A program made the position numbers and the translations under genes. 64,000 nucleotides of DNA from Curtobacterium sp. SGAir0471 (GTDB taxonomy: Bacteria; Actinomycetota; Actinomycetes; Actinomycetales; Microbacteriaceae): the NCBI RefSeq assembly GCF_005490985.1, contig NZ_CP027869.1, forward strand, positions 62,001 through 126,000, in the 5' to 3' direction. Below the pieces are notes generated by a model. That model was not told the DNA's origin. It worked only from the letters and a program-made list of their open reading frames with translations, and did not search any database. Below are positions 1 to 64,000 of this stretch, in pieces; within the stretch, counting starts at the first letter, position 1, and each line of letters begins with the position of its first letter.

Positions 1-691
1 TGACGCCGATGAGGAGTGTCGACGGCTGCGCCCACACCTGCCAGCGCGTGAGCTGCACCGGCGTCGGGCTGGTCGCGGTGGACTCGTGCTCCTCGTACCG
101 GTGCTCGTCGCCGAAGCGCGATGCCGCGGCGAGCATGACGAGGCACACCACGACGCCGAGCACCGCGAAGTGCAGGACGACCGGGACCTCGAGTGCCTCG
201 GTGAGTGCACCGAGCCCCGCACCGGCGAGGGTGCCGACACTGAACGCGGCGTGGAACAGGGGCATGATCGTGCGGCCGCCGGCCTTCTCGGCGGCGGCGC
301 CGGAGACGTTCATCGACACGTCGACCAGGCCGTTGCCGAACCCGAACGCGATCAGGCCGATCCAGATCGCGACGAAGCCCCACCCGTAGGTGACGGCGAA
401 GCCCGCGAAGACGAGGCCGACCGCCAGGCAGACCGAGGCCACCTGCACACCACGCCGTGCGCCGACCTTCGCGACGATGTGTCCGGCGAAGGTCAGGCCG
501 CCGATCGAGCCGACCGCCATGCCGAGCACGAGCAGGCCCATCTCGAACGTGGTGGCACCGAGGGAGTCGCGCACGCTGGGGATGCGTCCGAGCCACGTGG
601 CGATGGCGAGGCCGGACAGCGTGAAGGCCACGAAGACCGCGGTGATCCAGGTGCGGGTCGTCGTGGCGGATCGGGTGGACGTCGTCGTCAT
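1..691 (-). CDS. MFS transporter, partial (C-terminus beyond left edge)
   Basis: The first 230 codons of a major facilitator transporter, read leftwards and cut by the window edge. After a short Thr/Ser-rich cytoplasmic start (MTTTSTRSATTTRTW) come repeated hydrophobic helices separated by short charged loops, including a TWLGRIPSVRD loop after helix 1. This is the N-terminal six-helix half of an MFS protein. ATG at 691 is the first start and sits 85 bp from the divergent LacI regulator, with a perfect palindromic operator between them. The substrate cannot be read; a sugar or small metabolite controlled by that LacI protein is inferred from the arrangement only. Confidence 0.85.
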   Translation of the reverse strand, partial: MTTTSTRSATTTRTWITAVFVAFTLSGLAIATWLGRIPSVRDSLGATTFEMGLLVLGMAVGSIGGLTFAGHIVAKVGARRGVQVASVCLAVGLVFAGFAVTYGWGFVAIWIGLIAFGFGNGLVDVSMNVSGAAAEKAGGRTIMPLFHAAFSVGTLAGAGLGALTEALEVPVVLHFAVLGVVVCLVMLAAASRFGDEHRYEEHESTATSPTPVQLTRWQVWAQPSTLLIGV

Positions 692-731
692 GCGGAGCTT
701 CCGGTCTCGTGCGGGTGTGGCTTCGGCTGTC

Positions 732-751
732 CGGTCGAATCGATTCGACCG
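732..751. promoter_or_regulatory. LacI-family operator, perfect 20-bp palindrome
   Basis: CGGTCGAATCGATTCGACCG is a perfect inverted repeat with the central CG step typical of LacI/GalR operators. It lies in the divergent intergenic region and ends 11 bp before the -10-like hexamer of the LacI gene, so it can repress both the regulator itself and the MFS transporter. Confidence 0.8.
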
Positions 752-762
752 CTTCGTGAGAC

Positions 763-768
763 TACGCT
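763..768 (+). promoter_or_regulatory. -10-like hexamer of the LacI gene
   Basis: TACGCT lies 8 nt before ATG 777 with no ribosome binding site between, which fits a leaderless transcript. No clear -35 box was recognised. Confidence 0.55.
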
Positions 769-776
769 AACGGGCG

Positions 777-1931
777 ATGGACCACCCGGCAACAGCACCC
801 GGCGCGTACGGGGCGACGAACCCCCGCGACCACGCCGACGGTCCCGCGCGCCGCGGACCCCGACCGACCCTCGCCGCGGTCGCCCGAGCAGCCGGGGTCG
901 CACCCTCGACCGCCTCCCTCGCCTTCAGCGGTGCCGGGCCGGTGTCCGACGACGCCAAGGCCCGCGTGCTGGCCGCCGCCGCCGAGCTCGGCTACGGGGG
1001 CCCGGACCCGCGGGCGCGTTCGCTCCGCCGAGGTCGCTCCGGGGTCATCGGCGTGGTGATGGACGAGCGCTTGAGCGACGCCTTCCGCGACCCGGTGAAC
1101 GTCCTGACGCTCGACGGCATCGCCGAGGTCGCCGGCGAGGCGGGCGCCTCCCTGCTCCTCGTGCGCAGCCCCCTCGACGACGAGCAGGGCGCCGGGCCGA
1201 TCGTCGACGCACCGATGGACGCCGTGGTCCTGGTCGGGTGCAACGTCCGGATCGACCCCGCGGTCGCCGTGCTCCGACGCCGGCAGATCCCCGTCGTGGC
1301 CATCGAGGCCGACGACATCGAGGGTGCGGTCCCCGTGCAGCTCGACAACCGCGAGGCCTCGGGCCGTGCCGCTGCGTACCTGCGTGACCTCGGCCACACC
1401 GCGGTCACGGTCGTCACGCTCCCGCTCGACGCCGAGCGTCGTCGCGGCCCGGTCGATGCCGCGCGCGAGGCCGAGGGTGTCGCGCACACCACGATCCAGC
1501 GGCTGCGCGGCGTCCGCGAGGAGTACCCGGATGCCGTCGCGGTCGAGGCCGCCGGCAGCTCGGTGGAGGAGGGCCGCATCGCGGGACAGACCCTCTTCGC
1601 CGGCGACGGACCGGTGCCGACCGCCGTCGTGGCGCAGAGCGACCTGCTCGCCGTCGGGGTGATCTCGGCCGCGCTGGACGCCGGACTCCGGGTGCCCGAG
1701 GACGTCAGCGTGATCGGGTTCGACGGCATCACCGTGGACGACAGCCTGCTCCACCGGTCGCCGATCCGGCAGCTCACGACCCTGGTGCAGCCGTTCGAGC
1801 AGAAGGGTCGGGCCGCCGCACGCGCCGCGCTCGCGATGCTCGAGGGTGCCGAGCCGCAGCCGGCGGCCTTCCGGTCGGAGCTGCGGGTGGGCGACACGAC
1901 GGGCCCGGTGCGTCGGGCGCTCGGCGGCTGA
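777..1931 (+). CDS. LacI-family transcriptional regulator
   Basis: A 384-aa repressor. The helix-turn-helix is at about residues 29-50 (TLAAVARAAGVAPSTASLAF), followed by a hinge rich in Arg and a periplasmic-binding-protein-like effector domain from about residue 80 (SGVIGVVMDERL) to the end, with the usual late VIGFDGI segment. The N-terminus before the HTH is about 28 residues longer than usual; the leaderless promoter at 763-768 supports the ATG at 777. It is divergent from an MFS transporter and shares the palindrome at 732-751, so a local autoregulated repressor sensing the transporter's substrate is the natural reading. The ligand is unknown. Confidence 0.92.
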   Translation: MDHPATAPGAYGATNPRDHADGPARRGPRPTLAAVARAAGVAPSTASLAFSGAGPVSDDAKARVLAAAAELGYGGPDPRARSLRRGRSGVIGVVMDERLSDAFRDPVNVLTLDGIAEVAGEAGASLLLVRSPLDDEQGAGPIVDAPMDAVVLVGCNVRIDPAVAVLRRRQIPVVAIEADDIEGAVPVQLDNREASGRAAAYLRDLGHTAVTVVTLPLDAERRRGPVDAAREAEGVAHTTIQRLRGVREEYPDAVAVEAAGSSVEEGRIAGQTLFAGDGPVPTAVVAQSDLLAVGVISAALDAGLRVPEDVSVIGFDGITVDDSLLHRSPIRQLTTLVQPFEQKGRAAARAALAMLEGAEPQPAAFRSELRVGDTTGPVRRALGG

Positions 1932-1942
1932 GCGGCCGAGGT

Positions 1943-1963
1943 CGGACCCGCGCGACGGGTCCG
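1943..1963 (+). terminator. Hairpin after the LacI gene
   Basis: CGGACCCG and CGGGTCCG form an 8-bp perfect stem around a 5-nt loop, 12 bp after the stop codon. There is no U-tract. The remaining bases up to 2150 hold no recognisable gene. Confidence 0.5.
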
Positions 1964-2150
1964 CGACCGACGGTGGGCTAGGAGCCCGAGGGGCCGCTCG
2001 CGGCGCCGCACGGTAGCGGACCGCCCGAGCGCAGCGGGTCCGGACCTCGACGCCGTGGCCGGCTGGTCGACCGCTCCATCCTGGAGGCCGACTGGGGGAT
2101 TCCTCAGCGCGACGTGCCCCCACGGCACCCTGCCGCGGAGCGGGCGCGCC

Positions 2151-2156
2151 TACGCT
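2151..2156 (+). promoter_or_regulatory. -10-like hexamer of the esterase-like gene
   Basis: TACGCT sits 8 nt before GTG 2165. Because it falls inside the longer reading frame opened by 2114, it argues for GTG 2165 as the real start. Confidence 0.5.
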
Positions 2157-2164
2157 CCGTTGTC

Positions 2165-3256
2165 GTGCAGCAGGTTCGACGGTCCGGGGTGGTGACGTGG
2201 ATCGTCGTCGTCCTCGTGGTGGCGGCGGTGTCGGCGGGGTCGACGCTGCTCGTCGAGCGGTCGTCCGGGTCGGCTGCTGCGACCTCGTCGGCCACCACGA
2301 CCCCGGCCGCCGCACCCTCGGCGTCGGCTCCGGTCGAGCGGCACGCGACGACGAGCACCCTCGGCATCCCGCCGGGCGAGCGACCCAGCGCTCACGAGCC
2401 GTCGAGTGTCGACCTCGCGACGACCTGGACGCCACCCGCCGACCTGCCGCAGCAGGGGCGCCTGCTCCACGTCGCCGTCCCCGGTACCACGTCGCACTTC
2501 GTCGCACGGGACGCACTGCTCTGGCTCCCGCCGGCGGCACTGGTCGCCGACCCGCCGCCGCTGCCCGTAGCGGTGCTGATGGCGGGCCAGTCCCGCGGAG
2601 CAGGGCCGGACGACCTCGAGACCGCCGGGCACATCGCGCAGACGATGGACGCGATCGCGTCACTGCACCGCGGGCTCGCACCGATCGTCGTCGTCCCGGA
2701 CCAGCTCGGGCCGCAGTCCGGCAACCCGATGTGCATCGACGGTCCGCTCGGGAACAGCAGCACGTACCTCGAGCAGGACGTCCCCGCCTGGATCACGAGC
2801 CACCTGCGTGTGCAGACGGGGGCGGCCGCGTGGACGATCGGCGGGTTCTCGCAGGGCGGCACCTGCGCGATCCAACTCGGCTCCGGTGACCCCGCGCGCT
2901 ACGGCAACATCGTCGACGTCTCGGGGGAGCTCGGCCCCTCCCTCGGGAACGAAGCGCGGACGATCGCGCTCGGGTTCTCGGGGAACGCGGCGGCGTACCG
3001 GGCGGCGCAACCGCTGGCGATCTTGGCGCGCCACGGGCACTACCCCTCGACGTGCGCGTTCTTCACCGCGGCGGCGCTCGACCGCAAGTACGGCCCGGCG
3101 ATGCCCGTCGTGGCCGCGCGGGCGGCTGCGGTCGGCATGCACGTCACGACGTGGGAGATGCCGGGGGCGCGGCACGACTGGACCATGGCGAGCGAAGCGA
3201 TCGCGGCAGGGATGTCGTGGCTGGAGCCGCACGTGGGACTCGCCGTGTCCGACTGA
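2165..3256 (+). CDS. Membrane-anchored alpha/beta-hydrolase (esterase-like)
   Basis: A 363-aa protein with one N-terminal membrane helix (about residues 9-30), then an Ala/Ser/Thr-rich linker and an alpha/beta-hydrolase domain outside the membrane. The nucleophile elbow is GFSQGG with Ser229; a His-Asp pair (RHDW) near the C-terminus could supply the catalytic His. The layout resembles the putative esterase (antigen 85/EstA-like, PF00756) group of actinobacterial secreted hydrolases. The frame is open from 2114, but GTG 2165 is preferred because of the promoter hexamer at 2151-2156. It stands alone, convergent with the flippase gene. The substrate is not predictable. Confidence 0.78.
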   Translation: MQQVRRSGVVTWIVVVLVVAAVSAGSTLLVERSSGSAAATSSATTTPAAAPSASAPVERHATTSTLGIPPGERPSAHEPSSVDLATTWTPPADLPQQGRLLHVAVPGTTSHFVARDALLWLPPAALVADPPPLPVAVLMAGQSRGAGPDDLETAGHIAQTMDAIASLHRGLAPIVVVPDQLGPQSGNPMCIDGPLGNSSTYLEQDVPAWITSHLRVQTGAAAWTIGGFSQGGTCAIQLGSGDPARYGNIVDVSGELGPSLGNEARTIALGFSGNAAAYRAAQPLAILARHGHYPSTCAFFTAAALDRKYGPAMPVVAARAAAVGMHVTTWEMPGARHDWTMASEAIAAGMSWLEPHVGLAVSD

Positions 3257-3306
3257 CGAGTAACGGCCTCCGATGATCTGTTGTGAGACACGTCTTTCAT
3301 GACGGA

Positions 3307-4521
3307 CTATCGCGCCCGGCGCAGCCCCAGCACCACCACCGCGACGAGGTTCACGGCGCTCCCCACCAGGAACCCCGTGCTGCCCCCGGCCACACCCCAC
3401 GTCGGCGCGAGCACCGCCATGAGCACGACCCCGACGACGAACCCGGCGACCGACGCCAGCGCCACCTGCCGGGATCGCCCCGACGCGAGCAGCAGCGCCG
3501 CGGGGACGAGCCCGACCGTGAACACCCAGACGCCGACCATGAGGTACCGCAGGTCCGCCACGGCCTCGGCACCCTCTGCCGGGTAGACGAGCGGCAGGAA
3601 CCACCCGGCGAGCCACGCCACGAGCCCGAACACCACGGCGGTCCCCGCGGTGAAGCCCCCGACGAGGAGGAGCACCCCGCGCGAGCGCAGCGATCCACCG
3701 TCCGACCGGTGCGCGAACGCCGGCACGAGCACCTGGCCGAGCGCCTGCCCCACCATCGAGGCCGGGGTCGCCAGGGTGAACGCGGCCGCGTAGACGCCGG
3801 CCTCACGAGCGGACACGGCGACCTGCGCCGCGATCATCGTGAGCTGCAGCAGCCCGTTCGAGGTGACGACCGCCAGGACGTTCCAAGCCGCGAACGCGAG
3901 CAGCCCGGCGGTCGGCTCGGCGGGCGTCCCGGGGTCGTCGATCCGGTTCCCCCGCGGCCAGCAGGCGATCGCGAACACGGTGTAGCCGACGGCCAACGGC
4001 AGCAGCACGAGCGGCTCGAGCCGGGCGACGCACGCCGCGACGAGCAACCCGAGGGCGAGCAGGCTCGTGACCGTGTCCCACAGCGCGACGCGGGGAGCCC
4101 GGTCGTACCCGAGCTGGGCGCCGCGGGCGTAGCAGTACAGGCCGTACCCGACGACGACCCCGACGCCTCCGACGACCATGCCCGGGCTGGCTCCCCAGGC
4201 CAGGGCGACGGGCACGGTCGCGGCGGCGAGCACGACGCTCGACACCGCCATCGAGGCCCCGAGCAACCGGTTGACAGCGGTGTCCGACCGGCGGCCGCGC
4301 AGTGCGATCGCGAGCACGCGTGACGCGGTGTTGCCGGCGGCGTTCGGCCACAGCAGCGCGGTGAAGACCGACAGCGACAGCAGCGCGGTGGTCTGTCCGA
4401 GGGTCTCGGTGCCGAAGACCCGGCCGACCACGACGGTGACGAGCAGCTTCGCGAGCCCCTGCACGCCGATGCCGATCGTGGCGGCCAGTGCCGACGACGC
4501 GACGCGCGAGCGCCCGCTCAC
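3307..4521 (-). CDS. Wzx/MurJ-like polysaccharide flippase
   Basis: A 404-aa polytopic membrane protein with about 12 hydrophobic helices and very short loops, of the oligosaccharide-flippase type in the MOP superfamily. The N-terminus (ALAATIGIGVQGLAKLLVTV) and the following GRVFGTETLGQTTALL loop are characteristic. The predicted role is moving lipid-linked glycans or a related amphiphile across the membrane. It starts with GTG overlapping the stop of the MATE gene (GTGA at 4518-4521), so the two are translationally coupled and both belong to the MOP superfamily. No glycosyltransferase is adjacent, so the cargo is open. Confidence 0.72.
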   Translation of the reverse strand: MSGRSRVASSALAATIGIGVQGLAKLLVTVVVGRVFGTETLGQTTALLSLSVFTALLWPNAAGNTASRVLAIALRGRRSDTAVNRLLGASMAVSSVVLAAATVPVALAWGASPGMVVGGVGVVVGYGLYCYARGAQLGYDRAPRVALWDTVTSLLALGLLVAACVARLEPLVLLPLAVGYTVFAIACWPRGNRIDDPGTPAEPTAGLLAFAAWNVLAVVTSNGLLQLTMIAAQVAVSAREAGVYAAAFTLATPASMVGQALGQVLVPAFAHRSDGGSLRSRGVLLLVGGFTAGTAVVFGLVAWLAGWFLPLVYPAEGAEAVADLRYLMVGVWVFTVGLVPAALLLASGRSRQVALASVAGFVVGVVLMAVLAPTWGVAGGSTGFLVGSAVNLVAVVVLGLRRAR

Positions 4522-5852
4522 CGCGCCAGCGCCTGTTCGACCCAGCCCCGCCGGTGCGCCCGCACCCCGAGGGTCACCGCCCGGGCGCCGATGTAGCCGA
4601 GGGCGAAGGCTGCCCAGAGCCCCGCGAGCGTCCCGCCGACCCAGAGCAGCAGCGGCAGGTACACGACCAGGTTCACCAGACCGGCCAGGGCCAGGTAGCG
4701 CGCGTCCCCGGCACCGATGAGCACGCCGTCGAGCACGAAGACGTACCCGGCGACCGGCATCCCGACGGCGATGAGCACGAGCACGAGCGGCAGGGCGCCA
4801 CGCACCGCCGCCGAGTCCGAGAACACCGGGCCGAGCACACCGCTGACGAGCACCACGAGCACGCCGAGGACCACACCGCCGACGACGCCGAGCAGCACGA
4901 GCCGCCGCGTCACCAGCCGCACCCGGTCGGGGTCACGCGCGCCGAGGCCGTGTCCGACGAGCGCCTGTCCGGCGATCGCCAGGGCGTCGAGGGCGAAGGC
5001 GAGCGTGGAGAACACCGTGAGGCCGACCTGGGTCGTCGCCAGGCCGGTCGTCCCGAGGCCCGACGCGGTGGCGACGGTCGCGAGCATCGCGACGCGCAGC
5101 GACGCCGTGCGGAGGAACAGCCAGGCGCCCGACCGGAGCGCCCGCGCCACGCCGGAGGCTCCCGGTCGCAGCGGCGCACCCGACGTCCGGGCCGCCCGGA
5201 CGGCGATGACGACGTAGACGACGGCCATCGCCCACTGCACGATCACGGTGCCGGCCGCGGATCCCTCGACGCCCCAGCCCGCGCCGTAGATGAGGGCGGC
5301 GTTGAGCAGCCCGTTCGCCACGAAGCCGATCGTCGCGACGACCAGCGGCGTCCTGGTGTCCTGCAGCCCGCGCAGCAGCCCGGTCGAGGCGGTCACGACG
5401 AGGATCCCGGGGAGTCCGACCAGCGACACGGTCAGGTACGCGGTCGCGGCGGCCGAGACCTCCGCCGAGGCGCCGAACAGGTCGACGAGCGGTCCGGCGA
5501 GCGGCCATCCGACGAGTGCGAGCACGATCCCGAGCCCGAGTGCGAGCCACATCCCGTCGATGCCGGCGTGCACCGCGCTCCGGCGGTCGCCCCCGCCCAG
5601 GGCGCGCGCCACCGCCGGCGTCGTCGAGTACGCCAGGAACACGAGCAGGCCCGTGACCGTCTGCAGGACGACGCTCGCCAGTCCCACGGCCGCCAGCGCC
5701 GCCGCGCCGAGGTGCCCGACGAGCGCGGTGTCGGTGAGCAGGAAGAGCGGCTCGACGACGAGCGCGCCGAGGGCCGGCAGTGCGAGCCGGACGATGTCCC
5801 GGTCGATCGATCGACGCTCGGTCGTCGCGGCGGGCGAGGTCGGTCGGGGCAC
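4518..5852 (-). CDS. MATE-family efflux transporter (DinF-like)
   Basis: A 444-aa MATE transporter with two similar six-helix halves. The IDRDIVRLALPALGALVVEP opening is the usual DinF-type N-terminus, with TDTALVGHLG after helix 1 and a matching segment in the second half. It exports cationic drugs or metabolites using a Na+ or H+ gradient, as known for the family. GTG 5852 is chosen because conserved sequence begins there; the frame stays open upstream without conserved content. It shares a 91-bp divergent promoter region with the GAP-family gene and is coupled to the downstream flippase. Confidence 0.88.
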   Translation of the reverse strand: MPRPTSPAATTERRSIDRDIVRLALPALGALVVEPLFLLTDTALVGHLGAAALAAVGLASVVLQTVTGLLVFLAYSTTPAVARALGGGDRRSAVHAGIDGMWLALGLGIVLALVGWPLAGPLVDLFGASAEVSAAATAYLTVSLVGLPGILVVTASTGLLRGLQDTRTPLVVATIGFVANGLLNAALIYGAGWGVEGSAAGTVIVQWAMAVVYVVIAVRAARTSGAPLRPGASGVARALRSGAWLFLRTASLRVAMLATVATASGLGTTGLATTQVGLTVFSTLAFALDALAIAGQALVGHGLGARDPDRVRLVTRRLVLLGVVGGVVLGVLVVLVSGVLGPVFSDSAAVRGALPLVLVLIAVGMPVAGYVFVLDGVLIGAGDARYLALAGLVNLVVYLPLLLWVGGTLAGLWAAFALGYIGARAVTLGVRAHRRGWVEQALAR

Positions 5853-5931
5853 CGGACCATCCTGCCGGAGACGGCGCAGTACCGGCTCGCCCGGTCCGGG
5901 GTGGAGCAGCACGGGCTCGTCCCGCCGTCGG

Positions 5932-5937
5932 TACGCT
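5932..5937 (+). promoter_or_regulatory. -10-like hexamer of the GAP-family gene
   Basis: TACGCT lies 6 nt before GTG 5944, the leaderless spacing seen for many genes in this window. Confidence 0.55.
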
Positions 5938-5943
5938 GCGGCC

Positions 5944-6606
5944 GTGGACCTCCTCGCCCTCGCGCCCGGTGCCGTCGGGATCGCGCTGAGTCCGCTCCCG
6001 GTCGCGTCCGTGGTCTTCCTGCTCGGGCACCGCCGCGGGTACGCGCCGGCGATCGCCTGCACCGCGGGCTGGGTGGTGGCCGTCGCCGCGGCCCTCGTCC
6101 TGGCGGTCGTGGTGGGGGAGCGCCTCCCCGTGCAGACGGCCGGCGGTTCGTCGGTGCAGGCGATCGTCGCCCTGGCCGCCGGAGCGGTGCTCGCCGCGCT
6201 CGCGGTCTGGCAGTGGCGGGTCCGCCGACTGCCGGACGGCTCCCCGTCGAGCACCCGCTGGGCGCACGCGGTCGAGCGGGTCGGTCCGGTGCACGGCTTC
6301 GGGCTCGGGGTGCTCCTGTTCTGCAACCCGAAGGCACTCGTCCTCGCCCTGACCGCGGGGCTCGCCTTCGGGGACGCCGGACCCGGCCTCGGCGAGGCAC
6401 TGGCGGCCGGTACGGCGTTCGTCGTGGTCGCCGCCTCGACGACGGTGCTGCCCGTGGCCCTGGTGCTGGCTGCCGGTCCACGAGCCCGCCGACCCCTCGC
6501 CGCGATGCGTGCGGGGATCGCCCGGTGGGGCTCGGTCGGTCTGGTGGCGGTGCTCGCCGTCCTCGCGGTGGTCCAGCTCACCGTGGGCGTCGTCGGCCTC
6601 CGCTGA
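5944..6606 (+). CDS. GAP/LysE-like small membrane transporter
   Basis: A 220-aa protein of six hydrophobic helices. The opening ALAPGAVGIALSPLPVASVV and the CNPKALVLALTAG segment near helix 4 match the GAP (Sap) family of actinobacterial membrane proteins, relatives of the LysE exporters. In mycobacteria a member supports export of glycopeptidolipids; the cargo here is not known. GTG 5944 is chosen from the start of similarity and the promoter hexamer at 5932-5937. It is divergent from the MATE gene and ends in a strong shared hairpin before the convergent permease. Confidence 0.75.
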   Translation: MDLLALAPGAVGIALSPLPVASVVFLLGHRRGYAPAIACTAGWVVAVAAALVLAVVVGERLPVQTAGGSSVQAIVALAAGAVLAALAVWQWRVRRLPDGSPSSTRWAHAVERVGPVHGFGLGVLLFCNPKALVLALTAGLAFGDAGPGLGEALAAGTAFVVVAASTTVLPVALVLAAGPRARRPLAAMRAGIARWGSVGLVAVLAVLAVVQLTVGVVGLR

Positions 6607-6654
6607 CGCACGCCCGCAGACCGGGGCGAGCCCGCGCCGGATCCTGGGCGGGAC

Positions 6655-6696
6655 GGACGGGAGGCCCGTGGCGGCGTCGCCACGGGCCTCCCGTCC
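6655..6696. terminator. 19-bp perfect hairpin between convergent genes
   Basis: The arms 6655-6673 and 6678-6696 are perfectly complementary over 19 bp around a 4-nt loop, containing the core GGGAGGCCCGTGGC. It can end transcription from both sides (GAP gene from the left, permease from the right). The same core recurs at 40626-40667 and as half-sites elsewhere. Confidence 0.8.
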
Positions 6697-6710
6697 GGTG
6701 GTCCCGCGTC

Positions 6711-8048
6711 TCAGTCCGCGCGCGGCTCCGCCGGGATCGCCCCGGTGGCAGCGCGTGCCTCGTCCGACGCCGACGGCGTCGCCGGGTCGGTCCCGCGCGC
6801 CCGGCCGACCAGGTCCATCAGGTGGTACACGACGATCGCGGCGACCGTCCCGACGATGATCCCGCCGAACGTCGCGCCCCCGGACGAGAACGTGAAGTCG
6901 GCGATGCCCATGATGAGCGCGATGCCGGCGGTGAGCTGGTTCTTCGGCTTGGCGAAGTCGACGCGGTTCTCGACCCAGATGCGGATGCCGATGACACCGA
7001 TCAGGCCGTAGAGCGCGGTCGTCGCACCGCCGAGCACCCCGGCCGGCACCGAGGAGATGACCATCCCGACCTTCGGGGACAGGCCCAGCAGGATCGCGAC
7101 GATGGCGGCGACCCAGTACGCGGCCGTCGAGAAGACGCGGGTGGCGGCCATCACGCCGATGTTCTCGCCGTAGGTGGTGGTCGCGGAGCCGCCGCCGGCG
7201 CCGGCGAGCACGGTCGAGACGCCGTCGGCGAAGAGCGCGCGGCCGGTCAGCGGGGTGAGGTCGCGGCCGGTGAGCTGTCCGACGCCCTTGACGTGTCCGA
7301 CGTTCTCGGCGACCAGGGCGAGCACGACCGGCACGAAGCCGAGGTAGATCGCGAGCTGGCCCGGGTCGAAGGCCGGGGCGGTGAAGGTCGGCAGACCGAT
7401 CCACGGGGCGGACGCGACCTTCGACAGGTCGACCTGACCTGCGATCAGCGCCGCGACGTAGCCGACGAGCACGCCGATGACGATCGACAGGCGACCGAGC
7501 AGCCCCTTGAACAGGACCGTGACCAGGATGATCGCCGCCAGTGTGATCAACGCGACGACGGGGGCCTTCGTGAAGTTGTCCCGGGCGGCCGGCGCCAGGT
7601 TGAAGCCGATCAGGGCGACGATCGCTCCCGAGACGACCGGGGGCATAAGGCGGTCGATCCACCCGGCGCCCGCGAGGTGCACGATCGCGCCGACGAGGGC
7701 GAGCAGGACGCCGACGACGATGATCCCGGACAGCGCGAGCGGGATGCCGCCGATCTTCGTCGCGGCACCGATCGGGGCGAGGAACGCGAACGACGAGCCG
7801 AGGTAGCTCGGCAGGCGGTTGCCGGTGATCAGCAGGAAGAGGATCGTGCCGATGCCGCTGAAGAGCAGGGTCGTCGAGGGTGGGAAGCCCGTGATGAGCG
7901 GGACGAGGAAGGTGGCGCCGAACATCGCCACGACGTGCTGGACGCCGAGCCCGATGGTGCGGCCCCAGGAGAGGCGCTCGTCCGGCGCCACGATGGTCGA
8001 GGATGAGACGGTCGCGCCGTCACCGTGCAGCTTCCAGCCGAGTCCCAT
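6711..8048 (-). CDS. uraA: Uracil/nucleobase permease (NCS2, UraA-like)
   Basis: A 445-aa nucleobase:H+ symporter of the NCS2 family. Two family hallmarks are visible: AENVGH (equivalent to the UraA substrate residues Glu241 and His245) and TTTYGENIG (equivalent to Glu290). About 14 hydrophobic segments fit the 7+7 fold. The residues point to uracil more than xanthine, though the xanthine branch cannot be excluded. The N-terminus WKLHGDG followed by a conserved RTIGLGVQHVVAMFGAT segment is standard. It stands alone, with no pyrimidine genes next to it, and no PyrR-type leader is evident in the short upstream gap. Confidence 0.9.
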   Translation of the reverse strand: MGLGWKLHGDGATVSSSTIVAPDERLSWGRTIGLGVQHVVAMFGATFLVPLITGFPPSTTLLFSGIGTILFLLITGNRLPSYLGSSFAFLAPIGAATKIGGIPLALSGIIVVGVLLALVGAIVHLAGAGWIDRLMPPVVSGAIVALIGFNLAPAARDNFTKAPVVALITLAAIILVTVLFKGLLGRLSIVIGVLVGYVAALIAGQVDLSKVASAPWIGLPTFTAPAFDPGQLAIYLGFVPVVLALVAENVGHVKGVGQLTGRDLTPLTGRALFADGVSTVLAGAGGGSATTTYGENIGVMAATRVFSTAAYWVAAIVAILLGLSPKVGMVISSVPAGVLGGATTALYGLIGVIGIRIWVENRVDFAKPKNQLTAGIALIMGIADFTFSSGGATFGGIIVGTVAAIVVYHLMDLVGRARGTDPATPSASDEARAATGAIPAEPRAD

Positions 8049-8107
8049 GGCAGCACCGTAGCGGCTGCGGCGCTCCTGGTGCGGGCGCTCCGGTGCCCTG
8101 CTCGGGC

Positions 8108-8674
8108 CTAGCGCACGGTCGTGTCGGCGCCTCGGGCCCGTTCCCTGCGTCGTACGACCAGCGTGCCGATGCCCTGCACGACGAAGTACACGGCGCTTGC
8201 TGCGAGGACGACCGCCGTGGAGAACGCGCCGCCGGACGGACCCCTCGCGACGAGCTGCGCGACCCCGATCGCGAGGAAGACACCGCCGATCACGATGACG
8301 ACCACCGGGTTCTGCGCGACGAAGAAGCGTCGTCCGCCGTTCGCGTCGGCGACTGCCTGGGAGCGTGCTCGTGCCACGGCGTCGGGAGCGCGGCCGTCGC
8401 GACGGTCCGCAGCCCGGCGGCGTGCACGCACGCCGAACCAGACGACGGCCCCGATCACGACCGCCGCAGCGTACGCGAGCGGTGTCGGGGCCTGCAGCAG
8501 ACCGGCGACGAACAGCACCACGACGCCCGTGACGATGCCGGCGACCGCCGCGGTCGTCCAGGTGTCCGTGCGGCCGTCGACCCCGGTGACGTACCCGGGG
8601 CGCCGCGCGTACGGGTCGTGCGGCTGGTGCTGGCCGTCCTGTGACGGTGCGTCCGGTCCTGGTCGGGTGTCCAC
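8108..8674 (-). CDS. Conserved membrane protein, function unknown
   Basis: A 188-aa protein with a hydrophilic, Pro/Arg-rich N-terminus (about 40 residues), two hydrophobic segments (about 41-85), a basic stretch around residues 86-110 and two more hydrophobic segments near the C-terminus. No enzymatic motif is visible. GTG 8674 is supported by the TAGGTT hexamer 7 nt upstream. It lies between a permease and the YgiC-like gene with no obvious operon link. Confidence 0.7.
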   Translation of the reverse strand: MDTRPGPDAPSQDGQHQPHDPYARRPGYVTGVDGRTDTWTTAAVAGIVTGVVVLFVAGLLQAPTPLAYAAAVVIGAVVWFGVRARRRAADRRDGRAPDAVARARSQAVADANGGRRFFVAQNPVVVIVIGGVFLAIGVAQLVARGPSGGAFSTAVVLAASAVYFVVQGIGTLVVRRRERARGADTTVR

Positions 8675-8681
8675 GGGGCAG

Positions 8682-8687
8682 AACCTA
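8682..8687 (-). promoter_or_regulatory. -10-like hexamer of the 188-aa membrane protein
   Basis: TAGGTT on the minus strand, 7 nt before GTG 8674. Confidence 0.45.
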
Positions 8688-8721
8688 CGCGCCGCGGCTG
8701 GTCAGCTCTGCCCGATGCGGT

Positions 8722-10029
8722 TCAGGCCTGCCGGATGAGGTTCGGTGCGAAGCGGCACCAGTAGTCGGTGATCGGGCCGTCGGACTCGCGGATGCCGACG
8801 CCGAACGACTCGCCGTCCACCACCCACGAGCCGAGCACCGGGTGGTTGTGCCCGTTCGACCCGGGGAAGTCCGGCAGCTCGTGGTACTGCTGCCACACCC
8901 GCTCCCCGGCGGTCCCGGCGCGACGGTACTCGGAGCCGTTCGACGTCACCGAGCCGTCCGCCCGGTGCACCGTGATGCCGTCGCCCTCGCGCCCGAACAC
9001 CGGCTTCACGACGAAGTCCGCCATGCCGTTCGGGCCGTCGGCGTACGACGGCAGCAGGTTCTCGTGCCCGGGGAACAGCCGCCAGAGCGCCACGAGCAGG
9101 AGCTTGTTGGACAGGAACATCTTCCAGGCCGGTTCGTACCAGTGCCCGAGCCGACCCCGGTCGCTGACGAGGAACGCGCCGAACTCCTGGTCGCCGGTGG
9201 CCCGGTCGTCGCCGGAGACGAGGTCCTCCCACGGGTACAGCTTGAAGAGGTTCCGGATCACCGGCCACTGCGTCCCCGGCTCGTCGCCGGGCAGCGTGAA
9301 GACGCTGCGCGCCGAGCCCGCGGGCTCCTGGTTCCCGACGAACTGTCGTGCGACGCCGTGCCAGCCGATGTCCTTCATCTCGATGCCGGTGTGCTCCCAC
9401 CCGGCCTCGCCCGCGAGGTCGCGCATGTACGCCACGGTGTCCCAGTCCTCGCCGGCGGTGTCGAGGTCCGAGTGCGCGACGAACAGGCGGCCACCGTCCT
9501 CGGACCGCAGCGACTCGTGCAGGAGGGTGCGCCACCGGGCGACGAGCGCCTCGTGGATGCCGTTCCACTGGTCGGTCTCGGCGGGCAGCTCGCCGGACTC
9601 GACGCGCTCGCGCATCCAGTGCCACTGCGTCACCGACGCCTCGATGAGCCCGGTCGGAGTGTCCCCGTTGTACTCCAGGAGCTTCGCCGGCGACCCGTCA
9701 CCGGCGTACGCAAGGTCGAACCGGGCGTACACGTCGGGCTCGGCCTGCTCGAGCGACCAGGCGGCGAGCTCGAAGCCGTCACGTGTGAGCCCGAGGGTCC
9801 CGAGCGCGCCCGACGCCATGTACCGCGCGGCCTCGAGGCACATGCGGTGCAGCTCCTCGGTCTGCTGCTCGAGCGCCTCGACCTCGGGGAGCGTGAACAC
9901 GTAGGCGGCGCCCTCGTTCCAGTACTCGACCTCGGTGCCGTCCTCGCGCACGGAGTGCGAGTAGACGAGTCCGGTCTGCTGGATCTTCCGCCGCCAGTCG
10001 CTCCGCGGGGTGAACTCGACCCGCTCCAT
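8722..10029 (-). CDS. Glutathionylspermidine synthase-family ATP-grasp ligase (YgiC-like)
   Basis: A 435-aa protein of the GSP synthase family (PF03738), like E. coli YgiC/YjfC. Visible family segments are YNGDTPTGLIEASVTQWHW in the first third, the YLPWE-like YPWEDL and WKMFLSNKLLL segments, and the late FVVKPVFGREGDG glycine loop that binds ATP, ending with a NGHNHPVLGSWVVDG motif. YgiC proteins have ligase but no amidase domain, and their true substrate is not settled. ATG 10029 overlaps the stop of an upstream lipoprotein gene (TGATG), so the two are coupled; the same pairing exists in E. coli ygiB-ygiC. Confidence 0.88.
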   Translation of the reverse strand: MERVEFTPRSDWRRKIQQTGLVYSHSVREDGTEVEYWNEGAAYVFTLPEVEALEQQTEELHRMCLEAARYMASGALGTLGLTRDGFELAAWSLEQAEPDVYARFDLAYAGDGSPAKLLEYNGDTPTGLIEASVTQWHWMRERVESGELPAETDQWNGIHEALVARWRTLLHESLRSEDGGRLFVAHSDLDTAGEDWDTVAYMRDLAGEAGWEHTGIEMKDIGWHGVARQFVGNQEPAGSARSVFTLPGDEPGTQWPVIRNLFKLYPWEDLVSGDDRATGDQEFGAFLVSDRGRLGHWYEPAWKMFLSNKLLLVALWRLFPGHENLLPSYADGPNGMADFVVKPVFGREGDGITVHRADGSVTSNGSEYRRAGTAGERVWQQYHELPDFPGSNGHNHPVLGSWVVDGESFGVGIRESDGPITDYWCRFAPNLIRQA

Positions 10030-10400
10030 CAGCCGCCGAACCCGCCGTGCTCGCCCGAGCCACCGAACCCGCCCTTCGACACCGAGCTGCCGCGTGACGA
10101 GATGCCGGACTCCGCGGTCTTCCCCGACGGCAGCGAGCTCGTGCCGCCCGAGACCTTCTCGCCCACCGCGGGGACCGTCGTGCTGCGGTTGCTGCTGACG
10201 GGCAGGTAGTACCAGCCCGCATGGCCGCCGTGGTTGTTGCAGTCGTCGTCCGGCAGGCGCTTCTGCGTCGCGTTGTCGCGGCAGATCTTCGCGTAGTCGG
10301 CGTCGACCCCGGACCCCTCACCACACCCGGTCAACGATGCGGCCAGGGCCGCGACCACCCCGATGGAGACCACGCGCGACGCGCGACGACGAACACTCAC
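10029..10400 (-). CDS. Small YgiB-like lipoprotein
   Basis: A 123-aa secreted lipoprotein with an Arg-rich n-region, a hydrophobic core and the lipobox LTGC (Cys26). The mature part has paired cysteines (KICRDN, DDDCNN) and a Ser/Gly-rich tail ending GGFGG repeats. E. coli YgiB (DUF1190) is likewise a lipoprotein encoded directly before ygiC and ends in a Ser/Gly-rich GGFG-containing tail. Sequence identity is low, so homology is inferred from position, lipobox, cysteines and tail. GTG 10400 is chosen to give a proper signal peptide. It probably works with the YgiC-like ligase at the cell envelope. Confidence 0.7.
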   Translation of the reverse strand: MSVRRRASRVVSIGVVAALAASLTGCGEGSGVDADYAKICRDNATQKRLPDDDCNNHGGHAGWYYLPVSSNRSTTVPAVGEKVSGGTSSLPSGKTAESGISSRGSSVSKGGFGGSGEHGGFGG

Positions 10401-10416
10401 GGCACGACTGTAGTCA

Positions 10417-12015
10417 TCAGCGCGGTCCTCGCTCGGCCATGTCGTCGATCCCGACCGCGCCGTCGATCTCGACCACACCGGCCGGCACCGTCCGTCCGGC
10501 GAAGAAGGACGGGGACCGGACGCGCCAGACGATCATCAGGACGATGCCGACCGCGATGGAGCCCATCCCCACGACGGCGACCGCACCGACCCCGAGGACG
10601 GTGACGTCGTGGCCGCCGGCGTCCTGCAGCCAGTCGGGTCGCGCGAACTGCGCGAGCCCGTACCCGAACGTGAGGGCCAGCGAAGCGCCACCGACCAGCG
10701 GCAGCACCCCGCGCACGAGGAGGTTCCGCGCACTGTCGAGCAGCGTCCTCCGGAAGACCCAGACGCACGCGAAGCCCGTGAGCGCGTAGTAGAAGGCGAT
10801 CAGCAGGCCGACCGAGCCGATGAGTGCGCTGAGCAGGTCATCGGACACGATCGTGCAGAGCACGTAGCACCCTGCTGAGGCGATCCCCATCCCCCAGGTG
10901 GACCACGTCGGGGTGCGGAAACGGTCGTGCACCCGGGCGAAGCGTGCGGGGAGCGCGCCGTGGGCGGCCATCGAGAGCGCCGTCCGGGCGGTCGGCAGGA
11001 TCGTCGTCTGTGTGCACGCCGCTGCCGAGGTGAGGATCGCGAACGCGAGCAACGCCGTGGCCGCGTGCCCCAGGACGGAGGGGCCGAAGAGCGTGGGCGC
11101 GATCGCCGCGAAGACGTCGTCGGCGTTGCCCGGCGCGCCGAGCCCGATGCCGTCCGTGCCCACCCCGGCGAAGGCGATCGTGGCGGTCGCGACGAGCACG
11201 TAGACCACCAGCAGGAGGAGGGTGCTCGAGACCGCTGCCCGACCCGGCGTCCGGCGCGGATCGGTCGTCTCCTCGTTGAGGGAGAGCGCGGTGTCCCACC
11301 CCCAGTAGATGAACAGCGCGGTGAGCATCGCCGGGGCCACGACGGACCCGAGGTCCAGTCCGCCCGGCCAGAGCCAGTCGAGCGAGGGCGTCGACGACGT
11401 CGGTGCCCCGGTCCCGGTGAGCACCCGGACCTCAGCGACGCCCGCGAGGACGAGCAGCGCCAGGACCTCGACGGCGAGCAGCCCGACCTGCAGCCGCGCC
11501 GAGACCTCCACGCCGAGGTGGCAGACGACGGTCATGACGCCGATCCACGCGACACCGGCCACGGTGGACCAGAGCACGTCGTGCCCGAGCGCCGCGATCG
11601 CCGGGTCGTCGGTGATCGTGCCGACGAAGGTGAACCCGTACGACCCGGCGACCTGCGCCAGGTTCGCCATCACGATGACGTCCGCGGCGATGATGCCCCA
11701 GCCGCCCATCCACCCGGCGACCGGTCCGAACGCGCGGGTCACCCACGTGAAGGTGGTCCCGCAGTCCGGGTCGAGGCGGTTCAGCTCCCTGCACGCGACC
11801 GCGATCATCCACATCGGGACGAACGCGAGCAGCAGGACGGCCGGCGCCTTGACCCCGGTGAGCAGCACGCCCCCGCTCGCCACGACCAGGCCGAGGCTCG
11901 CCGCCAGGCTGTACGCCGGCGCGGTCGACGACAGCCCGACGACGATGCTGCCGACCAGGCCGACGGCGCCGGGACGCAGGCCCTTCGCCGTGTCGGACGA
12001 TCCGGTGGTCGTCAT
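10417..12015 (-). CDS. APC-family amino acid permease
   Basis: A 532-aa permease with 12-14 hydrophobic helices. The opening GLVGSIVVGLSSTAPAYSLA is the unwound helix-1 region that binds the substrate amino group in APC proteins. Further helices and the ELNRLDPDCGTTFTWVTRAF segment with a GWMGGWG motif are characteristic of the actinobacterial APC permease subgroup. ATG 12015 is preferred over upstream in-frame codons because the protein then starts MTTTGSSDTAKGL just before helix 1. The substrate is unknown; no amino-acid enzyme is next to it. Confidence 0.88.
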   Translation of the reverse strand: MTTTGSSDTAKGLRPGAVGLVGSIVVGLSSTAPAYSLAASLGLVVASGGVLLTGVKAPAVLLLAFVPMWMIAVACRELNRLDPDCGTTFTWVTRAFGPVAGWMGGWGIIAADVIVMANLAQVAGSYGFTFVGTITDDPAIAALGHDVLWSTVAGVAWIGVMTVVCHLGVEVSARLQVGLLAVEVLALLVLAGVAEVRVLTGTGAPTSSTPSLDWLWPGGLDLGSVVAPAMLTALFIYWGWDTALSLNEETTDPRRTPGRAAVSSTLLLLVVYVLVATATIAFAGVGTDGIGLGAPGNADDVFAAIAPTLFGPSVLGHAATALLAFAILTSAAACTQTTILPTARTALSMAAHGALPARFARVHDRFRTPTWSTWGMGIASAGCYVLCTIVSDDLLSALIGSVGLLIAFYYALTGFACVWVFRRTLLDSARNLLVRGVLPLVGGASLALTFGYGLAQFARPDWLQDAGGHDVTVLGVGAVAVVGMGSIAVGIVLMIVWRVRSPSFFAGRTVPAGVVEIDGAVGIDDMAERGPR

Positions 12016-12056
12016 CGCGGCGTGCTCACGCCCTCGACGGTGGCGGTGACGGCGGT

Positions 12057-12458
12057 TCAGGTCTCTGAGACCGGGTCGTGGCACGGGTACCCGAGGTGCT
12101 CCGCGGCCGCCCGCATGCCGGCGTCGTGGGTGACGATCGTGGCGTCGAGACCGGCGGCGATGACCGAGCCGAGGTGGACCGCGTCCAGGGTCTTGACGTG
12201 GGGTTCGATGGACTCCGCGGCAGCGAGCACGCCGTCCGTGACCGGCAGGACGTCGACGACGTCGAGGAGCTCGTTCCGGAGTGCGACCGGGAGCCGCTCG
12301 CGTCGGAGCACACGGGTGAGTTCCGTCTGCAGCAGACGAGACGTCACCAGATCGTGGTCAGGGTCCGCCGAGACGCCGTCGATCCACTCGGCGGCGGACG
12401 GTGAGTGCCCGAGCAGTGCCCGGAGCGCGACCGACGTGTCGAGGTAGTAGACCGTCAC
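12057..12458 (-). CDS. PIN-domain toxin (VapC-like)
   Basis: A 133-aa PIN-domain RNase with the expected acidic residues: Asp in YYLDTS near the start, Glu in LLQTELTRVL, Asp in KTLDAVHLGS and Asp in IVTHDAGM. VapC toxins cleave tRNA or rRNA and are held inactive by the cognate antitoxin. GTG 12458 overlaps the antitoxin stop codon (GTGA), the usual coupling in vapBC modules. Confidence 0.92.
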   Translation of the reverse strand: MTVYYLDTSVALRALLGHSPSAAEWIDGVSADPDHDLVTSRLLQTELTRVLRRERLPVALRNELLDVVDVLPVTDGVLAAAESIEPHVKTLDAVHLGSVIAAGLDATIVTHDAGMRAAAEHLGYPCHDPVSET

Positions 12459-12703
12459 CGGTCGCGCTCGTCCGCCAGGAGCTCGTCGATGTCCCGTGCG
12501 GTCTGCAGCTCGTGTCGGGGGAGCTGCGCGAGGCGCGAGCCCCCCGCACGCTTCCTCGGGACGACCGGGAGGCCGGGAGCCAACGGGACGACCCGCGCCA
12601 CTTCGTGGTCGTGGCGGGTCACGCGGTAGGTCTCGCCCGCTTCGACCTCGGCGAGCATGCGCGTCGGGTTCTGCCGCAGCTGTCCCACGGTGATGGTCTT
12701 CAT
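12455..12703 (-). CDS. Phd/YefM-type antitoxin (VapB-like)
   Basis: An 82-aa antitoxin. Residues 1-50 (KTITVGQLRQNPTRML, then GETYRVTRHDHEVARVVPL) form the Phd/YefM DNA-binding fold, and the tail DIDELLADERDR is the toxin-neutralising part. It precedes and overlaps the PIN toxin by 4 nt. A leaderless promoter hexamer (TATCCT) lies 6 nt before its ATG; autoregulation is expected from the family. Confidence 0.9.
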   Translation of the reverse strand: MKTITVGQLRQNPTRMLAEVEAGETYRVTRHDHEVARVVPLAPGLPVVPRKRAGGSRLAQLPRHELQTARDIDELLADERDR

Positions 12704-12709
12704 GACCGA

Positions 12710-12715
12710 AGGATA
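12710..12715 (-). promoter_or_regulatory. -10-like hexamer of the vapBC-type operon
   Basis: TATCCT on the minus strand, 6 nt before the antitoxin ATG at 12703; no ribosome binding site lies between. Confidence 0.6.
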
Positions 12716-12781
12716 CGCGGTTGTCTACCGATGTCTACGTGTGAGTACCCGCTGATCCCGCGCCCGCCGGGAGCCGGTGGC

Positions 12782-12787
12782 TATCGT
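12782..12787 (+). promoter_or_regulatory. -10-like hexamer of the M13 peptidase gene
   Basis: TATCGT lies 7 nt before ATG 12795. It falls after the alternative in-frame GTG at 12777, which favours the ATG as start. Confidence 0.55.
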
Positions 12788-12794
12788 GGAGCGC

Positions 12795-14759
12795 ATGACC
12801 GACGTCGCACGCACCTCAGGGATCCACACCGACGAGCTCGACCCGGACGTCCGCCCGCAGGACGACCTCTACCGGTACGTGAACGGGACGTGGATCGCCG
12901 AGACGCCGATCCCCGACGACAAGGCCCGGTACGGCTCCTTCACGGTGCTCGCCGAGGACGCCGAGGTCGCCGTGCGCGAGATCGTCGAGCGCTCGCAGCA
13001 GGCCGAGCCCGGCACCGAGGAGCGCAAGGTCGGCGACCTCTACACGTCCTTCACCGACGAGGAACGGCTCGAGGCTCTCGGCACCGGCCCGATCGACCCG
13101 CTGCTCGGCGAGATCGACGCCGTCGAGACGACCGACGACGTCATCGCGATGGTCGGACGCTTCGAGCGTCTGGGCCTGCCCGGGTTCATCCAGCTCTTCG
13201 TCGACAACGACCCGGGTGACCCGGAGTCGTACGTCGTGTTCCTCGAGCAGTCCGGCCTGGGCCTGCCGGACGAGTCGTACTACCGCGAGGAGCGCTTCGC
13301 CGACATCCGGGCGAAGTACCGCGAGTTCGTCGCGTCGATGTTCCCGCTCGCGGGCTTCGCCGACGCAGGGCAGAGCACCGAGGCGGTCATCGCGCTGGAG
13401 ACGGCGCTCGCCGCGGTGCACTGGGACAACGTGACGACCCGCGACAGCCAGAAGACCTACAACAAGATGACCTGGGACGAGGTCACGGCGCTGGCGAACG
13501 GCGCCGACCTGCACCTGTGGTGGCAGGCGATCGGTGCGCCGGCCGGTGCGTTCGAGACCGTCGTCGTGCGCGAGCCGTCCTTCGTCACCGGGCTCGCCGA
13601 GCTCCTCCGTTCGCAGCCGCTCGACGCGTGGAAGGACTGGCTGCGCTGGCAGGTCATCCGCGGTTCGGCGGCGTACCTGACGAGCGCGATGTCCGCGACG
13701 AACTTCTCGTTCTACGGCACGGCGCTCACCGGCGCCCCGAAGCAGCGCGAGCGCTGGAAGCGCGGCGTCTCGCTGGTCGAGGGTGCCATGGGCGAGGCCG
13801 TCGGCCGCATCTACGTGCAGGAGCACTTCGACGAGACGTCCAAGGCCGAGATGGACGACCTCGTCGCCAACCTGGTCGAGGCGTACCGGCAGAGCATCAC
13901 CGCGCTCGACTGGATGACCGACGAGACCCGCGCCCGCGCCCTCGACAAGCTCGACAAGTTCACGCCGAAGATCGGCTACCCGGTCAAGTGGCGCGACTAC
14001 TCGGCCCTGTCGGTCAGCCCCGACGACCTGATCGGCAACGTCCGCGCCGTCGCGAGCTTCCAGGTCGACCGCGAGCTCGGCAAGATCGGGAAGCCGATCG
14101 ATCGCGACGAGTGGTTCATGACCCCGCAGACGATCAACGCCTACTACAACCCGGGCTTCAACGAGATCGTGTTCCCCGCGGCGATCCTGCAGTTCCCCTT
14201 CTTCGAGGCCTCGCGCGACGCGGCCGCGAACTACGGCGCGATCGGTGCGGTCATCGGGCACGAGATCGGCCACGGCTTCGACGACCAGGGCTCGCAGTAC
14301 GACGGCGACGGCCGGCTGCAGAACTGGTGGACCGAGGCCGATCGCCAGGCGTTCGAGGAGCGCACGAAGGCCCTCATCGCGCAGTACGACGCCCTCGTGC
14401 CGACCGAGGTGCCGGACGGGCACGTGAACGGCGCCCTGACCATCGGCGAGAACATCGGTGACCTCGGCGGCCTGTCGATCGCGTGGAAGGCGTACCTGCT
14501 GTCCCTCGACGGCCAGGAGCCCCCGGTCGTCGACGGCCTGTCCGGCGCCGAGCGCTTCTTCCTCAGCTGGGCACAGGCCTGGCGGATGGCGATCCGCCCG
14601 GAGGAAGCGGCGCGCCTGCTGAGCATCGACCCGCACTCGCCGAACGAGTTCCGCTGCAACCAGATCGTGCGGAACATCGACGGCTACTACGAGGCCTTCG
14701 GCGTCACCGAGTCGGACGCGATGTACCTCGACCCCGCCGAGCGCGTCGCGATCTGGTGA
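12795..14759 (+). CDS. M13-family zinc metallopeptidase (PepO/neprilysin-like)
   Basis: A 654-aa oligopeptidase. The zinc site HEIGH (in VIGHEIGHGFDDQG) and the third ligand motif GENIGDLGG are intact, and the C-terminus carries the family FRCNQIVRNIDGYYEAF and ERVAIW end. The N-terminal PQDDLYRYVNGTW and the absence of a signal peptide or membrane helix mean a cytoplasmic PepO-type enzyme. ATG 12795 is chosen over GTG 12777 because a promoter hexamer lies between them. The gene is followed, with a TGATG overlap, by a beta-lactamase-fold gene, so the two are cotranslated. Confidence 0.96.
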   Translation: MTDVARTSGIHTDELDPDVRPQDDLYRYVNGTWIAETPIPDDKARYGSFTVLAEDAEVAVREIVERSQQAEPGTEERKVGDLYTSFTDEERLEALGTGPIDPLLGEIDAVETTDDVIAMVGRFERLGLPGFIQLFVDNDPGDPESYVVFLEQSGLGLPDESYYREERFADIRAKYREFVASMFPLAGFADAGQSTEAVIALETALAAVHWDNVTTRDSQKTYNKMTWDEVTALANGADLHLWWQAIGAPAGAFETVVVREPSFVTGLAELLRSQPLDAWKDWLRWQVIRGSAAYLTSAMSATNFSFYGTALTGAPKQRERWKRGVSLVEGAMGEAVGRIYVQEHFDETSKAEMDDLVANLVEAYRQSITALDWMTDETRARALDKLDKFTPKIGYPVKWRDYSALSVSPDDLIGNVRAVASFQVDRELGKIGKPIDRDEWFMTPQTINAYYNPGFNEIVFPAAILQFPFFEASRDAAANYGAIGAVIGHEIGHGFDDQGSQYDGDGRLQNWWTEADRQAFEERTKALIAQYDALVPTEVPDGHVNGALTIGENIGDLGGLSIAWKAYLLSLDGQEPPVVDGLSGAERFFLSWAQAWRMAIRPEEAARLLSIDPHSPNEFRCNQIVRNIDGYYEAFGVTESDAMYLDPAERVAIW

Positions 14760-15763
14760 TGACCGAGTCGGACGCGGCTCCGTCGTCCGAGCCGGACGCC
14801 GAGCCGGTCGCCGGCCCCTCGGAGCAGGGCGCCACCGCAGGCCCGTCCCGCCGTCCGCGGCGTCGACACCAGGTCGACGCCGCGGACGGCGCCCGTGTGC
14901 GTGGCCGCCACCGCGGGGGCACGGACGAGCGGTTCAGCGCCGGCCTGGAGGCACTGGGTGCGCTGGCACGGGACGGCGCGTCCGTCAGCGCCTCGGTCAT
15001 CGACACGTCGACCGGCAAGGCCCTGCTCGCCGTGGACGACACACTCGTCCAGCCGGTGGCGAGCCTCGGCCGGGTGCTGCTCCTCATCGAGACGGCCGCC
15101 CAGCTCGAGGACGGTCGCCTGCACGGCGACCGGTTGCAGCGGATGGCCCGGGACACCGCGACCGGCGCCGGGCTCTGGCAGTTCCTGCAGGAGTCGACCA
15201 TGCAGGTCCCGGACCTCGCGACGCTCGTCGGGGCCTCGGCGGACGCATGGGCCACGAACGCGCTGCTCTCCGCCGTCGGCATCGACGCCGTGCGCGAACG
15301 TGCCGAGGCGCTCGGCATCGAGCGGACCGCCCTGATCGACCGGGTCCGGGACCGCAGGGGCCCTGACGATGCTCCGGACGCCTCGGTCGCCCCCGCCGGC
15401 GAGCTCGCCTGGCTCATGCGCGGCCTGGCGCTCGGCGAGGTCGTGGACGAACCCGTGTCGAACCGGGTGCTCGGGTGGCTCTCCCTGGCGAGCGACCTCA
15501 GCCTGGTCGCCGGTGCCTTCGGTCTCGACCCGCTCGCGCACCGGGCGCTCGACCACGGGTTGCAGGCGGTCGTCGTCACGGGGTCGTCGACGGGGGTCCG
15601 GGCCGAGGCGGGCATCCTGCGCGGACCGGGTTCGTCGGTGAGCTACGCGGTCACGGTGACGTTCGACGACGCGACCCTGCAGCGGCGGCTCGCGGTCGTC
15701 GAGGCCCTGCGGACCCTCGGCACCGAGGTGCTCGAGGTCGTGCACGCCCCGTCGTACCGCTGA
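14759..15763 (+). CDS. Class A beta-lactamase-fold protein, catalytic residues lost
   Basis: A 334-aa protein: an Arg-rich, polar N-terminus (about 1-55) without a signal peptide and a class A beta-lactamase/PBP-like domain after it. The expected motifs are degenerate. SxxK is SLGR at residues 102-105, the SDN region reads ADA (161-163) before the conserved ATN, and KTG reads VTG before the conserved GVRAEAG. Three catalytic positions are therefore substituted while flanking family sequence is kept, so it is probably a non-enzymatic relative. The ATG overlaps the M13 peptidase stop codon. A binding or regulatory role is possible but not shown. Confidence 0.8.
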   Translation: MTESDAAPSSEPDAEPVAGPSEQGATAGPSRRPRRRHQVDAADGARVRGRHRGGTDERFSAGLEALGALARDGASVSASVIDTSTGKALLAVDDTLVQPVASLGRVLLLIETAAQLEDGRLHGDRLQRMARDTATGAGLWQFLQESTMQVPDLATLVGASADAWATNALLSAVGIDAVRERAEALGIERTALIDRVRDRRGPDDAPDASVAPAGELAWLMRGLALGEVVDEPVSNRVLGWLSLASDLSLVAGAFGLDPLAHRALDHGLQAVVVTGSSTGVRAEAGILRGPGSSVSYAVTVTFDDATLQRRLAVVEALRTLGTEVLEVVHAPSYR

Positions 15764-15764
15764 T

Positions 15765-16463
15765 TCAGTCCGCCGCCTGCCCCTCGGGCACGAGCCCCTG
15801 CACGTTCAGCAACCCCGCATCGGTGGACCGGCACGCGGTGACCCCGGAGTCGCGCACGAACAGCGACTCGGTCGACCCAGGCGGGTACACGCGGAACCCG
15901 TCGGCGGCCACCGGGTCGCACGTCGCCGTCGGGTAGTTCTCCGCCTGGGTGATCTTCAGTGGTGCGACGGCCGTCGCGCCGGGTGCGAGCGTCACGGTCG
16001 GGTGCGCCGATGACTCGTCGCGGGTGGCTGCCGCCCCGATCTGCTCACCCGAGCCGCCGCCGACGAAGGACACCCCCGGCCAGCCCTGCAGCGTGCAGGT
16101 CGTGGAGCCGGTGTTGCGGAGCGCGAGGTGCACGATCGTGCTGCCGGCGGCGCCACCGCTGCCTGGCTCGATGCTGCCGGTGAGCGATCCGGTCGCACAC
16201 CGCTCGCCGGCGGCCCCCGAGCCACCGCTCGCCGACCCACCGCTCGCCGAGCCACCGGACGCCGACGAGGACGTGGACGAGCCCGACGACGGGACGGACG
16301 AGGCGACGGACGAGGAGGACGCAGACGGTGTCGCCGTCACGGTCTCGGTGGCGGTCGGCGTCGCTGCGTCGTCCGGACCGCTCGACGAACAGCCGGAGAG
16401 CGCGAGGGCGAGCACGACCCCGGTGCTCGCGAGGACGATGGACGAACGTGTGCTGCGGTGCAT
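15765..16463 (-). CDS. DUF4232-type lipoprotein
   Basis: A 232-aa secreted lipoprotein with a signal peptide, lipobox LSGC, a long Ser/Thr/Gly/Ala-rich linker (about residues 30-90, with GGSAS repeats) and a DUF4232-like domain (about 90-232). Two features of that domain are visible: the LALRNTGSTTCTLQGWPGVS segment and a cysteine pair (TCDPV and TACRS) near the end. Such proteins are common on actinobacterial envelopes and have no known function. ATG 16463 gives a better signal peptide start than the in-frame GTG at 16478. Confidence 0.85.
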   Translation of the reverse strand: MHRSTRSSIVLASTGVVLALALSGCSSSGPDDAATPTATETVTATPSASSSSVASSVPSSGSSTSSSASGGSASGGSASGGSGAAGERCATGSLTGSIEPGSGGAAGSTIVHLALRNTGSTTCTLQGWPGVSFVGGGSGEQIGAAATRDESSAHPTVTLAPGATAVAPLKITQAENYPTATCDPVAADGFRVYPPGSTESLFVRDSGVTACRSTDAGLLNVQGLVPEGQAAD

Positions 16464-16567
16464 GCCTCGACGCAACACCCGGCCCGGCGGACGGGACTCG
16501 GGCAGCGTCCAGTCGTCACGGGCACACTCGCGTCACAGCCAGGAACACGAGCGACGGAGGTCGGAAC

Positions 16568-16846
16568 ATGGCAGGGAAGCACGAGCAGGCACGCGGCGAC
16601 GAGGGACGGGCGGACGGCGTCGAGCCCCGCGCCGGAGCCTTCACCGACAGCGAGATCCCGGGCGAACACCGCGTCGAGTCGAACGAACCCGCCGGGGAGT
16701 TCGTCTCCAGCGACATCCCGGGCGAGACGCGGCCCCAGGGCGCTCCGGGCGCTGACACGGGTGAGTACGTCGAGTCGGACATCCCGGGTGAGGCCGAACC
16801 GACCACGGACGGTGAGACCGGTCACTACGTCGACAAGGACGAGTGA
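16568..16846 (+). CDS. Small acidic protein with SDIPGE repeats
   Basis: A 92-aa soluble, strongly acidic protein with no membrane segment. A motif of the form (F/Y)x(S/E)(S/D)(D/E)IPGE occurs three times (SEIPGE, SDIPGE, SDIPGE at about residues 28-33, 48-53 and 70-75), each followed by a polar Pro/Thr/Asn linker, and the protein ends in a truncated fourth unit (YVDKDE). A good ribosome binding site (CGGAGG) precedes ATG 16568. The family is not recognised; the regular spacing suggests a repeated short binding motif in a disordered chain. Confidence 0.75.
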   Translation: MAGKHEQARGDEGRADGVEPRAGAFTDSEIPGEHRVESNEPAGEFVSSDIPGETRPQGAPGADTGEYVESDIPGEAEPTTDGETGHYVDKDE

Positions 16847-16882
16847 GGCACCAGGGGCGATCGGAGGACGCTGTCCGGATCC

Positions 16883-17242
16883 TCAGTCGACGAGACCGGC
16901 GGCGACCAGCCGGCGGAGCGTCTCGACGCCTGCGGGCGGGCACCTGTCCGCGTCCGCCGAGGTGACCCACTCCACCTCGTCCACCTCTGCGGAGGCGACG
17001 GGCGAGGCGGCGTCGGTCGCGCCTCCCGGCCGGACCCGGAACAGGGTCATCGCGACCATGGTGCCCTCGCCCTGGCCGTGCGCGGCCTCGGTGACCGTGC
17101 CGAACGGTTCGAGGTCCGCCTCGGTCAGGCGCAGGTCGGTCTCCTCGCGTGCCTCGCGGATCGCGGCCTGCACGTCGGTCTCGTCCGGCTCCGCCTTGCC
17201 GCCGGGCAGGTAGAGCACGTCGCGCCCGCGGGCACGCACCAT
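16883..17242 (-). CDS. NUDIX hydrolase (start uncertain)
   Basis: A 119-aa NUDIX protein as called from ATG 17242. The Nudix box is visible as a GGKAEPDE, REAREET series (Gx5Ex7REUxEExGU, with the final Gly position less standard). It hydrolyses a nucleoside diphosphate linked to an unknown moiety. In-frame codons upstream of 17242 encode VSALLLVRDRRVL, the normal first beta-strand of the fold, back to the hemA stop at 17314, but without an ATG, GTG or TTG. The protein therefore either starts at a rare codon such as CTG or is shortened at its first strand. It lies directly downstream of hemA on the same strand. Confidence 0.82.
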   Translation of the reverse strand: MVRARGRDVLYLPGGKAEPDETDVQAAIREAREETDLRLTEADLEPFGTVTEAAHGQGEGTMVAMTLFRVRPGGATDAASPVASAEVDEVEWVTSADADRCPPAGVETLRRLVAAGLVD

Positions 17243-17313
17243 CAGGACCCGGCGGTCGCGTACCAGCAGCAGCGCGCTGACACGCAGTGTCCGGGGACCG
17301 TCGGAGGGGAGGC

Positions 17314-18642
17314 TCAGCTCGCGTCCGCCTCGTCGGCGCGGTCCGTCGCGGCCCGCTCGGGCGCGGTGCGCTCCGCGAGCGGCACGATCGGCGACGGCAG
17401 CTCCGCCTCGGGTTCCGGGTGCACGCCGAACAGGGCGTCGAGCGCCCCGACGAACTCCTCGCCGCGGCCGGCGCGACCGAGCTCGCGGGCGCGGACCGAC
17501 GGGCGGTGCAGCAGGACGCCGACCAGGTGCCGGAGCGCCCGCTCGGTCTGCTCGACGGACTCCGGGTCGGCGTCACGGCGCTTCGCGCGGTCGATCTCGT
17601 CGTCGAGGATGTCGAAGACGTGCTTGCGGAAGGCGACGAGCGCCGGCGTGGTCGACTGCTCGAGTGCCTGCGCACGGAAGCGCGACACCGCGTCGTCGAC
17701 CATCTGGCGGGCCTCGGACTCGGCGTTCAGCTCGGCGATCGGCGCGTGGATGCTGATCGTCTCGAGGTCGAGGAGTTCGACGCCCTCGACGTCGGCGGCG
17801 TCGGGGTCCACGTTGCGGGGGAGTCCGAGGTCGATGACGATGCGGCGCTGGCCGTCGTCGAGGTCGGCCGGTTCGACGACCGGGACCTCGCTCGAGGTGC
17901 AGGTGATGACGACGTCGCTCGTGCCGATCGCCCGGCGCAGGTCGGTCGCGGCGACGAGGTCGTGCTTCGCGGCGAACCACGGTGCGCGGCCGGAGGGCGA
18001 GAAGACCTGGATGTTCACGGCACCGCGGTCGCGCAGGGCGGCGATCGTCGTCGCGGCGTAGCTGCCGGTGCCGACGAGCAGGACACGGGTCTGCGCCCAG
18101 TCGGTGATGCGCGACGAGGCGAGCTCGAGCCCGAGGCGGACGAGCGACCGACCGGCGGCGCCGATGCGGGTGCGGGTCTTGACGCCGCGGGAGGTGTGCG
18201 CCGCCTCCTGGAAGAGGCGTTCGAGGTCGGAGGTGGTGGTGCCGTTCGCGCGGGCGTCCTCGAGCGCACGACGGACCTGCCCGGAGATCTCGGTCTCACC
18301 GACGACGACGGACTCGAGGCCGCTCGACACGGCGAACAGGTGCTGCACGACGTCCCCGCCGCCGAGCACGCTGACGGAGTCGAGGACCTCGGCGGGCACG
18401 AGGTCGCTGGCGGTGGCGACGGCGTCGACGGTGGCCGACACGGCGGAGTCGCGGTCGTCGCCCGCGATGTCGAGGTAGGCCTCGAAACGGTTGCAGGTGG
18501 CGAGGACGACGGCCCCGTCGAGCACGTCGGAGTCCGTCACCAGACGGCTCGCGGCGGTCGGTGCGCCGATGCTCAGTCGCTCCAGGAGGTCGAAGCTGGC
18601 GTTGCGGTGCGACGCCGTGAGACAGATGAGCACGTCTTCCAT
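17314..18642 (-). CDS. hemA: Glutamyl-tRNA reductase
   Basis: A 442-aa enzyme that reduces Glu-tRNA to glutamate-1-semialdehyde, the first committed step of C5 heme synthesis. The N-terminus has LTASHRNASFDLLERL, and the catalytic cysteine is in TCNRFEAYLD (TCNRxE motif). The NADPH-binding domain holds VLLVGTGSYAATT, and a C-terminal dimerisation helix follows. ATG 18642 is chosen because family sequence (MEDVLICLTASH) begins there. It is divergent from hemE, with a 113-bp shared promoter region, and is the only heme gene here on the minus strand. Confidence 0.97.
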   Translation of the reverse strand: MEDVLICLTASHRNASFDLLERLSIGAPTAASRLVTDSDVLDGAVVLATCNRFEAYLDIAGDDRDSAVSATVDAVATASDLVPAEVLDSVSVLGGGDVVQHLFAVSSGLESVVVGETEISGQVRRALEDARANGTTTSDLERLFQEAAHTSRGVKTRTRIGAAGRSLVRLGLELASSRITDWAQTRVLLVGTGSYAATTIAALRDRGAVNIQVFSPSGRAPWFAAKHDLVAATDLRRAIGTSDVVITCTSSEVPVVEPADLDDGQRRIVIDLGLPRNVDPDAADVEGVELLDLETISIHAPIAELNAESEARQMVDDAVSRFRAQALEQSTTPALVAFRKHVFDILDDEIDRAKRRDADPESVEQTERALRHLVGVLLHRPSVRARELGRAGRGEEFVGALDALFGVHPEPEAELPSPIVPLAERTAPERAATDRADEADAS

Positions 18643-18743
18643 CGTAACTCGCGCTCGGCGGGACGGCTGTTCGCCCTCCGCGTGCACAGCACACTCTGCG
18701 GTGACGGCCGGGTCCGGGGCGGTCGGTGCCCGGCGGCGGATGG

Positions 18744-18749
18744 GAGAAT
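18744..18749 (+). promoter_or_regulatory. -10-like hexamer of the hemE operon
   Basis: GAGAAT lies 6 nt before GTG 18756. The adjoining GGGAG could also serve as a weak ribosome binding site. Confidence 0.45.
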
Positions 18750-18755
18750 CGGCGG

Positions 18756-19886
18756 GTGACCACCGCCGTGCCCTCCGCCCTGCCCGACAGCCACCCGCTC
18801 GTGACCGGCAGGACGTCGGGCTCGCCGCTCGTCCGGGCGCTGCGCGGGGACCGTCCGGAGACGCTGCCGGTGTGGTTCATGCGCCAGGCCGGTCGGTCGC
18901 TGCCGGAGTACCGGGAGCTGCGGGTCGGCACGGCGATGCTCGACGCGTGCCTCGACCCGGCGATGGCGTCGGAGATCACCCTGCAGCCGGTCCGCCGGCA
19001 CGGGGTGGACGCCGGCATCTTCTTCAGCGACATCGTCGTGCCGATCAAGCTCGCGGGCGTGGACGTCGAGATCGTCCCCGGTCGCGGTCCGGTGCTCGGC
19101 TCCCCGATCCGCACCGCGGCGGACGTGGACGCGCTCGCCCCGCTCGACCCCGCGGCCCTCGCGCCGATCACCGAGGCCGTGCAGCGCACCGTCGCCGAGC
19201 TCGGCGACACCCCGCTCATCGGGTTCGCGGGGGCGCCGTTCACCCTCGCCGCGTACCTGGTCGAGGGCGGCCCCTCGAAGGACCACATCCGCGCCCGCAC
19301 GCTGATGCACAGCGACCCGGAGACCTGGGCGCGCCTGCTCGACTGGGCCGCCGGCGTCTCCGGAGCGTTCCTCCGGGCGCAGGTCACTGCCGGGGCCTCG
19401 GCCGCGCAGCTCTTCGACTCGTGGGTCGGTTCGCTGTCCCGCACCGACTACGTCGCCTCGGTCGCCCCGCACTCGGCGACGGCCCTGTCGCACGTGGCCG
19501 ACCTCGGCGTCCCGCGCATCCACTTCGGCGTCGGCAGCGGCGAGGTCCTGCACGAGATGACCACGCTGGGCGACCCGGCCGACACCGTCGCCGTCGATGC
19601 CGTGGGCGTCGACTGGCGTGTCCCGCTCGACGAGGCGGTCCGCCGCGTCGGCACCGGGGTCACCGTGCAGGGCAACATCGACCCCGCGATGCTCGCCGCT
19701 CCGTGGGAGGTGCTCGAGGCCCACGTGCGCGACGTCGTCCGTCGTGGTGGTGCGGCCCGGGCACACGTGGTAAACCTCGGGCACGGTGTCCCGCCGGAGA
19801 CCGACCCCACCGTGCTCACGCGCGTGGTCGAGCTGCTCCACGGACTCGGCGACGGCAGCGGCGACGGGACGGGAGCCGCGGCGTGA
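18756..19886 (+). CDS. hemE: Uroporphyrinogen decarboxylase
   Basis: A 376-aa enzyme that converts uroporphyrinogen III to coproporphyrinogen III. The diagnostic WFMRQAGRSLPEYRELR segment (substrate-binding Arg residues) and GFAGAPFTLAAYLVEGG are intact, as are the later HFGVGSGE and VQGNIDPAMLA regions. It heads the long forward heme operon and overlaps hemY by 4 nt (GTGA). GTG 18756 is selected because it fits the promoter hexamer and gives a normal-length N-terminus. Confidence 0.97.
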   Translation: MTTAVPSALPDSHPLVTGRTSGSPLVRALRGDRPETLPVWFMRQAGRSLPEYRELRVGTAMLDACLDPAMASEITLQPVRRHGVDAGIFFSDIVVPIKLAGVDVEIVPGRGPVLGSPIRTAADVDALAPLDPAALAPITEAVQRTVAELGDTPLIGFAGAPFTLAAYLVEGGPSKDHIRARTLMHSDPETWARLLDWAAGVSGAFLRAQVTAGASAAQLFDSWVGSLSRTDYVASVAPHSATALSHVADLGVPRIHFGVGSGEVLHEMTTLGDPADTVAVDAVGVDWRVPLDEAVRRVGTGVTVQGNIDPAMLAAPWEVLEAHVRDVVRRGGAARAHVVNLGHGVPPETDPTVLTRVVELLHGLGDGSGDGTGAAA

Positions 19887-21211
19887 CCGACGTCGTCGTG
19901 GTCGGCGGCGGGGTCGCCGGCCTGGTCGCCGCCCGTGACCTGGCGAAGGGCGGTGCGCACGTCGTGCTCGTCGAGGCCGGGGACCGTCTGGGCGGCATGA
20001 TCCTGCGGCACACCGTCGCCGGGATCGACCTCGACCTGGGGGCGGAGTCCTTCGCGACCCGGACCGACGCCGTCGAGCGGCTCGCGATCGAGCTCGGGCT
20101 GGGGAACGACGTCGTGTCGCCCGACCCGCGCGGCGCGTGGCTGATGACCCGCGACGGCCGGACGGCCCCGATCCCGCAGACCGGCTTCCTCGGGATCCCG
20201 GGGAGCCCGATGGCCGCCGACGTCCTCGCGGTGGTCGGTCAGGGCGGCGGACTCCGCGCCCAGATGGACTCGCTGCTGCCCTCGCCGGTCGGCGCCCGCG
20301 CGCAGTCGCTCGGCGCCCTCGTGCGGAAGCGCATGGGGGAGCGCGTGCTCGACGACCTGGTCGTCCCGGTCGCGGGCGGTGTCTACTCCACCCACCCGGA
20401 CCAGCTCGACCCCGACCGCGTGGCCCCCGGGCTCCGCGCGGCGCTGCAACGCGAGGGGTCCCTCGCCCGCGCCGTGCTCGCCCTGCGGTCCCGGGCCACC
20501 GCGGGGTCGGCGGTGCAGGGCATCCGCGGCGGGATCGTCCGTCTCGTCGACGAGCTCGTGGCCGACATGACGACCTACGGCGTCGACGTCCGCACCGGCA
20601 CCCGCGCCACCGCGATCGAGCGCTTCGCCGTCGAGACCGTGCGCGCGGACGGCACCCGGGAGCGCCTGCCGGCCCAGCACGTCCTCGCGTCGACCGCCGA
20701 CCCGACCCGCGCGGCGGCACCCGACCGCACCGGCATCGAGCTCGTGACGCTCGTGGTCGACCAGCCGGAGCTCGACGCCGGACCCCGCGGGACCGGGATG
20801 CTCGTGCACCCCGACGCCGAGGGGGTCCGGGCGAAGGCGCTCACCCACGCGACCGTGAAGTGGCCGTGGCTCGCCGAGGCCGCGGCCGGACGGCACGTCC
20901 TGCGGCTGAGCTACGCGACGCGACCCGAGGACGACGCGACGGGACCGTCGGGGACGGGGACGAGCCTCCCGGTCGACCCGGACGACGCCGTCGGGACCCG
21001 CGCCACCCGCGACGCCACGGCCCTGCTCGGCGTCCCGGTGACCGCGGACCGTGTGCTGGGTGCCGCCCGTGTGCGCTGGTACGGGCCCGACCTGACAGCC
21101 GCGGGCCTGGCCGAGGGCGTCGTCGGGATCGGGGAGACGACGTCCGGGCGCGGCCTGGCCGGCATCGTCGCCGCTGCCCGGACGTCCGCTGCACGCATCC
21201 TGGGATCCTGA
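19883..21211 (+). CDS. hemY: Coproporphyrinogen III oxidase, HemY/CgoX type
   Basis: A 442-aa FAD enzyme. The dinucleotide fold VVVVGGGVAGLVAARDLA is followed by EAGDRLGGMI, and the C-terminal second FAD segment GIGETTSGRGLAG is present. In actinobacteria with hemQ this enzyme oxidises coproporphyrinogen III to coproporphyrin III rather than acting on protoporphyrinogen; the presence of hemQ downstream supports that role here. No hemN or hemF gene is in the window, in keeping with that pathway. Start GTG overlaps the hemE stop. Confidence 0.95.
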   Translation: MTDVVVVGGGVAGLVAARDLAKGGAHVVLVEAGDRLGGMILRHTVAGIDLDLGAESFATRTDAVERLAIELGLGNDVVSPDPRGAWLMTRDGRTAPIPQTGFLGIPGSPMAADVLAVVGQGGGLRAQMDSLLPSPVGARAQSLGALVRKRMGERVLDDLVVPVAGGVYSTHPDQLDPDRVAPGLRAALQREGSLARAVLALRSRATAGSAVQGIRGGIVRLVDELVADMTTYGVDVRTGTRATAIERFAVETVRADGTRERLPAQHVLASTADPTRAAAPDRTGIELVTLVVDQPELDAGPRGTGMLVHPDAEGVRAKALTHATVKWPWLAEAAAGRHVLRLSYATRPEDDATGPSGTGTSLPVDPDDAVGTRATRDATALLGVPVTADRVLGAARVRWYGPDLTAAGLAEGVVGIGETTSGRGLAGIVAAARTSAARILGS

Positions 21212-21309
21212 GCGGACCGGGGAGCACCCGAGGGCTACTGTGGACGAACGCCGGACGTATTCCGTTCGGCGCATGACCACCGCACACCCTCAACAACGGA
21301 GGATCGCAC

Positions 21310-21564
21310 ATGCGAGGCAAGCTCCTGTTCGTCGCCGGCGCCGCACTCGGGTACGTCCTGGGATCGCGAGCCGGACGGGCGCGGTACGAGCAGATCAAGA
21401 CCGTCAGCGGCAAGATCTGGAACAACGGCAACGTCCAGAAGGGCGTGCACCAGGCCGAGGAGTTCATCCAGGACAAGGGCCCCGACGTGGCCGAGTTCGT
21501 CGGTGAGCAGACCAAGAAGGTCGTCCGCAAGGTCAGCCAGAAGAAGGACGCCGCCTCCTCATGA
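21310..21564 (+). CDS. Small YtxH-like membrane-associated protein
   Basis: An 84-aa protein with a short hydrophobic N-terminus (KLLFVAGAALGYVLGSRAG), then a charged, amphipathic helix-rich remainder (QAEEFIQDKGPDVAEF, KKVVRKV). This is the layout of YtxH-type small proteins. Start ATG 21310 has a good AACGGAGG ribosome site. It overlaps the next gene by 4 nt (ATGA) and starts a three-gene insertion between hemY and hemQ. Confidence 0.8.
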   Translation: MRGKLLFVAGAALGYVLGSRAGRARYEQIKTVSGKIWNNGNVQKGVHQAEEFIQDKGPDVAEFVGEQTKKVVRKVSQKKDAASS

Positions 21565-21995
21565 CCGACACCCGCGACCGCAAGTCGCGATCGTTGTTCG
21601 GTCTGGTCGGGGACATCCCGAAGCTGGTCAAGAACCTCGTCAAGGGCGAGATCGACCTGCTGAAGGCCGAGATGATCGCCAAGGCGAAGGTCTTCGGACT
21701 CGCCGCCGGGCTCCTCATCGGCGCGCTCGTCATCGTGCTCTACGCGATCGGCGTGCTGCTGACCGCCGCCGTGATGGGCCTCGCGACCGTGATGCCGGCG
21801 TGGCTCGCCGCGCTGCTGCTCGCCGTCGTCATGCTGATCGTCGCCGGCATCCTCGGGTTCGTCGGCTGGAAGCGCTTCAAGAAGGGCCTGCCCCTCACGC
21901 CGAAGCGCACGATCGACAGCGTCAAGGACGACATCAACGCCGTGAAGGGCATGGGCAACAAGCCCGGCCAGCACGACCGGATCACCCGCTCCTGA
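21561..21995 (+). CDS. Holin-X-like (phage holin superfamily) membrane protein
   Basis: A 144-aa protein with an amphipathic N-terminal helix (SLFGLVGDIPKLVKNLVKGE, IDLLKAEMIAK) and two hydrophobic helices (about residues 48-70 and 75-105), then a basic tail. This is the actinobacterial 'Holin-X, superfamily III' architecture, which occurs widely in chromosomes and is not evidence of a prophage. It is coupled to the preceding YtxH-like gene. No function is established. Confidence 0.82.
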   Translation: MTDTRDRKSRSLFGLVGDIPKLVKNLVKGEIDLLKAEMIAKAKVFGLAAGLLIGALVIVLYAIGVLLTAAVMGLATVMPAWLAALLLAVVMLIVAGILGFVGWKRFKKGLPLTPKRTIDSVKDDINAVKGMGNKPGQHDRITRS

Positions 21996-22029
21996 GCGGG
22001 ACGACCGACACCCCCACCGGAGGACCCCT

Positions 22030-22260
22030 GTGACCGACCAGCACGACGACCTGGCGAACCGCGTCGCGGCGACCCGCACGCAGCTGTTCGAGACGCTCGA
22101 CGCGATCGAGGACAAGCTCAACGTGCCGAAGCAGCTCGGCATCGCGGCGTCGAAGGTCAAGCAGGGGATCGACGAGAAGCCGGTGCCCTACCTGGCCGGG
22201 CTCGCAGCCGGTGTGGCGGTGGTCGGGAGTATCGTCGTAGCGGTGCTCCGACGGCGGTAG
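22030..22260 (+). CDS. DUF3618-type small membrane protein
   Basis: A 76-aa protein: residues 1-50 are charged and helical (DLANRVAATRTQLFETLDAI, EDKLNVPKQ), and residues 54-73 form one hydrophobic helix ending in RRR. The (A)xRxxLxxTLDxIE-like heptad is the DUF3618 signature. It has a GGAGG ribosome site before GTG 22030 and lies between the holin-like gene and hemQ. Confidence 0.82.
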   Translation: MTDQHDDLANRVAATRTQLFETLDAIEDKLNVPKQLGIAASKVKQGIDEKPVPYLAGLAAGVAVVGSIVVAVLRRR

Positions 22261-22332
22261 ACCGCCTCTGATCGGTGGTCCTCCGGACGCGGCGCGCAGC
22301 CACGACCCAGGCAACCGACAAGACGAGGAACC

Positions 22333-23118
22333 ATGAGCTCCGACGTGCACGCAGCCCCGCACGAGAACGTCCCCGACAACGCCGCGGCCGGTGCCGCAGC
22401 GCACGGCGCCGGCTCGGCGCACGAGACCGACCCGGCGAGCGGGATCGACCCGAACCTGCTCACCGCGTACGCGCTCTGGGCCGTGTTCCGTCGGCCGCTC
22501 GGACCGATCCACCGCGTCGGTGACGACGCCGTCGCCGAGCTCGACGCCGCCGTGGCCCGTGCGGCCGACGCGGGCGTCACCATCCGCGGCTTCTACGACG
22601 TCTCCGGCTTCCGCGCCGACGCGGACGTCATGATCTGGCTGCACGGTGACGACGCGCAGGCGATCCAGGCGGCGCTCCGCGACATCCGTCGGACTGCGCT
22701 GTTCCAGGACGCCGAGCCGGTGTGGCACGCGATGGCGATGCACCGCGAGGCCGAGTTCAACAAGCGCCACACGCCGGCGTTCCTGCGCGGCAAGGACCCC
22801 GAGGCCTGGATCACGGTGTACCCGTTCGTCCGGTCCTTCGAGTGGTACCTGTTGCCGGAAGAAGAACGCTCGAAGATGCTCCGCGACCACGGCATCGCCG
22901 GTGCGAAGTACCGCCGCGTGCTGACGAACACCATCGCGACCTTCGCGCTGAGCGACTACGAGTGGATCCTGCCGCTCGAGAGCCCCGAGCTCGTCGACCT
23001 CGTCGACCTCATGCGCGACCTGCGCTACACCGAGGCTCGCTTGCACGTGCGCGAGGAGATCCCCTTCTTCACCGGTCGTCGCGTGACGACCGCCGAACTG
23101 CCGGAGGTGCTGTCGTGA
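22333..23118 (+). CDS. hemQ: Coproheme decarboxylase (HemQ/ChdC)
   Basis: A 261-aa chlorite-dismutase-fold enzyme that decarboxylates iron-coproporphyrin III to heme b with hydrogen peroxide. The catalytic Tyr is Tyr163 in WITVYPFVRS. His186 (RDHGIAG) is 23 residues later and His146 (NKRHTPAF) 17 earlier, the same spacing as Tyr135, His158 and His118 of the Corynebacterium diphtheriae enzyme, so the proximal and distal His residues are both kept. The first 35 residues are a polar Ala/His-rich extension. It overlaps hemH by 4 nt. Confidence 0.96.
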   Translation: MSSDVHAAPHENVPDNAAAGAAAHGAGSAHETDPASGIDPNLLTAYALWAVFRRPLGPIHRVGDDAVAELDAAVARAADAGVTIRGFYDVSGFRADADVMIWLHGDDAQAIQAALRDIRRTALFQDAEPVWHAMAMHREAEFNKRHTPAFLRGKDPEAWITVYPFVRSFEWYLLPEEERSKMLRDHGIAGAKYRRVLTNTIATFALSDYEWILPLESPELVDLVDLMRDLRYTEARLHVREEIPFFTGRRVTTAELPEVLS

Positions 23119-24353
23119 CCGACACCAGCCAGATCACGAACGGACACGGGAAGGTCCTCGCCGCGACCCCCGCAGCCGTCGACGGCCCCGAACACATCGA
23201 GGTCCCGACCGCGTACGACGCGATCCTGCTCGCCGGTTTCGGCGGCCCCGAGGGCCAGGACGACGTCATCCCCTTCCTCCGCAACGTCACGCGCGGTCGC
23301 GGGATCCCGGACGAGCGCCTCGAAGAAGTGGCGCACCACTACCGCCACTTCGGCGGCGTGAGCCCGATCAACGCGCAGAACCGCGCGCTCAAGGCCGCGC
23401 TCGAAGGTGAGCTCGCGAAGCGCGGCATCGACATGCCGGTGCTCTGGGGCAACCGGAACTGGGCGCCCTACCTCGAAGAGGCCTTCACCGAGGCAGCCGA
23501 CAAGGGCTGGACGAAGCTCATCGCCATCGCGACGAGCGCCTACTCGTCGTTCTCGAGCTGCCGGCAGTACCGCGAGGACTACGCCCGCGTGCTCACCGAG
23601 ACCGGCCTGATCGACACGATCCAGGTCGACAAGGTCCGGCAGTTCTTCGACCACCCGGGCTTCGTCCGCCCGTTCGTCGACGGTGTCCGTGACGGCATGG
23701 CCCGTGCGATCCGCGAGAACGAGGGACTCGACGTCGCGACCGAGCTCCGCATCCTGTTCTCGACGCACTCGATCCCGTCGACCGACGCGGCCCGCTCCGG
23801 CCCCGACTACCGCGGGTTCGACGAACACGGTGCGTACGAGGCGCAGCACCTGGCCGTCGGCGAGGTCGTCCTCGAGCAGGCCTGGACCGAGCTGCTCGAG
23901 CAGCCCGAGTTCGCGCACCTGCAGGGCACGTCGAAGCCCGCCTGGAAGCTCGTCTACCAGTCGCGGTCGGGCCCCCCGACGCAGCCGTGGCTCGAGCCCG
24001 ACATCAACGACTACATGAACGAGGAGCTCAAGGGCGGTCCGACCCGCGCGGTGCTCATCGTGCCGCTCGGCTTCGTGAGCGACCACATGGAGGTCATGTG
24101 GGACCTCGACGAAGAGGCGACAGAGACCGCGGGTGAGCTCGGCTTCTGGTCGCTCCGCACGCAGACGCCCGGCGTCGACCCGGCGTACGTCGCCGGGCTC
24201 GTCGACCTGGTGCTCGAGCGCGTCAACGGCACGCCGACCAGCGAGCGTCCGCACCTGACCGACATCGGCCCCTGGTACGACGTGTGCCGCCCGGGCTGCT
24301 GCGAGAACGTGCGCGCCGGGTTCAAGCCGGCCGCAGCCGGGGTCGCTCCGTGA
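23115..24353 (+). CDS. hemH: Coproporphyrin III ferrochelatase (HemH/CpfC)
   Basis: A 412-aa ferrochelatase that inserts iron into coproporphyrin III. The active-site His is in FSTHSIP and the conserved acidic segment is SDHMEVMWDLDEEA. Cys149 (SSFSSCRQYRED) plus three cysteines near the C-terminus (Cys391, Cys395 and Cys396 in VCRPGCC) are in the right places to hold the [2Fe-2S] cluster known from actinobacterial ferrochelatases. The first 30 residues are an unconserved extension. GTG 23115 overlaps hemQ, and the stop overlaps hemC, so the three are coupled. Confidence 0.96.
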   Translation: MTDTSQITNGHGKVLAATPAAVDGPEHIEVPTAYDAILLAGFGGPEGQDDVIPFLRNVTRGRGIPDERLEEVAHHYRHFGGVSPINAQNRALKAALEGELAKRGIDMPVLWGNRNWAPYLEEAFTEAADKGWTKLIAIATSAYSSFSSCRQYREDYARVLTETGLIDTIQVDKVRQFFDHPGFVRPFVDGVRDGMARAIRENEGLDVATELRILFSTHSIPSTDAARSGPDYRGFDEHGAYEAQHLAVGEVVLEQAWTELLEQPEFAHLQGTSKPAWKLVYQSRSGPPTQPWLEPDINDYMNEELKGGPTRAVLIVPLGFVSDHMEVMWDLDEEATETAGELGFWSLRTQTPGVDPAYVAGLVDLVLERVNGTPTSERPHLTDIGPWYDVCRPGCCENVRAGFKPAAAGVAP

Positions 24354-25429
24354 CGGACGGCCACAGCGCGACGGCCTCCGACGGTCGGGCCCCGATCCGG
24401 CTCGGCACCCGTGCCAGCCGGCTCGCGGTCGCGCAGTCGCAGGACGTCGCCGACCGCCTGGCGAAGGCCGCGGGTCGCCCCGTCGAGCTCGTCACCGTGA
24501 CGAGCGAGGGTGACACGAACCGTGCGTCGCTCGCGAGCCTCGGTGGAACGGGTGTCTTCGCCAGTGCCCTGCGCGAGGCCCTGGTCGCGGGTGAGGTCGA
24601 CGTGCTCGTGCACTCGCTGAAGGACCTGCCGACCGCTCCGTACGAGGGACTCACGATCGCGTCGGTGCCGAAGCGTGCCGACGCCCGTGACGTCCTCGTC
24701 GCGCGGAACGGCGCGACGGTGGACACCCTGCCCGAGGGCGCGAAGGTCGGCACGGGCTCGCCCCGCCGGGTCGCGCAGCTCAAGGCGAAGCGTCCCGACC
24801 TCGACGTGATCGACATCCGCGGCAACATCGACACCCGCCTCGGGCGCGTGGACGACGACCTCGATGCGGTGGTGCTGGCCGCCGCCGGCCTCGGTCGCAT
24901 CGACCGGCTGAACGCGGCGACCGAGCTCCTCGACCTCGGTTTCTGGCCGAGTGCTCCCGGCCAGGGCGCGCTCGCGGTCGAGATCCGAGCGGACGAGACG
25001 GACCGGAACCTGCTCGCCGCGCTCCGCAAGCTCGACCACGCGCCGACTCGCCTGACGGTGACCGCCGAGCGCGAGGTCCTCGCGAAGCTCGAAGCGGGTT
25101 GCTCCGCACCGATCGGTGCCACCGCGGTCGTCGACGCCGAGCTCCTGCTCGTGTCCGCGACGGTCTACCGCCCAGACGGCTCCGAGTACCGCACGGCGTC
25201 GCACGCGGCGCACCTCGACGGCTCCGCACAGGACCGGCTCGACGAGGCACTCGAGGTCGCCGGACGCGTCGCCGCCGAACTGCTCGAGAACGGTGCCGCC
25301 GAGCTGGCGGACCTGGCGTCGTCGGTGTCCGCGGCCCCTGCCGAGGGCGACCACTCCGCCGGGCCCGGTCTCGCCACCCCCGCGGCCGAGCAGCCGGCGG
25401 ACGACGGCTCCACGACCACCACGGCGTAG
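24350..25429 (+). CDS. hemC: Hydroxymethylbilane synthase
   Basis: A 359-aa porphobilinogen deaminase. Visible are the IRLGTRASRLAVAQSQ start, HSLKDLPT, the VGTGSPRRVAQL substrate Arg cluster, DIRGNIDTRL, and the cofactor-binding Cys in EAGCSAPIGA. The family core ends about 40 residues before the stop, and the remainder is a Pro/Ala/Thr-rich tail ending DDGSTTTTA. A TAG at 25427-25429 follows, then hemD continues in the same reading frame. GTG 24350 overlaps the hemH stop. Confidence 0.96.
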   Translation: MTDGHSATASDGRAPIRLGTRASRLAVAQSQDVADRLAKAAGRPVELVTVTSEGDTNRASLASLGGTGVFASALREALVAGEVDVLVHSLKDLPTAPYEGLTIASVPKRADARDVLVARNGATVDTLPEGAKVGTGSPRRVAQLKAKRPDLDVIDIRGNIDTRLGRVDDDLDAVVLAAAGLGRIDRLNAATELLDLGFWPSAPGQGALAVEIRADETDRNLLAALRKLDHAPTRLTVTAEREVLAKLEAGCSAPIGATAVVDAELLLVSATVYRPDGSEYRTASHAAHLDGSAQDRLDEALEVAGRVAAELLENGAAELADLASSVSAAPAEGDHSAGPGLATPAAEQPADDGSTTTTA

Positions 25430-25432
25430 GCG

Positions 25433-26341
25433 GTCACCACGGACGACACCGCTCGCGTCGCGGACGAGGCACGGCCCCCGGTCGTCCTCGTCCCGCGCGG
25501 CGGTGCGTGGGGCGACGCCGTCGCCGCGGCGGCCCGGGAGCGCGGGCTCGAGCCCGTCGTCGTCCCGCTGATCACTGACGCCCCGCCCGCCGACGCGGCA
25601 GCGCTCGACGCGGCCCTCGCCCGGTTCGCCGACGCAGCGGGCTCGTCCGCCGACGGCGCAGCAGGCCCGTCCGCCGACGACGCGGCGCGCCCGTCCGCCG
25701 ACGACGCCCCGGTCGGGAGGCACGACGCACATCCCGCGGCCGGCGCGCTTCCCGACGGAACCGGCAACACAGCCCCCTGGCTCGTGGTGACCAGTGCGAC
25801 GGCCGTGCGCGTGGTCAGCGGGCGCGTGCCGCGCCTCCCGGCCGGGGTCCGTGTGGCCTGCGTCGGCGAGGCGACCGCCCGTGCCGCGCACGAGGCGGGC
25901 TGGCCCGTCGACCTCGTACCGGACGACGAGTCCGCAGTCGGACTGGCCGCAGCCCTGCCGGCCGACGGCGGGCCCGTGTTCTTCCCACGCTCCGAGATCG
26001 CCGCGACCACCCTCGTCGACGGGCTGCGCGCCCGCGGCATCGCCGTGTCGGAGGTGGTGGCGTACCGTACCGTGGGGACGGGCGACGACCCGATCGTCCT
26101 CGACCCCCCACCGGACGCCGTGCTCGTGACGAGCGGGAGCGTCGCCCGACAGGTCGCAGCGCGGATGATCCCGCTCGACCCGCGCACGCACGTCGCGTGC
26201 ATCGGACCGTCCACCGCCGACGCCGCCCGTGCCGCGGGACTGCCCGTGCACGTCGTGGCCGCCGGTCGGTCCGCCGAAGCCCTGCTCGACGCCGTCGTCG
26301 AGGCCCTCCACCCGAACCCCAGAACAGGAAGGTCATCGTGA
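25433..26341 (+). CDS. hemD: Uroporphyrinogen-III synthase without a canonical start codon
   Basis: About 302 codons of HemD, which closes hydroxymethylbilane to uroporphyrinogen III. Domain 1 starts with [20 protein letters not shown] and VVVPLI, and later [38 protein letters not shown] and [10 protein letters not shown] are typical. The frame is open from directly after the hemC TAG, in the hemC frame. Between 25430 and 25783 there is no ATG, GTG or TTG; the first is GTG 25784, which would delete almost the whole first lobe. The codon at 25433 is GTC where GTG would give a normal V-T-T-D-D start. An Ala/Asp/Pro-rich insertion (25642-25707 and beyond) sits in lobe 1. The start given is therefore tentative. 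Confidence 0.8.
25642..25707 (+). repeat. Short in-frame repeat in hemD encoding SADDAA-like units
   Basis: Three copies of a CGTCCGCCGACGR-type unit code for SSADGAA, PSADDAA and PSADDAP within a low-complexity insertion of roughly 45 residues in HemD lobe 1. Confidence 0.6.
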
Positions 26342-27393
26342 CCGGACGCTTCCCCCAGGTCCGCCCCCGTCGGCTGCGCGCCACCCCAGCCATGCGACGC
26401 CTCGTCGCCGAGACGCGGATCCACCCCGCCGAGCTCGTGCTGCCGATGTTCATCCGCGAGGGCGCCACCGACGCGATCGACATCTCGAGCATGCCGGGCG
26501 TGCAGCAGCACTCGCTCGACTCCTTCCGCCGTGCCCTGAACGAGGCGGCGGAGCAGGGCGTCGGCGGTGTGAACCTGTTCGGCGTCCCGACGTCGAAGGA
26601 CGCCGAGGGGTCCGGCGCGACCGACCCGGACGGCATCCTCAACGTCGCGATCCGCGTCGCGAAGGAAGAGGTGGGCGACGCGCTCGTCGTGCAGTCCGAC
26701 CTGTGCCTGGACGAGTTCACCGACCACGGCCACTGCGGTGTGCTCGCTGCCGACGGTTCCGTGGACAACGACGCCACGCTCCTGCGCTACCGCGACATGG
26801 CGGTCGCCCAGGCCGAGGCCGGCGCAGAGCTGGTCTGCATGAGCGGCATGATGGACGGCCAGATCGCCGCTGCCCGCGACGCGCTCGACACCGCCGGGCA
26901 CGGCGGTACCGCACTGCTGGCGTACTCGGCGAAGTACGCGTCGGCGTTCTACGGCCCCTTCCGCGAGGCCGTCGCCTCGACGCTGCAGGGCGACCGGCGG
27001 ACGTACCAGATCGACGCCGCGGACGGCCGTCAGGGGCTGCGCGAGGTGCTGCTCGACATCGAGGAGGGCGCCGACATCGTCATGGTGAAGCCAGCGATGA
27101 GCTACCTCGACGTCCTCGCCCGCACCGCCGACGTCTCCGAGGTCCCCGTCTGGGCCTACCAGATCTCCGGCGAGTACGCGATGATCACGGCCGCCGCCCA
27201 GAACGGCTGGATCGACCGCGACGCCGCCGCGATGGAGGCCCTCGTCGGCATCAAGCGTGCCGGTGCGGACGCGATCCTGACCTACTTCGCGGTCGACATC
27301 GCGAGGAAGCTCAACCAGGAGGCCGGCCTGCGCACGTCCGGCAGCACCGCGGCGGTGTCCGGCGTCGCCACGACCGGGAAGGCACCCGAATGA
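26338..27393 (+). CDS. hemB: Delta-aminolevulinic acid dehydratase (porphobilinogen synthase)
   Basis: A 351-aa enzyme that condenses two aminolevulinate molecules. The two active-site lysines are in [14 protein letters not shown] and [11 protein letters not shown]. The metal-site region reads [15 protein letters not shown]: the first Cys and the HGHCG end of the zinc pattern are present, but the middle Cys is Asp, a mixed type. GTG 26338 overlaps the hemD stop and the stop overlaps hemL. Confidence 0.97.
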
Positions 27394-28739
27394 CCACCAC
27401 CACGCTCCCCGTCTCGAACGACGAACTGTTCGGCCGCGCGAAGGACAGCATCCCCGGCGGCGTGAACTCGCCCGTCCGCGCGTACGGCTCCGTCGGCGGC
27501 ACACCGCGCTTCCTGACGTCCGCCTCCGGGCCCTACGTGACCGACGCCGAGGGCCGGCAGTACGTCGACCTCGTCGCCTCCTGGGGTCCCGCGATCCTCG
27601 GGCACGCGCACCCGGGCACGGTCGAGGCCGTGCAGCAGGCAGCGTCGCGCGGCCTGTCGTTCGGGGCCTCCACCCCGGGCGAGACAGAGCTCGCCGAGCT
27701 CGTCAAGGAGCGCGTGCAGGTCGGCGGCGACGGCCCGATCGAGAAGCTCCGCATGGTGTCCACCGGCACCGAGGCCACGATGACCGCCATCCGCCTGGCT
27801 CGCGGGTACACCGGCCGCGACCTGCTCGTGAAGTTCGCCGGGCACTACCACGGTCACTCCGACTCGCTGCTCGCGGAGGCCGGCTCGGGCGTCGCGACGC
27901 TCGCACTGCCGGGCAGCGCGGGCATCACCGCCGAGACCGCCGCGCAGACCCTGGTGCTGCCGTACAACGACCTCGACGCCGTCCGCGCCGCGTTCGACGA
28001 GCACTCCGAGCGCATCGCCGCCGTGATCGTCGAGTCCGCCGCCGCGAACATGGGCGTGCTCGCCCCGGAGCCCGGGTTCAACCGTGCGCTCGCCGAGATC
28101 ACGACGGCCCAGGGCGCGCTGCTCATCGTCGACGAGGTCCTCACCGGCTTCCGCGTCGGCCCGGCCGGGTGGTGGGGCCTCGAAGCAGCCGGAACCGTCC
28201 CCGAGGGCACCGGCTGGAAGCCCGACCTCGTCACGTTCGGCAAGGTCATCGGCGGCGGCATGCCCCTCGCCGCACTCGGCGGTCGACGCGAGGTCATGGA
28301 CTTCCTCGCCCCGCTCGGCCCCGTCTACCAGGCGGGCACGCTGTCCGGGAACCCGCTCGCGGTCGCCGCGGGCACCGCGACGCTCCGAGCCGCGACGCCG
28401 GACGTGTACGCGCACCTGGACCGCACCGCTGCGACGATCGCGGACGCCACGAGCGCCGCGCTGTCGGCCGAGGGCGTCGCGCACACCGTGCAGCACGCCG
28501 GGAACCTGTTCTCGTTCGCGTTCGTCGAGCAGGCACCGCGGAACTACGACGACGTGCGCGCGCAGGAGGCCTTCCGCTACGCGCCGTTCTTCCACAGCAT
28601 GCTCGACCAGGGCGTGACCCTGCCGCCGAGCGTGTTCGAGGCGTGGTTCGTCACGGCCGCGCACGACGACGAGGCCGTCGGGCGCGTGCTCGACGCCCTG
28701 CCGGCGGCAGCGCGGGCAGCGGCGGCCGCCACGGCGTAG
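27390..28739 (+). CDS. hemL: Glutamate-1-semialdehyde 2,1-aminomutase
   Basis: A 449-aa class III aminotransferase-fold enzyme that makes 5-aminolevulinate from the HemA product. The opening [50 protein letters not shown] and the PLP lysine in [13 protein letters not shown] are all as expected for GSAM. ATG 27390 overlaps the hemB stop (ATGA). It is the last gene of the operon and is followed by a compound hairpin. Confidence 0.97.
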
Positions 28740-28760
28740 CGCGCCCGCTCCCTCCGCAAG

Positions 28761-28820
28761 ACGCAACGTCGGCGGTTCCTCGCAGCGGCACTGCGCTGCG
28801 CGGGGCCGCCGACGTTGCGT
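28761..28820. terminator. Compound hairpin between convergent hemL and ABC gene
   Basis: A 15-bp perfect outer stem (28761-28775 with 28806-28820, ACGCAACGTCGGCGG) encloses a second 7-bp stem (28781-28787 with 28794-28800). It sits in the convergent gap and probably terminates both transcripts. A half-site of the GGGAGG repeat follows at about 28849-28865. Confidence 0.7.
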
Positions 28821-28865
28821 TTCGCGAGTGGGTCGGGCATCTGCCGGACGGGAGGGCCGTGGCGG

Positions 28866-29651
28866 CTACCGCGCGCGGCGTGCGTGCCAGCGGCCCCCGG
28901 TCCGCTCGATGGCCAGCGGGAACGTGAAGGCGTGCGACACCGCATCGGACGTGACGACCCGGTCGGCAGGGCCCTGGGCGACCACGGCGCCGTCGCGCAG
29001 CAGCATCGCGTGCGAGGTCGACGCCGGCAGGTCCTCGAGGTGGTGCGTCACCATCACGCTGCCGAGGTCCGGGTGACGCTGCCGCAGGGCGTCGACGGTC
29101 TCGAGCAGGTGCTCGCGCGCGGCGACGTCGAGCCCGGTCGCCGGTTCGTCGAGCAGCAGCAGGCGCGGTTCGCTCATGAGCGCCCGGGCGATGAGGGTCC
29201 GACCCCGCTCGCCCTGGGACAGCACGGGCCAGCGGGCGTCGGCACGTGCCTCGAGGCCGACGTCCGCGACGTGCCGCCTGGCGGTCTCGAGCTGCTCCGA
29301 CGTCGGCTCCCACCGCATCATGAGGTCGGTCGTCCCGGTGAGCCCGGTCAGCACGGTCTCGGTGACGGTCAGCGGCGACAGCATCCGGTGCCGCGGATCG
29401 ACGTGCCCGATGTGCTCGCGGAGCTCCCGGACGTCCACCCGCCCGAGTCGTCGGCCGAGCAGCTCGACGGTGCCCGCGGTGGGGTGCCCGTTCGCGCCGA
29501 GGACGGCGAGCAGCGTCGACTTGCCGGCACCGTTCGGCCCGAGCAGCGCCCAGTGCTCCCCGCTGCGCACCGTCAGCGACACGTCGTGCAGCAGGTCCCG
29601 CCCGGAGCGGGTCACACGGAGGGCTTCGGCGCGGAGCAGGACGTCGGTCAC
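28866..29651 (-). CDS. Solo ABC transporter ATP-binding protein
   Basis: A 261-aa ATPase with all motifs: Walker A GPNGAGKST, signature LSQGERGR, Walker B LLLLDEP and the switch His in VTHH. No permease or binding protein is adjacent. Members of this lone-ATPase type (YlmA-like) are of unknown function. GTG 29651 starts the protein at the usual short N-terminus. Confidence 0.9.
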   Translation of the reverse strand: MTDVLLRAEALRVTRSGRDLLHDVSLTVRSGEHWALLGPNGAGKSTLLAVLGANGHPTAGTVELLGRRLGRVDVRELREHIGHVDPRHRMLSPLTVTETVLTGLTGTTDLMMRWEPTSEQLETARRHVADVGLEARADARWPVLSQGERGRTLIARALMSEPRLLLLDEPATGLDVAAREHLLETVDALRQRHPDLGSVMVTHHLEDLPASTSHAMLLRDGAVVAQGPADRVVTSDAVSHAFTFPLAIERTGGRWHARRAR

Positions 29652-29691
29652 CCGACCAGTCTGCCCGGTCGGGTGACCCGCGCCGTCGGTC

Positions 29692-30384
29692 TCAGGCGTC
29701 CGCGGTCGCGTCGGCGGTCGCGTGCGCGGCGCGCATCTCCGTCAGGTGTTCCGCCATCGCCCGGGACATGCTGCGGATCACGGCACCGGCGGCCTCGCCG
29801 TCGCGGCCCTTCGCGGCTGCGCGGAACGAGTCGAGCCCGTGCTTGACGTCCCAGAACACGAACTCCGGCTGCCCGATGCGGACGAACTTCGCGCGGTTGA
29901 CGATGCCCTCGGCGGTCTTCACCAGCAGCTCGTTGCCCGAGTGCGCGACGAGGAACGCGATGAGCGCGTCGACGTCGTCGTTCAGGGCGCGGTCCTCGGC
30001 GTCGGCGTGCTTGCGGGCCTGGTCGAGGAGCTTGCCGAGCTGCTTGAGCGCGGCGTCGTCGAGGTTCGGCACGGCCCAGCGGGCGGCGAGCTCGGCGAAG
30101 CCGAAGAGCAGCTGGAACGCGTCGTCGTACTGCTCACGCGTGGGGGAGGCGACGCGGGTGTACCGGTTCGCCTCCATCTCGACGAGGCCGTAGTCGACGA
30201 GCTTCGCGATGGCCTCGCGGATCGGCGTGCGACTGACGCCGAGCCACGCGACGAGCTCGTCGTCGTTGAGCCGTTCGCCGGCCTGCAGCGTGCCGTCCTG
30301 GATCGCAGCGAGCATCTTCTCGAGCACGACGTCGCGCAGGAGCTTCCGGGGTGACGACTCGACCGACGACTTGGGTACCGGCAT
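29692..30384 (-). CDS. GntR-family regulator (FCD type)
   Basis: A 230-aa repressor. The winged HTH occupies about residues 14-80 (LNDDELVAWLGVSRTPIREA is the GntR recognition segment) and an all-helical ligand domain follows, in which the FCD metal/ligand His residues are only partly recognisable. ATG 30384 is the first start. Upstream at 30416-30441, TGCCAA and TTGGCA form a spaced inverted repeat that might be its operator. Its target is unknown; the YhdH-type gene lies next upstream on the same strand. Confidence 0.9.
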   Translation of the reverse strand: MPVPKSSVESSPRKLLRDVVLEKMLAAIQDGTLQAGERLNDDELVAWLGVSRTPIREAIAKLVDYGLVEMEANRYTRVASPTREQYDDAFQLLFGFAELAARWAVPNLDDAALKQLGKLLDQARKHADAEDRALNDDVDALIAFLVAHSGNELLVKTAEGIVNRAKFVRIGQPEFVFWDVKHGLDSFRAAAKGRDGEAAGAVIRSMSRAMAEHLTEMRAAHATADATADA

Positions 30385-30415
30385 GGCTGCTCCTCACAGG
30401 TTCGGGTGTTCCGTG

Positions 30416-30441
30416 TGCCAAACCTAGCGTGTCAGTTGGCA
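30416..30441. promoter_or_regulatory. Spaced inverted repeat upstream of the GntR gene
   Basis: TGCCAA (30416-30421) and TTGGCA (30436-30441) are complementary across a 14-bp spacer. A candidate operator only; arms are short. Confidence 0.3.
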
Positions 30442-30474
30442 AGCGTTCGGGAAATCACCTGAAAGGGAAATGGC

Positions 30475-31452
30475 TCAGTGTCGCAGGTCGACCACCGTCC
30501 GGCCGTGCACGCGACCGGCCACCACCTCGGCGCCGACCGCGATCGCGTGCTCGAGGTCGACCGTGCGCGTGACGTCGGCGAGCAGCGCCGGGTCGAGGTC
30601 GGTGGCGAGCCGCTCCCACGCCCGCTGGCGCAGCGGCAGGGGAGCCTCGACCGAGTTGATGCCGAGCAGCGACACCGCGCGGAGGATGAACGGCATCACC
30701 GACGTCGGCAGCGCGGAGTCCTGCGCGAGCCCGCACGCCGTGACCGCGCCGCCCCACTTCGTCGCGGCGAGCACGTTCGCCAGGGTCGCGCCGCCGACGC
30801 TGTCGACCGCGCCGGCCCAGGTCGCGCGCTGCAGCGGCTTGCCGAGCTCGGCGATCGTCGCACGGTCGACCACGTCCGACGCGCCGAGGGCCCGGAGCGA
30901 CGCCTCGTTCGACCGCCGACCGGTCGAGGCGGTCACACGGTACCCGCGGGCGGCGAGCAGGGCGATGGCCACCGTTCCGACGCCGCCGGACGCCCCCGTC
31001 ACGAGCACGGGACCGTCGTCGGGGGAGACCGAGCGCTCGAGGGCGAGCACGGACAGCATCGCGGTGAACCCGGCGGTGCCGATCGCCGCGGCAAAGGAGT
31101 CCTCGACGGTGTCGGGCAGCACGACGAGGGACCCGCTCGGCACCACCGCGTGCTCCGCCCACCCGCCGTGCCGCGTCTCGCCGAGGCCGGCGCCGTTGCA
31201 CACCACCCGGTCGCCGATCGCGACGTCGTGCACCCCCGGACCGAGCGCCGACACCGTGCCGACGACGTCGATGCCCGGGACGAGCGGGTCGACCCGGGCG
31301 ACGCCGGGGTTGCCCGCCAGGGCGAGCCCGTCCTTGTAGTTGACGCTCGAGTACGTGACGTCGACGAGGGCCTCGCCCTCGGCGGGGTCGGGGAGGTCGA
31401 CCTGCGTGATCGCGGGCGGGGCGGAACGGGAGACGAGGACTGCGCGCGTCAT
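30475..31452 (-). CDS. MDR-family oxidoreductase, YhdH/AcuI type
   Basis: A 325-aa medium-chain reductase of the acryloyl-CoA reductase-like (YhdH/AcuI) group. Family hallmarks: SSVNYKDGLALAGNPG, PGIDVVGTV, the NADPH loop LVTGASGGVGTVAI with a following TGR, and the late INSVEAP segment. Zinc-binding residues of alcohol dehydrogenases are absent, as usual in this group. It would reduce an activated C=C bond with NADPH. ATG 31452 is the natural start; open frame upstream carries no family sequence. Confidence 0.9.
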   Translation of the reverse strand: MTRAVLVSRSAPPAITQVDLPDPAEGEALVDVTYSSVNYKDGLALAGNPGVARVDPLVPGIDVVGTVSALGPGVHDVAIGDRVVCNGAGLGETRHGGWAEHAVVPSGSLVVLPDTVEDSFAAAIGTAGFTAMLSVLALERSVSPDDGPVLVTGASGGVGTVAIALLAARGYRVTASTGRRSNEASLRALGASDVVDRATIAELGKPLQRATWAGAVDSVGGATLANVLAATKWGGAVTACGLAQDSALPTSVMPFILRAVSLLGINSVEAPLPLRQRAWERLATDLDPALLADVTRTVDLEHAIAVGAEVVAGRVHGRTVVDLRH

Positions 31453-31502
31453 GCGTCGGACGCTACCCCGTGCCTCCCGGCCGTCGACCGATGCGAGCGG
31501 TC

Positions 31503-32531
31503 TCAGCCGAACATGATGGCGGCCTCGTCGTACCGCGCCTGCGGCACCGTCTTCAGCTCGCCCAGGGCGTCCTCGAACGACACGTGCACGATCTCCGTGC
31601 CCTGCAGCGCGACCATCCGTCCCCAGCGCCCCTCGACGACGGAGTCGATCGCCGCGAGCCCGAGCCGCGTCGACAGCACCCGGTCGTACGCGGTCGGCGT
31701 CCCGCCGCGCTGGATGTGCCCGAGGGTCGTGGCGCGCGTCTCGATGCCCGTCATCTCCTCGATCATCGGCGCGAGGCGCTCCCCGATCCCGCCCAGCCGC
31801 GGACGCCCGAAGGCGTCGAGCCCGCGCTCGGTGTGCGCGTTGTCCTCGTGGTCCGGGACGAAGCCCTCGGCGACGACCACGAGCGGTGCCCGGCCGCGGT
31901 CGTAGGCGGCACGCACCCACGCCGCGATCTGCTCCATGCTCGTCTTCTGCTCGGGGATGAGGATCGCGTGCGCACCGGCGGCCATCCCGGAGTGCAGTGC
32001 GATCCAGCCCACGTGCCGGCCCATGACCTCGGCCACCATGCAGCGCGAGTGGGACTCCCCGGTGGTGCGGAGTCGGTCCATGGCCTCGGTCGCGATGGCC
32101 ACCGCGGTGTCGAAGCCGAACGTGTAGTCGGTGGCGCCCAGGTCGTTGTCGACGGTCTTGGGCACGCCGACGATCTTCAGGCCCGCGTCGGTCAGGCGCT
32201 TCGCGGCGGCCAGGGTGCCCTCGCCACCGATCGCGACGATGGCGTCGATGCCGTGCCGCTCCAGCGTCCTCGTGATGTTCTCGACGCCGCCGTTCGGCCC
32301 CTCGAAGGGGTTGGTGCGGCTCGTGCCGAGGATCGTGCCGCCCTGCTTGGCGATGCCCTGGATGTCCTTGCGGCCGAGGGGCACGATGTCCCCGTCGACG
32401 ACGCCCCGCCAGCCGTCGCGGAACCCGACGAACTCGTGTCCGTGGATCGCGATGCCCTTGAGCACGATGCCGCGGATGACCGCGTTGAGGCCGGGGCAGT
32501 CGCCTCCGGAGGTGAGGATGCCGATGCGCAC
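31503..32531 (-). CDS. pfkA: 6-phosphofructokinase
   Basis: A 342-aa PfkA of the actinobacterial group. The start VRIGILTSGGDCPGLNAVIR, the PKTVDNDL substrate motif and GRHVGWIAL are intact. The donor site reads GGEGTL; Gly rather than Asp at the fourth position marks ATP rather than pyrophosphate use in this group. GTG 32531 has GGAG 9 nt upstream and gives the usual length; the in-frame ATG at 32573 would add an unconserved tail. It stands alone. Confidence 0.95.
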   Translation of the reverse strand: MRIGILTSGGDCPGLNAVIRGIVLKGIAIHGHEFVGFRDGWRGVVDGDIVPLGRKDIQGIAKQGGTILGTSRTNPFEGPNGGVENITRTLERHGIDAIVAIGGEGTLAAAKRLTDAGLKIVGVPKTVDNDLGATDYTFGFDTAVAIATEAMDRLRTTGESHSRCMVAEVMGRHVGWIALHSGMAAGAHAILIPEQKTSMEQIAAWVRAAYDRGRAPLVVVAEGFVPDHEDNAHTERGLDAFGRPRLGGIGERLAPMIEEMTGIETRATTLGHIQRGGTPTAYDRVLSTRLGLAAIDSVVEGRWGRMVALQGTEIVHVSFEDALGELKTVPQARYDEAAIMFG

Positions 32532-32593
32532 GGAGACTCCAACGTCGTCGGGTTGCGGGGACCTCCCCATCATGTCTGACGGTGGTGTGGCAT

Positions 32594-32599
32594 TACCAT
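32594..32599 (+). promoter_or_regulatory. -10-like hexamer of the AlkA-like gene
   Basis: TACCAT lies 6 nt before GTG 32606. Confidence 0.5.
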
Positions 32600-32605
32600 C
32601 CCCGT

Positions 32606-33652
32606 GTGTCCCTGCCGTCCTCCTCCGCCACCGGTCGGTCCGGTGCGTCCGGTCGGCGACCCGGTGCGTCCGGTGCGTCCGGTGCGTCCGGTGCGTCCGG
32701 TCGGAGGCTGGGGGCGTTCGGCGCGACCGCTGGGGTCGGCCGCGTGGACACCGTGTACCGGCCGGGAGGCGCGGTGGACGTCCGCGCGACCCTCCGGCCC
32801 CTGCAGCGCGGCTCCGGCGACCCCGCCTTCCAGGTGGTCGGGTCCGACACGTGGCTCGCGCTGCGCACGCCGGCGGGAGCGGCCTCGGTGCTCGTCCGTC
32901 GCGCGGGCAGCGACACGATCGCGGTCTCCGCGTGGGGTGACGGCGCCGCGTGGGCGGTGACCCACGCGCCGGACCTGCTGGGGCGCGGCGACGACTGGTC
33001 CGAGCTCGACGTCAGCGCCCACGCCTTCCTGGCCGAGGCGCGACACCGCCAGCCGGGGTTGCGCCTGCTCCGGACGAACACCGTCGTCGCGATGCTCGTG
33101 CCGGCGATCATGGAGCAGAAGGTGACCTCGCGGCAGGCCTGGCGTGCATGGCGGTACCTGCTCCGGCGCTTCGGCGAACCGGCGCCCGGTCCGGCGCCCG
33201 TGGAGATGTTCGTCCCGCCGGCCCCCGAGCAGTGGGCGCGGATCCCGAGCTGGGAGTGGCACAAGGCGGGTATCGAGCCCGGCCGCTCGGCGACGGTGAT
33301 GCGGGCGGTGAGGGTCGCACCGGCGCTCGAGCGGACGCTGGCGCTCGGTCGCGGTGGCGCGGTCGTGTCGCAGCGGCTGCAGTCCGTCCCGGGCATCGGG
33401 CAGTGGACCGCTGCCGAGACGGCGCAGCGTGCCCACGGGGACCCGGATGCGCCGAGCGTCGGGGACTACCACGTGCCGGCACTCGTGGGGTGGGCACTGA
33501 CCGGCGGCCCGGTGGACGACGACGGCATGCTCGAACTCCTCGAACCCTGGCGCGGGCACCGCGAGCGGGTCGTCCGGCTGATCGGAGGCTCGGGCTTCCG
33601 GAAGCCGGCGTTCGGTCCGCGGATGACGATCCAGGACCACCGCTGGCACTGA
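32606..33652 (+). CDS. AlkA-like DNA-3-methyladenine glycosylase family protein
   Basis: A 348-aa protein of the HhH-GPD superfamily. The hairpin and catalytic region are visible as VPGIGQWTAAETAQRAHGDP and SVGDYHVPALVGW, where the Asp of GDYH is the expected catalytic acid. NTVVAMLVPAIMEQKVTSRQ is the preceding conserved helix. It should excise alkylated bases from DNA. The first ~45 residues are Gly/Ser/Arg repeats coded by a 9-bp tandem repeat (32662-32697); a later GTG at 32742 is an alternative start giving a 303-aa core. The hexamer at 32594-32599 favours 32606. Confidence 0.87.
   Translation: MSLPSSSATGRSGASGRRPGASGASGASGASGRRLGAFGATAGVGRVDTVYRPGGAVDVRATLRPLQRGSGDPAFQVVGSDTWLALRTPAGAASVLVRRAGSDTIAVSAWGDGAAWAVTHAPDLLGRGDDWSELDVSAHAFLAEARHRQPGLRLLRTNTVVAMLVPAIMEQKVTSRQAWRAWRYLLRRFGEPAPGPAPVEMFVPPAPEQWARIPSWEWHKAGIEPGRSATVMRAVRVAPALERTLALGRGGAVVSQRLQSVPGIGQWTAAETAQRAHGDPDAPSVGDYHVPALVGWALTGGPVDDDGMLELLEPWRGHRERVVRLIGGSGFRKPAFGPRMTIQDHRWH
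32662..32697 (+). repeat. 9-bp tandem repeat, 4 units
   Basis: CGGTGCGTC is repeated four times head to tail, with a separate copy at 32641-32649. It codes GAS units in the N-terminus of the AlkA-like protein; copy-number changes would stay in frame. Confidence 0.85.
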
Positions 33653-33701
33653 GCCCGACACATCGTGGGCGCCGCCGGTGTGGTCCGGCCGGGGTGCATG
33701 T

Positions 33702-33707
33702 CATGAT
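33702..33707 (+). promoter_or_regulatory. -10-like hexamer of the GNAT gene
   Basis: CATGAT lies 6 nt before GTG 33714. Confidence 0.45.
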
Positions 33708-33713
33708 CGGGCC

Positions 33714-34316
33714 GTGGGGAACGTCGTCGTCGTGCAGGCCGGGGATCCGCGGCGGGAGCGCCTCGAACGCGAGGGGTGGTCGGTCACCGCTCGGTCGTTC
33801 GGTGCGCAACTCGAAGCCGAGCGTCTTGACGTCGACCGGCTGACCGCGTTCATTTCCGCGATCGATCCGGCACTCGTGTTCCGCCCGCTCGGAGCCCACG
33901 ACGTCGACGCGGTGCTCGCCCTCGACCGACTGACGGCGGACGACTACCCGGGCAGCGTCGCGACCCGGCACGAACAGATGGACCGCGACGCGGCCACCCC
34001 CACCGCGGTCCGCCGCGCCTCCGGAGTGTTCGCTGCCGATGGGTCGCTCGTCGCGATGACCTACGTCGAGGTCGACGGAGCCGACGCCGAGACGGACTTC
34101 ACCGTGGTCCACCCGATGCACCGCGGTCGGGGGATCGGCACGGCGCTCAAGGCCTGGTCGGTCCTGGCGTTGCAGCGCGAGGGTGTGCGGCGCTTCCGCA
34201 CGGGAGGGTCCGCCGACAACGTCGCGATCCGGCGTGCGAACGCTGCGCTCGGGTACGTGCAGGACGAGGAGTGGGTCACGCTGACGGCTCCGGACAGCGC
34301 CGACACGGGCACGTAG
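33714..34316 (+). CDS. GNAT-family N-acetyltransferase (intact copy)
   Basis: A 200-aa acetyltransferase. The acetyl-CoA loop is in HPMHRGRGIGTALKAW (R/Q-x-x-G-x-G/A) and the final strand region NVAIRRANAALGYVQDEEW is normal. The N-terminal 60 residues are a separate, less conserved segment. Its last 380 bases fall within the left 437-bp repeat and recur at 39999-40378. Immediately downstream, a copy of the start of the His-rich small gene is broken by the island. Confidence 0.88.
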   Translation: MGNVVVVQAGDPRRERLEREGWSVTARSFGAQLEAERLDVDRLTAFISAIDPALVFRPLGAHDVDAVLALDRLTADDYPGSVATRHEQMDRDAATPTAVRRASGVFAADGSLVAMTYVEVDGADAETDFTVVHPMHRGRGIGTALKAWSVLALQREGVRRFRTGGSADNVAIRRANAALGYVQDEEWVTLTAPDSADTGT

Positions 34317-34373
34317 GCTCCAGGTGAGAACCGATCTCACGATGACGGACCATGTCGGAACCGAGCACCACCC
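33937..34373 (+). repeat. Left 437-bp direct repeat flanking the island
   Basis: Collinear with 39999-40435 without gaps, about 93% identical by eye. It spans the GNAT acetyl-CoA domain, the stop, a small inverted repeat (GTGAGA and TCTCAC at 34324-34340, also at 40386-40402) and the first bases of the small His-rich gene, which then diverges. Confidence 0.9.
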
Positions 34374-34535
34374 ACAGATCAGCGGCGCGCTCCGAGCCTT
34401 CTTCACATGCCGAACCGGACGCAACAGCGTCTCGAGGATCGGTCTGTCAACGGACGGTGTCAGCCTCGGTAGTCGGACCGCCAGCGGAATCGGCACCACG
34501 ATCGTCGCCCTGTCCCGCTGCGGCAGAGTGGATGC

Positions 34536-34874
34536 ATGGTCAGTGCCACACCCAACACGATCCACTTCCACCGCAAGCACCACGAAGCGATCATGTCCGG
34601 CGAGAAGGTCACCACCGTTCGGTGGAACGAGGACGTACCGGTGGGAGCAGCCGTGTTCGTCTTCGACGAACACCCGACCGCAAGCCCGGTCCCCGGCACT
34701 GTGATCGCCGTGCGCCGGTACCGGCTCGACGCCCTCACCGCTGAACAAGCCCACCAGCCGCCCGAGACCGACATGGAGCTCTTCGCCCAGCAGCTCCGCG
34801 AGAACTACTACCCCGACATGCCGTCCGACGCAGTTGTCGAGGTTGCTCGACTTGCAATCAAGACGTCCCACTAG
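34536..34874 (+). CDS. ASCH/PUA-like domain protein
   Basis: A 112-aa protein. HRKHHEAIMSGEKVTTVRWN is the ASCH entry (basic residue, Lys/Thr and Arg around a possible nucleic-acid or nucleoside pocket), followed by VFVFDEHP and GTVIAVRRYRLDAL strands and a C-terminal helix (ELFAQQLRENYYPDMPSDA). ASCH proteins bind RNA or act on modified nucleosides such as N4-acetylcytidine. ATG 34536 follows CAGAGT at 6 nt. It is the first gene of the island. Confidence 0.75.
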   Translation: MVSATPNTIHFHRKHHEAIMSGEKVTTVRWNEDVPVGAAVFVFDEHPTASPVPGTVIAVRRYRLDALTAEQAHQPPETDMELFAQQLRENYYPDMPSDAVVEVARLAIKTSH

Positions 34875-34913
34875 CCGATCGGCTACAGGAACAGGTGTCG
34901 GCGGTGCGTGCGT

Positions 34914-34919
34914 GAGAAT
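34914..34919 (+). promoter_or_regulatory. -10-like hexamer of the Imm8-like gene
   Basis: GAGAAT lies 6 nt before GTG 34926. Confidence 0.45.
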
Positions 34920-34925
34920 GACGCC

Positions 34926-35282
34926 GTGAAGGCTCAGGTGAGGTTCATCTCGACGAATGACGGTGAAGACCTCGAGGGCGTTGTGCTCGAGGATCCAGAC
35001 GACGTCGACATCTGGATCACCGTCATGGCCGGCCCGGTGGACGGGCCGGGACAAGAGTCTTTCCAACTGCGGGTTCGCAGCCCCCTCTCATTGACGAGGG
35101 AGCTGAACCAGTGGGGCCCGCTCCGCGAGCGCCACATGATCGTCGTGGCCAAGTGGGACCCGCAGCAGATCCGATCCTTCATCAACCGGCTCTTCACTGA
35201 GGCGGAGGGACGGGACTGGAACGAGGTCGGCGAGAAGCTCAGCCGGTTGGGGTACTGGGAGTTCGAGGACTACAAGCCCTGA
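34926..35282 (+). CDS. Immunity protein 8-like (orphan)
   Basis: A 118-aa acidic protein. The pattern ESFQLRVRSPLSL in the middle, RHMIVVAKWDPQQIRSFI after it and the end WNEVGEKLSRLGYWEFEDY match what is known of the Imm8 family of polymorphic-toxin immunity proteins (SFxLxVxTPxxL, then the EVxxKLxRxGxWEFEDY tail). Imm proteins neutralise toxins delivered by rival bacteria. No toxin gene is nearby, so this would be an orphan immunity gene. GTG 34926 is chosen from the promoter hexamer; in-frame GTG 34908 is an alternative. Confidence 0.6.
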   Translation: MKAQVRFISTNDGEDLEGVVLEDPDDVDIWITVMAGPVDGPGQESFQLRVRSPLSLTRELNQWGPLRERHMIVVAKWDPQQIRSFINRLFTEAEGRDWNEVGEKLSRLGYWEFEDYKP

Positions 35283-35408
35283 TCAGTCGGTGCAGGAAGC
35301 GACAGCATCAGGAGCACCCGCTCCCGTCCGGTAGCCGATCGGGCCTCGTTTGCACCACTGAACAACAGTGGGCGTTGCTTGCAGAATGTCACGGTGAGGA
35401 GGAAGTCG

Positions 35409-35795
35409 ATGCGTGAGAGCGACGAGTGGGTCGTCCGCGTCTTCGTCGATCACGGCGCAACCCCGGTCTGGTACGGCGGTCCCCGCGACTACGACGAGAT
35501 GCATGTGTCGCCGGATCTCGAGCGCGACCTACAGGTGTTCGACGATTGGTACTACGACGCGGAAGACCCGCTTGAGCAGTACGCGGTCCGTTCGAACGTC
35601 CGGCATGACTTCGAGCGCGAGGGAGAACGTCTCGCGCAGGCTCTCGCGAAGGAACTCGGTGCGCCGTTCTCGGTCACCGTGATCCATCCGGGGGATCGCT
35701 CGGGATCCCGCACCTACCGGTCCCCGGTAGCTGCGACGAATCCCCGAGCCCACGCTGCCTTCATCGCCATCCACGATGAGGACCTCAGAACTTGA
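35409..35795 (+). CDS. Hypothetical island protein
   Basis: A 128-aa soluble protein that I do not recognise. It is rich in Asp, Glu, Tyr and Trp (WYGGPRDYDEMHVSP, FDDWYYDAEDP) with a central charged helix (VRHDFEREGERLAQALAKEL) and no signal or membrane segment. A strong GAGGAGGA ribosome site lies 5 nt before ATG 35409, unlike its leaderless neighbours. Composition and position next to an Imm8-like gene would fit another immunity protein, but that is a guess. Confidence 0.6.
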   Translation: MRESDEWVVRVFVDHGATPVWYGGPRDYDEMHVSPDLERDLQVFDDWYYDAEDPLEQYAVRSNVRHDFEREGERLAQALAKELGAPFSVTVIHPGDRSGSRTYRSPVAATNPRAHAAFIAIHDEDLRT

Positions 35796-36073
35796 CCGGT
35801 GGAGGATCCCCAACCGAGACGTTCGCAGCGGCGTGCACCCATCCGAAACCCCACCTTCGTTGAACTGCTTGCGCCAGCGGGCGCCCGAGTTGATGAGCCC
35901 GTCGAGGTCACCGACGAACACCGCGCCCGGGTTTTGACCTCGTGCCCAGCGATGGTCCGCCGCGAGCTGGGGCGGGGAGTCATGTTTTGTACGCAATAGA
36001 GCCGATAGTCGAGGATTCGCCAGCATGACCACTAGCCTCAACCCAGCTCTCACCCCTGCTGCTTTGGAGAACT
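35796..36073. other. Intergenic, no gene recognised
   Basis: 278 bp between the hypothetical gene and the ATPase gene. Short overlapping frames exist on both strands without recognisable sequence. Probably holds the promoter of the defence-like pair and remnants of older insertions; a TGGAGA ribosome site precedes GTG 36074. Confidence 0.5.
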
Positions 36074-38419
36074 GTGACGACGGCCAAGATCACCCGCATC
36101 CGCAAGGTCCATGACTATCGCGTCTTCCAGCGATGGAGCGATGATAGGCGCGCGGATGACTTCGCCCGCGTCAACTTGCTCTACGGCACCAACGGCAGCG
36201 GGAAGAGCACCCTAGCAAGTCTGCTGCGGTCCTGCGCCGCTTCAAACGCCGAAGCGGCGCGTGCCCAGATCGAGGTCGTAGCGTCCATCGACGGCACCGA
36301 GCACGTTGTGACGCACGACAACACGGCCCTTTGGAACCGCGTTCGAGTTTTCAACGCTGAGTACGTCGATGAGAACCTCCGCTTCAATGACCGTCAGGGC
36401 CCACGCTCCGACAGCCTCCTGACGCTCGGCAAGGCGAACGTCGAAGCGGAACTCGAGCTGCAAGCGGCAGAGCGTCGCCGGGTAGAGGTGGAACCCCAGG
36501 CCACGGACGCCCGCGCGGCAGCCAGAACAGCCGAGACCAACATGGGGCGACGGATGACCGAGGTCGCCGGCCAGGTCGTCGAGGACCTCCGCATGTCCCC
36601 TGTTGCCACCTATCGCGCTACGAACACCTACACACGAAGAAACGTACGCGACTTGCTGGTTGGAGACCGATCGCTCTTCGACTCGGCGTCCGTTGACATC
36701 GCCGCCGACCGCGCATTGGCTACATCGAGCGCACCCCGCTCCTACACGCGACTGTTTCGAGGGGAATTGCCCCGTGCCGACGAGATTCTTCGCAACTCGG
36801 TCGCGCTCTTGGAAGCCGACGTCATCTCGCGACCGCTCGCGCGTCTTGCTGACCATCCCGCTGAGGCCCAGTGGGTGCAGCGAGGCCTGCCGCTCCACGA
36901 GCACGAAAGCCGATGCTTGTTCTGCGGCAACGAGATCTCGACCCAGCGCCGGGAGGAGCTGGCCGCACACTTCGACCGGTCCGTGACAGATTTGCAAGCC
37001 CGCATCGACGCGCAACTCGATGTTCTGAAACAATGCGAGCATGCTGCGGCTCGTCTCGCTGAGAGTGTGCCCGGCGATGGCGATCTGTATGCCGACCTGG
37101 CCGGAGCGTTGCGAACCGCACGCAGCGAGGTGCAAAGCCAGGTAGACAACTACCAGCAGCTGCTCTCAGAGCTTGGGATGCGCCTCGAAGCCAAGCGCTC
37201 GAATCCGTTCTCCAAGCCCGAACCCAATGTCGCTGCTCCGGAAACACCGACCGCAGATTCCGTTGCGGAGGTCATCGCTCTACACGAAGCGCGTCGTTCG
37301 GCGCACGAGACAGAAGCGTCGTCAGCCGCTCGCAGAGTCGAGCTGGCCAGGGTGAAGGCCTTTGCTGATGAGTATGACCGGCTCGTAACCTCCGCTCGCG
37401 ATCTCAGTCAGACGGCGACCTCTCTCGAGGACGAACTACGTGAACTCAACCAGAGAATCATCGCACTCAGCAGTGTCGATGCCGACCCAGTCCCTCAAGC
37501 GACCGAGCTCACCGAGAGCGTCGCTCGATTGCTCGGGCGTACCGAGCTGGCTTTCGCCCCGAGCGATGACGGGAAACACTACAAGATCGAGCGGTCGGGT
37601 CTGCCAGCCACCAACTTGAGCGAAGGAGAGCGGACTGCGATCGCGCTCCTGCACTTTCTCGCAAGCATTCGCGAAGGTGTCTTCACTGTCGACGCACCCA
37701 TCGTCGTGATCGACGATCCGGTCTCGAGCATGGACGAGGGCATCCTCTTCGGAATCTCGTCTTTCCTCTGGTCCTCCCTCGTAGAGAACGCCTACGCCAA
37801 CCAGGTCTTCCTATTCACGCACAACTTCGAGTTGTTCCGACAGTGGGTCGTCCAGCTCGAAGCCGCGCGGAGACACGTCAACGGCGGGTATACGGTTCAT
37901 GAAATCCGTATGCGCCATCGGCGTGGAGGATCCAATGCACCCCGTCGTTCACCCGAATTCGATCCCTGGACCCCTGACCGCCAGCAGTCCAGCCGACTTC
38001 GCTCGCTCTACCACTTCCTGTTCGCGCGGGTAGCAGCTGCGGTCATCGACTCGAAACCCGACCTCGGCCTCGCCGAGCGCATGGATCTCCTCGCCCTCGC
38101 CCCCAACGCCGCGCGAAAGATGCTGGAGGCGTTCCTAAGCTTCCGCTTCCCGCAATACATCGGACAATTCCACCTCGGCATGAAGGAGGCGATCAAAGAA
38201 GTCGATGACCCTGCCCTCCGCACGCACGTCGAACGCTACCTGCACGCCTACTCCCACAACGAGGAAGGGAACGTCTCGGCAATGATCGATCCGAGTGAGG
38301 CCACAGCTGTGCTCAGATCGCTCTTCCTGCTGATCCGCGCAAATGATCCGGGGCACCTGTCGGCGATGTGCATGGCGCTCGGCATCAACGAAACCGAGCT
38401 CTTCGCACTCGAGTATTGA
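36074..38419 (+). CDS. AAA_13/RloC-like SMC-type ATPase (putative defence)
   Basis: A 781-aa ATPase split by a long coiled-coil insert. Walker A is GTNGSGKST (38-46), the signature LSEGER (515-520), Walker B VVIDDP (544-549) and the switch His lies in FTHNFELFRQW (583). Residues 121-160, 300-365 and 400-470 are coiled-coil-like, with a CLFCGNE pair (Cys281, Cys284) at the turn, as in the zinc-hook region of RloC-type proteins. The C-terminal domain carries RKMLEAF (Arg681, Glu685) and RYLHAYSHN (His728), residues resembling the Arg-x3-Glu...His arrangement of PrrC/RloC anticodon nucleases. Likely an infection-sensing ATPase with or without its own nuclease. It is followed by an AbiJ-like gene. 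Confidence 0.85.
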   Translation: MTTAKITRIRKVHDYRVFQRWSDDRRADDFARVNLLYGTNGSGKSTLASLLRSCAASNAEAARAQIEVVASIDGTEHVVTHDNTALWNRVRVFNAEYVDENLRFNDRQGPRSDSLLTLGKANVEAELELQAAERRRVEVEPQATDARAAARTAETNMGRRMTEVAGQVVEDLRMSPVATYRATNTYTRRNVRDLLVGDRSLFDSASVDIAADRALATSSAPRSYTRLFRGELPRADEILRNSVALLEADVISRPLARLADHPAEAQWVQRGLPLHEHESRCLFCGNEISTQRREELAAHFDRSVTDLQARIDAQLDVLKQCEHAAARLAESVPGDGDLYADLAGALRTARSEVQSQVDNYQQLLSELGMRLEAKRSNPFSKPEPNVAAPETPTADSVAEVIALHEARRSAHETEASSAARRVELARVKAFADEYDRLVTSARDLSQTATSLEDELRELNQRIIALSSVDADPVPQATELTESVARLLGRTELAFAPSDDGKHYKIERSGLPATNLSEGERTAIALLHFLASIREGVFTVDAPIVVIDDPVSSMDEGILFGISSFLWSSLVENAYANQVFLFTHNFELFRQWVVQLEAARRHVNGGYTVHEIRMRHRRGGSNAPRRSPEFDPWTPDRQQSSRLRSLYHFLFARVAAAVIDSKPDLGLAERMDLLALAPNAARKMLEAFLSFRFPQYIGQFHLGMKEAIKEVDDPALRTHVERYLHAYSHNEEGNVSAMIDPSEATAVLRSLFLLIRANDPGHLSAMCMALGINETELFALEY

Positions 38420-38559
38420 TTTGCCGAAGAGTGTCTGACTGCGGCCCTGACGTGTTCAGGCGCCGCTGACCTTTCTCGTCGGGCGACCTCCGGACGTTCA
38501 AATCCTCCCCAGCTTCCACGGGTGTGGAGCTCCATGACGACTTCATCGGTGGGTACCAG

Positions 38560-38565
38560 TAGCCT
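38560..38565 (+). promoter_or_regulatory. -10-like hexamer of the AbiJ-like gene
   Basis: TAGCCT lies 6 nt before ATG 38572, so this gene can be transcribed separately from the upstream ATPase. Confidence 0.5.
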
Positions 38566-38571
38566 GACAAC

Positions 38572-39438
38572 ATGGCCACCTTCGCTGAGCGTATGGGCAA
38601 GCGAGCCCCCAGGACGATCATCCAGACTGACGCCCTCGATGTCGAAACCCGTACGGAGCTCTGGAACGTGCTGGTGGTCCTGCAGGATATCTTCGATAGA
38701 GCTCGAGAACGGGACTACAACGGGACCGTCGAAGCCCAGGTGGTCGACGCCATCTGGACACAGGAATTCAAAAAGCCTCGTGACGAGATGCCAACTCGAG
38801 CCTTTGTATGGCAGCGTGTCAAAACGCTTGTCCTGGAGGGAGAGTGGTTCGATGCCCTAGATCTCATCGAAGCTCTAGTTCGATATATCGGCCGCTACGA
38901 GGACTGGACAACTGCGGATCTGCAAAGCGCGATGAGAGACGCGTTCAACGAACGATTTGAGCGCTATCTTCTCGGCTACCGCTTCGTCGGCGGAGAGATC
39001 ACGCCAATAGCCACGTCAGCCGAAGCCGCGGCGGTCGACGAAGCCATCACTGCCGTGACACCCATCGCCGGCGCACGCCATGCTCTCGAGCGGGCGACCG
39101 AGCTGCTCGCCGATCGAGAGTATCCGGACTACCCCAATTCGATTAAAGAATCGATATCTGCTGTGGAGTCCGTGGTCACGTACCTCACCGGCAAAGGAGA
39201 GCTCGGGAAAGGTCTCGGACTGCTCGAATCCGCGGGAATCAGAATACACCCGGCACTTAAAGGTGCTTGGCTCAAGATGTACGGCTGGGCGTCAGATGAC
39301 GATGGCATCCGACATGGCAGTATCGAGGCTGCGGATGCGGATCAAGCCCTTGCGAGGTATGTGCTCGTTACATCCTCAGCTTTCGTCTCATATCTGATCG
39401 AAGAGCGGTCAAAGGCCGGCGAGCTAGCGGCGGAATGA
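38572..39438 (+). CDS. AbiJ-NTD4/HEPN-like abortive-infection protein
   Basis: A 288-aa protein. Residues 1-105 (FAERMGKRAPRTIIQTDALD, LRTELWNVL-like helix) match the AbiJ N-terminal domain 4; residues 165-275 form a HEPN-like helical domain: RHALERATELLADREYPDYP, SIKESISAVESVVTYLTG, then HPALKGAWLKMYGWASDDDG with the conserved Arg247-His248. HEPN domains often act as RNases in abortive infection. It lies 152 bp after the AAA_13 gene on the same strand. The pair looks like a two-gene phage-defence module in which the ATPase senses and this protein executes; that division of labour is inferred. Confidence 0.8.
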   Translation: MATFAERMGKRAPRTIIQTDALDVETRTELWNVLVVLQDIFDRARERDYNGTVEAQVVDAIWTQEFKKPRDEMPTRAFVWQRVKTLVLEGEWFDALDLIEALVRYIGRYEDWTTADLQSAMRDAFNERFERYLLGYRFVGGEITPIATSAEAAAVDEAITAVTPIAGARHALERATELLADREYPDYPNSIKESISAVESVVTYLTGKGELGKGLGLLESAGIRIHPALKGAWLKMYGWASDDDGIRHGSIEAADADQALARYVLVTSSAFVSYLIEERSKAGELAAE

Positions 39439-39998
39439 TTGCAGCGATTTCGTCGAGGCACCCTAACTAGCGACAGCTTCTTATCACCGCGACAACGCAA
39501 GAGAACGGTGCGCGGGTAGTTGGTATAGTCCGTCGACCCAGTAGCGAGCAGTCGGCGCCCGGCGCCCGGCGCCTGTCCGCCGGCCTCGTGCGCGTTCCGA
39601 TCCGGCTGGCTCATGTGGCCTTGGTTGAATACGCCGTGACGGTTGGCCTCCCTGGCTGGTCGGCTGGCTCTCTTGAACGCCTGCGCCAGGACGTGCCATC
39701 CGCAGCCCACGGTTTGCCAGACGGGCTCAAATGGTTCCAACCTGTCTCGCCAGCCGGTCCACCAGGAGGCACCGGGGTACTTGCGAGGGCTTCGGACTCT
39801 GACGGCCCGGCTCTGGAGCGAGCCCCGTCTCACATGGGTGGTCCGCGAACCATCTCAGTTCACGTACGCCATTCGGACGCCTCCTGATGCAGGAGAGGTG
39901 AGCTGGGCGCCAGTCGGCAAGGCTGCTCCGCGATGCCGAACAACGTGTCCACATCCGCGTTTCGGGCGCGTTGGATGGCAGAAGGACAAGTCGGCTGG
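39439..39998. other. Island right end, no gene recognised
   Basis: 560 bp after the AbiJ-like gene with short frames on both strands but no recognisable protein, tRNA or inverted repeat. A GGCGCCC triplication (about 39555-39575) is the only structure seen. It runs into the right direct repeat and may be debris of earlier exchanges. Confidence 0.5.
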
Positions 39999-40378
39999 CG
40001 GACGACTACCCGGGCAGCGTCGCTACCCGGCACGAACAACTGGACCGCGATGCGGCGACCCCCACCGCGGTCCGTCGCGCCTCCGGGGCGTTCGCTGCCG
40101 ACGGGCCGCTCGTCGCGATGACCTACGTCGAGGTCGACGGAGCCGACGCCGAGACGGACTTCACCGTGGTCCACCCGACTCAGCGCGGTCGGGGGATCGG
40201 CACGGCGCTCGAGGCTTGGTCGGTCCTGGCGTTGCAGCGCGAGGGCGTGCGTCGCTTCCGCACGGGAGGGTCCGCCGACAACGTCGCGATCCAGCGGGCG
40301 GACGCTGTGCTCGGGTACGTGCAGGACGAGGAGTGGGTCACGCTGACGGCCCCGGACAGCGTCGACGCGGGGACGTAG
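39999..40378 (+). pseudogene. Truncated GNAT acetyltransferase copy
   Basis: The last ~126 codons of the acetyltransferase at 33714-34316, with the acetyl-CoA loop (HPTQRGRGIGTALEAW) and C-terminus intact but the first ~75 residues missing. In-frame codons upstream from 39971 (MDGRRTSRLA) come from unrelated sequence, so a fusion could be translated, but no promoter or ribosome site supports it. Confidence 0.85.
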
Positions 40379-40435
40379 GCTCCAGGTGAGAACCGATCTC
40401 ACGAGGAGGAACCATGTCGGACCCGAACACCACCC
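39999..40435 (+). repeat. Right 437-bp direct repeat flanking the island
   Basis: The counterpart of 33937-34373. It contains the 3' part of a GNAT gene and the intact start of the small His-rich gene. The roughly 28 differences in 437 bp mean the two copies did not arise by very recent duplication. Confidence 0.9.
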
Positions 40436-40602
40436 CTGCCGCCGAGGCCGAGGAGCACCGCGTCGCCGAGCACGACGTCGCTGACCACGACCACGAGCAG
40501 GACGGCGGCGAGCACGAGACCGTCGAGCACGGCGACCACGTCGACTTCGTGCACGACGGCCACCGCCACGCGCGTCACGAGGACCACTATGACGAGCACT
40601 GA
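40414..40602 (+). CDS. Small His/acidic-rich protein, possible metal buffer
   Basis: A 62-aa protein made almost only of His, Asp, Glu and small residues (EHRVAEHDVADHDHEQDGGE, then GHRHARHEDHYDEH). It has 14 His and over 20 acidic residues, no Cys and no hydrophobic core. Such a chain could bind Ni, Zn or Cu, but no metal gene is adjacent. A GAGGAGG ribosome site precedes ATG 40414. The broken copy of its start is at 34352, showing that the GNAT and this gene were ancestrally adjacent. Confidence 0.75.
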   Translation: MSDPNTTPAAEAEEHRVAEHDVADHDHEQDGGEHETVEHGDHVDFVHDGHRHARHEDHYDEH

Positions 40603-40625
40603 GCGTCGCTGACGCGACCGATGGC

Positions 40626-40667
40626 GGCCGGGAGGGACGTGGCGGAGCAGCCACGGGCCTCCCGGCC
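40626..40667. terminator. 18-bp imperfect hairpin of the GGGAGGC family
   Basis: The arms 40626-40643 and 40650-40667 pair at 16 of 18 positions around a 6-nt loop. The core GGGAGG..CGTGGC matches the element at 6655-6696. It follows the His-rich gene and precedes the next acetyltransferase. Confidence 0.7.
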
Positions 40668-40692
40668 GGCGTCCCTACGGTCTCGCACCTCC

Positions 40693-40698
40693 TACGCT
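40693..40698 (+). promoter_or_regulatory. -10-like hexamer of the second GNAT gene
   Basis: TACGCT lies 6 nt before ATG 40705. Confidence 0.55.
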
Positions 40699-40704
40699 GG
40701 CCGC

Positions 40705-41217
40705 ATGGCGACGATCATCCGCACCGCGCGGTCGAGCGACGCGGACGCCGTCCAGCGGATCGAGGACGATGCCGACCAGCTGCTGATCGATCGCCTCCAC
40801 CCCGAGGTCTGGTCTCCGGCTCCACACGGCAGTGCACGGCTTTCGGAGCCCGGCTTCCTGCTCGTGGCCGACGTCGACGGCGAGGTCGCCGGCTTCGTGC
40901 ACGTCCTCGAGGTGGAGCGCGTCTGCCACCTGGAGCAGCTCTCGGTCCGACCGTCGCGGGCGCGGCGGGGCCTCGGGCGAGCGCTCGTGGAATCGGCGAA
41001 GGACCGCGCGCATGTTCGCGGCCACGATCGCATCTCCCTCCGCACCTACGCGGACATTCCCTGGAACGCACCGTTCTACGCCACGGCCGGCTTCGCCGAG
41101 GAGGAACCGGTCACGTGCTTCCACCGGTCCCTGCTCGAGGTCGAGGCACAGCACGGCCTGGACCGGTACGGGCGCCGGGTGCAGATGAGCGCACCGCTCG
41201 GTGCATCCCGTCCGTAG
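40705..41217 (+). CDS. GNAT-family N-acetyltransferase
   Basis: A 170-aa acetyltransferase, unrelated in detail to the one at 33714. The acetyl-CoA loop reads RARRGLGRALVESA, preceded by the VCHLEQLSVRP strand, and the final segment is WNAPFYATAGFAEEEPV. It resembles small-molecule or RimI-like N-acetyltransferases; the substrate is unknown. The ATG at 40705 is chosen because the leaderless hexamer lies just upstream and open frame before it has no family sequence. Confidence 0.88.
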   Translation: MATIIRTARSSDADAVQRIEDDADQLLIDRLHPEVWSPAPHGSARLSEPGFLLVADVDGEVAGFVHVLEVERVCHLEQLSVRPSRARRGLGRALVESAKDRAHVRGHDRISLRTYADIPWNAPFYATAGFAEEEPVTCFHRSLLEVEAQHGLDRYGRRVQMSAPLGASRP

Positions 41218-41241
41218 GAGCGTCCGCGGGGCCGAGGAGGC

Positions 41242-42099
41242 CTACGGGTGCCGGGTGCCCTCGCCGGCCAGCACGGCGCGGTAGCCCTCGCGGAAGGTCG
41301 GGTAGTGCGGCTCCCAGCCGGTCGACCGGATCAGGGCGTTCGACAGCCGCTTGTCCCCGCCGGCCTGCCGACCCTCGGGCTCGGCGGTCGGCGGCCGCTC
41401 GACGCCGAGCTCGTCGGCCAGGAACGCCAGGACGTCGTCGAGACGGGCCGGTTCGTCGTCGGTGCCGAGGTACGTCGGTGCGGGATCGTCGATGCCCGCG
41501 AGGTGCACGAGTGCTTCCGCGGCGTCGTCCCGGTGGATGCGGTTGGTGTGCGGTGAGGTGCCGGACGACAGCCGGGCCTGCCCGGACCGGACCTGGTCGA
41601 TCAGACGTTCACGCCCCGGCCCGTAGATGCCGGAGAGCCGGACGAGCACGGCACCGGGCGCCCGGTCGCGCAGCAGCGCCTCGGCCTCGAGCAGGACACC
41701 CGCGGTCGGGGTGCCCGCGTTCGCCGGGGTCTCCTCCGTGACCTCGCTGCCGTCCTCGAGGTCGTACACCGCGGTCGACGACACGACGATCACGCGCGGC
41801 GACGCACCGGACGCGTCGATGCCCTCGAGCACGTTCCGCAGGCCGTCGACGTAGGTCGCGCGGTACTCGTCGACGTCGCGGGAGCCGGCGGCGAACGCCA
41901 CCACGACGACCCCCGTGTGCGCGTCGATCGACGGCACCTCGCGCCGGAGGTCGACGCTCCGCCCCGTGATCGGGGACGGGACCAGCTCGGCGCGACGGCG
42001 GAGTCCGGTGACCGGGTGGCCGAGCGCCGCGAAGCGCAGGCCGGCCTCGGAGCCGAGGTCGCCGCAACCGGCGATGACGACGGGGGAGCGGTGCTGCAT
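41242..42099 (-). CDS. NAD-dependent epimerase/dehydratase (YeeZ-like)
   Basis: A 285-aa extended-SDR protein. The dinucleotide loop is VIAGCGDLGSEAGLRFA (GxGDxG variant), followed by VVVSSTAVYDLED and RLSGIYGPGRERL, where the usual Tyr-x3-Lys is not evident. This is the atypical SDR subgroup of E. coli YeeZ with no confirmed reaction. ATG 42099 is the first start. It is convergent with the GNAT gene. Confidence 0.85.
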   Translation of the reverse strand: MQHRSPVVIAGCGDLGSEAGLRFAALGHPVTGLRRRAELVPSPITGRSVDLRREVPSIDAHTGVVVVAFAAGSRDVDEYRATYVDGLRNVLEGIDASGASPRVIVVSSTAVYDLEDGSEVTEETPANAGTPTAGVLLEAEALLRDRAPGAVLVRLSGIYGPGRERLIDQVRSGQARLSSGTSPHTNRIHRDDAAEALVHLAGIDDPAPTYLGTDDEPARLDDVLAFLADELGVERPPTAEPEGRQAGGDKRLSNALIRSTGWEPHYPTFREGYRAVLAGEGTRHP

Positions 42100-42158
42100 G
42101 CTCCGAGCTTGTCAGGTGCCGGTCGGAGTGGCCCGAGCGGGTGCCCGGGCCACGGCGG

Positions 42159-42344
42159 TCAGACCTGCTCGTTGTCGGGTGACGCGGGCTCGCCGCCGGA
42201 GTCGACGTCGCTGTCCTGCTGCGGGTCCTCGGTCGCGTTGCCGGTGGACGAACCGTCGGGCAGGTCCTCGGTGCGCTGGAACTCGCTCTCGGGGGCGTCC
42301 GTCGAGCCGTCGGTCAGGGTGTTCTCGTGCTGCTGATCGCTCAT
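42159..42344 (-). CDS. Small acidic Ser/Asp/Gln-rich protein
   Basis: A 61-aa hydrophilic, probably disordered protein (SDQQHENTLTDGSTDAPESE start, PASPDNEQV end) with no motif. It has a leaderless hexamer 7 nt before ATG 42344, which supports a real gene. Its composition resembles the 70-aa protein at 50928 and other small disordered proteins in this window. Confidence 0.65.
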   Translation of the reverse strand: MSDQQHENTLTDGSTDAPESEFQRTEDLPDGSSTGNATEDPQQDSDVDSGGEPASPDNEQV

Positions 42345-42351
42345 GCGCCGG

Positions 42352-42357
42352 ACGCTA
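42352..42357 (-). promoter_or_regulatory. -10-like hexamer of the 61-aa gene
   Basis: TAGCGT on the minus strand, 7 nt before ATG 42344. Confidence 0.5.
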
Positions 42358-42425
42358 CGCGGGAGCGCCTCCACCGCGACCCTGGTGGAGCGGGCGCCGC
42401 GGCGGGAGCCCGTGGACGGCGGAGG

Positions 42426-42755
42426 TCAGCGGGGTGGCAGCGGACGGAGCTCGCCCCAGGTGCGGCGGCTGCAGGCGATGAAGTCCTGCAGGTCGCTCTG
42501 CACGTCGACGACGAGCTGGTCGACACCACCGTCGATCCGCAGCGAGCTCGAGCCGCCGTCCTCCCTCCGGATCCGCCAGCGCGCCATCGCGCTGCCGTCG
42601 ATCACGACGTCGTCGTCCTGCAAGGGAGTGAGCTCCATGTCCCCCGCGTCGATGAGGAACAGCTGCAGCGTGGCCGCCTCGTGCGGGTGCAGCATCGCGA
42701 GCACGGCCGGTCGGATCACCGCGAGCACGTCGCGGACCTCCATGATCTCGGGCAC
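42426..42755 (-). CDS. Conserved hypothetical protein
   Basis: A 109-aa soluble protein: an N-terminal helix (MEVRDVLAVIRPAVLAML), then beta-like segments (LQLFLIDAGDMELTPLQDDD, MARWRIRREDGGSSSLRIDG) and a C-terminal DLQDFIACSRRTWGELRPLP. It is not recognised. GTG 42755 is selected from the TACGCT hexamer 6 nt upstream; the long open frame before it is antisense to the next genes. Confidence 0.7.
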   Translation of the reverse strand: MPEIMEVRDVLAVIRPAVLAMLHPHEAATLQLFLIDAGDMELTPLQDDDVVIDGSAMARWRIRREDGGSSSLRIDGGVDQLVVDVQSDLQDFIACSRRTWGELRPLPPR

Positions 42756-42761
42756 GGTCGG

Positions 42762-42767
42762 AGCGTA
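42762..42767 (-). promoter_or_regulatory. -10-like hexamer of the 109-aa gene
   Basis: TACGCT on the minus strand, 6 nt before GTG 42755. Confidence 0.5.
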
Positions 42768-42805
42768 CCGCTGCGGGGTGGCGGAGCAGCCCGTCCCCCG
42801 AGTTT

Positions 42806-42822
42806 GTAACGGAGAGATAACG
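42806..42822 (+). promoter_or_regulatory. MtrA-like direct repeat (candidate)
   Basis: GTAACG and ATAACG are spaced 11 bp start to start, as in MtrA sites of actinobacteria, upstream of a secreted-protein gene. The 165-bp leader up to 42992 holds no gene or recognised riboswitch. Confidence 0.3.
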
Positions 42823-42992
42823 ACTCCGAACTCGTCCAAACCCTTTCGCGGAGGGTCCCGAATCCCTTGCATCAACCGGGAAACACCCGGAGCGCTCACC
42901 AGCCGCAGGTAGCTGGTTCTCCACCCCTGTTCGGGGTGTGTTCGGCGCGCACTCAGGGAATCGCGCCGAGCGCGACAACGGAAGGAACCATC

Positions 42993-43673
42993 ATGCGCAA
43001 GTCCATGAAGACCTCGATCACCCTCGCCACCACCGGCGCCCTCGTCCTGGGCGGTGCCGCGTTCGGCATCAGCACCGCGAACGCTGCGACCCCGAACGTG
43101 CACACGGTCTCGTCCTCGTCGTCGAAGATCCCGGCCCCGGTCGCGTCGGTGCCGGAGGTCAAGGGCGGCAACACCGCCGTCGCGCTCGACTCCGGCTTCA
43201 CCGACGCGCTGACCTCGCTGGGGCTGACCCCGGGTGTGTCCGGCAACGCCAAGCTCGAGAACGGGTCGGTGTCGTTCCCGATCACCGCCGGTTCGGTCAC
43301 GTACTGGTCGCCGGACGGCAACTACCGCCCCTACGTGCAGGGTCTGCTGGACCACGACGACTCGGGCCTGACGCTCAAGGCCGGTGACACGACGGTGACG
43401 CTGGAGAACTTCGTGGTGAACCCGGGCTCGTCCAAGCTCTACGGTGACGTCCTGGTCAACGGTCAGGTCGCCGCGTCGAACGCGTACCTGTTCTCGCTGC
43501 ACGGTGGCACGCTGAAGCCGCTGCAGCTCGAGGGTGACAACGCGATCCTGACCGGCACCACCGTGCACGTGTCCTCGGACGCTGCGGGCCTGCTGAACCA
43601 GACCTTCAAGACCGACGCCGTCAAGGCCGGCCTCCTCGTCGGCACCGCCACCATCACCGCCCAGATCAAGTAA
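42993..43673 (+). CDS. Secreted beta-rich protein, unknown family
   Basis: A 226-aa exported protein. A Sec signal peptide (RKSMKTSITLATTGALVL core) is cleaved after ANA at about residue 31. The mature part is a string of short beta strands with Gly, Ser, Thr and Asn turns (NGSVSFPITAGSVTYWSPDG, LVNGQVAASNAYLFSLHGG) and no Cys. The layout fits an adhesin-like or HtaA-like envelope protein, but no family is certain. A GAAGGA ribosome site precedes ATG 42993, and a strong hairpin follows. Confidence 0.85.
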   Translation: MRKSMKTSITLATTGALVLGGAAFGISTANAATPNVHTVSSSSSKIPAPVASVPEVKGGNTAVALDSGFTDALTSLGLTPGVSGNAKLENGSVSFPITAGSVTYWSPDGNYRPYVQGLLDHDDSGLTLKAGDTTVTLENFVVNPGSSKLYGDVLVNGQVAASNAYLFSLHGGTLKPLQLEGDNAILTGTTVHVSSDAAGLLNQTFKTDAVKAGLLVGTATITAQIK

Positions 43674-43726
43674 GCACCGGTCAAGCAACACCTCCGCGGG
43701 CACGACCCGCACCAGCACCACCACGA

Positions 43727-43762
43727 GAAGGCGCCGCCCCCGACCACGGGGACGGCGCCTTC
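43727..43762 (+). terminator. Hairpin after the secreted protein gene
   Basis: The arms 43727-43736 (GAAGGCGCCG) and 43753-43762 form a 10-bp perfect stem, and inner CCCC/GGGG pairs extend it. Typical high-GC terminator without a U-tract. Confidence 0.75.
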
Positions 43763-43808
43763 CGCGTACCCGGGTGAACGATCCGGCCCCCTGTCTCGTC
43801 GTCAGGGC

Positions 43809-44507
43809 ATGGGACTCCGCACACGTACGAAGGTCATCATCGGCATCGCCACCGGTGTCGTCGTCATCGGCGCCGCAGCAGTCATCGCCGGCCCGGTCAT
43901 CTACGCGAACACGGTCAACGGCCAGGCCGCCGCAGCCCCCTCGCTGAGCGCCGGGCCGTCGGGCTCCGGCGGCACGCTCGACGCAGCCCAGGCCGACGGC
44001 ACCTGGACGAGCACGAGCAGCTCGTACGCCGGGTACCGCGTGCACGAGGTCCTGCAGGGCAATGATGTGAACGTGGTCGGACGGACGAAGGACGTGCAGG
44101 GCACCGCGACGGTCGACGGTGGGTCCCTCACGAAGGCGACGGTGACGGTGCAGGTCGCGTCGATCAGCACGCCCGAGACCCGCCGCGACGAGTACTTCCG
44201 GACCCAGGCCCTGCAGACCGACCGGTACCCGACGGCCACGTTCGCGCTCACCGAGCCCGTCGACGTCTCCAGGGCCCTCGACGGCAGCACGCAGGACGTC
44301 TCGCTCACGGGCACGATGGACCTGCACGGCGTCGAGAAGCCCGTCACGGCCGACGCGCAGGTCGCCGTGTCGAAGGACGGTGGCGTCCAGGTCGTCGGCT
44401 CGGTCCCGATCACGTTCGCCGACTACGGGGTCGAGGCGCCGTCGCTCGGGTTCGTCACCGTGGACGGGAAGGGCTCCGTCGAGTTCTCCCTCGACCTGGC
44501 GAAGTGA
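43809..44507 (+). CDS. YceI-family protein
   Basis: A 232-aa protein with an N-terminal membrane anchor (IIGIATGVVVIGAAAVIAGP) and an extracytoplasmic YceI lipocalin-like barrel. Diagnostic segments are YRVHEVLQG, DEYFRTQALQTDRYPTATF and LTGTMDLHGVEKPVTADA. YceI barrels bind polyisoprenoid or other long lipids. It overlaps the sigma factor gene (GTGA), so it belongs to the sigma/anti-sigma unit and may be part of that envelope response. Confidence 0.92.
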   Translation: MGLRTRTKVIIGIATGVVVIGAAAVIAGPVIYANTVNGQAAAAPSLSAGPSGSGGTLDAAQADGTWTSTSSSYAGYRVHEVLQGNDVNVVGRTKDVQGTATVDGGSLTKATVTVQVASISTPETRRDEYFRTQALQTDRYPTATFALTEPVDVSRALDGSTQDVSLTGTMDLHGVEKPVTADAQVAVSKDGGVQVVGSVPITFADYGVEAPSLGFVTVDGKGSVEFSLDLAK

Positions 44508-45019
44508 CCGTGACGAGCCGTTCCGCCGACGAGCTGCTGGCGACGCTGTACCGCGAGCACGGTGACGCGCTCACGCGCTACGTCCGGCACCTGACGCGGG
44601 ACGGCGCGACCGTCGAGGACGTCGTGCAGGAGACCATGGTGCGCGCGTGGCAGCGTCCGTCCGTGCTCGAGCGCGCACCCGACAGCGCCCGCGCCTGGCT
44701 CTTCACCGTCGCCCGCAACCTGGTGGTCGACGACGCCCGGTCGGCACGCAACCGACGGGAGCAGGGCTCCGAGCACCCGGTCGACCGTGCCGAGGCCGAC
44801 CGCACGGACGCGGTCCTCGACCGCATCGTCGTCGCGGACGCGCTCGCATCGCTCAGCCCGGACCACCGCCGCGTGGTGGTGGACGCCTACTGGCTCGGTC
44901 ACACCGTGCCGGAGATCGCGCGACGACACGACATCCCCGAGGGCACTGCGAAGTCGCGGTTGCACTACGGGCTGCGAGCCCTCAGGCTCGCACTGCAGGA
45001 ACGAGGAGTGACCCGATGA
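44504..45019 (+). CDS. ECF sigma factor
   Basis: A 171-aa sigma-70 family factor of the extracytoplasmic type. Region 2 is ALTRYVRHLTRDGATVEDVV with QETMVRAW, region 4 is LSPDHRRVVVDAYWLGHTVP followed by the recognition helix IARRHDIPEGTAKSRLHYGL. GTG 44504 overlaps the YceI stop; GTG 44510 is an alternative. The next gene, overlapping by 4 nt, is its anti-sigma factor, so the pair senses an envelope signal. Confidence 0.93.
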   Translation: MTVTSRSADELLATLYREHGDALTRYVRHLTRDGATVEDVVQETMVRAWQRPSVLERAPDSARAWLFTVARNLVVDDARSARNRREQGSEHPVDRAEADRTDAVLDRIVVADALASLSPDHRRVVVDAYWLGHTVPEIARRHDIPEGTAKSRLHYGLRALRLALQERGVTR

Positions 45020-45765
45020 GCGTGGACCCGACCGCGCACGACCGCTACGCCGAGTGGGACGCCGCGTACGTCCTCGGCTCGCTGCCGCCCGACGAACGGC
45101 TCGAGTACGAGCGGCACCTCGAGACGTGTGCTCGCTGCACGGCGGCCGTCGCCGAGCTCGTCGGTCTGCCCGGCCTGCTCGCGAAGCTCCCGGCCGACCA
45201 GGCGGTCGAGATCGCGGAACCGGACGGGAGGCCCGACACCCGTCCCGAGGGCACCCTCGCCGCCGTCGCGCACCGCGTCCGCCACCGTCGGCGCCGTCGC
45301 CGGGTCTGGGTCGCCGCGACCGCGGGGCTGGCGGTCGTCGCCGCCGTGCTCGGCGGGCTCGCCGTCGGCACTGCCGCCGACCGCGGCGGTCCGGTGCAGG
45401 CCGGCGGTGCGCCGTCGACCTCCGTCCCGACGACCGCTGGCGACCGCTACACGTTGACGGGGTCGCAGGGGCTCGACGTCGACCTGGCGGTGAGCGGCGA
45501 GCAGTGGGGCACGCGCTTCGACTGGGGGTGCTCCTACGGCGGGAAGGACTGGTCGTCGGACGGCTCGGTGATGTACGACCTGGTGGTGGTCCGGAAGGAC
45601 GGCTCCGTGCAGACCGTCGCGTCGTGGTCGGCAGCCGGTGCCGAGGCCCGCGGGCTGTCCGCGTCGACCGACGTCCCGCGCGACGACATCGCCGAGGTCC
45701 AGGTCCGGCTGCGGGGAGAACGCGGCTCCCTGGTGAGCACCGACCTCGCCGCGCACACGGGGTGA
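45016..45765 (+). CDS. Anti-sigma factor with zinc-finger (ZAS) domain
   Basis: A 249-aa membrane anti-sigma factor. The ZAS motif is HLETCARC (Hx3Cx2C) at about residues 36-43, in the YERHLETCARCTAAVAELV helix. A Tyr/Glu/Asp-rich N-terminus precedes it. One basic stretch (RHRRRRRRVWV) leads into a single membrane helix (about 99-120), and the rest (TLTGSQGLDVDLAVSGEQWG onwards) is extracytoplasmic. It should hold the sigma factor inactive until an outside signal releases it. Confidence 0.9.
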   Translation: MSVDPTAHDRYAEWDAAYVLGSLPPDERLEYERHLETCARCTAAVAELVGLPGLLAKLPADQAVEIAEPDGRPDTRPEGTLAAVAHRVRHRRRRRRVWVAATAGLAVVAAVLGGLAVGTAADRGGPVQAGGAPSTSVPTTAGDRYTLTGSQGLDVDLAVSGEQWGTRFDWGCSYGGKDWSSDGSVMYDLVVVRKDGSVQTVASWSAAGAEARGLSASTDVPRDDIAEVQVRLRGERGSLVSTDLAAHTG

Positions 45766-45798
45766 CGGCCCTCGCCGCAACCGCGGGATGATGGCGGG

Positions 45799-46674
45799 GT
45801 GAACCGTGCCGAACCCGTCCTCGACGACGTCGTCCGTCAGGTCGAGCGGACGGGCTTCCGCGCCCACGGCCTGCACGTCCTGGTCGGCGACGACACCGCC
45901 GAGCACCACTGGTCCGCCGACGTCCGCCGTGACGTGCACTCGGTCGCCAAGGGCGTGGTCGTCCTGGCCGTCGGCATCGCCGAGCACGACGGGGTGCTCT
46001 CGCTCGACGAGCCCGTCGGTGCGCTGCTGCCCGACGTCGTGCTCGGCCAGGGCGTGCAGGACGTCACGCTCCGGCACCTGCTGTTGATGACGAGCGGCAT
46101 CGACATGCCGTGGTCGACGACCGAGACGACCGACTGGCCGGACCTCGCGCGGGAGTTCCTCGGCCGGCCGACCGCCGGACGGTCCTTCCAGTACGCGAAC
46201 GCGAGCACCTATACGGCGGCTCGGGCCCTGGCCGCCCGGGTCGGTGACGTCGGCTCCTTCGTGCAGGAACGCCTCCTCACCCCGCTCGGCATCGACGACG
46301 TCCGGTGGGACCGCTGCCCGCGCGGCCACGTCGTCGCCGGCGGCGGGCTGTGGCTCCGGACCGCCGAGGTGGCACGGATCGGGCGGCTGCTGCGGGACCG
46401 CGGTGTGGCGGACGGCCGACGGCTCGTGCCCGCGGCGATCGTCGACGCGATGCACGCCGACTGGGTGGTGGCGGGATCGTCACCGGCGTACGACCGCTAC
46501 GCCCTCGCCGGGTGGGGCGGCCCGGGACGGACCTGGCGGCTGCACGGGGCGTACGGGCAGCTCGTGCTCCTCGACCCGGTCGCCGACGCCGTCGTGACCC
46601 TCACCGCGGACGACCACGAGCGTGCCGACGCGACGGCCGCGGCCGTCGCGGACGTCCTCGCGGCGGTCCGCTGA
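45799..46674 (+). CDS. Serine hydrolase, class C beta-lactamase-like
   Basis: A 291-aa protein of the beta-lactamase superfamily (PF00144). The SxxK motif is SVAK in DVHSVAKGVVV, YxN is YANAS, and the third motif is HGAYG near the C-terminus. No signal peptide is seen. Substrates of this group are esters, D-peptides or beta-lactams; which one is open. GTG 45799 is the first start with family sequence after it. Confidence 0.88.
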   Translation: MNRAEPVLDDVVRQVERTGFRAHGLHVLVGDDTAEHHWSADVRRDVHSVAKGVVVLAVGIAEHDGVLSLDEPVGALLPDVVLGQGVQDVTLRHLLLMTSGIDMPWSTTETTDWPDLAREFLGRPTAGRSFQYANASTYTAARALAARVGDVGSFVQERLLTPLGIDDVRWDRCPRGHVVAGGGLWLRTAEVARIGRLLRDRGVADGRRLVPAAIVDAMHADWVVAGSSPAYDRYALAGWGGPGRTWRLHGAYGQLVLLDPVADAVVTLTADDHERADATAAAVADVLAAVR

Positions 46675-46685
46675 CCCGACGCGGC

Positions 46686-47150
46686 TCAGTCCTGCGGTTC
46701 GACCGGACCGAGCGCGTCGAGGACGCGGTGCGAGACGGACCGCAGGGTGTCCGCATCGGTCGCCACGGGCCTCCAGAACAGCTCCTCGAGGGCCGCGGTG
46801 TGCGCGCGGATGCCGGCGAGCACCGCGCGACGACCCTCGCTCGTCATCGTCACCCAGCTGCCGCGGCCGTCGGTCGGGCAGTCCGCCCGCGCGACCAGTC
46901 CGCGGGCGACCATCCTGGTGACCTGGTGGCTCACCCGCGACTTCTCCCACCCGATGCCGGCCGCGACGTCGCGGACCCGTAGCCGGTGGTCCGGGTCCCG
47001 CTGCAGACCGATCAGGATCTCGAACTCGGGGATCGAGATGCCCGCGCCCTGCTGCACGGCGTGGTCGAGCGCTCGGTCGAGCCCACGCCAGACGTCGTGG
47101 AACGCGTCCCAGGTCGCCCAGTCGTGCCCCTCGCCGCCCTGCTCCGCCAT
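46686..47150 (-). CDS. MarR-family transcriptional regulator
   Basis: A 154-aa MarR regulator. The winged HTH covers DHRLRVRDVAAGIGWEKSRV, then SHQVTRMVARGLV and the wing CPTDGRGSWVTMT with the conserved Asp-Gly-Arg-Gly turn; helices at both ends make the dimer. The start ATG 47150 is supported by a TACGCT hexamer 7 nt upstream. It is divergent from the PutA-like gene with a 118-bp shared region, so it is a candidate regulator of that gene. Confidence 0.92.
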   Translation of the reverse strand: MAEQGGEGHDWATWDAFHDVWRGLDRALDHAVQQGAGISIPEFEILIGLQRDPDHRLRVRDVAAGIGWEKSRVSHQVTRMVARGLVARADCPTDGRGSWVTMTSEGRRAVLAGIRAHTAALEELFWRPVATDADTLRSVSHRVLDALGPVEPQD

Positions 47151-47157
47151 GACGGCC

Positions 47158-47163
47158 AGCGTA
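47158..47163 (-). promoter_or_regulatory. -10-like hexamer of the MarR gene
   Basis: TACGCT on the minus strand, 7 nt before ATG 47150. Confidence 0.55.
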
Positions 47164-47256
47164 TCCAGCGGCGGTGTCACGGGCACGAGGATCATCCGTT
47201 CGGCGGACTCCTGGGCGGCACTCGGCGCGCTCAGAGGTCACGTCGGACGCCCGGAA

Positions 47257-47262
47257 TACGAT
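47257..47262 (+). promoter_or_regulatory. -10-like hexamer of the PutA-like gene
   Basis: TACGAT lies 6 nt before ATG 47269. Confidence 0.6.
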
Positions 47263-47268
47263 CACTCC

Positions 47269-50200
47269 ATGCCGACCCCGCACCTCCGAGACTGCACCGA
47301 CGACGTGGTCACGCTGGCACAGGGGTGGATCGAGGCAGCGCGCGGGGTGAAGCCGGAGCCCGCGGCCGCGCGTCTGGCGGAGCTGCTGGCGGACGAGCGC
47401 GGCGGGGACTTCGCGCGCACGTTCGTGGACGTCGTCGTCCGGCCGGAGGACCCGAAGGTCGTCGCCCGGAACCTCGAGCGCGCGAGCCGGGCCGTGCCGG
47501 ACGACCTCGCCTGGTACCTCCGCGGCGCGGTGACGGTCGGCGGTGGCTTCGCGACCATGGCGCCGTGGGCGGTCGTCCCCTCGGCGCGGAAGGTGCTCCG
47601 GCGGCTCGCGGGACACCTCGTCGTCGACGCCACGCCGGCGCGGACCCCGGCAGCGCTCGCGAAGGTCGGCGGTCCGGACACCCGGGTCGACGTCGACCTG
47701 CTCGGCCCCGCCGTGCTCGGACCGGCCGGGCGCGACCGACGGCTCGCGGCGATCGACGAGCTCCTGCACCAGGACGTCGCCGCCGTCACGATCGACCTCG
47801 ACGCCGTGCTGCCACCGGTGTCCCCGTGGGACCTCGACGCCGCCGTAACCGACGCGGTCGAGCACCTCGCACCGCTCCTGCGCACCGCGGCGAGCCGACC
47901 GGCCCCGCCCGTGGTCACCCTGCAGTCCGGCCGGGCGCAGGACGTCGAGCGCACCGTCGCGGTGCTGCTGGCGCTGCTCGGTCAGGACGGCACCGCCGGG
48001 ACCACCCTCGGGGTGACCCTGCCCGCCGAGCTGCCCGAGTCGCTCGACCTGCTCGACCGGGTGACGGCGGCGGCCCGCGAGCGCCGAGCGTCCGGCGGTG
48101 CACCCGTGCGGGTCCGGTTCACCAAGGGCACGCTCCTCGCCACCGAGCGGGTCGACGCCGTGCTCGGGAGCCGACCGCTCGCCGTGACCGCGGACACCCG
48201 CACGACGGACACCGCGTTCCTGCGCCTGCTCGACACGGCGATCGACCCGGAGCGGACGGACGCCGTGCACGTCGGCGTCGCCACCCACGACCCGTTCGCC
48301 CTGGCGACCGCGCACGTGCTCGCTGACCGCCGTGGTGTCCTCGACGCCGTCGAACCGGAGGTGCTCCTCGGCACGACGCGGTACGCCGACGTCCTGCGCA
48401 CGGCGTTCGGCCGCGTCGTCCTCGGTGTCCCGCTCGTGCGGCCCGACGAGTTCGACGCCGCCGTCCCGTTCCTCGCCCGCCGGCTGCGGGACATCGCCGA
48501 CCCCCGGTCCGTGGCGACCGGCCCGGCCGCGGTGGGCACGGCCGGCCCGGCGGGTGACACCGCCGCCGTCGAGCGGGCCACCGCCGAGCACGTCGACGCC
48601 GTGGCCGCCCTCGTCCGACCCGCGCCGCCCACCCGACGCACCCAGGACCGCCGCCGGCCGCCGGCTGACCCGGTGCTGCGTCCGGCCGCCGAGAACACCC
48701 CCGACACCGATCCCTCGACACCGGGCAACCGCGCCTGGGCCGCCGAGCTGCTCGGTCGGGTCCCGGAGTCGCAGCGCGGCGTCCGGACGATCCGCGCGGC
48801 CCGCATCACCGACCGTGGGCGACTCGAGCGGCTCGTCGCCCGTACCGCCCAGGCGGGCGTCAACTGGGGCCGGCAGGACCCGGAGGACCGCGCCGAGCTG
48901 TTCGACCTGATCGGCCATGCGCTCGAGACCAACCGGGGCGCCCTGGTCGAGACGATGATCGCCGAGGTCGGCCTCACCCTGACCGAGGCCGACGGCGAGG
49001 TCAGCCGGGCCGTCGACGCCGCCTCGCACGCCGCCGACCGGACGCGGCACCTGGAGGACATCAACGGTGCCGTGCCGGTACCCCCGCGCCTGACGGTCGT
49101 CGTGCCGTCGTGGAACGCACCGCTTCTCGACGCCGCCGACGGCGTGCTCACGGCGCTCGCCGCGGGCAGCGGGGTCGTGCTCCAGCCGGCCACCGCCGCC
49201 CGACGGACCGGTGCCGTGTTCGCCGACGTGCTCTGGGACGCCGGGGTGCCGCACTCCCTGCTCCAGCTCGTCGACCTCGACGGCAGCGACCTGGCCCGCG
49301 ACCTCGTCGCGCACCCGGCCGTCGACCGCGTGGTGCTCACCGGCACGCCCGAGACCGCCCGCTCCTACCGCTGGTGGCGCGCGGACCTGCCCCTCGTGGC
49401 GGAGACCACCGGGGTCGTCACCGCCGTCGTGACCCCTTCGGCCGATCTCGACCAGGCGGTGCGCGACGTCGTCGCATCGGCGTTCGACCGCGCCGGACAG
49501 GCGTCGTCCGCGGTGTCGCTGCTCGTGCTCGTCGGCTCCGTGGGGGAGAGCCAGCGCTTCCGTGAGCAGCTCGCCGACGCCGTCCGCGGACTCCGCACCG
49601 CGTGGCCGACGGACGCCGCCGCCCAGGTCGGGCCGCTCGTCACCGAGCCGACCGGCGCCGTGCGCACCGCGCTGACCGAACTGCGCCCGGGGGAGTCCTG
49701 GCTCGTTGAACCGGTCGCGCTCGACGACACCGGACGGCTCTGGTCACCCGGTGTCCGCGAGGGCGTCCGCGCCTCCGCGGACCTGTCGCGGTGCGCGGTG
49801 CCGGCACCCGTGCTCGACGTCGTCCGCGTGGAGACCCTCGACGAAGCGATCGCGCTGCAGCACTCCGTCGACGGAGGCTCCGTCGCGGCACTCCACACGC
49901 TCGACCCCGACGAGGTCGCGACCTGGTCCGACCGGACCCGCGCGGGCGTGCTCGTGGTCGACCGGCCGACGACCGGCGCACGACCGGGACGCCAGCCCGT
50001 CGGCGGGTGGCGGGGGACCGCGGTCGGACCGACGGTGCACCGCGGCGGCCCGCTGTCCGTGATCGGCGCGGACCGGTGGGACCCGACCCGGCGTCAGCCG
50101 CACCGGAGCATCCAGCTGCAGGGGCTCGGCAACCGGGTCACCGCCGTCATCGAAGCGGCGCGTGCCGGGCTGTCCTTCGAAGAGTTCGACCGCGTGCGCG

Positions 50201-50835
50201 CCGGAGCCGAGAGCGACGCCGCGGCCCGGGCGTCGCTGTACGGCCGGTCGCGGGACACCGCCGACCTGGTCGTCGAGCGGAACGTCATCCGCTTCCGCCC
50301 GCAGTCGGTCGTGGTCCGGCAGTCCTCGGGTGTCGGGGCCGGGGAGCTCGTCCGCGTGCTCGTCGCCGCGACCGCAGCCCGCGCGCACGTGCTCCTCAGT
50401 ACCGCCCGACCCCTGCCCGCCGAACTCCTGCCGTTGTTCTCGAGGGCACGGTCGCCCCTCGACGTCGTCGACCAGGTCGTCGAGGACGACGCCACGTTCC
50501 TGGGTCGTGCTGCCGCGGGCACCCTGCTGCAGGACGGGTGGTCGGACGGGACGGAGCCCGAGCTCGACCCGATCGACCTGGTCCTCGCGCAGGGGGCCGA
50601 GCCGCGCCGCAACGTGGCGTTCGGCGGACCGGGGTCACGCGTGCGGCTGCTCGGCGGTGACGCCCGTGCGCTCGAGGAGGCGCTGGGGGCCGGCACCGAG
50701 ACGACCATCCACGACGACCCCGCGGTGGAGTCCGGCATCGTCGAGATGCTGCACTTCCTGCGGGAGCAGACGGTCTCGGTCACGGCGCACCGGCACGGGG
50801 ACGTCTCGCGGTCGTTCAGCCGACTGCGGCTCTGA
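47269..50835 (+). CDS. PutA-like bifunctional proline dehydrogenase/P5C dehydrogenase homologue, active sites degenerate
   Basis: A 1188-aa protein aligned end to end with bifunctional PutA. The first ~430 residues are the proline dehydrogenase barrel (RFTKGTLLATERV, DAVHVGVATHDPFALATAH, then VRPDEFDAAVPFLARRL); the expected MLLG and RRLEEN strings are altered. From about 470 an aldehyde dehydrogenase domain follows. Glu712 (LVAETTG) and the Asn of PSWNAP are kept, but the nucleophile position in GQxCSA reads GQASSA, so Cys is Ser746; the ETSGKN loop lost Lys-Asn and the EIFGPVL motif is CAVPAPVL. Normal length and an intact frame exclude recent decay. It may have lost catalysis; the MarR gene upstream is divergent. 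Confidence 0.87.
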   Translation: MPTPHLRDCTDDVVTLAQGWIEAARGVKPEPAAARLAELLADERGGDFARTFVDVVVRPEDPKVVARNLERASRAVPDDLAWYLRGAVTVGGGFATMAPWAVVPSARKVLRRLAGHLVVDATPARTPAALAKVGGPDTRVDVDLLGPAVLGPAGRDRRLAAIDELLHQDVAAVTIDLDAVLPPVSPWDLDAAVTDAVEHLAPLLRTAASRPAPPVVTLQSGRAQDVERTVAVLLALLGQDGTAGTTLGVTLPAELPESLDLLDRVTAAARERRASGGAPVRVRFTKGTLLATERVDAVLGSRPLAVTADTRTTDTAFLRLLDTAIDPERTDAVHVGVATHDPFALATAHVLADRRGVLDAVEPEVLLGTTRYADVLRTAFGRVVLGVPLVRPDEFDAAVPFLARRLRDIADPRSVATGPAAVGTAGPAGDTAAVERATAEHVDAVAALVRPAPPTRRTQDRRRPPADPVLRPAAENTPDTDPSTPGNRAWAAELLGRVPESQRGVRTIRAARITDRGRLERLVARTAQAGVNWGRQDPEDRAELFDLIGHALETNRGALVETMIAEVGLTLTEADGEVSRAVDAASHAADRTRHLEDINGAVPVPPRLTVVVPSWNAPLLDAADGVLTALAAGSGVVLQPATAARRTGAVFADVLWDAGVPHSLLQLVDLDGSDLARDLVAHPAVDRVVLTGTPETARSYRWWRADLPLVAETTGVVTAVVTPSADLDQAVRDVVASAFDRAGQASSAVSLLVLVGSVGESQRFREQLADAVRGLRTAWPTDAAAQVGPLVTEPTGAVRTALTELRPGESWLVEPVALDDTGRLWSPGVREGVRASADLSRCAVPAPVLDVVRVETLDEAIALQHSVDGGSVAALHTLDPDEVATWSDRTRAGVLVVDRPTTGARPGRQPVGGWRGTAVGPTVHRGGPLSVIGADRWDPTRRQPHRSIQLQGLGNRVTAVIEAARAGLSFEEFDRVRAGAESDAAARASLYGRSRDTADLVVERNVIRFRPQSVVVRQSSGVGAGELVRVLVAATAARAHVLLSTARPLPAELLPLFSRARSPLDVVDQVVEDDATFLGRAAAGTLLQDGWSDGTEPELDPIDLVLAQGAEPRRNVAFGGPGSRVRLLGGDARALEEALGAGTETTIHDDPAVESGIVEMLHFLREQTVSVTAHRHGDVSRSFSRLRL

Positions 50836-50914
50836 CGGACCGGGCCGGTCACGCTCGAGCGGCGCGCCTGCACGCTGGCTGACCGTCCTCGGTTCCGCGG
50901 ACCACGCGCCGGCG

Positions 50915-50920
50915 TAGCGT
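50915..50920 (+). promoter_or_regulatory. -10-like hexamer of the 70-aa gene
   Basis: TAGCGT lies 7 nt before ATG 50928. Confidence 0.5.
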
Positions 50921-50927
50921 CCGGTGC

Positions 50928-51140
50928 ATGAACGCACGAGCGAACGACGACGAGGTCCAGACCGCCCCGGTGATGGACGGCGCCACCGAGGCCACCAACG
51001 AGGAGAAGCTGCACGGCCTGGTCGAGCAGGTCGAGCACGACCACGGGCACGAGGGTGCCGGTGCCATGGCCGACCACCTGCGCGATCGCATGGACGAGAC
51101 GGGTGTCGAGGAGGAGCACCCGAACGACGAGGTCGAGTAG
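50928..51140 (+). CDS. Small acidic His-containing protein
   Basis: A 70-aa soluble acidic protein (VEQVEHDHGHEGAGAMADHL in the middle, EEEHPNDEVE at the end) with no membrane helix or Cys. A short HDHGHE cluster might bind a metal. The leaderless hexamer supports a real gene. No family is recognised. It lies between the PutA-like gene and a convergent membrane protein. Confidence 0.7.
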   Translation: MNARANDDEVQTAPVMDGATEATNEEKLHGLVEQVEHDHGHEGAGAMADHLRDRMDETGVEEEHPNDEVE

Positions 51141-51152
51141 CTCCCGACGGGA

Positions 51153-51521
51153 TCAGCGTCGGCACGGGCGTCTGCGTCCCGTGCCGACGAGCCCGACCTC
51201 GAGTGCGGTGAGGACCACCGCGACCACGAGCTGCCGGGCGGCAAACCCGCGGGTCTGCCGGTCGAGCGCGATGAGCGGCACCATCGAGACACCGTGCGTG
51301 GCGTCGACCGCAGCACCGAGCACGTGCGCCTCGGGTGACGCCGCACGGGTGAGCAGCGCGGCCTGCACGAGCTGCCGCGCGCCGAGCACCCGGCCGAACA
51401 CGGCCACCCGACCGGTCGACCCGCGCGAGGCGATCAGGTGTGCGACACCGATGCCCGCCCGCAGGCCCTCCACCCAGCCGGCCCGCTGCCGACGAGTGCT
51501 GCGGCGGCTGCGGTGGCTCAC
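51153..51521 (-). CDS. Small membrane protein coupled to an SDR gene
   Basis: A 122-aa protein with a basic N-terminus (SHRSRRSTRRQRAGW) and about three weakly hydrophobic segments (GIGVAHLIAS, LVQAALLT, LVVAVVLTALEVGLVG). Function unknown. GTG 51521 overlaps the stop of the upstream SDR gene (GTGA), so the two are translated together. Confidence 0.7.
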   Translation of the reverse strand: MSHRSRRSTRRQRAGWVEGLRAGIGVAHLIASRGSTGRVAVFGRVLGARQLVQAALLTRAASPEAHVLGAAVDATHGVSMVPLIALDRQTRGFAARQLVVAVVLTALEVGLVGTGRRRPCRR

Positions 51522-52513
51522 CGCCGATTCCCCGCGGCCAGGGCGATAGCGCCCGCGACACCGACGGCAGCGCCGATGATCCCGTTGCCGAGCCGGCGGT
51601 GCTCCACCCACCACGTCTGCGGCGACCAGGCGTGCGCCGAGTCGTCGAAGACACCGTGCGCCCCGTGGTCACCGGGGACGGGTTCGTGCAGGTTCGTCGG
51701 CAGCGACTGCCCGTCCTTCTGCTCGGCCTGCTGCCCGCTGACCAGGGTCTTCGCGGCGTACCAGTCGGCGAAGCGCCCGCTGATCCGGTTGCCCAGGATC
51801 GTGTAGACCGTCGACTCGCCCACCCATGTGCGACGGCGGGGCCGTTCGGCGGTGACGGCGATCGCCCGGGCGCCGACCTCGGGCTGGTAGATCGGCGCGA
51901 CGGGCTGCGGGTGGTGCGGCAGGAGCGACTTCACCCAGTTGAACTGCACCGTGTTGAGCGCCGGCATGTCGACGCGGCTCACGGCAACCTTGCTGCCCTG
52001 CTCCGTGAGCTCGGACACCACCGACTCGGTGAACCCGACGATGGCGTGCTTCGCGCTGCAGTAGGCCGCCTGCAGGGGGATGCCCCGGAAGCCGAGCGCC
52101 GAACCGACCTGGATGACGTGGCCGCGGTCACGGGGCACCATGCGGGCGAGTGCCGCGCGGGTGCCGTTGACGAAGCCGAGGAAGTTGACGTCGACGGCGC
52201 GTTCGAAGTCGTCCGGGCCGGTGTCCGTGAAGCGTCCGAAGACCCCGACCATCACGCAGTTCACCCAGAGCTCGATCGGCCCGAGCTCCTGCTCGGTGCG
52301 CTCGGCGGCGGCCTCGACGTCCTGGCGGTCGGCCACGTCGGCGATCAGCGCGAGTCCACGGCGTCCGGCTGCCTCGACCTCCGCGACCGCGGCGTCGACC
52401 CCGTCACGACCCCGGGCGAGGACGGCGACGTCCCAGCCCCGTGCCGCGAGCTCGCGGACGGTCGCCCGTCCGAGTCCTGCCGAACCACCGGTCACCACTG
52501 CCACGCGCGTCAT
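51518..52513 (-). CDS. SDR-family oxidoreductase with C-terminal extension
   Basis: A 331-aa short-chain dehydrogenase. The cofactor loop TGGSAGLGRATVRELA, NVNFLG-type VDVNFLGFVNGTRAALARM, Ser in VGSALGF and the catalytic Tyr-x3-Lys YCSAKHA are intact. After about residue 240 a longer-than-usual tail follows with RTWVGESTVYTILGNRISGR and a final hydrophobic segment (IIGAAVGVAGAIALAAG), so it is probably membrane-tethered. ATG 52513 is supported by a TACAAC hexamer 7 nt upstream. It is coupled to the small membrane protein at 51153. Confidence 0.93.
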   Translation of the reverse strand: MTRVAVVTGGSAGLGRATVRELAARGWDVAVLARGRDGVDAAVAEVEAAGRRGLALIADVADRQDVEAAAERTEQELGPIELWVNCVMVGVFGRFTDTGPDDFERAVDVNFLGFVNGTRAALARMVPRDRGHVIQVGSALGFRGIPLQAAYCSAKHAIVGFTESVVSELTEQGSKVAVSRVDMPALNTVQFNWVKSLLPHHPQPVAPIYQPEVGARAIAVTAERPRRRTWVGESTVYTILGNRISGRFADWYAAKTLVSGQQAEQKDGQSLPTNLHEPVPGDHGAHGVFDDSAHAWSPQTWWVEHRRLGNGIIGAAVGVAGAIALAAGNRR

Positions 52514-52520
52514 GCTGTCC

Positions 52521-52526
52521 GTTGTA
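52521..52526 (-). promoter_or_regulatory. -10-like hexamer of the SDR gene
   Basis: TACAAC on the minus strand, 7 nt before ATG 52513. Confidence 0.45.
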
Positions 52527-52584
52527 CGCAGGTCCGCGTCCACACCGGTCCAGCCGGTGTCCCCCGGACGCAGTCGGGGGCGGT

Positions 52585-53856
52585 TCAGTCCACCGACCGC
52601 CGCCGCGCCGTCGCCAGCAGCGACCGCACGGGCAGCACCGAAGGCTCCTCCTCCGGCGCCTGCGGCAGGGCCCCGAGCGAGAACGACTCGACGACGTCCG
52701 GCCCGAACAGCACGCACACCGACGACCCGCCGAACTGGAAGTACCCGAGCTCGTCGCCCTTGCCGACCCGAGCACCGGCCTCGATGCCCTCGCCGATCAC
52801 GCACGACGACACGTCGGACATCCCGATGAACACGACCGCGACGGTGCCGATCGTCGGGTCGTCCGCGTCGATGAGCACGATCGCCCGGGTGGCGACGTGC
52901 GCCAGGTACCCCTGCGACAGCTGCGGTTCGGCGGCGTCGGTGCCCTGCGACGAGGCCTCGGAGAAGTAGGTGCCCGGCTCGACCCACGCGCGCAGGACCG
53001 TGCCGGCCACCGGGCTGTGCCAGCGGTGGTACTCGAGCGCACTGAGGAAGGCCTGCCACACCGTGCCGTCCACGAACAGGTCGGCGGTCTCGTCCCCGGC
53101 GAGCAGCTCCTCGACCGAGTACGGCTCGGCCTTCGCCCAGAACTCGTCGATTCGGTGGACACGACTGGCGATCCGGTAGGGGGTGGCCTCGCACGGGCTG
53201 ACCACGACCGCGTCGTCGTCGGATGCGGCGACGGGACGCTCGCCGTCCCGGAAGCGCCGGGTGAAGAAGTCGTTCCACGACGTGAAACCCCAGTGCTCGG
53301 CGTCGGCGTCGTGCTCGAACCGGTCCATGCCGACCGCCCGGCGCGCAGCGTCGCTGCACCAGCCGGAGGGGGCGTCGACGAGCACCTCGAGGGACTTGTC
53401 GCTCGACAGGAAGTCGCACCAGCCCTGGAGGATCGCCCGCAGGGCCTCGTTCACGCGGGGGTCCCGGTAGAACGCGGAACCCGCGGGCGTCGCCTTCGTC
53501 CAGTCGAGCACCCCGTCGAGCGGCGTCATCACCATCTGCTCGTCGCTGTACTCGGGCGCCGTCGTGATCACCTCGTCGACGAGTTCGAGCAGTTCGCCGA
53601 ACGAGTCGAGGTGCCGGTCCTGGTACCGCCGACCGACGGGCACCTGCTCGATCATCTGGTGCGCGTGCATCCGCAGCACCGGATCGCCCTCGACGAGGTC
53701 GCGCAGGGCGGAGACCGCCGGGTGCAGCGCGCGGTCGGGATCGCGCTCCTGGTGCCGCTCGCGGCGCCCGCGCAGCCAGGCCTCGAGCCCGCTCTGGTCC
53801 TGCGGGAGCCATCCCGCTCGGCGTCGGACGTCCTGCTGCTGCGCTCCACCGGTCAC
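52585..53856 (-). CDS. Phosphatidylserine decarboxylase-like (PsiD-type) enzyme
   Basis: A 423-aa protein with an N-terminal PSDC-like domain (about 1-200: GLEAWLRGRRERHQERDPDR, MIEQVPVGRRYQDRHLDSF) and a C-terminal phosphatidylserine decarboxylase domain: WNDFFTRRFRDGERPV, ALEYHRWHSPVAGTV (active-site His) and FQFGGSSVCVLF, where Gly-Ser-Ser is the self-cleavage/pyruvoyl site. The same two-domain form includes fungal PsiD, which decarboxylates tryptophan instead of a phospholipid, so an amino acid may be the substrate. There is no membrane anchor. GTG 53856 follows a TAGCGT hexamer at 7 nt. Confidence 0.85.
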   Translation of the reverse strand: MTGGAQQQDVRRRAGWLPQDQSGLEAWLRGRRERHQERDPDRALHPAVSALRDLVEGDPVLRMHAHQMIEQVPVGRRYQDRHLDSFGELLELVDEVITTAPEYSDEQMVMTPLDGVLDWTKATPAGSAFYRDPRVNEALRAILQGWCDFLSSDKSLEVLVDAPSGWCSDAARRAVGMDRFEHDADAEHWGFTSWNDFFTRRFRDGERPVAASDDDAVVVSPCEATPYRIASRVHRIDEFWAKAEPYSVEELLAGDETADLFVDGTVWQAFLSALEYHRWHSPVAGTVLRAWVEPGTYFSEASSQGTDAAEPQLSQGYLAHVATRAIVLIDADDPTIGTVAVVFIGMSDVSSCVIGEGIEAGARVGKGDELGYFQFGGSSVCVLFGPDVVESFSLGALPQAPEEEPSVLPVRSLLATARRRSVD

Positions 53857-53863
53857 GCGGTGG

Positions 53864-53869
53864 ACGCTA
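53864..53869 (-). promoter_or_regulatory. -10-like hexamer of the decarboxylase gene
   Basis: TAGCGT on the minus strand, 7 nt before GTG 53856. Confidence 0.5.
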
Positions 53870-53973
53870 CCCACCGCGCACCGCGACGGGTCCCAGCAGC
53901 GGACGCCGCGCCTCCCGGCCGACGCGACAGCGCAGCGCACGCAGCACGACCACGGCCGACGCGACCGCCGCCG

Positions 53974-54756
53974 TCAGCGTCCCCGCCCGAAGCGCGTGGT
54001 CACCCCCGGCGAGTACAGCACCGAGTCCGGCTCCAGCCCGGACAGCCCGAAGGGCAGCCCCGCCGCCGCGACCAGGTCGTCCCGCAGCGACACGAGCGAC
54101 GCCCGGTGCAGCGGCCACGACTCGTGCTCGTTCGGCCAGTACCGCGTCGCGCCCATCCGCCGGACGTGCATGCCCCACCGAGCCGTCAGGAACGTCTCGA
54201 GCGGCGTCGGTTCCGCGACGACGTCACCCACGCGCACGTCGAAGGCCGACCGCAGGTGCGTCCCGTGCCGACGCATCGCGTACCCGACGCGACCGTCCGA
54301 CTTGCGGATCGCCGCGTGCGCCCACCAGTACGGCAGTCTCGTGGCCACCCGCGCGCCGATGGTCGGCAGGAGCTTCCCGGCATCGAGCGACAGGAACGCG
54401 ACCCCGCGTCGACCCTGGTCGTCGCGCGTGTAGACCCGCACGTTCACCTCGACGAAGTCGCCGACGTTGCCGGCCCGGCCGAGCCGGCCGAGCGGCGGGA
54501 AGCGCGTGTCCGTGAACCGGAAGCCGATGAGGCCCACCCACGTCGTGACGCCGTCGTCCGTCCCGTCGGGAGCCATCGTGTCCGGTCGCGCTCCGGCCGG
54601 CAGCAGCGGCGCCACCGCCGACACGTCGACGCGCCAGTGTACGAACACCACGTCGAGCCAGTCCTGCGAGATCCAGGGCGTGCCGCGGAGCGGCGGTGCC
54701 TCCGGCGAGACGGCCGGGAGGCCCGCCCCACCTCCGCCACGGCGCCCGGCGGTCAC
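53974..54756 (-). CDS. DUF2071/YqjF-family protein
   Basis: A 260-aa soluble protein of the YqjF (DUF2071) group. Recognisable are [62 protein letters not shown] and the late RHGTHLR segment with ARWGMHVRR. Its biochemical role is unknown. GTG 54756 overlaps the nitroreductase stop (GTGA), so the two are one unit. Confidence 0.85.
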
Positions 54757-55583
54757 GAGATGGTCCCGTCGGTGGTGCGGGCAGCGTCCGGCACGTCGTC
54801 CCACCCCTGCTGCGGGGTGTCGCAGGTCCCGCGGAACACGTACTGCGACGGGCGCTTCCGCTCGCTCGAGGTCCAGTCGATCGCGGGCCGTCGACGCTCC
54901 GGCGGCAGGTACCCGATCCGGTACACGGCCATCAGCTCGAGCTCCGGCGGGACCCGGAGCAGCCCCTCGATCTCCTCCCACGCGCCGGGGGTCTCCATCG
55001 GGAAGGACACGAACTGGATCCCGAGGCCGAGCTCCGTCGTCGCGAGCCACACGTTCTCCATCGCGGCACCCATGCTGAACACCGAGTAGAAGCCCGAGAG
55101 CTCCTCCTTCCGGTACTCGTGCCGGTCGAGCATCACGCCGAGCAGCAGCGGCGAGCCGGCGACGAGCTTCCGGTTCTCCTCGCCGAGGGTCTGCGGCACG
55201 CGGAGCGCGTTCATCATGAGCTGCCCGCGCTTCGTGAACACCTGCTTCGTGAAGGGACGCAGGGGGCGGGGCAGCTTGTCGAACAGCATCCCGTCACGCC
55301 GCTCGTCCATCTCGGCCTGCGAGAACCGGAAGTACGGCCTGTAGCGCTCGAAGAACGTGCCCGCCGCCATCGTCCGGGTCATCGAGCTGCCGCTGATCTC
55401 GGCGATGCGGTCGATCGTCGGGCGCTCCTCGACCAGGACGAACCGCCACGGCTGGCTGTTCAGCTGCGAGGGCGCCCGTCCTGCGAGCTCCATCAGCAAC
55501 CGCTGGTGCTCCTCGGACACCGGGTCGGGCAGGAACGCCCCGTTGGTCGTGCGTCGGCGTCGGATGGCCTCGAAGAGCTCCAC
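54753..55583 (-). CDS. Nitroreductase-family FMN protein
   Basis: A 276-aa nitroreductase. [18 protein letters not shown] and [18 protein letters not shown] give the FMN phosphate and ring contacts; [20 protein letters not shown] is the second half of the fold. These enzymes reduce nitro compounds, quinones or other electrophiles using NAD(P)H. GTG 55583 is the first start. It is translated with the DUF2071 gene. Confidence 0.92.
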
Positions 55584-55611
55584 TCACGTCCCTCGTGTCT
55601 CGTCGTCGTGG

Positions 55612-55983
55612 TCAGCGCCGCGCGAGCAGCGCCCCGAGGTAGGACGGTGCAGCGGCGACCGCGACTCTCCAGTGTGCTCGCGAGCGGGGGTTCGTGCGCG
55701 GGGCGACGGCGAGCGGGACGATTGCCGGCAGCAGGAAGAGCGCCGAGCGGTCGCGGGTCCACACCGGGGTGGTCGCGGCGACACCGGTGAGGGTGGCGGT
55801 GACGACGAAGAGGCCGTGGTGCACGACGCGGAGCTTCTTCGTCCGGATGAGCCGGACGGCGACGGCGGTGCCCCAGAGGCAGTTGGCCAGGTACGCCACG
55901 GACGCCGCGGTGACCAGGTCGCGGGCCGCCGGCGCTCGTCCGGGAGGCGCGCCGTGCCTCCCGGCTGTCCGCTCACGTCCCAC
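55612..55983 (-). CDS. Small membrane protein with palindrome in its N-terminal codons
   Basis: A 123-aa membrane protein with about three hydrophobic helices (TAASVAYLANCLWGTAVAVR, HHGLFVVTATLTGVAATTP, LFLLPAIVPLAVAP). Function unknown. The 25-bp hairpin at 55940-55964 codes part of its first 15 residues (TAGRHGAPPG). GTG 55983 follows a TAGGGT hexamer at 7 nt. Confidence 0.72.
   Translation of the reverse strand: MGRERTAGRHGAPPGRAPAARDLVTAASVAYLANCLWGTAVAVRLIRTKKLRVVHHGLFVVTATLTGVAATTPVWTRDRSALFLLPAIVPLAVAPRTNPRSRAHWRVAVAAAPSYLGALLARR
55940..55964. repeat. GGGAGGC-family palindrome inside a coding region
   Basis: CCGGGAGGC (55940-55948) and GCCTCCCGG (55956-55964) are complementary across a 7-nt loop. 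It is the same core as the terminator hairpins at 6655 and 40626 but lies in the first codons of a membrane protein. Confidence 0.6.
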
Positions 55984-55990
55984 GGACGCG

Positions 55991-55996
55991 ACCCTA
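55991..55996 (-). promoter_or_regulatory. -10-like hexamer of the 123-aa membrane protein
   Basis: TAGGGT on the minus strand, 7 nt before GTG 55983. Confidence 0.45.
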
Positions 55997-56006
55997 CGCG
56001 CCGTGG

Positions 56007-56444
56007 CTAGGCGGTTTCGCGGGAGACGAGCTTCGACAGCACGATCGCGCTGCGGGTGTGGTCGACCTGCGGGGCCAGGCGCACTCGGTCGAGCGCCAGC
56101 TCGAGGGCCGGCAGGTCGCGCGAGCGCATGTGCACCACGGCGTCGGCGCTGCCGGTGACCGTGCCGGCATCGACGACCTCGGGCACGGTGTCGAGCAGCG
56201 TGCGGAGCTCGTCGGGCGACACGGTGCCGCGGCAGTACAGCTCGACCCAGGCCTCGGTGCCGCGGTCCTCGACAGCGGGGTCGACCTTGATCGTGAAGCC
56301 CTGGATCACGCCGTCCGCGACGAGTCGGTCGACGCGACGCTTGACCGCGGACGCGGAGAGTCCGACCACCGACCCGATGTCGCCGTAGCCGGCGCGGGCG
56401 TTCTCCCGGAGCTGGTCCAGGATGCGGTGGTCGAGCGTGTCCAT
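56007..56444 (-). CDS. Lrp/AsnC-family regulator
   Basis: A 145-aa regulator. HTH: LDHRILDQLRENARAGYGDI and GLSASAVKRRVDRLVADGVI; the C-terminal RAM ligand domain has DPAVEDRGTEAWVELYCRG and the SADAVVHMRSRDL segment. ATG 56444 is preferred to the in-frame TTG at 56453 because a TACGAT hexamer overlaps that TTG and lies 8 nt before the ATG. It is divergent from ddaH-rocD and so probably senses arginine, ornithine or a related amino acid. Confidence 0.92.
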   Translation of the reverse strand: MDTLDHRILDQLRENARAGYGDIGSVVGLSASAVKRRVDRLVADGVIQGFTIKVDPAVEDRGTEAWVELYCRGTVSPDELRTLLDTVPEVVDAGTVTGSADAVVHMRSRDLPALELALDRVRLAPQVDHTRSAIVLSKLVSRETA

Positions 56445-56452
56445 GTTCGTCA

Positions 56453-56458
56453 ATCGTA
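56453..56458 (-). promoter_or_regulatory. -10-like hexamer of the lrp gene
   Basis: TACGAT on the minus strand, 8 nt before ATG 56444. Confidence 0.5.
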
Positions 56459-56487
56459 CGCGGGGTTCTTGCGAGCCAGGTGGGTCC

Positions 56488-56506
56488 GACGCAGGAATCG
56501 TGCGTC
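56488..56506. promoter_or_regulatory. Candidate Lrp operator, spaced palindrome
   Basis: GACGCA and TGCGTC are complementary across 7 bp in the lrp-ddaH divergent region (56445-56680), the arm and gap size expected for an Lrp-type site. No other structure was seen in that region apart from a good AGGAGG before ddaH. Confidence 0.35.
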
Positions 56507-56680
56507 ACCCGAACGGGTGCCACGCGCTCGCGAACGGGGTACTGCACCGACCGGACCGTTCGTGTCAGACTGCTGCTGGCGTCGACCTGGTCCGCTGCGG
56601 TGAGTGAGCCTGCATCTCATCGGAGTGCTTCACCCGTGGTGGTTCCTGGCAGGCTCGGGCCAGAAGTCCCAGGAGGACTG

Positions 56681-57568
56681 ATGTCGAACACCGCAACCGA
56701 ACCGCAGGCCGCACCGGCACGTGTCGCCACGAAGCGCACGATCCTGATGTGCAAGCCGACGCACTACACGGTGAGCTACCGGATCAACCCGTGGATGCAC
56801 CCCGAGGAGCCGACCGACACGTCGAAGGCCGTCGAGCAGTGGCAGTCGCTCGTCGACGTCTACGAGCAGCTCGGCTTCGACATCTCGTACATCGAGCCGA
56901 TCGAGGGGCTGCCCGACATGGTCTACGCGGCGAACGGCGGCTTCGTGCTCGACGGCGTCGCGTACGGCGCGAAGTTCCAGTACCCCGAGCGCCAGCCCGA
57001 GGGTCCCGCGTACATGGACTGGTTCCGGGACGCCGGCCTGACCGTCGCCGAGCCGCGCGAGACCAACGAGGGCGAGGGCGACTTCCTGCTCGTCGGGAAC
57101 ACGATCTTCGCGGGCACCGGGTTCCGCTCCGACAGCACCTCGCACGAGGAGCTCGCCGAGATCTACGGCCGCGAGGTCGTCACGCTCAAGCTCATCAACC
57201 CGAGCTTCTACCACCTCGACACCGCCATCGCCGTGCTCGACCCGGAGCCCTCCTCAGACGGGACCAGCAACATCGCGTACCTCGAGAGCGCCTTCGACGA
57301 GCCTTCGCTTGCGATCCTGCGCGAGCGCTTCCCGGACGCGATCATCGCGACCGAGGAGGACGCCGCGATCCTCGGCCTGAACTCGTACTCCGACGGCTAC
57401 AACGTCGTGATCGCCTCGCGGGCCACCACGTTCGCCTCGCAGCTCCGGGAGAAGGGCTACAACCCGATCGGCGTCGACCTGTCCGAGCTGCTGCTCGGTG
57501 GCGGCGGCGTGAAGTGCTGCACGCTCGACCTGCACCCCGTCGGCACCGGCACCTCGGTCGCGCGGTAG
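56681..57568 (+). CDS. ddaH: Dimethylargininase (DDAH-type amidinotransferase-fold hydrolase)
   Basis: A 295-aa enzyme of the DDAH/arginine deiminase superfamily that hydrolyses methylarginine (or arginine-like) guanidines to citrulline and an amine. Motifs: MCKPTHYTVSYRINPWM at the start, DMVYAANGGFVLDG, the active-site His in INPSFYHLDTAI and the nucleophile Cys in LGGGGVKCCTLDLHP. ATG 56681 has AGGAGG 8 nt upstream. It is followed after 2 bp by the ornithine aminotransferase gene, a pairing known from actinobacteria for arginine breakdown. Confidence 0.93.
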   Translation: MSNTATEPQAAPARVATKRTILMCKPTHYTVSYRINPWMHPEEPTDTSKAVEQWQSLVDVYEQLGFDISYIEPIEGLPDMVYAANGGFVLDGVAYGAKFQYPERQPEGPAYMDWFRDAGLTVAEPRETNEGEGDFLLVGNTIFAGTGFRSDSTSHEELAEIYGREVVTLKLINPSFYHLDTAIAVLDPEPSSDGTSNIAYLESAFDEPSLAILRERFPDAIIATEEDAAILGLNSYSDGYNVVIASRATTFASQLREKGYNPIGVDLSELLLGGGGVKCCTLDLHPVGTGTSVAR

Positions 57569-57570
57569 CC

Positions 57571-58824
57571 GTGAGCACCGCGACCGGAGCCGGTACCCAC
57601 GCGGGTACCGGTGCGTTCGGCGACGCCACCGCCGCTGCCCTGGCCGTCGAGGACCGCTCCCTCGCCCACAACTACAGCCCGCTGCCGGTCGTCATCGCGT
57701 CCGGCGACGGAGCATGGGTCACGGACGTCGACGGCAAGCGCTACCTGGACGGACTCGCCGCGTACTCAGCGGTGAACTTCGGCCACGGCAACCCTCGGCT
57801 GCTCGACGCCGCGAGGGCCCAGCTCGACCGCGTGACCCTGACGAGCCGCGCGTTCGTGAACGACCGGCTCGGCCCGTTCGCGTCGGCGCTCGCCGACCTC
57901 ACCGGCACCGAGCTCGTCCTCCCGATGAACACCGGGGCCGAGGCCGTCGAGTCCGCGATCAAGGTGTCCCGCGCCTGGGGCTACCGCGTCAAGGGCGTCC
58001 CGGCCGGGCAGGCCACGATCGTCGTCGCGTCCGGGAACTTCCACGGCCGCACCACGACGATCGTGTCGTTCTCCGACGACCCCTCCGCCCGTCAGGACTT
58101 CGGGCCGTACACGCCGGGCTTCCGCACGGTGCCGTACGGCGACGCTGCGGCCCTGCGGGAGGCAATGGACGAGACCGTCGTCGCCGTGCTGCTCGAGCCG
58201 ATCCAGGGCGAGGGTGGCGTGGTCATCCCGCCCGCGGACTACCTGCCGGCGGTCCGCGCGGTCTGCGACGAGTTCGGCGCGCTGTTCGTCGCCGACGAGA
58301 TCCAGTCCGGGCTCGGGCGCACCGGCCACACGCTGGCGGTGCAGCGCTTCGGCGTCCGCCCTGACCTGGTCACGCTCGGCAAGGCCCTGGGCGGCGGGAT
58401 CGTCCCGGTGTCGGCCGTCGTCGGGTCGCGCGAGGTGCTCGGTGTCCTGCGTCCTGGAGAGCACGGCTCGACGTTCGGCGGGAACCCGCTCGCGGCAGCC
58501 GTCGGGTCCGAGGTCGTCGCGATGCTCGGCGAGGGCACGTTCCAGCAGCGGGCGCTCGACGGCGAACCGCTGCTCCGCGGGCTGCTCGACGAACTCGTCG
58601 GGCACGGGGTCGTGTCGCACCGCGTCGCCGGACTCTGGGCGGGGATCGACATCGACCCCGCGCTCGGCACCGGCAAGGAGATCGCGCACGACCTGGCGGA
58701 CCGGGGCGTGCTCGTGAAGGACACGCACGGGTCGACGATCCGCTTCGCGCCGCCGCTCGTCGTCACCGACGACGAGGTGCGCCTGGCGATCGGGACCCTC
58801 GGAGAGGTGCTGGCCGCGCGGTAG
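57571..58824 (+). CDS. rocD: Ornithine-oxoacid aminotransferase
   Basis: A 417-aa PLP enzyme that converts ornithine to glutamate semialdehyde. The YSPLPVVIASGDGAWVTDVD start, LPMNTGAEAVESAIKVSR, FHGRTTTIVSFS, VADEIQSGLGRTG and the PLP lysine in LGKALGGGIVPVSA are normal for RocD. GTG 57571 lies 2 bp after the ddaH stop. Its product feeds proline and glutamate pools, which links the pair to the divergent Lrp. Confidence 0.95.
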   Translation: MSTATGAGTHAGTGAFGDATAAALAVEDRSLAHNYSPLPVVIASGDGAWVTDVDGKRYLDGLAAYSAVNFGHGNPRLLDAARAQLDRVTLTSRAFVNDRLGPFASALADLTGTELVLPMNTGAEAVESAIKVSRAWGYRVKGVPAGQATIVVASGNFHGRTTTIVSFSDDPSARQDFGPYTPGFRTVPYGDAAALREAMDETVVAVLLEPIQGEGGVVIPPADYLPAVRAVCDEFGALFVADEIQSGLGRTGHTLAVQRFGVRPDLVTLGKALGGGIVPVSAVVGSREVLGVLRPGEHGSTFGGNPLAAAVGSEVVAMLGEGTFQQRALDGEPLLRGLLDELVGHGVVSHRVAGLWAGIDIDPALGTGKEIAHDLADRGVLVKDTHGSTIRFAPPLVVTDDEVRLAIGTLGEVLAAR

Positions 58825-58843
58825 ACGCGGCCACCGCCAGCGC

Positions 58844-58905
58844 GGAACCAGGTTCCGGACACAGCACTGCGGCACCGCGCGGTGTCATGTCCGGAACCTG
58901 GTTCC
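58844..58905. terminator. 17-bp palindrome between convergent genes
   Basis: The arms 58844-58860 (GGAACCAGGTTCCGGAC) and 58889-58905 are perfect complements across 28 nt that hold a GC-rich inner segment. It ends both rocD and the convergent epimerase. The left arm is itself nearly palindromic (GGAACCAGGTTCC). Confidence 0.7.
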
Positions 58906-58922
58906 GGCGGGGACGCTGCGCG

Positions 58923-59918
58923 TCAGCGCACCTGCCACCGCTCCACGAGCTGGTCCATCAGCCCGTCGAGCCGCTCGTCCGTCACCTGGCGCGACGGGTC
59001 GGCGTCGAACCACGCGACGATCTCCCGCGCGCCCTGCCGGATCGACGTCGTCTGCGCGAACTCCGGCACGAGCGTCTGCACCTTCGTGTTGTCGAAGACC
59101 GAGGTGTTCGCCTTGTCCCCGAGCAGGCTCGCGCCCCAGTCGGCATCGAGTGCGTCGATCGCATCCGACGGCACGTGCACGATCTGCAGGTCCTCGACCC
59201 CCGCGGCCGCCGCGAGCTCGTGCGCGATCCGGTCCCACGTCGGCGCCTCGTCACCCGTGATGTGGAAGGCCTCGCCGATCGCCTCGGCGCGGTCGAGCAG
59301 GCCGACGAAGCCGACCGCGAAGTCACGCGCGTGCGTGATCGTCCACAGCGAGCTGCCGTCCCCGCACACGACGACCGGCTTGCCCGCCCGCATGCGCCCG
59401 AGCACCGTCCACCCGCCCGAGAACGGCACGAGCGTCTCGTCGTAGGTGTGCGACGGCCGGATGATCGTCATCGGGAAGTCGTCCTCGCGGTACGCCTTCG
59501 TCAGCAGGTCCTCGCACGCGATCTTGTCCCGCGAGTACTGCCAGAACGGGTTCTTCAGCGGGGTCGACTCGGTGATCGGCAGGTGCGTCGCGGGCGTCTG
59601 GTACGCCGAGGCCGACGAGATGAACACGTACTGCCGGGTCCGCCCGGTGAACACCTCGACGTCGCGCTGCACCTGGTCGGGCGTGAAGGCCACGAAGTCG
59701 ATGACGACGTCCCACCGCCGGTCGCCGATCGCGGATTCCAGCGCGGTGCGGTCCGAGACGTCGGCCTGGAGGCGCGTCACGCTCTCCGGGATCGGCCGCT
59801 TGTCCGTCTCGCCCCGGTTGAGCACCGTGACGTCGAAGCCCTGCTCGACGGCTTCGCGGACGCACGCGGCGCTGATGATGCCGCTGCCGCCGATGAACAG
59901 CACGCTCGGTCCCGACAT
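58923..59918 (-). CDS. NAD-dependent epimerase/dehydratase (CSP41/RNA-binding-like)
   Basis: A 331-aa extended-SDR protein. VLFIGGSGIISAACVREAVE is the cofactor loop, then NRGETDKRPIPES, ADVSDRTALE and YVFISSASAYQTP. The catalytic Tyr-x3-Lys appears as YSRDK in WQYSRDKIACEDLL. This subgroup includes sugar-nucleotide epimerases and chloroplast CSP41-like proteins; the substrate is not predictable. A GAAGGAG ribosome site precedes ATG 59918. Confidence 0.9.
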   Translation of the reverse strand: MSGPSVLFIGGSGIISAACVREAVEQGFDVTVLNRGETDKRPIPESVTRLQADVSDRTALESAIGDRRWDVVIDFVAFTPDQVQRDVEVFTGRTRQYVFISSASAYQTPATHLPITESTPLKNPFWQYSRDKIACEDLLTKAYREDDFPMTIIRPSHTYDETLVPFSGGWTVLGRMRAGKPVVVCGDGSSLWTITHARDFAVGFVGLLDRAEAIGEAFHITGDEAPTWDRIAHELAAAAGVEDLQIVHVPSDAIDALDADWGASLLGDKANTSVFDNTKVQTLVPEFAQTTSIRQGAREIVAWFDADPSRQVTDERLDGLMDQLVERWQVR

Positions 59919-60009
59919 GGATGCTCCTTCGCTCCCGGCGGTGCCGCTGTGCACCGCGCCCCTGCGATCCTGCCCCTCCGGCGCTGGGTCGCGTGACGGC
60001 CTGTCCGCA

Positions 60010-60699
60010 TCAGTGCCCTGGGCCCGCTGCGCAGAGGTGCTCGATCGCGGTCGGGAGTGCCTGCTGCACGGGTGCGTCGGAGACGTGGACCGCCGTCGCT
60101 GCCCGTCGGAGGTCGCGTGCGCAGGACGGCGCGTCCCGCACCTCCTGCAGCCGCGCGAGGCCGGAGACCAGCTCGGTCGTGATGCGGTCGAGCGTCGGAC
60201 GGACCGTGGTCGTCAGGTCGGGCGCCTCGGCGGGAGCGCGGTCGGGGTGACGGGTCCACTCGTCGAGCAGGGCCGTCTGTGCCTGCTTGCTCGCCTCGAT
60301 CTGGTCGGCGAACACCGCCTCGACCCAGTCCGGGTCGACGTGGTCCCGCTCGGCGGCGGTGCGTGCGGTGTCGAGGACCGTGCGCTCCCGTGCTGCGTCC
60401 TCGACCGGCTGCCCGGAGTGGTACTTCGCGGCGGCGACCTCGGGTGCGGTGTCGAGCCGTTCCGCGACGAGGGCGACCACGGCCCGTGCTGCCGCGGCTG
60501 TGGCCGGCTCCGGGCTCGCGCTCGAGGAGGTCGTCGCGGTGCGGGACGACGAGGGAGCGGCTGCGGTCCCGCTCTCCGCCGCGCACCCGGCGAGCGACGT
60601 CACGACGGCGGCGCTGAGCCCGAGGGTGCCGAGTCCCAGGGTGACGGCGGAGCGGCGGGGCGTGCGGGTGACGGGCGACGTGGTCATCGGTCGAGGCAT
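60010..60699 (-). CDS. Secreted chorismate mutase lipoprotein (AroQ gamma)
   Basis: A 229-aa exported protein. After a basic start comes a hydrophobic core and lipobox LAGC, then a Ser/Ala linker and an all-helical AroQ-gamma domain: VVALVAERLDTAPEVAAAKY, GQPVEDAARERTVLDTAR, VFADQIEASKQAQTALLDEW. The conserved Arg, Lys and Glu of chorismate mutase helices are present. The domain should convert chorismate to prephenate outside the cytoplasm; the anchor is predicted from the lipobox. Starts at 60699 or 60687 are both possible. It is divergent from an aldo/keto reductase. Confidence 0.85.
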   Translation of the reverse strand: MPRPMTTSPVTRTPRRSAVTLGLGTLGLSAAVVTSLAGCAAESGTAAAPSSSRTATTSSSASPEPATAAAARAVVALVAERLDTAPEVAAAKYHSGQPVEDAARERTVLDTARTAAERDHVDPDWVEAVFADQIEASKQAQTALLDEWTRHPDRAPAEAPDLTTTVRPTLDRITTELVSGLARLQEVRDAPSCARDLRRAATAVHVSDAPVQQALPTAIEHLCAAGPGH

Positions 60700-60705
60700 G
60701 GGACA

Positions 60706-60749
60706 GTGGTACACCACATTCCGGTACTCCTGCGTCGGTGGTACATCAC
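60706..60749. promoter_or_regulatory. Two GTGGTACANCAC repeats (candidate operator)
   Basis: GTGGTACACCAC (60706-60717) and GTGGTACATCAC (60738-60749) are 32 bp apart, three helix turns, in the chorismate mutase/aldo-keto reductase divergent region. The first is a perfect GTGGT-AC-ACCAC inverted repeat. Confidence 0.45.
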
Positions 60750-60859
60750 TGCACGCACCCGTTCGCGGATCGGCCGGCCCGGGTGGTCGCTCGTGGCACG
60801 GCGCGTAGCGTCGCGGGCCGGGGCGCACCGAAGCGCTCCACGACAGGAGTGACACGCAC

Positions 60860-61870
60860 ATGGAGTACCGCTACCTCGGCGACTCGGGCCTCAAGGTGTC
60901 CGAGATCACGTACGGCAACTGGCTGACCCACGCCTCCCAGGTCGAGAACGACGCGGCGATCGCCTGCGTCCGGGCCGCGCTCGACGTCGGCATCTCGACG
61001 TTCGACACCGCGGACGTCTACGCGAACACCGGCGCCGAGACCGTCCTCGGCGAAGCCCTCAAGGGGGAGCGGCGCCAGTCGCTCGAGATCGCCACGAAGG
61101 TCTTCGGCCCCACCGGTCCGAAGGGCCACAACGACACCGGGCTGAGCCGGAAGCACATCCTCGAGTCGATCGACGGGTCGCTCGAGCGGCTGCAGACCGA
61201 CTACGTCGACCTGTACCAGGCGCACCGCTACGACCACGAGACCCCGCTCGAGGAGACGATGCAGGCGTTCGCCGACGTCGTGCGGCAGGGGAAGGTCCTG
61301 TACGTGGGTGTCTCGGAGTGGACCGCGGACCAGCTCCGCGCCGGCGCCGCGCTGGCGAAGGACCTCGGGTTCCAGCTCATCTCGAACCAGCCGCAGTACT
61401 CGGCGCTGTGGCGGGTCATCGAGGGCGAGGTCGTCCCCACGTCGAAGGAACTCGGCATCTCGCAGATCGTCTGGTCGCCGATCGCCCAGGGCGTGCTGAC
61501 GGGCAAGTACCGGCCCGGCCAGCCGCTGCCCGAGGGCTCGCGCGCCACCGACGACAAGGGCGGCGCGAAGATGATCGAGCGCTTCATGAACGACGAGGTG
61601 CTGTCCGCGGTGCAGGAGCTCAAGCCGATCGCAGACGAGCTGAGCCTGTCGATGGCGCAGCTCGCCGTGGCGTGGGTGCTGCAGAACGAGAACGTGGCGT
61701 CGGCGATCATCGGCGCCTCGCGGCCCGAGCAGGTGCACGACAACGCTGGTGCTGCCGGGGTGCAGATCCCCGCGGAGCTGATGTCCCGCATCGACGACGC
61801 CCTCGGGTCGGTCGTCGAGCGCGACCCGGCGAAGACGAACGACAGCAGCCCGAAGACCCGCGAGGTCTGA
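60860..61870 (+). CDS. Aldo/keto reductase (KCNAB/YghZ-like)
   Basis: A 336-aa TIM-barrel reductase. The tetrad is visible as Asp and Tyr in FDTADVYANTGAE, Lys in IATKVFGPTG and His in LYQAHRYDHETP. QPQYSALWRVIEGEVVPTSK and SPIAQGVLTGKYRPGQ are typical of the potassium-channel beta-subunit-like branch, using NADPH. A CAGGAG ribosome site precedes ATG 60860. Confidence 0.94.
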   Translation: MEYRYLGDSGLKVSEITYGNWLTHASQVENDAAIACVRAALDVGISTFDTADVYANTGAETVLGEALKGERRQSLEIATKVFGPTGPKGHNDTGLSRKHILESIDGSLERLQTDYVDLYQAHRYDHETPLEETMQAFADVVRQGKVLYVGVSEWTADQLRAGAALAKDLGFQLISNQPQYSALWRVIEGEVVPTSKELGISQIVWSPIAQGVLTGKYRPGQPLPEGSRATDDKGGAKMIERFMNDEVLSAVQELKPIADELSLSMAQLAVAWVLQNENVASAIIGASRPEQVHDNAGAAGVQIPAELMSRIDDALGSVVERDPAKTNDSSPKTREV

Positions 61871-61886
61871 GCGGGGCGGAACGAGG

Positions 61887-61952
61887 TCGAACCACGCTTC
61901 CGACGTCGAACCAGCCGCACGCGCCGGTTCGACGTCGGGAACCTGGTTCGAC
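61887..61952. repeat. Nested palindrome after the aldo/keto reductase
   Basis: An inner 12-bp stem (CGACGTCGAACC at 61901-61912 with 61926-61937) lies within an outer GTCGAACCA/TGGTTCGAC pair (61887-61895 with 61944-61952). It sits in the convergent gap before the tRNA terminator. Confidence 0.65.
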
Positions 61953-61986
61953 GCCGGGCTGCCCGGAGCGGGCCCACCGGGAACGC

Positions 61987-62018
61987 AAAAGAGCCCCTCA
62001 CTCTCGTGAGGGGCTCTT
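61987..62018 (-). terminator. Terminator of the tRNA operon
   Basis: GAGCCCCTCA and TGAGGGGCTC form a 10-bp perfect stem (61991-62000 with 62007-62016) around a 6-nt loop; on the minus strand it is followed by TTTT. The only classical U-tailed terminator noticed in the window. Confidence 0.9.
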
Positions 62019-62023
62019 CACCG

Positions 62024-62096
62024 TGGCTGGACACGGCATCGATCCGTGGACCTTTCGATTTTCAGTCGAACGCTCTACCAACTGAGCTATCCAGCC
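62024..62096 (-). tRNA. tRNA-Phe (GAA)
   Basis: A 73-nt cloverleaf on the minus strand. The acceptor GGCTGGA pairs with TCCAGCC, discriminator A, with TAGCTCAGTTGGTAGAGC in the D-arm and anticodon loop CTGAAAA (GAA). CCA is not encoded. Last of three tandem tRNAs. Confidence 0.97.
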
Positions 62097-62100
62097 GTGG

Positions 62101-62174
62101 CGACCCTGACGGGACTTGAACCCGCGACCTCCGCCGTGACAGGGCGGCACGCTAACCAACTGCGCTACAGGGCC
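62101..62174 (-). tRNA. tRNA-Asp (GTC)
   Basis: A 74-nt cloverleaf: acceptor GGCCCTG with CAGGGTC, D-arm TAGCGCAGTTGGTTAGCG, anticodon loop CTGTCAC (GTC), T-arm GCGGGTTCAAGTCCCGT, discriminator G. It lies 4 bp before tRNA-Phe. Confidence 0.97.
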
Positions 62175-62224
62175 ATGTGTTGTGTTGTGTGGTGTTGCTC
62201 GGTCGCTTGCTCACTCACGTGGAG

Positions 62225-62297
62225 TGACCCCAACGGGATTCGAACCCGTGCTGCCGCCGTGAAAGGGCGGTGTCCTAGGCCACTAAACGATAGGGCC
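62225..62297 (-). tRNA. tRNA-Glu (TTC)
   Basis: A 73-nt cloverleaf: acceptor GGCCCTA with TGGGGTC, anticodon loop CTTTCAC (TTC), T-arm ACGGGTTCGAATCCCGT, discriminator A. It is the first tRNA of the minus-strand cluster Glu-Asp-Phe, and supplies the aminoacyl-tRNA used by HemA. Confidence 0.97.
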
Positions 62298-62552
62298 GCA
62301 AGCTGCGCCGTGCGCTACCGGGAGTCAAGCATACGGACGGTCTGCGTGATGCACAAATCGAGCGCCCTCGAGCGTGCATCCCCGGCGTGTCGCGCCCCAC
62401 CGATGCTGCTCGGGTCCGTGTCCGGTGCGACCATCGTGGACGGTCCGGACCCTCGCTCGGGGGTGTCCCTGCCGTGACCCGTGTTGTTACTGTTGCGTCT
62501 GTTGACAGTGTGGCGTGTCCGAGCCTCGCCGCACCGTTACGAGATCGAGACC
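62298..62552. other. Intergenic: tRNA promoter and M23 gene leader
   Basis: 255 bp between the tRNA cluster and the peptidase gene. GTTAC, GTTGC and GTTGA pentamers at 62486, 62492 and 62501 recall MtrA-type sites. No gene and no recognised c-di-AMP (ydaO) riboswitch is present. Confidence 0.5.
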
Positions 62553-63818
62553 ATGTCGCCTGCATCCCACCGCTTCCCCCGCTCCCGCCGCCGCGTCCTC
62601 GCCGCCGCGGTCGCCGTCGTGCTCTCGGCCGGCGCCGTCGCCGCGGTCGGCCCGGTCTCCGCCGCATCGGCTGCGCAGTACCCGAGCTGGTCGGACGTCC
62701 AGCAGGCCAAGGCCTCGAAGGACGCCCAGCAGGCGAAGGTCACCGAGATCAAGGCGCTGCTGCAGGACCTGACCGAGAAGGCATCGGCTGCACAGCAGGC
62801 GTCCGAGGCCGCCGGCACGGCGTACCAGACCGCGCAGACGAAGTACGACGCCGCGACCCTCGAGCAGCAGACGCTGCAGCAGCAGGCGGACGAGGCCGAC
62901 CGCACCGCGAAGCGCTCCGAGGAACAGGCCGGACAGCTCGCCGCGCAGCTCGGCCGCGCGAGTGCGAACGACGTGACCACGGACATCCTCACGCACCCCT
63001 CCGACTCGGGTGACCTGCTCTACGAGCTCGGCGCGATGTCGAAGCTGACCGAGCAGGCCGACGGCATCTACTCGCAGGCCTCGCAGGACCGCGGTGTCGC
63101 GCAGGGGCTCGCCGACCGTGCCGAGCAGGCCAAGGAGGCCCTCGGTGCGCTCGCGGACGCGGCCCAGGCGAAGATGCAGGCCGCCCAGGACGCGGCCGAC
63201 CGGGCACAGTCGGCGGTCGACGCGCAGACGGACAACAAGGCCCGTCTCGAGGCCCAGCTCACCCTGCTGACCACCAACGAGCAGGACGTCCAGGCCAAGT
63301 ACGACGAGGGCGTCGCAGCCGCGAAGGCAGCCGAGGCGGCCCGCGCTGCGGCGGCCGCGAAGGCCGCGGCGACGAGCCAGGGCGGCACGGGCGGCGGCGC
63401 GCCGAACTCATCCGGCTGGGTCCGTCCCGCCGGCGGGTACCAGACGAGCCCCTACGGCTACCGCGTCGACCCGTACACGCACTACCGCGCCCTGCACGCC
63501 GGCGTGGACCTGGCGCCCGCCTGCTACGCGCCGATCTACGCCGCCCACGCGGGCACGGTGACGTTCGCGGCGAACGGCGGCGGCTACGGCAACGAGGTCG
63601 TGCTGGACAACGGCGGCGGCATCTCCACCGCGTACGGGCACATCGTCGACGAGGGCATCCTCGTCTCCGTCGGGCAGCACGTCGAGGCCGGGCAGCAGAT
63701 CGCGAAGATCGGCTCCACCGGTTGGTCGACGGGGTGCCACCTCCACTTCGAGACCCGGGTGAACGGTTCCGCCGTCGACCCGGTCCCCTTCATGGCAGCG
63801 CGGGGGATCTCGGTATGA
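62553..63818 (+). CDS. Secreted M23 (LytM) peptidase with coiled coil
   Basis: A 421-aa exported cell-wall protein. A signal peptide (RRRVLAAAVAVVLSAGAVAA core) ends near ASA at about residue 42, then a long Ala/Gln/Glu coiled coil (about 45-275, PcsB/RipA-like) and an Ala/Lys linker lead to the LytM domain (about 300-421). The zinc-binding HxxxD (ALHAGVDLA) and HxH (CHLHFET) are intact, so it can cut peptidoglycan cross-links. ATG 62553 gives a proper signal peptide; the frame opened at 62481 adds unrelated residues. It is followed by a second gene with a matching mature start. Confidence 0.93.
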   Translation: MSPASHRFPRSRRRVLAAAVAVVLSAGAVAAVGPVSAASAAQYPSWSDVQQAKASKDAQQAKVTEIKALLQDLTEKASAAQQASEAAGTAYQTAQTKYDAATLEQQTLQQQADEADRTAKRSEEQAGQLAAQLGRASANDVTTDILTHPSDSGDLLYELGAMSKLTEQADGIYSQASQDRGVAQGLADRAEQAKEALGALADAAQAKMQAAQDAADRAQSAVDAQTDNKARLEAQLTLLTTNEQDVQAKYDEGVAAAKAAEAARAAAAAKAAATSQGGTGGGAPNSSGWVRPAGGYQTSPYGYRVDPYTHYRALHAGVDLAPACYAPIYAAHAGTVTFAANGGGYGNEVVLDNGGGISTAYGHIVDEGILVSVGQHVEAGQQIAKIGSTGWSTGCHLHFETRVNGSAVDPVPFMAARGISV

Positions 63819-63851
63819 GCAACAGCGCCGTCGAGAGGCCCTGAGCGAGAC

Positions 63852-64000
63852 ATGAAGCCCTCCCCCCGCACCCTGTCCGGCTGCACCGCGGTCGTCGCCG
63901 TCCTCGGCATCGGTCTGTCGGTCGTCGTCGCCGGTCCCGCGCAGGCAGCCCCGTCCGCCCCGAGCTGGGACGACGTGCGGCAGGCGAAGGCCGACACCGC
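63852..64000 (+). CDS. Secreted cell-wall peptidase paralogue, partial
   Basis: The first 49 codons of a gene cut by the window end: a signal peptide (hydrophobic core CTAVVAVLGIGLSVVVAG, cleavage after AQA) followed by APSAPSWDDVRQAKADT, which matches the mature start YPSWSDVQQAKASKDA of the upstream M23 protein. A NlpC/P60 or M23 domain after a coiled coil is expected but not visible. It lies 33 bp after the upstream stop, so the two form an operon. Confidence 0.8.
   Translation, partial: MKPSPRTLSGCTAVVAVLGIGLSVVVAGPAQAAPSAPSWDDVRQAKADT

Follow-up and report, generated by a model that had tools for sequence, protein, structure and literature searches.

RloC, a wobble nucleotide-excising anticodon nuclease described from G. 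kaustophilus and A. baylyi, is the described protein to which the first of the two adjacent genes considered here compares most directly. In PMC2610378, RloC is defined by a C-terminal triad, Arg-x3-Glu-x36-52-His, often with a Ser before the His, and its size range is given as 658-897 aa. PMC3874168 describes an internal switch that consists of a putative DNA-break sensor and a coupled ATPase, together with disruption of tRNA after DNA breaks. The second gene resembles the AbiJ family as presented in PMC3710099, having an AbiJ-NTD4 domain joined to a HEPN-like C-terminal helical domain.

The window is the whole stretch of Curtobacterium sp. SGAir0471 DNA that was analysed, 64,000 nucleotides in length, and the host genome forms one contig of 3.53 Mb. 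Both genes are intact and complete, and they lie on the same strand with a gap of 152 nt (Table 1). The original prediction had joined them into a two-gene defence module in which the ATPase would do the sensing and the HEPN protein would act as RNase effector. Our analysis argues instead for two independent, stand-alone anti-phage candidates carried in a common acquired cargo island, an account that we consider very probable. That both are defence-type genes agrees with the original prediction: PADLOC already has PDC-S06 and PDC-S32 as separate single-gene candidates, and each gene is an additional member of an already catalogued family.

Table 1. Features of the gene pair and the surrounding island (positions within the window).
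Feature	Position	Strand	Evidence or remark
Left direct repeat, ends approximate	33938..34374	+	3' part of acetyltransferase (GNAT) gene and start of small downstream ORF
Inserted low-G+C island between repeats	34375..39999	.	Absent from congener locus L113
ASCH-domain protein, island cargo	34536..34874	+	PF04266, E 5.1e-5
Imm8 immunity protein, island cargo	34908..35282	+	PF15586, E 1.6e-27
138-aa protein, island cargo	35379..35795	+	No family match
RloC-type ABC ATPase / predicted anticodon nuclease	36074..38419	+	GTG start, 781 aa; PADLOC PDC-S06, Pfam AAA_13
Walker A GTNGSGKS, residues 38-45	36185..36208	+	G38, G43, K44 invariant in 25 aligned rows
CxxC zinc-hook motif CLFC, residues 281-284, within coiled-coil insert	36914..36925	+	C281, C284 invariant, 25 rows
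Candidate anticodon-nuclease triad R681-x3-E685-x42-H728, Ser at 727	38114..38257	+	R681, E685, H728 invariant, 25 rows
AbiJ-NTD4 protein with predicted HEPN-like C-terminal domain	38572..39438	+	ATG start, 288 aa; PADLOC PDC-S32
Codons of the R247-H248 dyad, putative active site in the HEPN-like domain	39310..39315	+	R in 123/123, H in 122/123 aligned sequences
Right direct repeat, ends approximate	40000..40436	+	5'-truncated second copy of same GNAT gene

Domain architecture of the ATPase

The ATPase matched Pfam AAA_13 (E 3.3e-116) and, over its full length, the PADLOC model PDC-S06 (residues 5-767 of 781, E 1.2e-130), and its length falls within the RloC range. The original prediction had called the protein RloC-like, noted a central CxxC and singled out Lys44 of Walker A; both motifs are present and conserved (Table 1). 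The other ABC motifs, also common to RloC, are a signature SEGE at residues 516-519, a Walker B/D-loop DDPVSSMD at 547-554 and a switch His, TH, at 582-583, their key residues being invariant in the 25-row alignment. Long helices span residues 120-172, 302-330, 340-376 and 395-466 of the predicted structure, in keeping with the CxxC coiled-coil insert of RloC.

Overlooked by the original prediction was the protein's own RloC-type nuclease triad, whose spacing and preceding Ser follow the published RloC pattern. The triad was recovered by pattern in nine of 12 further S06-type ORFs but not in those of loci L028, L030 and L060. Residues 636-777 are mostly helical in the model. The whole-model fold search covered residues 2-650, and the lack of a HEPN match to the C-terminus among the fold matches listed does not speak against such a fold. 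The complete nuclease triad led us to reject the idea that the ATPase is no more than a Rad50/SMC sensor. Read from its motifs, it is a putatively complete RloC-type protein, combining a Rad50-like ABC head, a CxxC coiled coil and its own C-terminal nuclease triad, and because of this predicted anticodon nuclease it would not need a separate RNase effector. PDC-S06 itself is a catalogue name only. According to PMC11811056, it is among the candidates whose protein sets DefenseFinder names differently, a renaming that fits the identity of PDC-S06 with RloC and does not prove it.

PDB sequence and profile searches gave ATPase-domain matches to TAP1, SMC, Rad50 and AriA. Against the PADLOC profiles, AriA (PARIS) and LmuB (Lamassu) were weak matches (E 8.8e-9 and 4e-14); both were also among the Foldseek matches of the ATPase model. 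The match in PHROGs was phrog_2801, of function unknown, and a first scan of species genomes, in which this ATPase sequence alone served as query, found no relative. Systems that pair an ATPase sensor with a separate nuclease do exist, and the AriA and LmuB matches recall them, as would be expected if the ATPase sensed infection and activated its neighbour, a gene that is adjacent, on the same strand and in the same low-G+C island; however, the triad within the ATPase itself and the separate, single-gene PADLOC models both speak against such a system. PARIS (AriA/AriB) shares the ATPase-plus-nuclease logic that the original prediction imagined, but the ATPase-domain matches are weak and the effector AriB is a Toprim nuclease, as given in PMC12409363, in place of the HEPN-like domain predicted here.

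The mode of action that we infer for the first gene follows the RloC work in PMC3874168. A DNA-break or infection signal would act on the Rad50-like ABC head with its zinc-hook coiled coil; the head would then free the protein's own C-terminal anticodon nuclease, which would cut tRNA and so halt translation.

The AbiJ-NTD4/HEPN-like protein

The 288-aa protein matched AbiJ_NTD4 (PF18863) with an E value of 6.7e-25 and 88.8 bits, against a Pfam cutoff of 34, and the PADLOC model PDC-S32 over its full length (residues 1-279 of 288, E 1.2e-85). Its C-terminal helical domain is predicted from the modelled structure to have a HEPN-like fold, so that the domain pairing recognised by the original prediction holds; the two residues that it had named, Arg247 and His248, are conserved (Table 1). 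The canonical Rx4-6H motif is absent from this protein, and among the 123 aligned sequences just three have it in the C-terminal segment, as against 122 with the R-H dyad. AbiJ, by contrast, is given as conserving Rx4-6H in Table 1 of PMC3710099. Because the dyad stands where Rx4-6H is lacking, we file the protein, by its sequence, as a PDC-S32/AbiJ-NTD4 protein and not as a canonical HEPN RNase. In PMC12322248 a system bearing the name AbiJ in S. thermophilus, which may or may not be related to this protein, is listed under no activity, and RloC as not tested.

The STM4504/CBY_0614 family model scored just 13 bits on this protein, with a cutoff of 150. The protein model had no Foldseek match at E <= 0.001, the PDB sequence and profile search gave nothing convincing, and PHROGs had no match. 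Relatives are plentiful: 469 were found in one species-genome scan, 40 viral-contig loci carry the family, and a genome of the same genus has a PDC-S32 gene as well. On a possible but tentative reading, PDC-S32 proteins form a widespread anti-phage family that works stand-alone and is spread partly by temperate phages such as Barebow; in its HEPN-like domain an R-H dyad, placed against a conserved N-S-x-K-E-S...V-E helix, would have replaced Rx4-6H, making a distinct RNase or nucleotide-acting site.

In line with what PMC3710099 proposes for Abi systems in general, the AbiJ-NTD4 domain may sense infection and restrain the HEPN-like domain, which may cut RNA via the R247-H248 dyad. The near-invariance of that dyad points to an enzyme more than to a passive silencer, and thereby bears on another reading, in which the AbiJ-NTD4 protein would locally silence or co-regulate this RloC, much as the EcoprrI restriction enzyme does PrrC, in a recent lineage-specific pairing. 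A linked partner does silence PrrC (PMC2610378), and the two genes are co-oriented here, but RloC has the internal switch introduced above (PMC3874168), and neither family has a common partner gene (a maximum of 8 of 127 loci for PDC-S32 and of 5 loci for S06). We regard this silencer role as highly improbable.

Co-occurrence and neighbourhoods of the two families

Co-occurrence across genomes, which the original prediction had put forward as its check, was examined in overlapping samples of 398 genomes of the family and 396 of the order, a strong match being one at E <= 1e-30. Strong matches in the family sample numbered 8 genomes for PDC-S32 and 24 for PDC-S06, and the two met in the host's own genome only (1/398); on these counts chance would yield about 0.4 joint genomes besides it, and an obligate pair would yield 7. 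At E <= 0.001 the counts rose to 15 and 49, with one further joint genome, G373, whose PDC-S06 match is weak (E 5e-19) and lies on another contig than its PDC-S32 gene. The order sample had 3 and 21 strong matches, common again to the host's own genome only (1/396).

The nearest relatives of both genes, P0080 (97%), P0081 (86%) and P0002-P0004 (83-84%), sit on metagenome contigs that lie outside the locus counts, and many of the loci counted end at contig edges or at the 6-10 kb flanks, which limits what neighbours can be counted. Within that scope, an S06-like gene was near PDC-S32 in one of 89 PDC-S32-centred loci (87 distinct, many on short contigs), namely L060 from Pseudomonas, where an AAA_13 protein is encoded about 2.5 kb from the PDC-S32 gene on the opposite strand. 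PDC-S32 was found in none of the 11 S06-centred loci; L022, whose S06 gene is the closest relative (59%) among the loci that could be read, stops some 500 bases past the ATPase. The two families were together in none of the 64 viral-contig loci (40 for S32 and 24 for S06, with flanks up to 6 kb).

The Curtobacterium phage Barebow (PQ868957.1, L112), which is temperate and has a tyrosine integrase, encodes a 42.5% identical PDC-S32 relative as gene 17 (13469-14386), between gene 16 and the integrase. It has this gene without the ATPase, and it was not among the phages listed when the phage collection was searched with the ATPase. A conserved two-gene system was thus rejected on co-occurrence in the genome samples, the PDC-S32-centred loci and the viral loci, and we judge a sensor and effector partnership very unlikely. 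The pair is best read as coincidental neighbours, since co-occurrence is lacking and the families are separate in phage and restriction loci.

Barebow also has, at 3104-3373, a gene annotated as a cyclic nucleotide sequestering protein, so that defence and counter-defence may be possible together in this 18-kb phage.

Wider neighbourhoods were likewise diverse. Near PDC-S32 the largest recurring gene family reached 8 of 127 loci, and the one member of it that was identified is a phage baseplate protein; near S06 the maximum was 5 loci, and the two identified members belong to type I restriction. The neighbour tally took 124 of 163 selected PDC-S32 neighbours from genome loci (39 were left out, 16 of these mostly short), excluding neighbours longer than 1100 aa or more than 1.5 kb away and trimming long ones to 450 aa. 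Among the first 25 families listed in each tally, none matched more than 3 of the 124 (integrase, mad3 and mad8, 3 each), and restriction and TIR families matched 1 or 2 each.

PrrC and RloC genes sometimes sit inside type I restriction operons. PDC-S32 does so in L076, lying between hsdS and hsdR of such an operon (hsdS-S32-hsdR, 8792-13983), and S06 adjoins hsdR in L025 and L169. In the present island the RloC-type gene does not adjoin restriction genes: the island proteins searched comprise the ASCH and Imm8 proteins, one without a family match and the pair. The Imm8 and ASCH genes would suit an island of general stress and competition cargo with an RloC whose main response is to DNA damage and not to phage, and DNA-break inducers do activate A. 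baylyi RloC (PMC3874168); S06-like genes nevertheless occur on viral contigs and next to genes for type I restriction subunits, which fits defence, and we consider a primarily damage-responsive role unlikely.

Several further arrangements were observed. In four Acinetobacter species (L078, L082, L084 and L102), PDC-S32 lies directly downstream of a related 943-aa gene; the one copy that was named, that of L078, has UvrA domains, and the same neighbour in four species suggests that they share an insertion spot in the chromosome. In L021 (6097-7866), 88 nt separate an S06-type ATPase gene from a SIR2-domain gene, and on viral contig L171 a relative of that SIR2-domain gene lies 724 nt from an S06-type gene.

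The island, its boundaries and its cargo

Low G+C and an island position had been taken by the original prediction as signs of horizontal spread, and both are borne out. G+C is about 60-65% across the pair's stretch, compared with about 70-75% on both sides. GC3 is 0.735 in the ATPase gene and 0.639 in the AbiJ-NTD4 gene, 0.78-0.86 in the island's remaining three genes and, outside it, 0.86-0.96 in six flanking genes or gene pieces. The island is bounded by direct repeats of about 440 nt, offset by 6062 and about 93% identical. In the congener locus L113 the gene order is a phosphofructokinase-like gene, a 356-aa gene, one acetyltransferase and an epimerase-like gene (the first and last names being those that we presume from sequence), and the island genes are unmatched. 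Of 15 congener regions taken from around relatives of the acetyltransferase, L113 alone had matching flanks; in the other 14 just the acetyltransferase matched. This locus shows the empty site of the island. Since the island lies between a full and a 5'-truncated acetyltransferase copy, its insertion fits homologous recombination of DNA bearing a piece of the same acetyltransferase gene.

L113 also lacks most of a second acetyltransferase gene (40621-41214), similarity jumping from 40674 to 41242, and 40675-41241 is a second small insertion or deletion relative to that locus.

Neither a toxin family nor a recombinase was found among the five island proteins searched. The Imm8 gene is possibly an acquired orphan immunity gene, and the 138-aa ORF is perhaps of the same kind. 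The promoter/terminator scan, which found 1 and 5 sites where shuffled sequence gave 0.8 and 3.2, predicted no terminator between the ATPase and PDC-S32 genes on their strand, and their shared orientation and short gap make co-transcription possible.

Taken together, these results correct a tempting two-component reading: a predicted nuclease already lies within the ATPase, and its neighbour is a separate candidate. They also illustrate that defence genes can accumulate at one spot through an insertion event that leaves part of a gene behind as direct repeats. The papers listed in our literature searches included no functional study of PDC-S06, PDC-S32 or AbiJ-NTD4 proteins. As a system the pair is ordinary; the more interesting lead is the candidate active site of PDC-S32, a common family with a sharply conserved, non-canonical HEPN-like site.
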